Origin: Acidimicrobiia bacterium
GTDB taxonomy: Bacteria > Actinomycetota > Acidimicrobiia > Acidimicrobiales > Aldehydirespiratoraceae
DNA: 41,527 nucleotides
Reading direction: 5' to 3'
NCBI GenBank assembly: GCA_024421085.1
Contig: JAHQYN010000018.1
Location: forward strand, 1-41,527
This document shows, one piece after another, positions 1-41,527 of the stretch (its first letter is position 1; every line of letters starts with the position of its first letter). The notes beneath the pieces are model-generated. The model was not told the DNA's origin. It saw only the letters and a program-made list of their open reading frames with translations, and ran no database searches. A program made the position numbers and the translations under genes.

Positions 1-857
1 CCCTCGATGGGGATCAGGCGGCGGCCGCGAGGGGTGTCCAGGCGGGGGATCGCGGCTAGCAGGCCGGCGGTGTAGGGGTGGGCGGGGTGTTCGAAGACGT
101 CGTCGATCGGTCCGGTCTCGGCGGTGCGGCCTGCGTACATCACCAAAAGGCGGTGGGCGGTGCGGGCCACGACACCGAGATCGTGGGTTATCAGGATCAG
201 AGCCGAATCGACAGCCTGGCGGGCCCGCTCCAAGACGTCGAGAATCTGAGCCTGGATGGTCACGTCGAGCGCGGTTGTCGGCTCATCGGCGATCAACACG
301 TCAGGGTCGTTGGCGATGGCCATGGCGATCATCGCCCTCTGGCGCATGCCGCCGGAGAGTTCATGGGGATAGGAGTCCACCCGCCGGGCCGAGTCGGCGA
401 TACCCACAAGGTCCAACAGCCCCGCGGCGCGCCGGATCGACTCTTGACGCTTGAGTTTCTGGTGGACGCTGACTCCCTCGGCGATCTGCTCGCCGACCGA
501 CATGACCGGGTTGAGCGAGGTCATCGGGTCCTGGAAGACCATCGACATCGCCGATCCCCGCAACCGCTCGAGTCGCTTCTCAGGCATTCCCAAAAGTTCC
601 TGCCCGCGGTGGCGGATCGACCCGCTCACCCTCGCGTTGGGTGGGAGCAGTCCCATCGCTGCCAGGACACTGACCGACTTTCCCGAACCGGACTCTCCGG
701 CGATTGCCAGCACCTCGCCCTCATGCACATCCCAAGACACCCCTCGGACTGCCTGCACAACGCCATCGTCGGTAGGGAACTCGACGGCCAGATCGCGCAC
801 CGACAAGATCGCAGTCGGATCCGCCTCGCCGCTGCTCAACGGGTCGCCGCTGTTCAT
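1..857 (-). CDS. Dipeptide/oligopeptide ABC transporter ATP-binding protein (DppD/OppD-like), C-terminus outside the window
   Basis: Reverse-strand translation from ATG at 857: [32 protein letters not shown]... with Walker A GESGSGKS, signature LSGGMRQR, Walker [13 protein letters not shown]; open at the left edge. Confidence 0.93.
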
Positions 858-1897
858 TGTGGTCGCCTCTGGCGGGTGGCGCGCCTTTGGCGGGTGGCGA
901 GCCTTTGGCGAGGATCGAGCCTTTGGCGGGGATCGAGCCTTTGACGGGTGGCGCGCCTCTGGCGGGTGGCGCGCCTCTGGCGGGTGGCGCGTCTTTGACG
1001 GGGATCGAAGGCGTCGCGCAGGCCGTCACCCACGAAGTTCACGCAGAGCACCAGCGCGATCAGCACCGCGCCCGGCAGGTAGAAGAGCCACCAGCGCGTG
1101 CGTGCGGCATCACGGCCCTCGTCCACCAGCGCCCCCAGCGATACCTCAGGCGGTTGGATGCCGAACCCGAGGAAGGCCAGCGCCGTCTCAACAAGGATCG
1201 CCGTGGCCACCGTGAGCGTGGCATAGACGACCACCGAGCTCATGACGTTGGGGATTAGGTGGCGGAAGATGATTCGTGTGTTGGAGGCCCCCAATGCGGC
1301 GGCGGCCTCGATGTACTCCTTCTCGCGGATCGAGAACACTTCACCCCGCACCACCCGAGCCAGCGGCGCCCACAGGAACAACCCGATCACCACGGCCACG
1401 AACATGAGCGAACTCCCGCCGACGGCGCGGGTGCGGGTTGCCAACACCATCAGCACCGGCAGCAGCGGCAGAATCAACAGGAAGTCGACCAACAGTCCCA
1501 CACCGGCGTCCACACGGCCCCTGAACCAACCCTGTACCGCACCCAGAACCGTCCCCAGAACCGTGGCGATCGCCGCCACCACCATGCTGACGTGGATCGA
1601 GACCCGCAGCCCCCGCATCGACTGGGCGAACATGTCGTGACCGATCGTGTCGGTGCCGAACCAGTGATCCGCCGAGGGTCCCTGCGACAGGTCTCTGGAG
1701 AGCTCCTTGTAGTTCCAACCCGTGAGCGGCTCGGCCATGAAGGTCAGCACGTAGCCGGCCAGGGCCACGACCAGTGCGCCGACCGCGAAACGGTGCGAGA
1801 AGAAGCGTCCCGCCACCGTGCGCCACTGCGAGCGGGGCACCACCTCAGAGACGAACGCCGGACGGCTCGGATCATCCATGGCGAACCCTCGGATCAA
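854..1897 (-). CDS. Dipeptide/oligopeptide ABC transporter permease (DppC-like) with repeat-expanded C-terminus
   Basis: BPD_transp_1-type permease; EAAAALGASNTRIIFRHLIPN EAA loop; family-typical end GDGLRDAFDPRQR followed by 6-aa repeats; ATGA overlap with ATPase gene. Confidence 0.93.
   Translation of the reverse strand: MIRGFAMDDPSRPAFVSEVVPRSQWRTVAGRFFSHRFAVGALVVALAGYVLTFMAEPLTGWNYKELSRDLSQGPSADHWFGTDTIGHDMFAQSMRGLRVSIHVSMVVAAIATVLGTVLGAVQGWFRGRVDAGVGLLVDFLLILPLLPVLMVLATRTRAVGGSSLMFVAVVIGLFLWAPLARVVRGEVFSIREKEYIEAAAALGASNTRIIFRHLIPNVMSSVVVYATLTVATAILVETALAFLGFGIQPPEVSLGALVDEGRDAARTRWWLFYLPGAVLIALVLCVNFVGDGLRDAFDPRQRRATRQRRATRQRRATRQRLDPRQRLDPRQRLATRQRRATRQRRPQ
865..1008. repeat. 18-bp tandem repeat, about 8 copies, in frame in the permease C-terminus
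   Basis: Units such as gcctctggcgggtggcgc / gcctttggcgaggatcga; encode (DP/AT)RQR(R/L) repeats on minus strand. Confidence 0.95.
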
Positions 1898-2855
1898 GCA
1901 GGCCGTACACCAGGTCGGTGAGCAGGTTCACGGCGATCACCGAGACTCCCACCGCCAACAACCAGCCCTGAGAGACGGCCACGTCCCCGTCGAGCAGCGA
2001 GTCCAGGAACAGGCGGCCCATGCCCTGCCAGTTGAACACCACCTCGGTCACCACTGTGCCGCCTATGAGCGTGCCGAAAGTCAACCCCGTGTAGCTCACC
2101 ACAGGCAGCAGGGCGTTGCGGAGTGCATGGCGGGTGATCACCCTGCTTCGAGGCACGCCCTTGGCGCGGGCAGTACGGATGTAGTCGCTCTCCAGCACGT
2201 CCAACATCGCCGAACGCTGAAAGCGGCTGGTGGCTGCAAGCTGGATCAGGATCAGCGTCAGCGCGGGCAGGATGATGTGCCCGGCCCGGTCCGCCCAGGT
2301 GCCCCAGAAATCAGCGTCGAGACGAGGAGACTGCTCACCGATGGTGAAGAAGACCCGCCGTCCCCACCAGTCGTTGAAGCGGATTCCCAAGTCTTTGAGC
2401 ACCGCCCCGAGCCAGAACACGGGCATGGCGAAGAACAGGAACGCGAAGAAGGTCGACACGTTGTCGAAGACGCTGTATTTCCGCACCGCGCTGACCACTC
2501 CGACCGCCACCCCGAAGATCACCGAGATCACCGTGGCTGCAATCACCAGCCGCATGGTCACTGGAATGGCCTCGCCCAAAAGGGTTGTGACCGCGCGGCC
2601 GTTCTCGGTGGAGGAACCCATGTCGCCGCGCACCAGGTCGCCCAGCCAGTTTCCGTAACGCTCGATCAACGGCTTGTCCAGACCGAGGGAGGCTTCGAGG
2701 CGGGCGACCTGCTCTGCGCCGCCGGGTTGGGACAACAGGAAGACCCGCTGCTCGGCGATCGGGTCCACCGTCGCAACCAGCAGGAACGCCACCAGGGTCG
2801 CGAAGAACAGGACCGGTATGGAGATCAGCAGCTTGCGTGTTGCGTACCCGAGCAC
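1872..2855 (-). CDS. Dipeptide/oligopeptide ABC transporter permease (DppB-like)
   Basis: MLGYATRKLLISIPVLFFATLVAFLLV... ; EAA-like loop YIRTARAKGVPRSRVITRHALRNALLPVVSYTGL; GTG start. Confidence 0.93.
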   Translation of the reverse strand: MLGYATRKLLISIPVLFFATLVAFLLVATVDPIAEQRVFLLSQPGGAEQVARLEASLGLDKPLIERYGNWLGDLVRGDMGSSTENGRAVTTLLGEAIPVTMRLVIAATVISVIFGVAVGVVSAVRKYSVFDNVSTFFAFLFFAMPVFWLGAVLKDLGIRFNDWWGRRVFFTIGEQSPRLDADFWGTWADRAGHIILPALTLILIQLAATSRFQRSAMLDVLESDYIRTARAKGVPRSRVITRHALRNALLPVVSYTGLTFGTLIGGTVVTEVVFNWQGMGRLFLDSLLDGDVAVSQGWLLAVGVSVIAVNLLTDLVYGLLDPRVRHG

Positions 2856-2897
2856 TGAGCCGCCACGTTATATCCCCGACGAGTAGGGGCGCGTCCA

Positions 2898-3041
2898 GAC
2901 CGTCGGTCACCGGAGCACCGTCGGCCCAAAGAGCACCGTCGGTCACCAGAGCACCGTCGGCCCAAAGAGCACCGTCGGCCCAAAGAGCACCGTCGGTCAC
3001 CAGAGCACCGTCGGCCCAAAGAGCACCGTCGGTCAGGAGAA
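2898..3041. repeat. 18-bp tandem repeat, about 8 copies, between substrate-binding protein stop and permease start
   Basis: Alternating caccgtcggcccaaagag and caccgtcggtcaccagag units; last unit overlaps the stop codon of the downstream-labelled minus-strand CDS. Confidence 0.95.
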
Positions 3042-4808
3042 GGACCACTGCTCAAGGTTCCAGGTGAAGCTCTCCAGGGTGGGATTGTCCTCGAGATTGT
3101 TGAGGGTGTCGTTGTAGGCCAGGAAGAACGGAAGCTGGTAGACCGGGACGTTGGGCAGTGTCTGCCACATCAGAGCGTCAGCCTCGTTGAGCAGTTCTGC
3201 CTGCCGATCGAGGTCCAAGGTGAACGTCGATTCGGTCAGCAGGTCGTTGACCCGGTCGTCGACGTAAGCGCCGGGGTTGCTCGCGCTGCCGCTCCCGAAC
3301 ACCTGCATGGTCGAACTGGCAGGCAGCGGCCCGCCGACCCAGGCGAAGATCACCAGGTCGAAATCACCCGGGGGGTCTGGCGGATCGTTCTCGGAACCGA
3401 ACACCGGGCCGAATATCTCCCCGCCGGGCAGGTTGTCGATGGTCACCTCGATCCCCGCTTCGCCCAGTTGGCTCTGCACGAGTTCCTGAAACTGTTCCCG
3501 CCGGGAATTCCCTCCGGTGGTGCGGATGCGCAGGCTCAGCCGCCGCCCGTCGCGGGCGTAGACCCCGTCGTCGCCTTCGGTCCAACCGCCCTGCTCCAGC
3601 GCGGCCCGCGCTGCTTCGACGTCGCGGGTGCGGAACTCGGCGGGCGTGTTGTCCTGGTACTGCGGCTGACCGTTCACGAAGACCCGATTGCCCAGCGGCT
3701 CAGCGCTGTCGGAGAACGGACGCATGAGTGCGGTCACGATCAGTTCGCGGTCGAGCGCCAGGGCGATTGCACGCCGAGCCTCCAAAGGCACCGTCGCAGT
3801 GTTGAAGGTGATGTGCTCCCAGGTGGGGCCGAAGGTGATCGTGGAGGCCACGCCGTCGAGGGCTCCGATCTGATCCACCAGGTCGACCTGCGGCTGGGGA
3901 TAGATCACGTCGACCTCACCGTTCTCGAGGGCGAGCGGAAGGTTGCCGACATCGCTGATGAATCGGAACGTCACTTCGTCGATGTGGGGGCCGTCGCCGA
4001 ACCAGGTCGGGTTGGGCACCAGGGTAAGGTCGCTGCCCGGGTTGTATTCGTCGACCTGGTAGGGGCCGGCGGCCAACATCGGGTCCCCTTTGAAACCCTC
4101 GGTCCAGTCTAGGCCGAGGTGCGCGGGTGGGAACGGGCCCGAGAACAGCGCGATGTACTCGACGAAGGGCTGACCCTCGGGCCAGCTCAGCCGCACGGTC
4201 TTGTCGTCCACGACCTCGAGTTCGGCGCTGTCGAAACCGGCGGTCGCGGCGCAGTCGTCTTCGGGGTCGTTGCAGTTCTCGAAGTAGAACTCCAGGTCGT
4301 CGGAGCTGACGGGGGTCCCGTCGCTCCAGTTGGCGTCGGCGCGCAGTCGGTACTCCACGACCAGCGGGTCTTCGTTGACGATGGTCGGGAGCGTCTCGCA
4401 GAAGTACGGCTCGAATGTGGAGTTGGGAAGGGTGCGTGTGCAGGTCGGCCAGACGGCGCGGATGACCTGTCGTCCGGCCAGGAGGTTGTCGCCGGCGGTC
4501 AGGTTGTTGAAGTTGGTGAGTTCCTGCTCCAGACCGATGACCACCGAGGTGGGTTCGCTCGACGGTTCAGCGGCGGTGGTCGTAGTGGTCGTGGCCCCGT
4601 CAGGCGATTCGGCACCGGGTTGGTCGGGTTGGTCGTTGTCGCCGCAGGCGACGGCCAGCAAGGTCAGCGCGGTCACGATCCCAACCCAGCGAAACGACCT
4701 GTGCCGTTTGAACCCGGCGTGCTGTTTGATCCCGGCGTGCCGGGCGGACCCGGCGTGATGTGTGATCCCGGCGTGCCGGGCGGACCCATTGTGATTGTGT
4801 CGCTTCAT
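3033..4808 (-). CDS. Peptide ABC transporter substrate-binding lipoprotein (SBP_bac_5 family)
   Basis: Likely start MKRHNHNGSARH at 4808; hydrophobic signal with lipobox LLAVACG; body typical of family 5 SBP (EPLVVEYRLRADANWSDGTPVSSDDLEFYF). Confidence 0.92.
   Translation of the reverse strand: MKRHNHNGSARHAGITHHAGSARHAGIKQHAGFKRHRSFRWVGIVTALTLLAVACGDNDQPDQPGAESPDGATTTTTTAAEPSSEPTSVVIGLEQELTNFNNLTAGDNLLAGRQVIRAVWPTCTRTLPNSTFEPYFCETLPTIVNEDPLVVEYRLRADANWSDGTPVSSDDLEFYFENCNDPEDDCAATAGFDSAELEVVDDKTVRLSWPEGQPFVEYIALFSGPFPPAHLGLDWTEGFKGDPMLAAGPYQVDEYNPGSDLTLVPNPTWFGDGPHIDEVTFRFISDVGNLPLALENGEVDVIYPQPQVDLVDQIGALDGVASTITFGPTWEHITFNTATVPLEARRAIALALDRELIVTALMRPFSDSAEPLGNRVFVNGQPQYQDNTPAEFRTRDVEAARAALEQGGWTEGDDGVYARDGRRLSLRIRTTGGNSRREQFQELVQSQLGEAGIEVTIDNLPGGEIFGPVFGSENDPPDPPGDFDLVIFAWVGGPLPASSTMQVFGSGSASNPGAYVDDRVNDLLTESTFTLDLDRQAELLNEADALMWQTLPNVPVYQLPFFLAYNDTLNNLEDNPTLESFTWNLEQWSFS
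4701..4808. repeat. 18-bp tandem repeat, 6 units, in frame at the N-terminus of the lipoprotein
   Basis: gtgccgtttgaacccggc / gtgctgtttgatcccggc / gtgccgggcggacccggc / gtgatgtgtgatcccggc ...; encodes NGSARH-AGITHH-AGSARH-AGIKQH-AGFKRH. Confidence 0.92.
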
Positions 4809-4914
4809 CGAAGTCGCATCCTTCGTCGGTGGCGTGCGGGCAGCCCACGTTAGCCTGCAAGTCACCCTCAGAGGGTGCAACGACGACCGGAGCGCGCTGC
4901 GCAGATCCTGTGAA

Positions 4915-5763
4915 TCACTTCCGGCGGACCAGGGCCGTCAACTCGGATTGTTTGTTGCGGAGTCGCAGCGCCCAGTCTTGCAGGGTCTGTCGGATCGAGT
5001 CTTCCCAGCCCAAAGCGGCCACGGGCTGGTTCAACACCTCGGTTGTGCTCGGCAGGGGGTCGAGGCCGGCGATGACTGTCGGTTCGAAGTCGATGGTGGG
5101 TGTCGGGTCGTTGTCGGTGCGGACCTCCGCAGCGCTGGGCAGCCGGTCCTCGGGGTGCCCGAACAGTGCGGCCACGCGGCGAGGATCGGTCGGATCGGCG
5201 AGGACCGCGGCAAGGTCGCCGGCCAGGTCGGCGCTGCAACCGAGCAGCGCGAGAGCCGGTGCCGACCATTCGACGGTCGGGTCGATCACGATCCCCGTTG
5301 CACACTCGGCAACCACCAGTGCCACACCGACGATGTCGTCGCTGCGGTCGAGGGTGGAGCGGTCCCGCAGGCGCTGCGGTGTGCCCCTTGTGCGAGGGCT
5401 CGACGCCGGCCCGGCTGCGTCGAAGTCGGCGATCCAGAGACCTCCGTCGGGGGCCATCACAATGTTCGCGGGCTTGACGTCGCCGTGGACCACGCCGTGC
5501 TCGTGGATCTCGGCGAGCGCCGCGGCGATCCGGGCGCCGACCCCGCGGCACTCCGGCTCGCTGAGCCGACCCCGCTCCGCCAACACGTCAGCGAGGCTCC
5601 CGTCGCCGGCGACGGTCTCAACGACCGCCGGGTCGTAGGGGTCGCCGCCGCGATCCAGCGGGCCTGGAGTGGGGACCACGCCGGGGCCCTGCACCAAGCC
5701 CAGGACAGCGCGCTCAAGGGCGGCCCGGTTGACGGGAGACACTTTGCGATGGTTGGATGACAT
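4915..5763 (-). CDS. Protein kinase-like protein with catalytic-loop motif but reduced N-lobe
   Basis: HGDVKPANIVMAPDGGLWIADFDAAG (HxDxKxxN and DFD in place of DFG); no visible glycine-rich loop or VAIK lysine upstream. Confidence 0.7.
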   Translation of the reverse strand: MSSNHRKVSPVNRAALERAVLGLVQGPGVVPTPGPLDRGGDPYDPAVVETVAGDGSLADVLAERGRLSEPECRGVGARIAAALAEIHEHGVVHGDVKPANIVMAPDGGLWIADFDAAGPASSPRTRGTPQRLRDRSTLDRSDDIVGVALVVAECATGIVIDPTVEWSAPALALLGCSADLAGDLAAVLADPTDPRRVAALFGHPEDRLPSAAEVRTDNDPTPTIDFEPTVIAGLDPLPSTTEVLNQPVAALGWEDSIRQTLQDWALRLRNKQSELTALVRRK

Positions 5764-5882
5764 TGCAAAGCACAGAATAACAACAGATATGCTTAATCAC
5801 ATGACTGAGTTGGCGGCGCTGCGCTCGACCCGCAGGCAAATCACCGCTTGAGGCCTCCGGGCGCAAGCTACGATCGTCGCCC

Positions 5883-7184
5883 GTGAAGCAGGTATCGATC
5901 GGTCTACTCGGATGCGGCAATGTCGGCAGTGCGTTCGTGTCGTTGTTGGAGCAGCGACGGACCACCATCTCGGCGCGCACGGGCGTTGAGCTTCGGGTGA
6001 CACGCGCAGCGGTCCGCTCGCTCAACAAGGACCGCGGACTCAAACTGCCCGCAGGCGTGTTCACCGACGACGCTGCGTCTGTGGTCGAAGATCCGGACGT
6101 CGACATCATCGTCGAGTTGATCGGTGGGGTCGATGAGCCGCTGGAACTGCTTCGCCGCGCGGTCGAACTTCGCAAACCGGTGGTGACCGGCAACAAGGCT
6201 CTGCTCGCGTCCCACGGCGCTGAACTGTTCGCGGCGGCCGACGCCGCCGGCGTCGATTTCCTCTTCGAGGCCGCAGTAGCCGGCGGGATACCCCTGATGC
6301 GACCGCTGAAGGCTTCGCTCGCAGGTGAACCCGTCCGTCGGGTGATGGGGATCATCAACGGCACCACCAACTACATCCTGACCAGGATGACCGACGCTGG
6401 CATCGACTATCGGACCGCGCTCGGCGAGGCGCAGGAGCTCGGCTATGCAGAGGCCGATCCGACCGCTGATGTGGAGGGGTACGACGCCGGCGCAAAAGCC
6501 GCGATCATCGCCTCGATCGTCTTCGGCTCGGTGGTGCAGTCAACCGACGTGTACCACGAGGGGATTTCGAACATCACCGCCGAGGACATCTCGGTGGCGG
6601 ACCGAATGGGATTCGCCGTCAAGGCCATTGCCGTCATCGAGGCGTTCGGGGACAACATCAGGAACCACCCGGAGATAGCGATCCGGGTCCACCCCGCGCT
6701 CGTCGTCAAGTCACACCCCCTCGCGGCCGTGCGCGACAGCTTCAATGCCGTGTTCATCGAGGGCGAAGCGGTCGGTGATCTGATGTTCTACGGGCGAGGT
6801 GCCGGTGGCCGACCGACAGCCAGTGCGGTCCTCGGTGATGTGGTCGACGCCGCCACCAACATGGTTCACGGCACACCGGGCCGGATCGGCGCCCTCGCAC
6901 CCGCCCGGATCCGACCACTGGACGCCCTGAAATCGGCGTTCTACATGAGCCTCGCCGTCACCGACCGGCCGGGTGTGCTGGCCCAGGTCGCTGATGTGTT
7001 CGGCCGCCACGGCGTGTCGATCCAGTCGATGGAACAGCAGGGCCTCGGAGATCGTGCCCGTCTGATCTTCATTACCCACGACTCGGTGGAGGCAGCCGTG
7101 AAAGCCACGATGGCCGAGTTGCGGCACCTCGATGCAGTCGTCGACGTCCACTCCGCCATCCGGGTGATCGGTGGCGAGGGCTGA
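5883..7184 (+). CDS. hom: Homoserine dehydrogenase
   Basis: VKQVSIGLLGCGNVGSAFV NAD-binding motif; GIINGTTNYILTRMTD; C-terminal ACT-like region; followed by thrC and thrB. Confidence 0.96.
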   Translation: MKQVSIGLLGCGNVGSAFVSLLEQRRTTISARTGVELRVTRAAVRSLNKDRGLKLPAGVFTDDAASVVEDPDVDIIVELIGGVDEPLELLRRAVELRKPVVTGNKALLASHGAELFAAADAAGVDFLFEAAVAGGIPLMRPLKASLAGEPVRRVMGIINGTTNYILTRMTDAGIDYRTALGEAQELGYAEADPTADVEGYDAGAKAAIIASIVFGSVVQSTDVYHEGISNITAEDISVADRMGFAVKAIAVIEAFGDNIRNHPEIAIRVHPALVVKSHPLAAVRDSFNAVFIEGEAVGDLMFYGRGAGGRPTASAVLGDVVDAATNMVHGTPGRIGALAPARIRPLDALKSAFYMSLAVTDRPGVLAQVADVFGRHGVSIQSMEQQGLGDRARLIFITHDSVEAAVKATMAELRHLDAVVDVHSAIRVIGGEG

Positions 7185-7186
7185 CC

Positions 7187-8587
7187 ATGGCCGTGCGCTA
7201 CGGCAGTTCCCGCGGCAGAGCGCCGGAACTGGGATTCGCCGACGTCCTCCTCACCGGCTTGGCACCCGACGGTGGACTGTTCCTGCCGACCGATTGGCCG
7301 ACCCTGCCTGCGCACACGGTTTCGACGTCGTCATCGTATGTGGATTTGGCCGCTGAGGTGATTCAGCCGTTCGTTGGCGGCGCGCTCAGCCGTGTTGACC
7401 TCCAGTCGATTCTGGAGGACGCATACGCCTCGTTCGACCATCCCGACGTGTGCCCCCTAGTGCAGCTCGACGACGGGCATCACCTCATGGAGTTGTTCCA
7501 CGGACCGACCCTGGCGTTCAAGGACATCGCCCTGCAGGTGGTGGGCAGGCTGTTCGACCACGAACTCAAGTGCCGCCGGCAACGGGTGATGATCGTCGGC
7601 GCGACCTCCGGCGACACCGGCTCAGCCGCGATGGAGGCAGTGCGCGGCAGCGAGCAAGTCGACATCGTGGTGCTGTTCCCCCACGGCCGGACCACAGAGG
7701 TCCAACGCCGCCAGATGACCACCCTGAAAGACCCCAACGTCCATGCGGTGGCGGTCCAGGGAACATTCGACGACTGCCAGGACCTGGTCAAAGCGATGTT
7801 CGGCGACGAACCCTTCCGCGAGCGCCACAGTCTGGCTGCGGTCAATTCGATCAACTGGGCTCGGGTGATGGTTCAGATCGTCTACTACGTGTGGGCGGTC
7901 CAGCGACTCGGCCGTGGTGTGCAGGCAACTACTTTCTGTGTTCCCACAGGCAACTTCGGAAACGTCTTCTCGGGTCATGTGGCGGCGCGGATGGGCTTGA
8001 ACGTTGACCGATTCCTGATCGCATCGAACCGCAACGACATACTCTCGCGCCTCATCGAGACGGGAGAGATGCGCGCGGAGGAAGTGGTGCCGACCCTGTC
8101 GCCGAGCATGGACATTCAGATCTCCTCGAACCTCGAGCGCCTGCTGTATGAACTGCTCGACGGCAACGGTGCAGCCACCGCCGAGCTGATCGCCGGGTTC
8201 CGCGACCACGGCCGTGCCGCGCTCACCCCGGCGCAGCATCAGCGCCTGACAGCCGCCTTCTCCGGTGACCGTATCGACGACTCGGAGACCCTGGCGATCA
8301 TCAGCGAGGTCTACGACAGCCATGGCATGCTGGTCGACCCACACACCGCGGTGGGTATCGGGGTGGCCCAGCGCCATCGCCGAGCCGGCGAGCATGTCGT
8401 GTCGCTGGCCACGGCGCACCCGGCCAAGTTCGGTGACGCGGTGGAGCAGGCGACAGGAGTGCGCCCCGAATTGCCTCCCCACCTAGCCGACATCTTCGAT
8501 AGCCGCGAAGATTATGCGGTGCTTCCCAACGACCTTGCGACCGTCGAGGCCTTTATTGACGGGCTCAGCGTGCGCGGTCTCGGCTGA
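7187..8587 (+). CDS. thrC: Threonine synthase
   Basis: MAVRYGSSRGRAPELGFADVLLTGLAPDGGLFLP; FHGPTLAFKDIALQ PLP-lysine motif; VGATSGDTGSAAMEA. Confidence 0.96.
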   Translation: MAVRYGSSRGRAPELGFADVLLTGLAPDGGLFLPTDWPTLPAHTVSTSSSYVDLAAEVIQPFVGGALSRVDLQSILEDAYASFDHPDVCPLVQLDDGHHLMELFHGPTLAFKDIALQVVGRLFDHELKCRRQRVMIVGATSGDTGSAAMEAVRGSEQVDIVVLFPHGRTTEVQRRQMTTLKDPNVHAVAVQGTFDDCQDLVKAMFGDEPFRERHSLAAVNSINWARVMVQIVYYVWAVQRLGRGVQATTFCVPTGNFGNVFSGHVAARMGLNVDRFLIASNRNDILSRLIETGEMRAEEVVPTLSPSMDIQISSNLERLLYELLDGNGAATAELIAGFRDHGRAALTPAQHQRLTAAFSGDRIDDSETLAIISEVYDSHGMLVDPHTAVGIGVAQRHRRAGEHVVSLATAHPAKFGDAVEQATGVRPELPPHLADIFDSREDYAVLPNDLATVEAFIDGLSVRGLG

Positions 8588-8649
8588 TGCGCGGGCTCAG
8601 CGTTGACGGGCTCAGTATTGACGGGCTCAGCGTGCGCGGTCTCGGCTGA
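8587..8649 (+). other. Mini-ORF 1 in the thrC-thrB chain (20 codons, MRGLSVDGLSIDGLSVRGLG)
   Basis: ATG overlaps thrC TGA as TGATG; stop TGA overlaps next ATG at 8649. Confidence 0.7.
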
Positions 8650-8726
8650 TGCGCGGGCTCAGCGTTGACGGGCCCAGTGTTGACGGGCCCAGTGTTGACG
8701 GGCTCAGCGTGCGCGGTCTCGGCTGA
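8649..8726 (+). other. Mini-ORF 2 (25 codons, MRGLSVDGPSVDGPSVDGLSVRGLG)
   Basis: TGATG at both ends. Confidence 0.7.
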
Positions 8727-8803
8727 TGCGCGGGCTCAGCGTTGACGGGCTCAGTATTGACGGGCTCAGTATTGACGGGCTCAGCGTGCGCGGTCTCGGC
8801 TGA
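8726..8803 (+). other. Mini-ORF 3 (25 codons, MRGLSVDGLSIDGLSIDGLSVRGLG)
   Basis: TGATG at both ends. Confidence 0.7.
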
Positions 8804-8850
8804 TGCGCGGGCTCAGCGTTGACGGGCCCAGTATTGACGGGCTCGGCTGA
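8803..8850 (+). other. Mini-ORF 4 (15 codons, MRGLSVDGPSIDGLG)
   Basis: TGATG at both ends; stop overlaps thrB ATG at 8850. Confidence 0.7.
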
Positions 8851-9668
8851 TGCGCGTTCGGGTGCCGGGTTCCTCGGCCAATCTGGGTCCGGGGTTCGAT
8901 GCGCTGGCGCTTGCCGTCGACCGCTACTACGAACTCACCGACGAGCCCCTAGAGGGGTTCGAGCCGGTCGGCACCGATGATCTCGTCTGGACCGCGCTGA
9001 AACGCACCGGTGCCTCCTTCGGGCGGTTGTGGTCGCGCAGCGAGCTGCCGATAGCGCGGGGGATGGGCTCGAGCGCGGCCGCCTGTGTCGGGGCCGCGTA
9101 CCTCGGCTTCCGCAACGACGGACTGGACCACACCGCCGCGCGCCATGCCGCGTTCACGGTCGCCGATGAGATCGAGGGCCATCCCGACAACGCCGCGGCT
9201 TCGGCATACGGCGGGTTGAACCTTGCGGTCGGCGGCCGGATCCATACTGATGTTCCGTGCTTGGCGCCCGGTCAGTTCTACATGTGGATTCCGGCGAGCG
9301 TGTCGTTCACAGCCTCAGCCCGCGCGGTTCTTCCCGAGGCGCTTGACATTGTTGATGTGGTAACCCAGGCCGCTTCTTGCGCGGCGGTCTATGCCGGGCT
9401 GTTGAACGGGTCGTGGGATCTCATCGCGGGCGCCAACGGAGACCAGATACATGAGACGGCCCGGTTGAGCCTGCTGCCCGACTCAGCGGAAGTGGTGAGC
9501 AGGCTTCGGGCCGCCGGGCATGCGGCGTGGCTGAGCGGGTCCGGCCCCAGCGTCGGCGCGCTCATCGAGTCGGGCGGCGAGCAGATGCGCCCCGAACCCA
9601 CCGGCGACTGGGTGGCCCTCGGAGTCGACACCACCGGCTGCGTTGAGGTGAAGGCCTTGGGCGGATGA
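8850..9668 (+). CDS. thrB: Homoserine kinase (GHMP kinase)
   Basis: MRVRVPGSSANLGPGFDALALAVDRYYEL; PIARGMGSSAAACVGA GHMP motif; EIEGHPDNAAAS. Confidence 0.95.
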   Translation: MRVRVPGSSANLGPGFDALALAVDRYYELTDEPLEGFEPVGTDDLVWTALKRTGASFGRLWSRSELPIARGMGSSAAACVGAAYLGFRNDGLDHTAARHAAFTVADEIEGHPDNAAASAYGGLNLAVGGRIHTDVPCLAPGQFYMWIPASVSFTASARAVLPEALDIVDVVTQAASCAAVYAGLLNGSWDLIAGANGDQIHETARLSLLPDSAEVVSRLRAAGHAAWLSGSGPSVGALIESGGEQMRPEPTGDWVALGVDTTGCVEVKALGG

Positions 9669-12600
9669 CAACTGCCACCTCCGCGCTGCTGCCTGAGCGC
9701 CTACCTGGGGTCGGGGAGTTGGTGCAAGTGCGGTCGCGGCGCTGGATCGCGGAGGGGGTGACTGAGTCGGGCGTGCCCGGCGAGTCGGCAAGCGTCCTGC
9801 TGGCTTGTGTGGACGACGACAACCAAGGCCAAGCACTGGAGGTGCTATGGGATTGCGAGCCGGATCGTTGGATTCTCAGTGACGAAGGATGGGCCGACTT
9901 GGCATCCAAGGGGCTCGATTCGCCGCGTTTGTTCGCGGCCTACCTCCACACACTTCGATGGAACTGCACCACGGCCACCGACTCACGGCTGTTCCAGGCA
10001 CCGTTTCGAGCGGGCATCACCATCGACGCATACCAGATGGAGCCTCTGCGCAAAGCGCTGACGCTGCCTCGAGTGAATCTGCTCATCGCCGACGACACCG
10101 GTCTAGGCAAGACCATCGAGGCCGGCCTGATCGCCCGCGAACTGCTGTTACGCCGCAAGGCCAGGTCCATAGTGGTGGCTGCGCCGCCGTCGATGCTGGA
10201 GCAGTGGCGGAGCGAGATGGAGGAGCGCTTCGGCCTCGTGTTCGAGATCCTCGACCGCGCCTACGTGTCGCGGATGCGCCGTGAGCGGGGCTTCGGTGTC
10301 AATCCTTGGCGCACCCACAGCCGGTTCCTGGTGTCTCACAACCTGCTGATCGACCCGGCGTACACCGACCCGATGCGGGAGTGGCTCGGTGAGGCGCGGG
10401 CCGGGAGCCTGCTGATCCTCGACGAGGCGCACCATGCGGCGCCGTCATCGGGGGGCCGCTATGGAATCGAGACCAAGATCACGAGGGCCGTGCGCGATTT
10501 GGCCCACCGCTTTGGGCATCGGCTGTTCCTGTCAGCCACCCCCCACAACGGCCACTCCAACAGCTTCTCCACGCTGCTGGAGTTGCTCGACCCGTACCGG
10601 TTCACCCGCGGCGTGAAGGTGCGGCCCAAGACCGACCTCGAGCCGGTGATGGTGCGGCGCATCAAGGAGGATCTTCGCGAGATCCAGGGCGGCTTCCCCA
10701 AACGCAACGTGGTGCCGGTCGAGATCGCCGGTCTGCCCGACGACGCCCCGGAACTGGTCCTGTCGAGGTTGCTCGACGAATACCGCACAGCGCGCGAGCA
10801 GCGCTACGCGTCGGAGCCGACCCGGGTGCGCTTCGCCTCCGGGCTGATGGTCGTCGGTCTGCAACAGCGTCTGCTGTCCTCGGTCGAGGCCTTCGCTCGC
10901 AGCCTCAAGGTCCACCGCGAGACCGTTCAGCGCCACTGGGACAAAGCCCGTGGATCCACCCGTGATCAGCCTTCCGGTTCGCACATCCCGGACGTGAGAG
11001 ACACCGCCGACGATCGGACACCCGGCTTCCTTCGACCTCCGGATGCCGACGACGAGCGAAGCGACTGGACGGCGGACGAGGTCGAGGCCGAAGAGGAGGC
11101 CCAGATCTCGTTGATCGACGCCGCGTCCGACCCGGTCGCCGCCCCCGAGGCGGTGGCCTGGGCCAACGAGCAGCGGCTCCTCGACCAGATGCAGAAGATC
11201 GCGGAGGACACGCGGCACATTCCCGACGCCAAGACGCTCTGGCTCATCGACTGGATCCGCGAGAACCAGGGCCCGGCCCTGCCCGCCCTCGGCCCCCCGC
11301 CCGAGTGGACGGATCGGCGAGTCCTGATCTTCACCGAGAACCGTGAGGGCACTAAGCGCTACCTCAAGTCGATCCTCGAGCAGGCCATCGAGAGCAGCCA
11401 TCGGGCTGACGAGCGCATCGAGATCATCGACGGGCTCACCGGCCGGGCCCGCCGCCGCGAAGTGCAGCGCCGCTTCAACGCCGATCCCGCCAGTGAGCCA
11501 CTGCGCATCCTGATCGCCACCGACGCCGCCCGGGAGGGCCTGAACCTGCAGGCCCACTGCTCGGACCTGTTCCATTTCGATCTGCCTTGGAATCCGGGCC
11601 GCATCGAGCAGCGCAACGGTCGGATTGACCGCAAGCTCCAGCCTGCAGCCGTCGTCAACTGCCACTACTTCGTGCTGCCCCAGCGGGTCGAGGACCGGGT
11701 GCTGGAGGTGCTGGTCACCAAGACCGAGACGATCAAACGCGAGCTGGGCAGCCTCTCGCAGGTCATCGACGATTCAGTGGAGCGGAGGATGCTGTCAGGA
11801 GGAATCCGCCACCGTGACGCCGAAGCGCTCCGTGGCGAGATCGAGGCAGAGTCGCTGGAGGACAGTCGGAGACGAACCACCGAGGAGGAGCTTGAACAGG
11901 CACGTGACCGTTCCCAGGAGTTGAGAGGCCAAATCGAGAAGTGCCAGGACCTTCTGGATAGATCCCAGCGCTGGGCGGGGTTCTCGCCTGGACCATTCCG
12001 CGACGCCATCGACTGCTCGCTGAGCCTTCTGGGCGCTCCGCCGCTGGTGGAAGAAACCGACGATGAGGGCCGCAGGGTATGGACGTTCCCGCCGCTGGAG
12101 CAGCGCGCCGCCACCGATCCGAGTTGGACATCGACGCTCGACTCGCTCAGGGCGCCGCGCAAGCTTGACCAGAAGGTGCCCGAGTGGCGCCGCGATGCGC
12201 CGATTCGCCCCGTCGTGTTCGAGGACGCGGGACGCCTCGACGAAGAGACGGTTCACCTGCATTTGGAGCAGCGGGTGGCGCAACGTCTGCTTTCCCGCTT
12301 CAGGGCGCAGGGCTTCATCCATCACGACCTGTCGCGGGCCTGTCTCGCCCAGTCGAGGGACGCGATCCCCCGGGTGATCCTGCTGGGGCGCCTGTCTCTC
12401 TACGGCCGGGGTGCCGAGCGGCTCCACGAGGAGATCGTGCCGGTGGCGGCCCGCTGGCGCGACCCAGCGAGCCGCGACGGGCCGTTGCGGGCCTACGCCC
12501 GGGACGCGGAGACACGGACGATGGATTTGCTGGAGGTTTCGCTCAACGGCCGCGGGCGTGCCCCCAGCGAGGTCATCCAGCGCCGCCTGATGGATGCAGC

Positions 12601-12994
12601 TGTGAGAGACATCAAGGACCTGCGTCCCCAGCTCGAGCCGAGAGCCGCCGAACACGCCGAAACCGCGAAGCGCAGCCTCGCCCAGCGCGGCGAGCGAGAG
12701 GAACGTGCGCTGCGCGACACTCTTGAGAGGCACCGCGGCCAGGTGGAGGCCGAACTCGCAAGCCATCAGCGCGACTACACGCAGCTCCTGTTGGACTTCC
12801 AGGGCCAGGATGCCCATCAGCTTCAAGAGGACACGCGCCAACTTGATGCCAACATGCGGCACTGGCGCACGCGGCTTGAGCAGTTCGAGCAGGACTTGGA
12901 GCGTGAGCCAGCCCGTGTGCGCGAGTTCTACGAGGTGAGGGTGCAGCGAGTCGAGCCCGTTGGTCTGGTTTACCTGTGGCCGGAGACGAACTGA
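9665..12994 (+). CDS. drmD: DISARM SNF2-like helicase DrmD
   Basis: DDTGLGKTIEAGLIARELL Walker A, LLILDEAHHAA, FLSATPHNGHSNSFSTLLELL, DAAREGLNLQAHCSDLFHFDLPWNPGRIEQRNGRIDR; directly followed by methylase and drmABC. Confidence 0.9.
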   Translation: MTTATSALLPERLPGVGELVQVRSRRWIAEGVTESGVPGESASVLLACVDDDNQGQALEVLWDCEPDRWILSDEGWADLASKGLDSPRLFAAYLHTLRWNCTTATDSRLFQAPFRAGITIDAYQMEPLRKALTLPRVNLLIADDTGLGKTIEAGLIARELLLRRKARSIVVAAPPSMLEQWRSEMEERFGLVFEILDRAYVSRMRRERGFGVNPWRTHSRFLVSHNLLIDPAYTDPMREWLGEARAGSLLILDEAHHAAPSSGGRYGIETKITRAVRDLAHRFGHRLFLSATPHNGHSNSFSTLLELLDPYRFTRGVKVRPKTDLEPVMVRRIKEDLREIQGGFPKRNVVPVEIAGLPDDAPELVLSRLLDEYRTAREQRYASEPTRVRFASGLMVVGLQQRLLSSVEAFARSLKVHRETVQRHWDKARGSTRDQPSGSHIPDVRDTADDRTPGFLRPPDADDERSDWTADEVEAEEEAQISLIDAASDPVAAPEAVAWANEQRLLDQMQKIAEDTRHIPDAKTLWLIDWIRENQGPALPALGPPPEWTDRRVLIFTENREGTKRYLKSILEQAIESSHRADERIEIIDGLTGRARRREVQRRFNADPASEPLRILIATDAAREGLNLQAHCSDLFHFDLPWNPGRIEQRNGRIDRKLQPAAVVNCHYFVLPQRVEDRVLEVLVTKTETIKRELGSLSQVIDDSVERRMLSGGIRHRDAEALRGEIEAESLEDSRRRTTEEELEQARDRSQELRGQIEKCQDLLDRSQRWAGFSPGPFRDAIDCSLSLLGAPPLVEETDDEGRRVWTFPPLEQRAATDPSWTSTLDSLRAPRKLDQKVPEWRRDAPIRPVVFEDAGRLDEETVHLHLEQRVAQRLLSRFRAQGFIHHDLSRACLAQSRDAIPRVILLGRLSLYGRGAERLHEEIVPVAARWRDPASRDGPLRAYARDAETRTMDLLEVSLNGRGRAPSEVIQRRLMDAAVRDIKDLRPQLEPRAAEHAETAKRSLAQRGEREERALRDTLERHRGQVEAELASHQRDYTQLLLDFQGQDAHQLQEDTRQLDANMRHWRTRLEQFEQDLEREPARVREFYEVRVQRVEPVGLVYLWPETN

Positions 12995-15900
12995 TGGCGA
13001 GACTCGACCCGCATGTCGCGGCCCACCTGGAGTGGATCGGGTTCGTCCGACCCACTGGCCTCGTTGTGTCGGCACCCGCACTGGTGCGTGCTGGTGTGAT
13101 CCTGAACCGCCACGACACCGAGGGCCAGCGACTGCTGCGCGCTTGGGACGAGGACACCGATGCTAGAACTCCGACAGATCGGGCATCGGGACTGGCAGAA
13201 TTCCGAGGGTTCGCGGAGACGGTGCTGCGCTGGAGCTTCTCGCCAAAGGGATATGGGGGCACTCCGGATTCTCCCGTCCCGCCCGATCTGGAAATCGGAC
13301 TGCCCGAGTCCGGTGGCGTTTTCCGCCCCGACTTCGCAGTCCGGACTGAACCGCTGCGAGTCCCGCCGAACGAACGCGGAGAACGAACGTCGACTTGGCA
13401 GCTGCTGGTCAGCGTCATTGATCCCGCTGAGGGCTTCGACCACAGCACTGCAGGCGGCTTGGAACTATCGGCTCACGGGCGCATGGAGAGGCTGCTGCGC
13501 CACACCGGTGTCCCGGCCGGGCTGATCTTCAACGGCACCGCGCTTCGACTCGTTTCGGCACCAACCGGCGAGAACTCGGGTTGGTTGGACTTCCATTTGG
13601 CCGACATGCTCCAGGCCGCCGGCCGTCCGATCTGCTCGGCTATGCGGGAACTGCTCGGACAGACCCGCCTGTTGTCCGTACCGGCTGATAAACGGCTCGC
13701 GGCGCTGCTGCACGACAGCCGCAAGTTCCAAAACGAGGTCAGCGAGCGCCTAGCCCAACAGGTGCTCCACGCCCTCTATGAGTTGCTGCGCGGCTTCCAG
13801 GCCGCGCACGACACGTCCGGAGGCGAGCTGCTCGGCCGCCAGCTCATCGACGATTCCGACAAGATCTACCAGGGTCTGCTCACCGTGGTTCTACGCCTCG
13901 TGTTCCTGCTGTATGCAGAGGAGCGTGACATGTTGCCCCAGGACGAGATCTTCTTGGGATCGTATGCGGTATCGGGCCTCTACGAGCGCTTGCGAGAGGA
14001 CGCGGCCATCTACCCCGACACGATGGACCAGCGCTACGGTGCCTATGCACAGTTGCTCGCGCTGTGGCGCATGGTCCACGACGGTGCCCGCGGTCCACAG
14101 ATGAGCCTGTCACCCCGGCACGGTGACCTGTTCCACCCCGACCGCTACCCGTTCTTGGAGGGCCGCGGCGGGGAACACGTTCGCCAGGTCGGCGAGCGCG
14201 TCGATCCGCCCCTCGTGTCCGACGGCGCGATTCACCGTGTGCTGGAGAAGCTGATCGTGCTCGACGCCGAGCGGATCTCCTACCGGGCGCTGGACGTGGA
14301 GCACATCGGCTCCGTCTACGAGACGATGATGGGCTTCCGCCTGGAAACCGCGACCGGGCGCAGCATCGCCGTCAAGGCCGCCAAGAAGCACGGCGCCCCT
14401 GCCACCGTCAACATCGAGGAACTACTGGCCGAACGCCCGCCCAAGAGGGCCAAGTGGCTCCGAGACCGCACCGACCGCAAGCTCACCGCAAAGGTCAGCA
14501 GAGCCGTGCAGCAGGTCGACCCTCAGGTCGGGGGAACTATCGACGATCTGCACGCCGCCCTCGACTCTGTGATCGACAAGAACGCCACGCCCGATCTCGT
14601 GCCGACGGGAGCGATGGTGCTGCAACCCAGTGAGGAGCGGCGACGCTCAGGCTCCCACTACACGCCCCGCGAACTCACCGAGCCGATCGTGCGCATCGCG
14701 TTGGAGCCCATCTTCAACCGCCTTCGCGAGAAAGCCCAAGGGCCGCCCCAGCCCGAGCAGATCCTCGACCTGAAGGTGTGCGACCCAGCTATGGGTTCCG
14801 GCGCGTTCCTAGTCGAATCCTGCCGCCAACTCGCCGACGCCCTCATTGAATCCTGGCGAGTCAACAACATCGTGCCGGTGATCCCACCCGACGAGAACGA
14901 GGTGATCTTCGCTCGCCGACTTGTTGCCCAGCGTTGCCTCTACGGCGTCGACCGCAATCCCAAGGCTGTCGACCTAGCCAAGCTGTCGCTCTGGCTAACA
15001 ACGCTCGCCAAGGAGCACCCTCTTACGTTCCTCGACCACGCCCTGCGCCACGGCGACTCACTGGTGGGACTGTCGATTCCCCAGATCCAAGCCTTTCACT
15101 GGAAGGGCGACGCCCCTATCTTCGAGGAAGGCTTTGAGGCGCTTCAGGCCCGCGAACACTTGGCTAGAGCTGCCGAACTGCGCCAGCTCATCCGCGAGGC
15201 CGACGACACCGTGGCCGACTGGGAGCTAAGAGATCTCTGGGACGAGGCCCAGACAGAGACTAGGGAGGTACGGCGATTGGGCGACCTCGTGCTGCTCGCC
15301 TTCTTCAAGGGAACTAGGCCGAAGGAGCGTGAACTTCGCCGCAGACAGCTCGCAGAATCTGTCCTCCTCGGTGACACGGAACTGCCGCAGGCCCGGCTAG
15401 CAGAGCTCCGCAACGCCGAACAGCCACTCGTCCCTTTCCACTGGGAGATCGAGTTCCCCGAGGTCTTCGACAGAGACAACCCAGGCTTCGACTCCATAGT
15501 CGGCAACCCGCCATTCCTGGGAGGAAGGAATCTCTCCGCGGCCCAAGGAGAGGTCTACTCAAAGTGGCTACTTGCGACGCATGAGCAGTCGAACGGCGGA
15601 GCAGACCTTGTAGCTCACTTCTTTAGGAGGGCATTCGATCTAATTCGAAGTAGCGGCACCTTCGGACTGATAGCTACGAACACGATCGCTCAAGGGGACA
15701 CACGAACTAGCGGCCTGCGTTGGATATGTCAGAACGATGGGGAAGTGTATTGTGCCCAACGAAGAGTCAAATGGCCAGGCGTCGCAGCAGTAATCATCAG
15801 TATTGTCCATGTCAGCAAGGGATCAGTGATTGCCGCCAAGTGTCTAGACAACACATTCGTTGAGAAGATCACTGCCTTTCTCTTCTATCGAGGTGGACAT

Positions 15901-17031
15901 CAAGACCCCAAGCGACTTGCCAATAACTCCGCGAAGAGTTTCCAAGGAAGCATCGTGCTCGGTATGGGCTTCACATTCGACGACCGTGATAGACGTGGAG
16001 TTGCCTCTTCTCTTGAGGAAATGAACCATTTGATTGATGAGAATCCTAACAATCGTGAAGTCTTGTATCCATATATCGGTGGGGAAGAACTTAATGGTAG
16101 TCCTACTCATGATCATCACAGGCACATAATAAACTTTGGAGAGAACGATCAAGCACATTGTATGAACCGATGGCCTCAGCCCTTTCATATCGCAGAAAGG
16201 CGTGTCAAGCCTGAGAGGATGCTCAAAGACGCAGACAAATACCCTAGAATGGTCAACGAATGGTGGAAGTACTGGAATGCACGGCCGGAACTGTACGCCG
16301 CGACGTCTGACTTAAGGCGCGTTCTAGCGAATTCTCGAGTTAGTCATCGCTTGCAGTACGCATTCTTACCCTCAAACATGGTGTATGCGGATTCACTAAT
16401 CGTATATCCGTTTGAGACTTACGCGGCATTCTGTATGCTACAGTCTCGGCTACATGAGGCCTGGGCACTTTTTTTTGGATCATCAATGAAGGATGACCTT
16501 CGTTATACGCCTTCAGACTGCTTCGAGACCTTCCCGTTCCCCCGAGATTGGAAGACACAAAGCGATTTGGAAATGTCTGGCAAGGAGTACTACAACTTCC
16601 GAGCTGATCTGATGGTACGGAACGATGAAGGCATGACCAAAACCTACAATCGCTTTCATGATCCGTACGAGAACAATGTCGATATCGAGAGGCTTCGCAC
16701 CCTGCACACTGCCATGGATCGTGCCGTCCTTGCGGCATACGGATGGTCCGATGTCCCGGTTGACTGCGAGTTCCTTCTCGACTATGAGATCGAGGAGGAG
16801 ACATGGGGCAACAAGAAGAAGCCCTACCGTTACCGTTGGCCCAACGAGGTCCGCGACGCAGTGCTCGCCCGCCTCTTGGAACTCAACGGCGAGCTAGCCG
16901 TCGAGGAAGCTCAAGCAGGCATCACCAAACGCACGAGGACTATAGGCGGCCGACGGTCAGATGCTCGGTCTGTTCAACTCTCGGCCGAGGAAGGTTATGT
17001 CTCTGCTACGTTGTGGGATACAGCCTTCTAG
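12994..17031 (+). CDS. drmMI: DISARM class 1 adenine-specific DNA methyltransferase DrmMI (PglX/Eco57I-like)
   Basis: Motif I DPAMGSGAFLVESCRQLADALIESW, motif IV SIVGNPPFLGG; C-terminal specificity-like region; TGATG-type overlap with drmD. Confidence 0.9.
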   Translation: MARLDPHVAAHLEWIGFVRPTGLVVSAPALVRAGVILNRHDTEGQRLLRAWDEDTDARTPTDRASGLAEFRGFAETVLRWSFSPKGYGGTPDSPVPPDLEIGLPESGGVFRPDFAVRTEPLRVPPNERGERTSTWQLLVSVIDPAEGFDHSTAGGLELSAHGRMERLLRHTGVPAGLIFNGTALRLVSAPTGENSGWLDFHLADMLQAAGRPICSAMRELLGQTRLLSVPADKRLAALLHDSRKFQNEVSERLAQQVLHALYELLRGFQAAHDTSGGELLGRQLIDDSDKIYQGLLTVVLRLVFLLYAEERDMLPQDEIFLGSYAVSGLYERLREDAAIYPDTMDQRYGAYAQLLALWRMVHDGARGPQMSLSPRHGDLFHPDRYPFLEGRGGEHVRQVGERVDPPLVSDGAIHRVLEKLIVLDAERISYRALDVEHIGSVYETMMGFRLETATGRSIAVKAAKKHGAPATVNIEELLAERPPKRAKWLRDRTDRKLTAKVSRAVQQVDPQVGGTIDDLHAALDSVIDKNATPDLVPTGAMVLQPSEERRRSGSHYTPRELTEPIVRIALEPIFNRLREKAQGPPQPEQILDLKVCDPAMGSGAFLVESCRQLADALIESWRVNNIVPVIPPDENEVIFARRLVAQRCLYGVDRNPKAVDLAKLSLWLTTLAKEHPLTFLDHALRHGDSLVGLSIPQIQAFHWKGDAPIFEEGFEALQAREHLARAAELRQLIREADDTVADWELRDLWDEAQTETREVRRLGDLVLLAFFKGTRPKERELRRRQLAESVLLGDTELPQARLAELRNAEQPLVPFHWEIEFPEVFDRDNPGFDSIVGNPPFLGGRNLSAAQGEVYSKWLLATHEQSNGGADLVAHFFRRAFDLIRSSGTFGLIATNTIAQGDTRTSGLRWICQNDGEVYCAQRRVKWPGVAAVIISIVHVSKGSVIAAKCLDNTFVEKITAFLFYRGGHQDPKRLANNSAKSFQGSIVLGMGFTFDDRDRRGVASSLEEMNHLIDENPNNREVLYPYIGGEELNGSPTHDHHRHIINFGENDQAHCMNRWPQPFHIAERRVKPERMLKDADKYPRMVNEWWKYWNARPELYAATSDLRRVLANSRVSHRLQYAFLPSNMVYADSLIVYPFETYAAFCMLQSRLHEAWALFFGSSMKDDLRYTPSDCFETFPFPRDWKTQSDLEMSGKEYYNFRADLMVRNDEGMTKTYNRFHDPYENNVDIERLRTLHTAMDRAVLAAYGWSDVPVDCEFLLDYEIEEETWGNKKKPYRYRWPNEVRDAVLARLLELNGELAVEEAQAGITKRTRTIGGRRSDARSVQLSAEEGYVSATLWDTAF

Positions 17032-17087
17032 TGGCAAACAGCATCCTCATTGTCAGTCTCATGCCATCACAACGTGACCTAGATCAA

Positions 17088-18179
17088 CTAGTAGATGCCA
17101 AACTGCCGGCCTCCCGACATGGTGAAGTGCCCTCCCACACGTTTGCTGCGTCGTCTCAAGTGTGCTCTATTCGCGGTTGGCACGACGATAAGTTCATAGA
17201 CCACGGCACCATCATGTGATGCTTTACTAAACACGAGAACCTGGTTGTCATAGGAAGGCGGGCCCGTTGATGATCCTGGGACAGGCACCGTAAGCACGTC
17301 CATCGAGTTGTTTGAGTATCTCAATGTTCTGTCCCAGGAGATGTGGCCCTTGTGTCTAATAGCCAATTCTCGCAAGTGGGTATCAGGAGGAACATTCTTG
17401 GCCTCAACGCCAAAGAAGACCCGGGTCATCGCGCGCATCATTATCTGGTTCCCCGGAAGTCCCTTCCCGCGGTTCCTGGTCACATTCCCAGCTTCAATCC
17501 AGAGATGTTGCGCTGATCGAAGTCTTAACAGATCTTCCGCCCGGAATCGAGTCCGAAGCTCAACCGCATTGGTTGCGTCGTCCGAGGTCGGTGTAGGTTG
17601 CCCAATAGAATCAGAGTGGGCTGACTGGTAGCGGTCCTCGATTTGTGAGTACCTAGTGGCATCTTGCCATAGGTGACGGAACCACTTGTTCGTGTCTCCG
17701 AGTGCTTTCCAGGCATGCCGTTCGGCGGACGTCTTGGCATCCCGAACTTCGATGACCGTGTCGAGTTCATGGCCTATGGATAGGCCGTTCCTTGAGAGAT
17801 TTGCTGAGCCAGAGACAAGGAGTCGGGCAGTCGGCCCCAGAAAAAGAAATCCCTTCGGATGAAACGGTATCTGTGGAGCACATCTGGGTGAATTCACGAT
17901 CTGGGCTCCGAATGGTATCCGAACCGATGATCGGGGCATCGAGTCGAGCGCGCCGAGTGCAGCTGGCTCTGACCGGCACCAGTCAAGAGCGACCAGCCAC
18001 TGTGCCTTGAGATGGGAGCCCCGACACGCTTCGGAGCGCTCAAGTAACTGAATCCCGCTCTGCGTCGCATACGCCACGGCGGCCCTCAGGTGTCTATAGT
18101 CCCGTTGTCGAGTCGCGTCGGCAAGCAATTCGATGACCGAGCCCTGGCCGGGTTGACCGATCGTCTCAGTCCTGAGCAT
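17088..18179 (-). CDS. Phospholipase D-like (HKD) domain protein, putative nuclease, embedded in the DISARM locus
   Basis: FHPKGFLFLGPTARLLVSGSANLSRNGLSIGHELDTVIEV (H-x-K ... GSAN pattern); C-terminal LWIEAGNVTRNRGKGLPGNQIMM resembles PLD-type restriction endonucleases; likely start MLRTETIGQ at 18179. Confidence 0.75.
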   Translation of the reverse strand: MLRTETIGQPGQGSVIELLADATRQRDYRHLRAAVAYATQSGIQLLERSEACRGSHLKAQWLVALDWCRSEPAALGALDSMPRSSVRIPFGAQIVNSPRCAPQIPFHPKGFLFLGPTARLLVSGSANLSRNGLSIGHELDTVIEVRDAKTSAERHAWKALGDTNKWFRHLWQDATRYSQIEDRYQSAHSDSIGQPTPTSDDATNAVELRTRFRAEDLLRLRSAQHLWIEAGNVTRNRGKGLPGNQIMMRAMTRVFFGVEAKNVPPDTHLRELAIRHKGHISWDRTLRYSNNSMDVLTVPVPGSSTGPPSYDNQVLVFSKASHDGAVVYELIVVPTANRAHLRRRSKRVGGHFTMSGGRQFGIY

Positions 18180-18181
18180 TG

Positions 18182-18451
18182 CTATTTCACCTTGTCTGCG
18201 AAGCAGCGATCTTGATGGCTCGCACCTAGATCCTCGGGAGCGCCCAGCAAGCATCCACGAATCCGCAAGCGAGGATGATGTCCCGACAATCCTGGCCTCG
18301 CTCCGCCTGCTGCCTCTCCACGAGAGCGGATCTCCGACTCAATAGCCCGGCCGCGCGGAGTATTGTGAGCGACCACGGCCCGCTCCATCGGCGCGCCACG
18401 TTCCTCGGCGAGTGGCGCGGTCACCTGCATGTCCGTTTCGCTCCTGCTCAT
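18182..18451 (-). CDS. Uncharacterised small ORF upstream of the PLD-like gene
   Basis: MSRSETDMQVTAPLAEERGAPMERAVVAHNTPRGRAIESEIRSRG...; ORF only, no recognised domain. Confidence 0.2.
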   Translation of the reverse strand: MSRSETDMQVTAPLAEERGAPMERAVVAHNTPRGRAIESEIRSRGEAAGGARPGLSGHHPRLRIRGCLLGAPEDLGASHQDRCFADKVK

Positions 18452-18639
18452 CGGCTGACCCTATCCATGCGAGCATCCCTCGCGCACATGCCCGGGCTGC
18501 GTCGCTGCCAGCAGAGCCGATCTGGAGGTCGCCTGCCGTCGAAAGACGGTGGCGGCTGAAGCGACACAGCCTGCTAGCGACAAGCGGTTGGACCGTCGAT
18601 CCATGGGGTGGAAACGAAGCCCGGCCTATCCTGTCGGCC

Positions 18640-19110
18640 ATGACACACGAAGTAGGATACCTGCCGCGGCTGGCGAGCTGGCGAGAGTTCGTCGACTACA
18701 TGGAGGGCCATCCTGTGCCTAGCGCAGCCGATGTCGAGTATCCAGACACCGGACGCAAGCTGGTCAAGACCTACGTGCTGGAGACCGCCGGCAGCGACCG
18801 GCAGATGCCGGACCTAGCGAGCAGGTTCGCTGGCCGTGTGCGTCTGCAACGTCTCGACGACACGCTGAATCGCGTTGAGGATGCCGACCACAACGGAGAG
18901 GTAGCGGCAGCGACAGATGTTGTGTCCAATGCTCTGCAGAGTCTCGGCGGATTCCAAAGGCGGAGCAGAGATACGATCTCGTTGTCGCTCTCAAGCTACG
19001 AGGAGCAAGCGGAAGTTGTGAAGTTCCTGGAACAGGCTAATCCAGCCGACAAGATGACGAATCTGGAAGCAGCAGTCAACGAAGCACCAAGGCTCTTCGA
19101 TGCCTATTGA
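18640..19110 (+). CDS. Uncharacterised protein between PLD-like gene and drmA
   Basis: MTHEVGYLPRLASWREFVDYMEGHPVPSAADVEYPDTGRKLVKTYVLETAGSDRQMPDLASRFAGRVRLQRLDDTLNRVEDADHNGEV...; ORF with plausible protein composition, divergent from the PLD gene. Confidence 0.6.
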   Translation: MTHEVGYLPRLASWREFVDYMEGHPVPSAADVEYPDTGRKLVKTYVLETAGSDRQMPDLASRFAGRVRLQRLDDTLNRVEDADHNGEVAAATDVVSNALQSLGGFQRRSRDTISLSLSSYEEQAEVVKFLEQANPADKMTNLEAAVNEAPRLFDAY

Positions 19111-19220
19111 GTCAGCCCACATCACTCTCGGTGATCCCGAGAAAGTCGCCGCGATCGGTGTCGCCAGATGAGGCCATTATCCCAACGACTCTGCAGATGG
19201 CTGCGTAGCCTGACTTGCGA

Positions 19221-22200
19221 ATGAACGCTGAATCCCCGTCGCCGTCGACCGCCTTCACCGACTCCCCAGCGGTGCGCGTGTACCTCGTGGACGCGCTGAG
19301 GTTCGACCTGGTCGGGCCGAGGCACGGGCATGAGTTGGCCGAAGAGATGCTGCCGGGCTGGGTACGGCCGTCCAACTGGTATCTGACCGGGTTCTTGGTT
19401 CCTTCTGACACGCCCTTCGAGTTGCGGTCCGACACAGACGCGGACGACCCGCTCGATGAGACACCCGACAACGCGGGACTTGCAGAGGAGTCCTCGGAAG
19501 AGCGCTCAGCCGCCAAGCGTGGGTTCTTCCCGTCCTCGATCGGCCTGAGCTTCCTCGTGTCGAGCGAGTCGGATGATCTTGTGGTGACAGTCCGCTGGGG
19601 CGACTACGAGAGAGACGAGTACCAGGGTCCCGACGGCAAATCTGTCGAGGTGTGGCAGCGACACCCGCAGGAGCGCACTGTGGCCGTAGCGCTGTCGAAG
19701 CCGGTTGCTGACCATCCAGTGCCTGATTCGGGCGGGTTGCGGCTGCACGTCGTCTTGCGGGCCGTCGAGACGGAGCGGTTAGCGGGGCTGGCGGCGGGCA
19801 CCCGGTCGGTGTCGGTGTTCTTGATCAACGGCCGGAGATCTCAAGCCGGCAGTCCCGACGACCCGGACAGCGCCGATGACGCTGTGCGGGCCTATACCTT
19901 CCAGGCCGAAATCGAGGTGTCCGGTGACGTAGCCTTCGTGCCACGGCCTGATCCGCGCGGAGCGGTGGCCACCGACTGGGACGACCAGGTTGCCGACCTG
20001 CACTACTCCGACGTGCCCGCGTACGCCACGGGCCACGGAACCTCCGCGGACTGGGAAACGATTAACGGCGAGTGCCATGTGCTTCGCACGACATGGATCC
20101 CGAGCGCGACAGTGGCCAAGACCGAGACGGTGGCCGTGTCGGAGGTGGTACTCTCGATGGAGACGCTTGGTGTCCTCGCTGACGGGCAGGCAGCCCGATC
20201 CGCCCTTGAGCCGCTGGTGGAACATTACCGCGACTGGATCGAAACTCAGAGCACCGGGCTCGGCATCCTCGGCGACGATGCGCGCGAGACGGCTGAGGAG
20301 TTGTTGCGGCGAGCCGCACTCGCGGCGGACCGTATCGAGCGAGGGATTGGCATGCTGGCCTCTGATCCGGATGCCCTGGATGCCTTCAGAGTCGCCAACC
20401 GCGCCGTTGCTCGCGCTCTGCGCCGACGCGCTCTCCTGCCTGACAACGACCATGCTGACGGTGAGGGCCCGAACTGGCGCGCCTTTCAGCTCGCGTTCAT
20501 CCTGCTGAACGTCGGCGGGTTGATCGATTCTCGCGACCCTGAACGAGAGACTGTCGATCTGTTGTTCTTCCCGACAGGCGGCGGCAAGACGGAGGCCTAC
20601 CTGGGCCTGGCCGCGTTCACGATCGTTCTGCGCCGGTTACGGCATCCGGGCAACAGCGGACTAGAGGGCGCGGGAGTCGCGGTGATCATGCGCTACACCC
20701 TGCGCCTGTTAACGCTCGATCAGCTAGCTCGGGCCGCTGGGCTAGTGTGCGCTCTGGAGCTCGAGCGGGCAAACGACCCTGGCCGTTACGGCACCTGGCC
20801 GGTGGAGATCGGATTGTGGGTGGGCAAAGCGGCGACGCCCAATGTGATGGGCCGCAAGGGAGACAGTCGATCAGACACCGCCCGATCGAAGACCAGCCAG
20901 TTCAAGTCCAACCCTCACAGCAAGCCTTCCCCGATCCCGCTGGAGAGTTGCCCCTGGTGCGCGACGCGCTTTGAACGGTCGTCGTTCACGCTGCTGCCCG
21001 ACGACGATCAGCCCACGGAGTTGCGGATCGTGTGCGCGAACTTCGAATGCGACTTCAGCGGGGACCGGCCTCTGCCGATCCTGGCTGTGGATGAGCCCAT
21101 CTACCGCCGCTTGCCGTGCTTCCTGATCGCCACCGTGGACAAGTTCGCGTCGCTGCCTTTCACAGGGCAGACCGGCGCACTGCTAGGCGGCGCGGTGCGA
21201 CACGACACCACCGGTTTCTACGGCGCCGCCGAGCCGAGGAAGGGCAGGCCGCTGCAACGGCCACTGGCGGGCCCCGATCTTGTGATCCAGGACGAACTGC
21301 ATCTTATCTCAGGCCCGCTCGGAACGATGGTCGGACTGTACGAGACGATGATCGAGGCGCTCTGCACCCGAACCGCCGCTATCGCAAAGGAGGTTGCGAA
21401 CGACTCAAGCGAGGTTGCTACCCGCCCGGTGCGCCCCAAGATCGTGGCCTCGACCGCTACGGTGCACCAGGCCCAAGACCAGATCCAGGCCCTGTTCGCG
21501 CGGTCGAGCACACAAGTCTTCCCGCCGCCTGGGCCTGACCGTCGAGACTCGTTCTTCGCGCAAGTCATCCCAGCAGAGCAGATACCCGGCCGGCTTTATC
21601 TCGGTATCTCGTCGCCCGGCCGGAGCCCAAAGGTGCTGATGCGCCGGGTGTGGCTGGCGCTCATGGGCGCCGCCGAGCGCGCCTATCGCGACGCGGGCGG
21701 GCACCGCAACCACGGCAACCCGGCCGATCCGTACATGACTGTGCTGGGCTACTTCAACAGCCTGCGGGAACTGGGCGGCGCGCGCCGGATCCTCGAGGAA
21801 GAGGTGCAGCACACGGTAAGGACCTACGGCCTGCGGCGGCGCATCGGCCAGCCGAGAGGATCCTTCCAGGACCGGCGAACGATGTCCGATGTCGTCGAGT
21901 TGACTTCCCGCGTGTCCACCGACAAGGTGGCGCAGGCCCGGCACCGGCTGAGTCTCGGTGCCCACCAGAGCGGGCGCGTTGATAGCGCAATCGCCACCAA
22001 CATGATCTCGGTGGGCCTCGACATCACCAGGCTAGGGCTGATGGTGGTGGTCGGCCAGCCGAGAACCCACGCCGAGTACATACAGGCCACCAGCCGGGTC
22101 GGACGCGATGATCAGAGGCCAGGACTCGTGGTGACGTTGCTGAACGTCCACAAACCCCGCGACCGCTCCCACTACGAGCGGTTCCGGCATTATCACGAGA

Positions 22201-22706
22201 CCTTTTACCGGTCAGTGGAGGTGTCAAGCGTGACCCCGTTCTCGTCCCGGGCGCTTGACCGGGGCCTTGCGGGCGCGATGGTGGGTCTGGCCCGACATTC
22301 CGAGCCTTCGCTCACTCCCCCGGCTGGCGTGGCTTCACTGGAGACCGTACGGGCCATCATCGAACAGGTTCTGCTCGACGACTTCTTGGAGCGGGTCGAC
22401 AATCAGCCGATCGCGGATGCTGGGGAACGGGCCGAGCGGATTCACAGCGTGCGGTTGAGAATCGTCGATCTGCTCGACTCGTGGATCACCGTGGTCGACG
22501 ACTACCGGTCGACCAACACGGCCGTCAAGTACCAGCAGTACGAGCGGCTCCCGGGTCGACCCCTGCTTCGCGAGATGCTCGACACGGACTTCGAGTCTCC
22601 ACACCATCGCAAGTTCCGGGCAAATCGATCCCTGAGGGATGTGGAGCCCGAGGTGAACGTCTACATCGATCCCCTGATTGCATCCCGCCAGACCGGCGAG
22701 GGGTGA
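19221..22706 (+). CDS. drmA: DISARM helicase-domain protein DrmA
   Basis: DLLFFPTGGGKTEAYLGLAAFTIVLRRLR Walker A; LVIQDELHLISGPLGTMVGLYE; IATNMISVGLDITRLGLMVVVGQPRTHAEYIQATSRVGRD helicase C-terminal motifs; followed by drmB and drmC. Confidence 0.92.
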   Translation: MNAESPSPSTAFTDSPAVRVYLVDALRFDLVGPRHGHELAEEMLPGWVRPSNWYLTGFLVPSDTPFELRSDTDADDPLDETPDNAGLAEESSEERSAAKRGFFPSSIGLSFLVSSESDDLVVTVRWGDYERDEYQGPDGKSVEVWQRHPQERTVAVALSKPVADHPVPDSGGLRLHVVLRAVETERLAGLAAGTRSVSVFLINGRRSQAGSPDDPDSADDAVRAYTFQAEIEVSGDVAFVPRPDPRGAVATDWDDQVADLHYSDVPAYATGHGTSADWETINGECHVLRTTWIPSATVAKTETVAVSEVVLSMETLGVLADGQAARSALEPLVEHYRDWIETQSTGLGILGDDARETAEELLRRAALAADRIERGIGMLASDPDALDAFRVANRAVARALRRRALLPDNDHADGEGPNWRAFQLAFILLNVGGLIDSRDPERETVDLLFFPTGGGKTEAYLGLAAFTIVLRRLRHPGNSGLEGAGVAVIMRYTLRLLTLDQLARAAGLVCALELERANDPGRYGTWPVEIGLWVGKAATPNVMGRKGDSRSDTARSKTSQFKSNPHSKPSPIPLESCPWCATRFERSSFTLLPDDDQPTELRIVCANFECDFSGDRPLPILAVDEPIYRRLPCFLIATVDKFASLPFTGQTGALLGGAVRHDTTGFYGAAEPRKGRPLQRPLAGPDLVIQDELHLISGPLGTMVGLYETMIEALCTRTAAIAKEVANDSSEVATRPVRPKIVASTATVHQAQDQIQALFARSSTQVFPPPGPDRRDSFFAQVIPAEQIPGRLYLGISSPGRSPKVLMRRVWLALMGAAERAYRDAGGHRNHGNPADPYMTVLGYFNSLRELGGARRILEEEVQHTVRTYGLRRRIGQPRGSFQDRRTMSDVVELTSRVSTDKVAQARHRLSLGAHQSGRVDSAIATNMISVGLDITRLGLMVVVGQPRTHAEYIQATSRVGRDDQRPGLVVTLLNVHKPRDRSHYERFRHYHETFYRSVEVSSVTPFSSRALDRGLAGAMVGLARHSEPSLTPPAGVASLETVRAIIEQVLLDDFLERVDNQPIADAGERAERIHSVRLRIVDLLDSWITVVDDYRSTNTAVKYQQYERLPGRPLLREMLDTDFESPHHRKFRANRSLRDVEPEVNVYIDPLIASRQTGEG

Positions 22707-22708
22707 GC

Positions 22709-24487
22709 ATGGCCGCGGACGGGAAGTTACGCCAGAGCCAAGTGATCACCACCTACGGGCCGGGCGCGCTCATAGATCTGCCCCACGATGCCGCCATAGT
22801 CGGCGGGCTTGAGACCTGGCCGAACCCGAGCCAGCTCGACGAGATCGTCGATCCGCGCCTCTCCAGCCTCCTGCAGAACATCACGGAGGTTCCGGAACCT
22901 CGCTTGTACGCGCCGCCGCCGCAACCTGAGCAGCCGTGGCTGCCGAGGCGAGGCATCGGTGCATGGCGCTTCCCGGAGTGGTTCGTAGTGCAAGAGGCCG
23001 ACGACGGGGACGAACAGCAGCGCTCGCGCCGACTGGTTCATCGCAGATCACTGGAGAAGGGACGATTCGAGCGAAGGCCGGTGGTGCCCACACGGTTCGT
23101 GCGGGCCTGCCCGCGGGGCCATGTTGACGACCTGGACTGGAGAGGCTTCGTGCACGGCAGCGAGGCCTGCGTGCGCCAACTCTGGCTCGACGAACGAGGC
23201 ACGACCGGAGATTTGGCCGACCTAGTCGTGCGATGTGAATGCGGGAAGTCTCGACGTCTCTATGAGGCCACCGAGTTCAGCCAGCGGCCCCTGGGCACCT
23301 GCCGAGGCAAGCGCCCCTGGCTCGGTCTCGACACCGAAGAACAGTGCGACCAGCCCAGCCGACTGCTGATCCGCACAGCCACCAACGCCTACTTCTCCCA
23401 GGTTGTGAGTGTCCTGTCGTTGCCCGACCGAGGCTCGGCCGTCGAGCAGGCCGTAAGGGGGCTCTGGGACGATCTACAGATCGTGGACAGTCCCGCCGAC
23501 CTCGCCTTCATCAAGAAGAAGCCGCTCGTGACCGACACTCTCAGCCTGTTCTCCGACGACGAGGTAATGCGGACAGTCGAGCAGATCAAGCGAGGCGACC
23601 CACATCAGCGCTCAGTCAAGGAGGCAGAGCTCGAAGCCCTGCTCGCCGCGCCCGAAGGCTACGGCGAAGATGTGCCCGTTGACCCGGACTTCCACGCCCG
23701 GCGGCTGCCAGCGAGCGCTTGGCAGCGCGCCGGATCTCAGCTGAGTAGTGCCGTCGAGGGGGTCGTGCAGATCCACCGGCTACGCGAGGTTCAGGCCCTC
23801 ATCGGCTTCACCCGCTTCGAGGCCGCGGTGCGAGACATCCACGGCGAGTACGACACCGATGTGGAACGCGCCGACATCGCCGTCGAACCGCAGTGGTTCC
23901 CCGCAGTCGAGAACCGCGGCGAGGGCCTGTTCGTGCAACTGCGCTCGGCGGCAGTGTCCGCATGGCTGGATCGCCCGGTTGTGGCTGAGCGACTCGCCGT
24001 CCTGAATGGCCAGCACGACGCTTGGCAGAAGGACCGTCCCCGCCCCCGCGCCTTCGTCGGCGGGCCGTATGTGCTTCTGCACACGTTGGCGCACCTGTTG
24101 ATCCAGTCGATGGCCATGCGCTGCGGCTATCCGGCCAGCTCGATCCGCGAGCGCATCTACGTTGAGGACAGACAGTACGGGCTGATGCTGTACACCGGAA
24201 CTCCCGACGCCGAAGGCACGCTAGGAGGCCTGGTGGCGCAGGCCCGGCACTTCGAGGATCACCTCGCCCACGCGCTCGAGATGGGGCTGCTGTGCTCGAA
24301 CGACCCGATCTGCGCGCAGCACGTCGCTAGCGAAGACCACGACCAGCGTGGTCTGCAAGGCGCGGCGTGCCACGGCTGCGCCCTGATCGCCGAGCCCTCC
24401 TGCGAGATGCGCAACGACTACCTGGACCGAGCGCTGGTGGTGCCCGTTCTCGGTCTCCCCGACGCCGCGTTCTTCCCCCGGCCGTGA
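22709..24487 (+). CDS. drmB: DISARM DUF1998-domain protein DrmB
   Basis: MAADGKLRQSQVITTYGPGALIDLPHDAAIVGGLETW; FVRACPRGHVDDLDW; FVGGPYVLLHTLAHLLIQSMAMRCGYPASSIRERIY; GAACHGCALIAEPSCEMRNDYLDRALV. Confidence 0.93.
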   Translation: MAADGKLRQSQVITTYGPGALIDLPHDAAIVGGLETWPNPSQLDEIVDPRLSSLLQNITEVPEPRLYAPPPQPEQPWLPRRGIGAWRFPEWFVVQEADDGDEQQRSRRLVHRRSLEKGRFERRPVVPTRFVRACPRGHVDDLDWRGFVHGSEACVRQLWLDERGTTGDLADLVVRCECGKSRRLYEATEFSQRPLGTCRGKRPWLGLDTEEQCDQPSRLLIRTATNAYFSQVVSVLSLPDRGSAVEQAVRGLWDDLQIVDSPADLAFIKKKPLVTDTLSLFSDDEVMRTVEQIKRGDPHQRSVKEAELEALLAAPEGYGEDVPVDPDFHARRLPASAWQRAGSQLSSAVEGVVQIHRLREVQALIGFTRFEAAVRDIHGEYDTDVERADIAVEPQWFPAVENRGEGLFVQLRSAAVSAWLDRPVVAERLAVLNGQHDAWQKDRPRPRAFVGGPYVLLHTLAHLLIQSMAMRCGYPASSIRERIYVEDRQYGLMLYTGTPDAEGTLGGLVAQARHFEDHLAHALEMGLLCSNDPICAQHVASEDHDQRGLQGAACHGCALIAEPSCEMRNDYLDRALVVPVLGLPDAAFFPRP

Positions 24488-25275
24488 CCTTCCCGGGCGC
24501 GCATCTAGCAGCGCTGCCGCTTCATCGGCGGCGACGGCTCGTGGATGCCATCGAGACCGGGATGCTCCCGGACGCTCCCTCGGCGGCGGCCCTGTGGTCG
24601 GTGCTCGGACAGCGAGGCGAGGTAGACCATGTCCGCGACGACCTGATCGCTCTCAAGGGCGTCGGCGTCGTCGGTCCGGCGGTAGCGGTATGGCTGAGGG
24701 CTCTGGAACTCGCCCAGGCACGGGCGCCTGTGCCGGACCTGGTTTGGTCCGGTCCCGAGGTACCGGGGCTGCACGCACGTGACACTCGCCGGGTCTACGA
24801 AGAGCTGGTGCGAAGCGCGCGGGATTCGGTGTGGATGAGCACCTATGGCTACTTCGACGGCCCGCGCGCCTTCGCGGACCTGGCTGAGCGTATGGACGCC
24901 GTAGCCGGGCTGCGTGTCGTGTTGATGCTCAATATCCAGCGCGCCCGAGGCGACACCACAGCATCCGACCATCTCGTACGGCGCTTCGCCGACCGATTCT
25001 GGGGCACCGACTGGCCCGGCCAGTCCAAGCCGGTCGTCTACTACGATCCGCGCTCCCTCGATACCGACAGACCTACCGGTGTCTTACACGCCAAGGCACT
25101 CGTAGCGGACGACGCGGCCGTGTTCATAACATCAGGCAACCTCACCGAGGCAGCCCTTGACCGCAATATCGAACTGGGTCTCCTGATCCGAGACCCGACC
25201 CTGGCCAAGACGACAACCACCCACTTCCAAGCCTTGATCGACCGCGACCTGCTGCGCCCACTCCCAGAGGAATGA
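24484..25275 (+). CDS. drmC: DISARM phospholipase D-like protein DrmC
   Basis: GTG start overlapping drmB stop; single HKD VLHAKALVADDAAVFITSGNLTEAALDRNIELGLLI. Confidence 0.92.
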   Translation: MTFPGAHLAALPLHRRRRLVDAIETGMLPDAPSAAALWSVLGQRGEVDHVRDDLIALKGVGVVGPAVAVWLRALELAQARAPVPDLVWSGPEVPGLHARDTRRVYEELVRSARDSVWMSTYGYFDGPRAFADLAERMDAVAGLRVVLMLNIQRARGDTTASDHLVRRFADRFWGTDWPGQSKPVVYYDPRSLDTDRPTGVLHAKALVADDAAVFITSGNLTEAALDRNIELGLLIRDPTLAKTTTTHFQALIDRDLLRPLPEE

Positions 25276-25709
25276 ACCGGTGTCCGCTGGTGGCACGCCC
25301 ACCTGCGCTGAAGCAACGCCAAGGTCCCAGACACCCGACCCGCTCGCCGAGCAACGCCGCGAAAGCGCCCGAGTACGATCCCGGCGACGCCGCCGCGGGG
25401 GCGTCCTGGCCGCACAACCAGCACGAAATCCGACCACATTCACCACGCGCGGGAACATCTGTTGAGAGAGCACTAGCTGGCTTCGATTGATCGCTCGCGG
25501 GTCGCTAGCGGCGCTTCGTGTTCACGCGGGGAGTCTGGGGCGGTTTCGAGCTGCCTCCGAGTGATCGCTCGGGGCTCGGTTGCGGCTGCGGTTCTGCGCC
25601 CCTAGCCTGGATGTCGCTGTTTGGTTGTCGACGACGAGTCGTATCTCGTGCGACCTTGGTTGTTACTTGCCGGATGCAGCACCACTCACGATCATGAGGA
25701 GACGAATCC

Positions 25710-27212
25710 GTGGAAACCGCGGAGATGCGCCGGTCGACCCTTCAACGCAAGGACCGCGAAGAACTCACCGAAATCGCCGTCACGCTCGGAACGAAACCCC
25801 CGCCGAGGGCACGCAAGGGCGAGATCATCGACCTCATACTCGACCTGGTGAACGGCGGAGACGGCGCCCCCCTCGGTGACCCGCCCGCGACCGAGGACCA
25901 GTCGAACGCCGAGGGCGCCGGTTCCGCGCCCGATGAGACCGTCGACCAGCAGGAGGCGGCAAGTCCCACCAGCAAGCCTGACCTGAGATCGGCGGGCAAC
26001 GGCGAGCCCGCTTCGCAAGCAACGGAGACCGAAGCGGGTAACAGGCGTCGGCGCCGTCGGGGTCGCGAGCGGGAGAACAACAGGGACACCGGCGAAGTCT
26101 GGAACGGCGATGTGGTGCCGGTTGCGGGCTATCTTGAACTGCGACCCGAGGGATACGGGTTCCTGCGGGTCAACGGAGCGCTCCCGTCCAAGGACGACGC
26201 CTACGTGCCGGTGAAGATGGTCCGGCAGTACAAACTCGACAAGGGCGTGCATCTGAGCGGCACCTCGCGCCCCGCGGGACGCAACGAGAAGAACCCCGCA
26301 ATGGTGGATCTGTTCACGGTCAACGGCGGCGCACCCGAAACCGCTGTCGAGCGCGTGGCCTTCGATGAACTGGTACCGGTGTTCCCCGACGAGCGCCTCG
26401 TGCTGGCGGGCACCCAGGAGCCTGGAGACCCCACGGCACCGATAGTCGATCTTTTGACCCCGCTGGGGAAGGGTCAGAGGGCGTTGGTCGCGTCACCGCC
26501 GAGGGCGGGCAAGACCACGGTGCTCAAGCACCTGGTCCGGTCGCTCGAAGTCAACCACAGTGACCTCGAGTTGCTTGTCCTGCTGGTCGACGAGCGTCCC
26601 GAGGACATCACCGACATGAGCCGCTGGGTGCGCAGCGGTGAGGTGGTCGGTGCCCCATTCGATCAGCCGACCGATGAGCAGATCACGATCGCGGAGATGA
26701 CGGTCGAGAGGGCCAAGCGAATGGTTGAGGACGGCAAAGACGTCTGTCTCGTCGTCGATGGCATCACCCGTCTGGCCCGCGCCCACATTCTCGAGGCTTC
26801 CCACAGCGGCCGTTCGGGGTCGGGCGGAATCGACAGGTCGGTGGTCCACGCATGCAAGCGTTTCCTGGGCGCGGCCCGCAACATCGAGGGCGGTGGTTCG
26901 TTGACGATCATCGGCACGATCGTCGTCGACAGCGGGAGCTCGGTCGACGAGTTGGTCTATGAGGAGTTGGCCAACACCGCGAACCTGGAGTTGCGGCTGT
27001 CGCGGGCGCTGGCGGTCCGCCGGGTCTATCCGGCTGTCGACATTGCCGCCTCCGGGACTCACAACGAGGAGATCCTGATGGTGCCCGCGGAGCTTGAGGA
27101 GGCCCGTGAGTTGAGGCGGCGTCTGATGACTGTCGCTGCGGCCGAGGAGTCAGCCCCCGGCGATGATGTGCTGGCGCTGCTGAACGAGCTTTCGGCCACC
27201 GATGCCAACTGA
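25710..27212 (+). CDS. rho: Transcription termination factor Rho
   Basis: GTG start; YGFLRVNG RNA-binding domain, GKGQRALVASPPRAGKTTVLKHL Walker A, LLVDERPEDITDMSR; arginine-rich N-terminal insert. Confidence 0.97.
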   Translation: METAEMRRSTLQRKDREELTEIAVTLGTKPPPRARKGEIIDLILDLVNGGDGAPLGDPPATEDQSNAEGAGSAPDETVDQQEAASPTSKPDLRSAGNGEPASQATETEAGNRRRRRRGRERENNRDTGEVWNGDVVPVAGYLELRPEGYGFLRVNGALPSKDDAYVPVKMVRQYKLDKGVHLSGTSRPAGRNEKNPAMVDLFTVNGGAPETAVERVAFDELVPVFPDERLVLAGTQEPGDPTAPIVDLLTPLGKGQRALVASPPRAGKTTVLKHLVRSLEVNHSDLELLVLLVDERPEDITDMSRWVRSGEVVGAPFDQPTDEQITIAEMTVERAKRMVEDGKDVCLVVDGITRLARAHILEASHSGRSGSGGIDRSVVHACKRFLGAARNIEGGGSLTIIGTIVVDSGSSVDELVYEELANTANLELRLSRALAVRRVYPAVDIAASGTHNEEILMVPAELEEARELRRRLMTVAAAEESAPGDDVLALLNELSATDAN

Positions 27213-27320
27213 TGCCAACGCCGACCGATGCCAACGCCGACCGATGCCAACGCCGACCGATGCCAACGCCGACCGATGCCAACGCCGACCGATGCCAACG
27301 CCGACCGATGCCAACGCCAA
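27209..27320 (+). repeat. 16-bp tandem repeat, 7 copies, starting at the rho stop codon
   Basis: ccgatgccaacgccga unit repeated at 27225, 27241, 27257, 27273, 27289 with variant end units at 27209 and 27305. Confidence 0.96.
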
Positions 27321-27379
27321 CTGATGCTGGCGCGCAGGTTGTGGCTCGGAACTGGGGTCCTAGAATCATGGGGCTATGA
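27212..27379 (+). other. Repeat-encoded mini-ORF (55 aa) bridging rho and rpmE
   Basis: MPTPTDANADRCQRRP x2 then [26 protein letters not shown] overlaps rho TGA (TGATG), stop overlaps rpmE ATG (ATGA). Confidence 0.5.
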
Positions 27380-27636
27380 AGCCTGACACCCATCCCGAGT
27401 ACCGCACGGTCGTGTTCCAGGACACTTCGGCGGGCACTTCGTTCCTGACGCGGTCCACGATTGAGACGAGAGAGTCGATCGTCTGGGAGGACGGCAACGA
27501 ATATCCGCTCGCCAAGGTGGAGATCTCCAGCGAGAGCCATCCGTTCTACACGGGCCAGATGAAGATCGTCGACACCGCGGGCCGGGTCGAGCGTTTCGAG
27601 AAGCGTTACGGCAGACGCAAGAAGCTCGAGTCCTGA
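27376..27636 (+). CDS. rpmE2: 50S ribosomal protein L31 type B
   Basis: [60 protein letters not shown]; no CxxC zinc motif, KRYGRRK end. Confidence 0.95.
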
Positions 27637-27739
27637 GGTTGGCAGCGCAGGCGCTTGGCAATAGATTGTGCATCAATTCACGAGCGGGCACCGTCGGCCC
27701 AAACTCACGCCGTCGGCCGAACTCAAAGGGGGTCTTACC

Positions 27740-28006
27740 GTGGACGAACGGGAGCAACGCGAGATGCACAAGGGCGCGGGCGATGCCTTCGCGGCAGCCT
27801 TTGAGATGATCGTCACGCCCGCTCTGTTCGGCCTGTTCGGCTGGTGGCTCATCGACCGCCCCCTCGGCTTGTTTCCAGTCTTCACGCTGGTTCTCGCCGG
27901 GATCGCGCTCGCCTATGAGACTCAGAAGCTGTGTGCGTCCTACCGCCGCTCGCTCGACGAGGCACTGCAGCAGCGTCGTGCTGGCTACGGGCAGGGTCCG
28001 CAATGA
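27740..28006 (+). CDS. AtpZ/AtpI-like small membrane protein of the ATP synthase operon
   Basis: GTG start; MDEREQREMHKGAGDAFAAAFEMIVTPALFGLFGWWLIDRPLGLFPVFTLVLAGIALAYE; two TM helices, first in atp operon. Confidence 0.65.
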   Translation: MDEREQREMHKGAGDAFAAAFEMIVTPALFGLFGWWLIDRPLGLFPVFTLVLAGIALAYETQKLCASYRRSLDEALQQRRAGYGQGPQ

Positions 28007-28526
28007 ATGCCCGGGCCAAGGATCGCATGTCCCCCTTCCCTGCGGAGGTCTCGGCCAGTGCGCCTGAGCGCGAGATAGCCCGCGACCTCGCCGTCCGCAC
28101 CTTGCTGGTCGCTCCGGTAATGCTGGCGGTCGGTGCCGTGTTCTGGGGTTGGTCCGGGCTCTGGTCGTCCGGTTACGGCCTGGTCATCGTGGCCGTGAAC
28201 TTCCTGGTGGGTGCCGCGATCATCACCTGGTCCGCCAAGATCAGCCCGGCAGTGATGTTCGGAGCAGTGATGTTCGGCTTCATTGCCCGGCTCGGGATCA
28301 TCACCGCGGCGGTGCTGCCGATCCGCCAAAGCGAGTGGTTCGAGATCGCACCCTTTGCCATCAGCCTGTTGTTCACCCACATTGGTCTGTTGGCCTGGGA
28401 GACCCGCCAAGTTGCCGCCTCGCCTGCGTTTCCCGGTTTAAGACCCGGCGCAGCAGTCCTGTCGCCCAAGGGCGATCCAGTCAACCCAAGCAAGCCGACC
28501 GACGATTCGACCGCGGAGCACTCAGC

Positions 28527-28530
<4 letters not shown>
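28003..28530 (+). CDS. ATP synthase subunit I-like membrane protein
   Basis: Multi-TM protein between AtpZ-like and atpB with ATGA overlaps on both sides. Confidence 0.65.
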
Positions 28531-29712
<1,182 letters not shown>

Positions 29713-29759
29713 ACAACGGCCCGCAATTCAAGGCAGCACCCAAAGCAAAGGTTCAACTC

Positions 29760-30485
29760 ATGACAGCAACTATCCGGCGACTGGCCGGAGCATTCGGGCT
29801 CATCGGTGCCTTGACCGTGCTTAGCGCCGTTCCGGCATCGGCCGTTGGTGAAACGCCCGGCACCTGCATATTTGAGAAGGTTCTTGAAGCCGAGAATGAT
29901 TACGGCTCGGTTCATGCCCTTGAAGACCCGGCCAACAAGGATGCCCTCGCAGCGTTCGAGCAGGAGCTTGACACCTGTGAGGAAGCACCGAGCCTGATCA
30001 TCCCAGAGATCGATGAGATCATCTGGGGCGGCGGTGCCTTCCTGATCCTCTTCGGTTTCATGTGGTGGAAGGGCTTCCCCGCGGTTCAGGGGGCCATGCA
30101 GGCCCGTTCCGAGAAGATCGCCGCTGACCTCGACGCCGCTGAGTCGGCCAAGACCCAGGCGACCACGGTTCTCGCCGACCATGAGGCGCAACTCGCCGGC
30201 GCCAAGGCGGAAGCCGCGCAGATCGTCGAGGATGCCCGTGCCCAGGCCGACTTGGTGGCCGCGGAGATCGCGGCGCGCGCCAACGAAGAGATGGCGCAGA
30301 TGCGTGCTCGGGCCGCGGCTGACATTGAGTCTGCCCGCTCCCAGGCCGTGTCGGACTTGCGCGGAGTCGTAGCCGACATCGCTGTCGGCGCGGCCGAACG
30401 GGTCATCAAGTCCAATCTCGACATCGATACACAACGAGCCCTCGTGGATGCCTACATCGACGAGGTGGCCGCCAGCAATGCCTGA
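29760..30485 (+). CDS. atpF: F0F1 ATP synthase subunit b with N-terminal signal-like sequence and exported domain
   Basis: GALTVLSAVPASA signal-like; then ~60 aa with two Cys; TM GGGAFLILFGFMWWKGFPAVQGAMQARSEKIAADLDAAESAK coiled coil. Confidence 0.93.
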   Translation: MTATIRRLAGAFGLIGALTVLSAVPASAVGETPGTCIFEKVLEAENDYGSVHALEDPANKDALAAFEQELDTCEEAPSLIIPEIDEIIWGGGAFLILFGFMWWKGFPAVQGAMQARSEKIAADLDAAESAKTQATTVLADHEAQLAGAKAEAAQIVEDARAQADLVAAEIAARANEEMAQMRARAAADIESARSQAVSDLRGVVADIAVGAAERVIKSNLDIDTQRALVDAYIDEVAASNA

Positions 30486-31008
30486 CGAACGGCTCGACGG
30501 CTACGCCGAAGCGCTCCTAGCGGTCGCTGCCGCTGAGGGCCGATCGACGCTGCTCGAGGACGAACTGTTTCGCATCGGTGAGGCCCTGCGGCACAACGAG
30601 GAACTGTTGGCCGCACTGTCCGACAGCCGGTTCCCGATCGAAAGGCGCCAGAGCGTGGTCGAGGACCTGCTCGGCGACAAGGCGTCTGCGGTCACCACGG
30701 CGCTCGTGTCGATGGTGGTCGGCACGGGGCACGGCGGTCACCTTCCCGAGATCGTCGATGCCATGGTTGCTCGGGGCGCCGTCAAGAGGGATCGGGTCCT
30801 GGCCAAGGTGCGATCCGCCATCGAACTTACAGACGACCAGAAAGCGAGGTTGGCCCAGGCCATCAAGTCGTCCACCGGCACTGATGTCGAGATCCGGGTG
30901 ATCATCGACGAGAGCGTGCTCGGTGGTCTCGTTACCGAGATCGGCGACGACGTGATCGACGGCAGCGTGCGGCACCGGCAGTCGCAGCTCCGCGAGAACT
31001 TCGGCTGA
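30478..31008 (+). CDS. atpH: F0F1 ATP synthase subunit delta
   Basis: [14 protein letters not shown]... ; [35 protein letters not shown]. Confidence 0.96.
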
Positions 31009-31076
31009 TCAACACTTCGCCCACTTCGCCCGCCCACTTCGCCCGCCAGACAGGGACAGAGCAGAAAAGACGAGAA

Positions 31077-32717
31077 ATGTCAGATCTCACGATCAACACC
31101 GCCCTAACCATAAACACCGACGACATCGCCGCGGCGATCCGCGGCAACCTCGATGACTTCACGCCGAGCCTGGAGCAGACCACCGTTGGTCGAGTGCTTG
31201 AGGTCGGCGATGGTATTGCACGGGTGTCGGGCCTGCCCGGCGCGGCCGTCAACGAGATGCTCCGCTTCGAGAACGGTCTGGTGGGTCTGGCCCTCAACCT
31301 CGACGAGGAGTCCATCGGCGCGGTCGTGCTCGGCGACGTGGAGGGCATCGTCGAGGGCCAGGCAGTTGTGGCCACCGGCGACATCCTCTCGGTTCCGGTC
31401 GGCGACGGCCTGCTCTCACGGGTGGTCAACCCGCTCGGCGAACCCATCGACGGCAAGGGCCCGCTCACCAACGTCGAGCCCCGCCGGATGGAGATCCAGG
31501 CCCCCGGCATCACCGGCCGCAAGCCCGTGCATGAGCCCATGCAGACCGGCATCAAGTCGATCGACTCGCTGATCCCTATCGGCCGCGGCCAGCGGGAGCT
31601 GATCATCGGCGACCGCAAGACCGGCAAGACCACCGTCGCCCTAGACACGATCCTCAACCAGAGGGGTCAGGGCGTGAAGTGCATCTATGTGGCGATCGGT
31701 CAGAAGGCATCCACGGTCGCCCAGTCAGTCGCCACCCTTGAAGAACTCGGGGCCATGGAGTACACGGTGGTGGTCAACGCCCCGGCCTCTGATCCGGCGC
31801 CGTTCAAGTTCCTCGCACCCTACGGCGGGTGCGCCATCGGCCAGCACTGGATGGAGAACGGCGAGCATGCGCTGATCGTCTACGACGACCTTTCCAAGCA
31901 GGCCGAGGCCTACCGCCAGGTGTCGCTGCTGCTACGCCGTCCGCCGGGGCGTGAAGCGTTCCCCGGCGACGTGTTCTACCTGCACAGCCGGCTCCTCGAA
32001 CGTGCGGCCAAGCTCTCCGACGAGCGGGGCGCCGGCTCGTTGACGGCGCTGCCGATCATCGAGACCAAGGCGGGCGACGTGTCGGCGTTCATCCCGACCA
32101 ATGTGATCTCCATCACCGACGGCCAGATCTTCTTGCAGGACGACCTGTTCAAGTCGGGTATCCGTCCTGCGGTCGATGTCGGCATCTCGGTGTCCCGGGT
32201 CGGCTCCGCAGCCCAGGTTTCAGCCATGAAGGCAGCTACGGGCACGCTGAAGGGCGACCTGCAGCAGTTCCGCGAGTTGGAGGCCTTCGCGGCTTTCGGT
32301 TCGGACCTCGATGCGGTCTCGTCTGCCCAGCTCGAGCGCGGCTATCGCCTCACTGAGCTTCTCAAGCAGGGTGTCAACTCGCCGTACCCCGTTGATGAGC
32401 AGGCTGTCTCGATCTACGCGGGCACCCGCGGCTACCTCGACAAGCTCGAAGTCGACGATGTCATGCGTTTCGAGTCGGAATTGCTCGACTGGTTCCGGAC
32501 CCGCCACCGCGAGGTGATGGCGAAGATCCGCAGCGAAGGTGTCATCGAGGATGAGGCGGCCTTCGCGGCCGCAATCGCGGCCTTCGCCGATCAGTTCGTC
32601 GGTTCGCGGGTCGATAGCGCCGAGCCCGAAGCCGAGGCTCAGGGAGAGGCGCGTTCAGACATGGTCGATTCCGAGACCACCCTTCCTGAAGAAGAGATCA
32701 CCCGAGACGAGATCTGA
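31077..32717 (+). CDS. atpA: F0F1 ATP synthase subunit alpha
   Basis: [66 protein letters not shown]. Confidence 0.98.
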
Positions 32718-32720
32718 GCG

Positions 32721-35200
<2,480 letters not shown>

Positions 35201-35217
35201 GGTTTAGGATCGCTGCG

Positions 35218-35610
35218 ATGTTCAACGTCGAAGTCGTCAGTCCGGAGGCTGTCTCCTATACCGGTGAGGCCGACATGGTCATCGCCCGCACGGTCGACGG
35301 TGGCGACATCGCCTTCCAGGCCGGTCATGTGCCCTTCATCGGCACTCTGGCGGTGTGGTCGGTGGATGTCGTCAAACCCGATGGCGGGCGCGACGTCTTC
35401 GCGGTGCATCGCGGCTTTGTGCAGGTTCACGGCAATCAGGTCACGATCCTGTCAGACGTGTCCGAGTCGGCAGCAGAAATCGACGTGACCCGCGCCCAGA
35501 CTGCACTCGACAACGCCAACGCAGCTTTGGCCGCACATGCCGACGATCCCGAAGCCGCAGCCGCCAAAGTCCGCGCCGAACTCCGCCTCAGGGTCTCCGC
35601 GCTCTGCTAG
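35218..35610 (+). CDS. atpC: F0F1 ATP synthase subunit epsilon
   Basis: MFNVEVVSPEAVSYTGEADMVIARTVDGGDIAFQAGHVPFIGTL; last gene of atp operon. Confidence 0.95.
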   Translation: MFNVEVVSPEAVSYTGEADMVIARTVDGGDIAFQAGHVPFIGTLAVWSVDVVKPDGGRDVFAVHRGFVQVHGNQVTILSDVSESAAEIDVTRAQTALDNANAALAAHADDPEAAAAKVRAELRLRVSALC

Positions 35611-35716
35611 TTCCGGGCGTAGCCGGAGCCCCGGGTGTCGGTGCGCTGGGCTAGTTCTGGGCGTAGCCGGAGCCCCGGGCATCTCCGCGCTCTGCTAGTT
35701 CTGGGCGTAGCCCGGC
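35608..35716. repeat. 44-bp tandem repeat after atpC (2 full copies plus partial)
   Basis: ctagttccgggcgtagccggagccccgggtgtcggtgcgctggg and ctagttctgggcgtagccggagccccgggcatctccgcgctctg; second unit repeats the atpC 3' end tctccgcgctctgctag. Confidence 0.85.
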
Positions 35717-35843
35717 GCCGCCGGGATAGCTTAGATTGGGGGCAAGCCCCGACTACTCGACTCCAAGGCACCCCGCAACCTGTGCAAGACCCGGGGTGAA
35801 TCAGTGGGGCGCGACAAGGTTCTCTCGGCTGCGGATCGTCGAT

Positions 35844-35912
35844 GCAACATTGCAATCAGACGATGTGCAACCTTATAATCAGCCGAGACACAACCTTGCA
35901 ATTGGCCGACAC
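35844..35912 (+). promoter_or_regulatory. Three imperfect 23-bp direct repeats immediately upstream of DUF4143-type ATPase (possible operator/iteron)
   Basis: gcaacattgcaatcagacgatgt / gcaaccttataatcagccgagac / acaaccttgcaattggccgacac; retained in the duplicated copy at 38130-38198. Confidence 0.55.
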
Positions 35913-35930
35913 GAGGCATATAGTCTGTCG

Positions 35931-37292
35931 ATGAGCGGCACCGTGTTCTATCCGCGTCATGTTCGCGGCCTGTTCCTCGAGTCGCTTCAAGACTCGCCCG
36001 CGGTGGTGATCCATGGGCCTCGCCAGTGCGGCAAGACCACGCTCGCTCAGGCGGTGTGCGCGCCGGAACACCTCGACGGGAACTGGCGGCCCGCAGCCAG
36101 GACGGTGACCGGGCCCACGTACGACTACATCACCTTCGACGACGACGCGGCCCGCAACGCGTCCCGGGCCGATCCGGCCGGGTTCGTTGCCGACCTGCCC
36201 GACAGGGTCGTGCTCGACGAGGTGCAGCGAGTCCCGGAGTTGTTCGCGGCGATCAAACTGTCTATCGACCGCGACCGCAGGCCCGGGCGCTTCGTGCTGA
36301 CCGGCTCGGCCAACGTGCTGATGGTGCCGGGGTTGGCGGACTCGCTGGCCGGTCGTATGCAGGTGCTGCGGCTGCACCCCTTGTCGCAGGCCGAACTGGT
36401 GGAGCCGGGCTGGCCCGGGGATCGGGCCCAGCCGGGCTCGGGATTCCTTGACTTCTTGTTCGGCGACGGGTTCGCAGTCGCGTCGAGCGGGCGGCTCGGC
36501 GCGCAGCTGAGGGAGCGGATCGCCGCGGGCGGGTATCCGGCCGCCCTGACCCGGCCGCCCGGACGGCGCCGGACCCGGTGGTACACCGACTACCTGGAGG
36601 CCGTGCCCCAGCGCGACGTGCGCGACCTGGCCCGCATCGCCCGCCTGGAGGCGATGCCGCGTCTGCTGGAGGCGGCCGCAACCTACACCGGGTGCCTGTA
36701 CAACGTGAGCCGCCTCGCCGCGCCGTTCCAGCTCAGCCTCCCGACGATCCGCGCCTACCTGACTCTGCTGGAGAGGCTGTTCCTGCTGGAACGCTTAGAC
36801 CCTTGGCACAGCAACCGGCTCAAGCGTCTGGTCAAGACGCCCAAACTCCACATCGGCGACACAGGATTGGCCTGTGCATTGCTCGGAGCCGACTCCGACA
36901 CGCTGCGCGCCGACCGGGGGCTGCTGGGACAGCTCACCGAGACGTTCGTATACCAGGAGCTCAAACGGCAGTCGGGCTGGTATCACAGCCCCCTCAGGTT
37001 CTTCCACTACCGCGACAAGGACGGTGCCGAGGTCGACATCGTGATCGAGCGCGGCGCTGGGTCCGTCGCCGGAATCGAGGCCAAGGCCGGAGCCACCGTC
37101 ACCAGCGCCGACTTTCGTGGCCTGCGCAAGCTCGCATCGGCCACCGGCGATCGATTCGCCGCAGGTGTCGTTCTCTACGACGGCGAGATCAGCGCCAGCT
37201 TCGGCGACCGCCTCCGAGCTGTGCCGATCCGTCGCCTCTGGGAATCTCCCCCCGGCAGCGACCAGCCGGATGCCGCGCGCATGCAGACTTGA
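35931..37292 (+). CDS. AAA ATPase with DUF4143 C-terminal domain
   Basis: VIHGPRQCGKTTLAQAVC Walker A, RVVLDEVQRVPELFAAIK, LTGSANVLMVPGLADSLAGRMQVLRLHPLSQAEL, FFHYRDKDGAEVDIVIE...GIEAKAG. Confidence 0.92.
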   Translation: MSGTVFYPRHVRGLFLESLQDSPAVVIHGPRQCGKTTLAQAVCAPEHLDGNWRPAARTVTGPTYDYITFDDDAARNASRADPAGFVADLPDRVVLDEVQRVPELFAAIKLSIDRDRRPGRFVLTGSANVLMVPGLADSLAGRMQVLRLHPLSQAELVEPGWPGDRAQPGSGFLDFLFGDGFAVASSGRLGAQLRERIAAGGYPAALTRPPGRRRTRWYTDYLEAVPQRDVRDLARIARLEAMPRLLEAAATYTGCLYNVSRLAAPFQLSLPTIRAYLTLLERLFLLERLDPWHSNRLKRLVKTPKLHIGDTGLACALLGADSDTLRADRGLLGQLTETFVYQELKRQSGWYHSPLRFFHYRDKDGAEVDIVIERGAGSVAGIEAKAGATVTSADFRGLRKLASATGDRFAAGVVLYDGEISASFGDRLRAVPIRRLWESPPGSDQPDAARMQT

Positions 37293-37402
37293 TGCGGACG
37301 TGCCGCTACTGGTAATTGACGCTGGAGAACTCGGCGAGCTTGTGGAGCGTGTGGTGCGCCTCAATCTTGTGCATCGTGCCCGATCTGGAGCATTGTGACG
37401 AT

Positions 37403-37729
37403 ATGACCCGGCGCCAGCGTAGCAAACGACCCCACCGGCACCGACAACGAGCGCTGTCGGTCAGCGATCAGGCCGTATGGATCGCGGCCCGTGACGGCGG
37501 CTACTACTGCGCCTATTGCGGTGTCAACATCAAGCGCCGCTACACCATTGACCACGTACACCCCAAGAGCAAGGCGGCCAGTTATCCTGGCGGCCACGTC
37601 GCAGAACTAGCCAATCTCGTGCTTGCTTGTAAGCGTTGCAACCGAGCCAAGGGGGACAAACTGCTAGGACGTGGATGGACGCCGCCCAAGGAACGACAGA
37701 CACGTGACCGAGAACATGGACGAGGGTAA
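37403..37729 (+). CDS. HNH endonuclease family protein
   Basis: YYCAYCGVNIKRRYTIDHVHPKSKAASYPGGHVAELANLVLACKRCNRAKGDK. Confidence 0.9.
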   Translation: MTRRQRSKRPHRHRQRALSVSDQAVWIAARDGGYYCAYCGVNIKRRYTIDHVHPKSKAASYPGGHVAELANLVLACKRCNRAKGDKLLGRGWTPPKERQTRDREHGRG

Positions 37730-37922
37730 GTCTTGGACAACGTTCCTTATGAGGTGGTCGCTTGCTGTCGGGGCGTCTGTCGGAACTGGAGCGGTGTCGG
37801 CTTGGGAGGCGCGTGGCGAGAGTTGGACTTACACGGTCGCGATAACGGCGTTGACCATGGTCTTTGCGGGACTTGTTTGCGTGCTGACAGTCGAAGCCCT
37901 GCGTGCCCTCTCAGTTCGCTGA
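37716..37922 (+). CDS. Small two-TM membrane protein
   Basis: MDEGKSWTTFLMRWSLAVGASVGTGAVSAWEARGESWTYTVAITALTMVFAGLVCVLTVEALRALSVR; overlaps end of HNH gene. Confidence 0.45.
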   Translation: MDEGKSWTTFLMRWSLAVGASVGTGAVSAWEARGESWTYTVAITALTMVFAGLVCVLTVEALRALSVR

Positions 37923-37950
37923 CCAGTAGCGTGGTGTTGTCGCGGGGCGC

Positions 37951-38517
37951 AGCCGGAGCCCCGGGCGTCGGTGCGCTCTGCTAGTTCTGGGCGCAGCCCG
38001 GTGCCGCCGGGATAGCTTAGATTGGGGGCAAGCCCCGACTGCTCGACACCAAGGCACCCCGCAACCTGTGCGAGACCCGGGGTGAATCAGTGGGGCGCGA
38101 CAAGGTTCTCTCGGCTGCGGGTTGTCGATGCAACATTGCAATCAGACGATGCGTAACCTTATATTCAGCCGCGACATAACCTTGGAATTGGCCGACACGA
38201 GGCACATAGTCTGTCGATTAGCGGCACCGTGTTCTATCCACGTCATGTTCGCGGCCTGTTCCTCGAGTCGCTTCAAGACTCGCCCGCGGTTGTGATCCCT
38301 GGGCCTCGCCAGTGCGGCAAGACCACGCTCGCTCAGGCGGTGTGCGCGCCGGAACACCTCGACGGGAACTGGCGGCCCGCAACCGGGGCGGTGACCGTGC
38401 CCACATACGACTACATCACCTTCGACGACGCGGCCCGCAACGCGTCCCGGGCCGACCCGGCCGGGTTCGTTGCCGACCTGCCCGACAGGGTCGTGCTCGA
38501 CGAGGTGCAGCGAGTCC
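37951..38517 (+). repeat. Second copy of a segmental duplication (first copy about 35666-36234)
   Basis: Near-identical downstream-of-atpC repeat, leader, 23-bp repeats and first ~100 codons of the DUF4143-type ATPase. Confidence 0.93.
38217..38517 (+). pseudogene. Truncated copy of the DUF4143-type AAA ATPase
   Basis: Start ATG is ATT in this copy (cgattagcggcacc); one codon deletion (DDD to DD); similarity ends after VLDEVQRV. Confidence 0.9.
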
Positions 38518-38624
38518 ATCCCCTCCTCATTGAACCGATGAATCACCTCGCGCGCACGATCCGGCGAAGTCACCGCCAACCTAGCGATCACAGGCACCGT
38601 GTTGCCACCTGGGTTGGCCCGAGG
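38518..38624 (-). mobile_element. IS630-family-like transposase fragment (N-terminal HTH portion)
   Basis: Reverse strand reads GNTVPVIARLAVTSPDRAREVIHRFNEEGMDSL, resembling IS630 transposase HTH regions; no full transposase. Confidence 0.7.
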
Positions 38625-38863
38625 CCCGGTATCGTTGCGGTCAACGCACCCAAACCCAGACGCTGGGATGCGGCGGCCGCAATCGCGACCCGCTCTATGG
38701 GATCCCTAAACTGTAGCTGACCGGAGCCGATCCTCTCGACACCAAGGGTTGGGGCAAGAATCAGAACTCGACATCCCTCTTCGACGCGTAGAGCCGCTAA
38801 TCTAGCGAGCTTGCCGCCGGTTCGCCTAGTCAGAGACTGGACGATCCAAATTCGGAGGAACGT

Positions 38864-41203
38864 ATGGAGCAAGAGAAGAAGTTCGAGAGCAACGAGAAAC
38901 CTCTCTCGGATCTGATCAAGATGGCTGCGTCCGGGCGCCTTCAACTTCCAGATTTTCAACGCGGGTGGGTCTGGGATGACAACCACATCGTGAGCTTGTT
39001 GGCTTCCATATCCCTCTCCTACCCCATCGGTGCGGTGATGACCCTCCGTACCGGGAACCCCGACGTGAAGTTCCGGCCGCGGTTGCTTGAAGGCGTCGAG
39101 CTTGCCAGTGGCACAGAACCCGAGTTCATGCTCCTTGACGGGCAACAGCGAATGACCTCACTCTTTCTTGCTCTTCATTCTCAACGGCCCGTGCCGACCC
39201 GGGACGCTCGAGGTCAAGCAACGCGCCGTCACTACTACGCGAACATCGACGCTTGCGTTGATACGGATAAGGACCGCGAGGACGATGGGATCATTAGTGT
39301 GCCGGAGAATCGGATGATCACCACCAATTTCGGCAGGCAAGTGCAACTCGACTTGTCGTCCCGCGAAGCTGAGGTTACAGCTGGCTACTTTCCACTGGAC
39401 ATCGTTCTGGATGGGAACGCAACCATGGACTGGCAGATGGCATATCTCAGCAATGGGTCGGGTGAGTCGTCGGAACGGTTCGCGAAGTGGAAGGATTTTG
39501 TCCGGGAAGTCATCAAACCCTTCATCTCATACCAAGTTCCAACTATCGAACTCGCCAAGTGCACACCGAAGGAAGCTGTCTGCCAAGTCTTCGAAAAGGT
39601 GAATACCGGAGGTGTCACCCTCACTTTCTTCGAATTGTTGACAGCAACGTTCGCCGCTAGCGATTTCAACTTGCGGGACGACTGGAACACACGTAAGGAA
39701 AGGTTCGGTAAGCACCGTGTGCTGCGACAGTTCTCGGCTACTGATTTCTTGCAGGTCGTCACGCTGCTCTCGACTTTCGGAGCGCGGACCGCACGCATCG
39801 CAGATGGACAAGAGGGCGATCGTGCTCCGGCCGTCTCCTGCAAACGGAAAGAAATTCTTCGTCTTGAACTGGCCGATTACGAAAAATGGGCTGGTGTCGC
39901 AACGGAGGCCGTGCTTCAGGCAGTACCATTTTTGCACACCGAGCACATTTTCTCGGCCCGTGACCTCCCCTACACGACGCAGTTGGTACCGCTCTCCGCG
40001 ATCCTCGGTGAACTCGGGACCACCGCCGAGGGTCATCGAGTGAACGAACTCTTGCGAATGTGGTACTGGTGCGGTGTCTTTGGTGAGATGTATGGAGGCG
40101 CGACCGAAACACGATTCGCCAACGATCTCCAAGATGTGGTTGCATGGGTTCGAGAAGATGCGGCCGAACCTCGCACCATTCAAGAAGCGCAGTTCCAAGC
40201 TGCCCGTCTGCTCACCCTACGGACAAGGAACAGTGCGGCGTACAAGGGTTTGTATGCGCTTCAAATGTCTCGCGGTGGCCGTGATCTCCGCACTGGGAAG
40301 CCGATCGATGTACACGCATATTTTGACAAGAACATCGATGTACACCATATCTTTCCAAAGAAGTGGTGCAGCGAACATGGAATAGCAACCAAGATCGCCG
40401 ACAGTGTTGTAAATAAGACCGCTATAGGCGCACGGACGAACAAGATCATCGGTGGAGATGCTCCTAGCCGTTACTTGGCAAAACTGGAAGACGGTGACCA
40501 GATCGGTACCTTGGAACTGGATGCGATCCTACGGTCGCACGACATTGACCCGCGTTCGCTTCGCAACGACAATTTTGAGTCATTTTTCAACGACCGATTT
40601 GAGCGACTGATTCTTCAGATCGAAGCGGCCATGGGAAAGCCAGCAAACCGGTTCGAGAATCGTGATGAGAGCCCCTTCTCTTCCAACAGTAGCGATCCCG
40701 AGCAGGGCACTGCCGCAATCAGGGCTCTCATCACCGCCGGCGAAAGCAAAGTTGTTGAGTTCAAATCGACCGCTATCAAGAACCTCCATACCCATGACAA
40801 GGACACCTCGATTACCTGGAGCTCACTCAAGACAATCGCCGGATTCATGAACGCCGAAGGCGGAACACTGCTGGTAGGCGTCGACGACAACGGGGCATCC
40901 ATCGGGATTGAGGAGGACTACCCGTTCGTGAAGGATCATGACCGCGACGGATGGGAACTCTGGCTGACATCAGTCACCAGTACCTCGCTGTCTACGACTG
41001 CGGCGGCAGATCTGAGAGTCACGTTTGCCGTTCTTGAAGAGAAGACCGTCGCGCGAATCCAAGTTGGACCCGCTGCCAGACCAGTGTTCGCGAAACCGCC
41101 GAAGGGTGAGAGGAAGGAAGTCTTCTTGGTCCGCCTGAACAACTCCACTCAGGAGTTGCAAGGCCAGGACATGCTTGACTACCAAGCGAAGCGGTGGTCC
41201 TGA
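38864..41203 (+). CDS. DUF262 - HNH-like - AlbA_2 (Schlafen-like) multidomain protein, candidate defence effector
   Basis: LQLPDFQRGWVWDDNHIVSLLASISLSYPIGAV...LLDGQQRMTSL (DUF262); NIDVHHIFPKKWCSEHGI...NKTAIGARTNK (HNH/DUF1524-like); ESKVVEFKSTAIKNL...TIAGFMNAEGGTLLVGVDDNG (AlbA_2); RBS ggagg upstream. Confidence 0.85.
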   Translation: MEQEKKFESNEKPLSDLIKMAASGRLQLPDFQRGWVWDDNHIVSLLASISLSYPIGAVMTLRTGNPDVKFRPRLLEGVELASGTEPEFMLLDGQQRMTSLFLALHSQRPVPTRDARGQATRRHYYANIDACVDTDKDREDDGIISVPENRMITTNFGRQVQLDLSSREAEVTAGYFPLDIVLDGNATMDWQMAYLSNGSGESSERFAKWKDFVREVIKPFISYQVPTIELAKCTPKEAVCQVFEKVNTGGVTLTFFELLTATFAASDFNLRDDWNTRKERFGKHRVLRQFSATDFLQVVTLLSTFGARTARIADGQEGDRAPAVSCKRKEILRLELADYEKWAGVATEAVLQAVPFLHTEHIFSARDLPYTTQLVPLSAILGELGTTAEGHRVNELLRMWYWCGVFGEMYGGATETRFANDLQDVVAWVREDAAEPRTIQEAQFQAARLLTLRTRNSAAYKGLYALQMSRGGRDLRTGKPIDVHAYFDKNIDVHHIFPKKWCSEHGIATKIADSVVNKTAIGARTNKIIGGDAPSRYLAKLEDGDQIGTLELDAILRSHDIDPRSLRNDNFESFFNDRFERLILQIEAAMGKPANRFENRDESPFSSNSSDPEQGTAAIRALITAGESKVVEFKSTAIKNLHTHDKDTSITWSSLKTIAGFMNAEGGTLLVGVDDNGASIGIEEDYPFVKDHDRDGWELWLTSVTSTSLSTTAAADLRVTFAVLEEKTVARIQVGPAARPVFAKPPKGERKEVFLVRLNNSTQELQGQDMLDYQAKRWS

Positions 41204-41299
41204 GGCCGACTGTCTCGCGTACTTCCCCTCGCGCAGAGCCAGACGGACGGAGATCGGATGAGCGGACCTACCCTGTCTGCCCTGGTTGTGGTGTGTGGT

Positions 41300-41527
41300 T
41301 AGGGGCCGTTGGGTGGGTTGTTGGGGTTGATGATTTGGTAGCCGGTGTTGGTTTTGGTGACGGTGTAGCCGCGGTCGTGGATGTTGTGGTGGCATAGCGG
41401 GCAGGCGAGACACATTTCGTCGATGTTGGTGCGTCCGCCTTGTTCCCAGGGTTTGATGTGATGGATTTCGCAGCGTTCGGGTCCGGCGGTGCAGCCTTTG
41501 CCTCGGCAGTGCCGGTCTCTGGCGATG
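41300..41527 (-). CDS. HNH endonuclease C-terminal part (partial, runs off right edge)
   Basis: Reverse strand: ARDRHCRGKGCTAGPERCEIHHIKPWEQGGRTNIDEMCLACPLCHHNIHDRGYTVTKTNTGYQIINPNNPPNGP*. Confidence 0.88.

Follow-up and report, generated by a model that had tools for sequence, protein, structure and literature searches.

A chain of mini-ORFs built from a tandemly repeated stop-start overlap between thrC and thrB in an uncultured actinobacterium

The junction of two amino acid genes, thrC and thrB, in an uncultured actinobacterium is a chain of tiny open reading frames (ORFs), each of them overlapping the next one. The best explanation, which we consider fairly probable, is that a minisatellite captured the overlap between both genes, and that coupling of thrB to thrC was kept by serial reinitiation while the repeats expanded.

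The thrC-thrB junction

Positions refer to the window, the whole stretch of 41,527 nt which was analyzed; the features of the junction are on the plus strand. Downstream of hom (5883-7184, identified by Pfam) lies thrC (7187-8587), coding for a threonine synthase with the Pfam domains Thr_synth_N, PALP and THR4_C. Its TGA stop codon (8585-8587) shares its A with an ATG at 8587. Four mini-ORFs follow: 8587-8649 (20 codons), 8649-8726 (25 codons), 8726-8803 (25 codons) and 8803-8850 (15 codons). The first three have a TGATG overlap at both ends, and the stop of the fourth overlaps the ATG of thrB (8850-9668), which codes for a homoserine kinase of 272 aa with Pfam GHMP kinase domains and whose start is kept in five siblings. 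The coordinates and codon counts given in the initial annotation agree exactly with the sequence. The four peptides are, in order, MRGLSVDGLSIDGLSVRGLG, MRGLSVDGPSVDGPSVDGLSVRGLG, MRGLSVDGLSIDGLSIDGLSVRGLG and MRGLSVDGPSIDGLG (20, 25, 25 and 15 aa).

The 262 nt spacer between the genes is filled by a compound minisatellite (8556-8856), whose start is placed by TRF at about 8554-8556 and its end at 8856, with periods of 15, 62 and 77; these are tandem copies of the minisatellite or VNTR kind. It is formed by 15 bp blocks of five codons (xDGLS/xRGLG), with a TGATG junction every 15n + 2 bp. The mini-ORFs contain 4, 5, 5 and 3 of these blocks (MRGLS, VDGLS, IDGLS, VDGPS, VRGLG, IDGLG). All five ATGs (8587, 8649, 8726, 8803 and 8850) are found in the same context, CTGATGC, and all five links are -1 overlaps: As the initial annotation had proposed, expansion preserved the stop-start overlap at each copy. 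Start-to-start distances are 62, 77, 77 and 47 bp, always 15n + 2, where the two extra bases are the three bases of a stop codon minus the shared one. A change in the number of 15 bp copies leaves the chain intact, also as proposed, but the phase condition is due to the two extra bases of the overlap and not to the 15 bp unit alone, a point absent from that annotation. The chain survives changes of both 15n and 15n + 2 bp. The locus is thus protected against instability of its repeats, just the reverse of phase variation. The peptides are probably by-products, and phase is what is preserved.

An ATG-only scan of 0.71 Mb of this genome, 0.385 Mb of a sibling and 0.78 Mb of other taxa gave no second chain of four mini-ORFs between long ORFs. 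We discarded a search for NTG/TGA chains with all start codons as too permissive, shuffled sequences also yield long chains.

The host genome is a 3.55 Mb draft in 241 contigs, and the exact number of thr copies is uncertain. Among named organisms, those closest to it are metagenome-assembled Acidimicrobiaceae/Acidimicrobiales. The array exceeds the length of a short read, and it might be an artefact of a draft metagenome-assembled genome. We consider this very improbable: The copies differ in diagnostic substitutions and in length, the 15 bp repeat is also present in siblings, and a comparable 20 bp x16 array (CCGAAGGAGACACCGTGAGC) is found upstream of an iolG-like gene in sibling G005, whose assembly has only 6 contigs.

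A complete DISARM-like set (DrmD, DrmMI, DrmA, DrmB and DrmC by PADLOC) is found between thrB and rho (9665-25275). The drmD ATG overlaps the thrB stop by -4 (GGATGACA), so the thr chain runs directly into a defence system. No DISARM-like proteins are found at this locus in siblings (L033-L035), where rho follows thrB. Two other regions of the window contain candidate defence genes, an AAA_14/DUF4143 protein matching PDC-S01 and a GmrSD_N/AlbA_2 protein (35736-37292 and 38864-41203).

Origin of the array

In five genomes of the same genus, thrC and thrB overlap directly, through TGATG in G001, G003 and G004, TAGTG in G005 and TAATG in G002. As judged from these genomes, both genes overlapped ancestrally, in agreement with the initial annotation, which had suggested an ancestral TGATG. 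The end of thrC in these siblings contains in-frame VDGLS-like blocks of 15 bp: three to four in G001, G003 and G004, two in G005 and one in G002. The repeat has thus long existed as an in-frame minisatellite at the end of thrC. A similar case is the C-terminal tail of a putative pyrG in another contig of the genome under study (L002:1500-1620, contig C28), an in-frame gene-tail minisatellite with 15 bp repeats of the SVDAP type.

Only in this genome does the duplication include TGATG and the first thrB codons (ATGCGCG joined to GGCTCAGC). The thrB gene is single-copy in all six genomes, its N-terminus being conserved at the last ATG; among the loci examined outside the genus it was not found beside thrC. 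The plain overlap and the thrC-tail repeats of the siblings point to the thr array as a local minisatellite which has captured the overlap. Depending on the sister species, there are either no mini-ORFs or four before thrB.

Expanded overlaps at other junctions

The initial annotation was limited to one locus, and this genome has expanded overlaps at many other, unrelated junctions as well. We surveyed 1.40 Mb of it (about 40%; G000) and 385 kb of G005. Minisatellites are unusually abundant in this genome and make up 3.9% of its bases. It has 18 arrays of at least 60 bp per 100 kb, while G005 has 8.8 and other taxa have 1.4. Repeat-built ATG-only chains between long ORFs are found in contigs C26, C31, C28 and C54 (units of 71, 89, 17 and 20 bp), and the wider survey added C48 (137 bp) and C15, C5 and C237 (17 bp each); the one in C5 is common to G005. 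Orthologous comparison places overlaps multiplied into mini-ORF chains before nadK, dapC, hemG, iolG, aroQ and other genes. Outside the window, the genes we take to be nadK, dapC, hemG, iolG, aroB, aroQ and pyrG are named from our own reading of the sequence. In siblings, the junctions of nadK, dapC, hemG and iolG are mostly plain -4 overlaps. At the iolG junction, 0, 1 or about 11 mini-ORFs are found between the genes, depending on the species. The repeat copy number thus differs at the thrB and iolG junctions among sister species, a comparison across species and not strains.

A particular case is aroB-aroQ. The siblings have a linker mini-ORF of 18 codons overlapping both genes, which is lengthened by one 17 bp unit in G005 and by several in G000. 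The 18-codon linker with -4 overlaps is found in G000, G001, G003, G004 and G005 (L277-L282), and it is, as far as its conservation indicates, a natural relay independent of recent repeats.

The repeat units of ten loci have no sequence in common, as no pair of them gave a match. For the thr array, the rest of the genome contains a single weak partial match, in the tail of another gene. The mini-ORFs before dapC and hemG open with the N-terminus of the downstream protein (DapC residues 1-19, HemG residues 1-31). This bears on the insertion at the overlap of a mobile element similar to the mycobacterial MIRUs, whose general architecture, as outlined in PMC12548453, is the same. Units without a common sequence, which copy the ends of the flanking genes, and a thrC repeat already present in siblings make such an insertion hardly credible.

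The number of mini-cistrons might also act as an adaptive dial, tuning the ThrB:ThrC ratio or varying within populations as a contingency device. Stepwise attenuation by serial reinitiation is conceivable, copy number does differ between sister species (0 or 4 before thrB; 0, 1 or about 11 before iolG), and in M. tuberculosis the rnc-fpg repeat array correlates with expression, according to the part of PMC2734929 which deals with it. On the other hand, copy changes never turn the gene off, and an equal structure at many unrelated genes suggests a mutational habit rather than a device specific to thr. We regard a dial as improbable. The phase-variable part of the initial interpretation is thus not supported, since 15n or 15n + 2 bp changes never break the chain, while the ancestral overlap, the preserved junctions and the neutrality of 15 bp changes stand.

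A simpler alternative is a neutral minisatellite: Expansion by slippage, with thrB starting independently at its own ATG and the chain being a geometric by-product without function. The richness of the genome in minisatellites is in its favour. Among co-directional gaps of 20-400 nt, mini-ORF chains span 14/51 of those filled by arrays and 21/392 of those free of them (p = 5e-6), but this excess alone does not show selection, since duplications with a unit of size 2 mod 3 form chains almost automatically. In a simulation in which 126 real overlaps were duplicated in tandem, 96% of the duplications with a 2-mod-3 unit resulted in a complete chain, a 0-mod-3 unit mostly lengthened the downstream protein, and a 1-mod-3 unit interrupted continuity about half of the time. 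The four thr links therefore amount to about one event of evidence.

Completeness of the chain was rejected as a sign of selection: 36-50% of the array chains survived random indels, and continuity was retained in 73-81% of the duplications simulated from real overlaps, as a 0-mod-3 unit does no more than lengthen the downstream protein. Completeness being uninformative, we used the spacing class as a fair test. Spacing by the best TRF period was also discarded (8 of the 18 arrays spanning an overlapped stop are 2 mod 3), since some of the arrays are contained within a mini-ORF, and the period given by TRF is in some cases a multiple of the true unit.

A frame-blind test was applied to 457 called genes whose stop overlaps a start, looking for the nearest near-copy of the 18 nt context within 400 nt. 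The nearest copy of an overlapped stop is at a 2-mod-3 spacing in 13/19 cases (p = 0.002), and in 11/16 if only genes closely followed by another one in the same direction are counted (p = 0.004). Plain intergenic arrays give 31/127 (Fisher test against 13/19, p = 2.5e-4). Without one member of an orthologous pair among the 19, the count is 12/18 (p = 0.004). With a 14 nt context the result is weaker (8/15), and little weight should therefore be given to the exact p-value. The bias is real, although of moderate size, and six cases depart from it. Between the surveyed parts of both genomes there are 55 orthologous junctions; only two overlaps are expanded, both 2 mod 3.

A spacing of 2 mod 3 leaves both proteins unchanged and the coupling geometry intact, and we infer that selection is the cause of the bias. 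Several arrays break the rule, which agrees with neutral expansion, as does the ease with which chains arise in the simulation. However, those apparent exceptions which were compared with siblings retain a continuous relay: Two of them, in contig C20, keep -4 links, and in the one before a ruvX-like gene the ancestral spacing is +1 (TGACATG), the chain being complete if +1 steps are allowed. Together with the contrast between 13/19 and 31/127, and with a thrB gene preceded by neither a promoter-like site nor a good Shine-Dalgarno sequence, they make neutral expansion unlikely, though it is the most serious of the alternatives. For the genus as a whole, we tentatively suggest that stop-start overlaps all over the genome are repeatedly duplicated in tandem, and that selection favours the copies spaced by 2 mod 3. 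This process would yield serial-reinitiation relays, with up to about 11 mini-cistrons, leading to core biosynthetic genes (ThrB, NadK, DapC, HemG, AroQ).

Other repeats are found in the window. The rho stop lies within a TGATG which opens a 16 bp x7.3 array (27211-27327), crossed by a 55-codon ORF which overlaps the following called ORF by -4; its unit is 1 mod 3, a departure from the 2-mod-3 rule. More minisatellites are found at or near gene ends (864-1002, 2899-3032, 4701-4800, 29455-29527 and 35597-35725), most of them with basic units which are multiples of three.

Translation across the array and related systems

The favoured series of events, capture of the overlap followed by serial reinitiation, would be as follows. 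A 15 bp minisatellite would already exist in the coding tail of thrC, as in the sibling species, and recombination would then duplicate a segment also carrying the ancestral TGATG and the first thrB codons. As every module measures 15n + 2 bp, the stop of each copy overlaps the next ATG, and the spacer would become a relay of four mini-cistrons. Ribosomes leaving thrC would terminate and reinitiate at successive TGATGs up to thrB, which would keep both genes translationally coupled over a spacer otherwise too long.

According to PMC12548453, coupling is most effective at -4 to +3 nt and, apart from some exceptions, largely disappears at distances above 30-40 nt, and examples in PMC6728339 include several natural overlaps with strict dependence on upstream translation. 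A bare spacer of 262 nt is thus expected to uncouple thrB, while the relay brings the spacing back to -1 at each step, inside the coupling range. Searches for promoters, terminators, Rfam families and folds gave no convincing alternative signal at the junction. The initial annotation had named an independent thrB promoter or ribosome binding site as evidence against coupling: We find no sigma-70-like promoter within 8300-9000, and no Shine-Dalgarno match of at least 4 nt ahead of thrB. The latter is weak evidence, because use of this signal is patchy (40-60% of the genes of this genome have at least 4 nt). An attenuator or structured leader RNA is not apparent either, with no Rfam match in the array and a fold z-score of -0.71. 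With neither promoter nor Shine-Dalgarno sequence, coupling is the most plausible route to ThrB, and translation along the chain would proceed by serial reinitiation.

Five serial reinitiations could cut ThrB strongly unless each is efficient, and a dosage effect per link is possible. In our opinion, the relay probably has no dedicated regulatory role. Copying an overlap in tandem seems to be a natural means of extending the boundary between two genes while ribosomes continue to pass. How ribosomes are handed over from stop to start in bacteria is still debated (30S or 70S scanning, or RNA unfolding). Orthologous pairs from sister species form a natural ladder of chains with one, two, five and about twelve links, which would yield the reinitiation efficiency per link directly. 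The rule they suggest, that an overlap duplicated at 2-mod-3 spacing spares both proteins and their coupling, could explain why repeats such as MIRUs are tolerated inside operons.

The elementary junction is identical to that of ordinary termination-reinitiation pairs, ATGA or TGATG (PMC6728339, PMC12548453), and the ancestral thrC-thrB is an ordinary example; here, on the contrary, the junction is repeated in series through mini-ORFs which do not look functional. In the rnc-fpg VNTR of M. tuberculosis, an array also fills the gap between genes which are nearly adjacent in relatives, and its length correlates with expression, but the account of it in PMC2734929 that concerns the array describes no mini-ORF relay. 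In the open-licence literature, MIRUs are the only precedent we found in which tandem repeats go together with coupling by overlapping stops and starts.

The closest known case is thus that of the mycobacterial MIRUs, for example the 77 bp repeats between senX3 and regX3 (Supply et al. 1997, via PMC12548453 and PMC4213456); one thr module is likewise 77 bp long. As PMC12548453 presents them, MIRUs are short repeats with an ORF coupled to the neighbouring gene by -4 spacing, and they are apparently mobile. In both cases short tandem repeats lie between operon genes, each with a small ORF whose start and stop overlap its neighbours. MIRU copy number varies, and their arrangement has been proposed to reduce the impact on the adjacent gene, a logic which seems alike here. 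On the other hand, MIRUs are one dispersed family with -4 spacing, while the thr links are -1 (TGATG), and no dispersed sequence family or mobile insertion is seen at our loci. To judge from their sequences, the arrays are home-made: Each locus has its own repeat, derived from the ends of its flanking genes.
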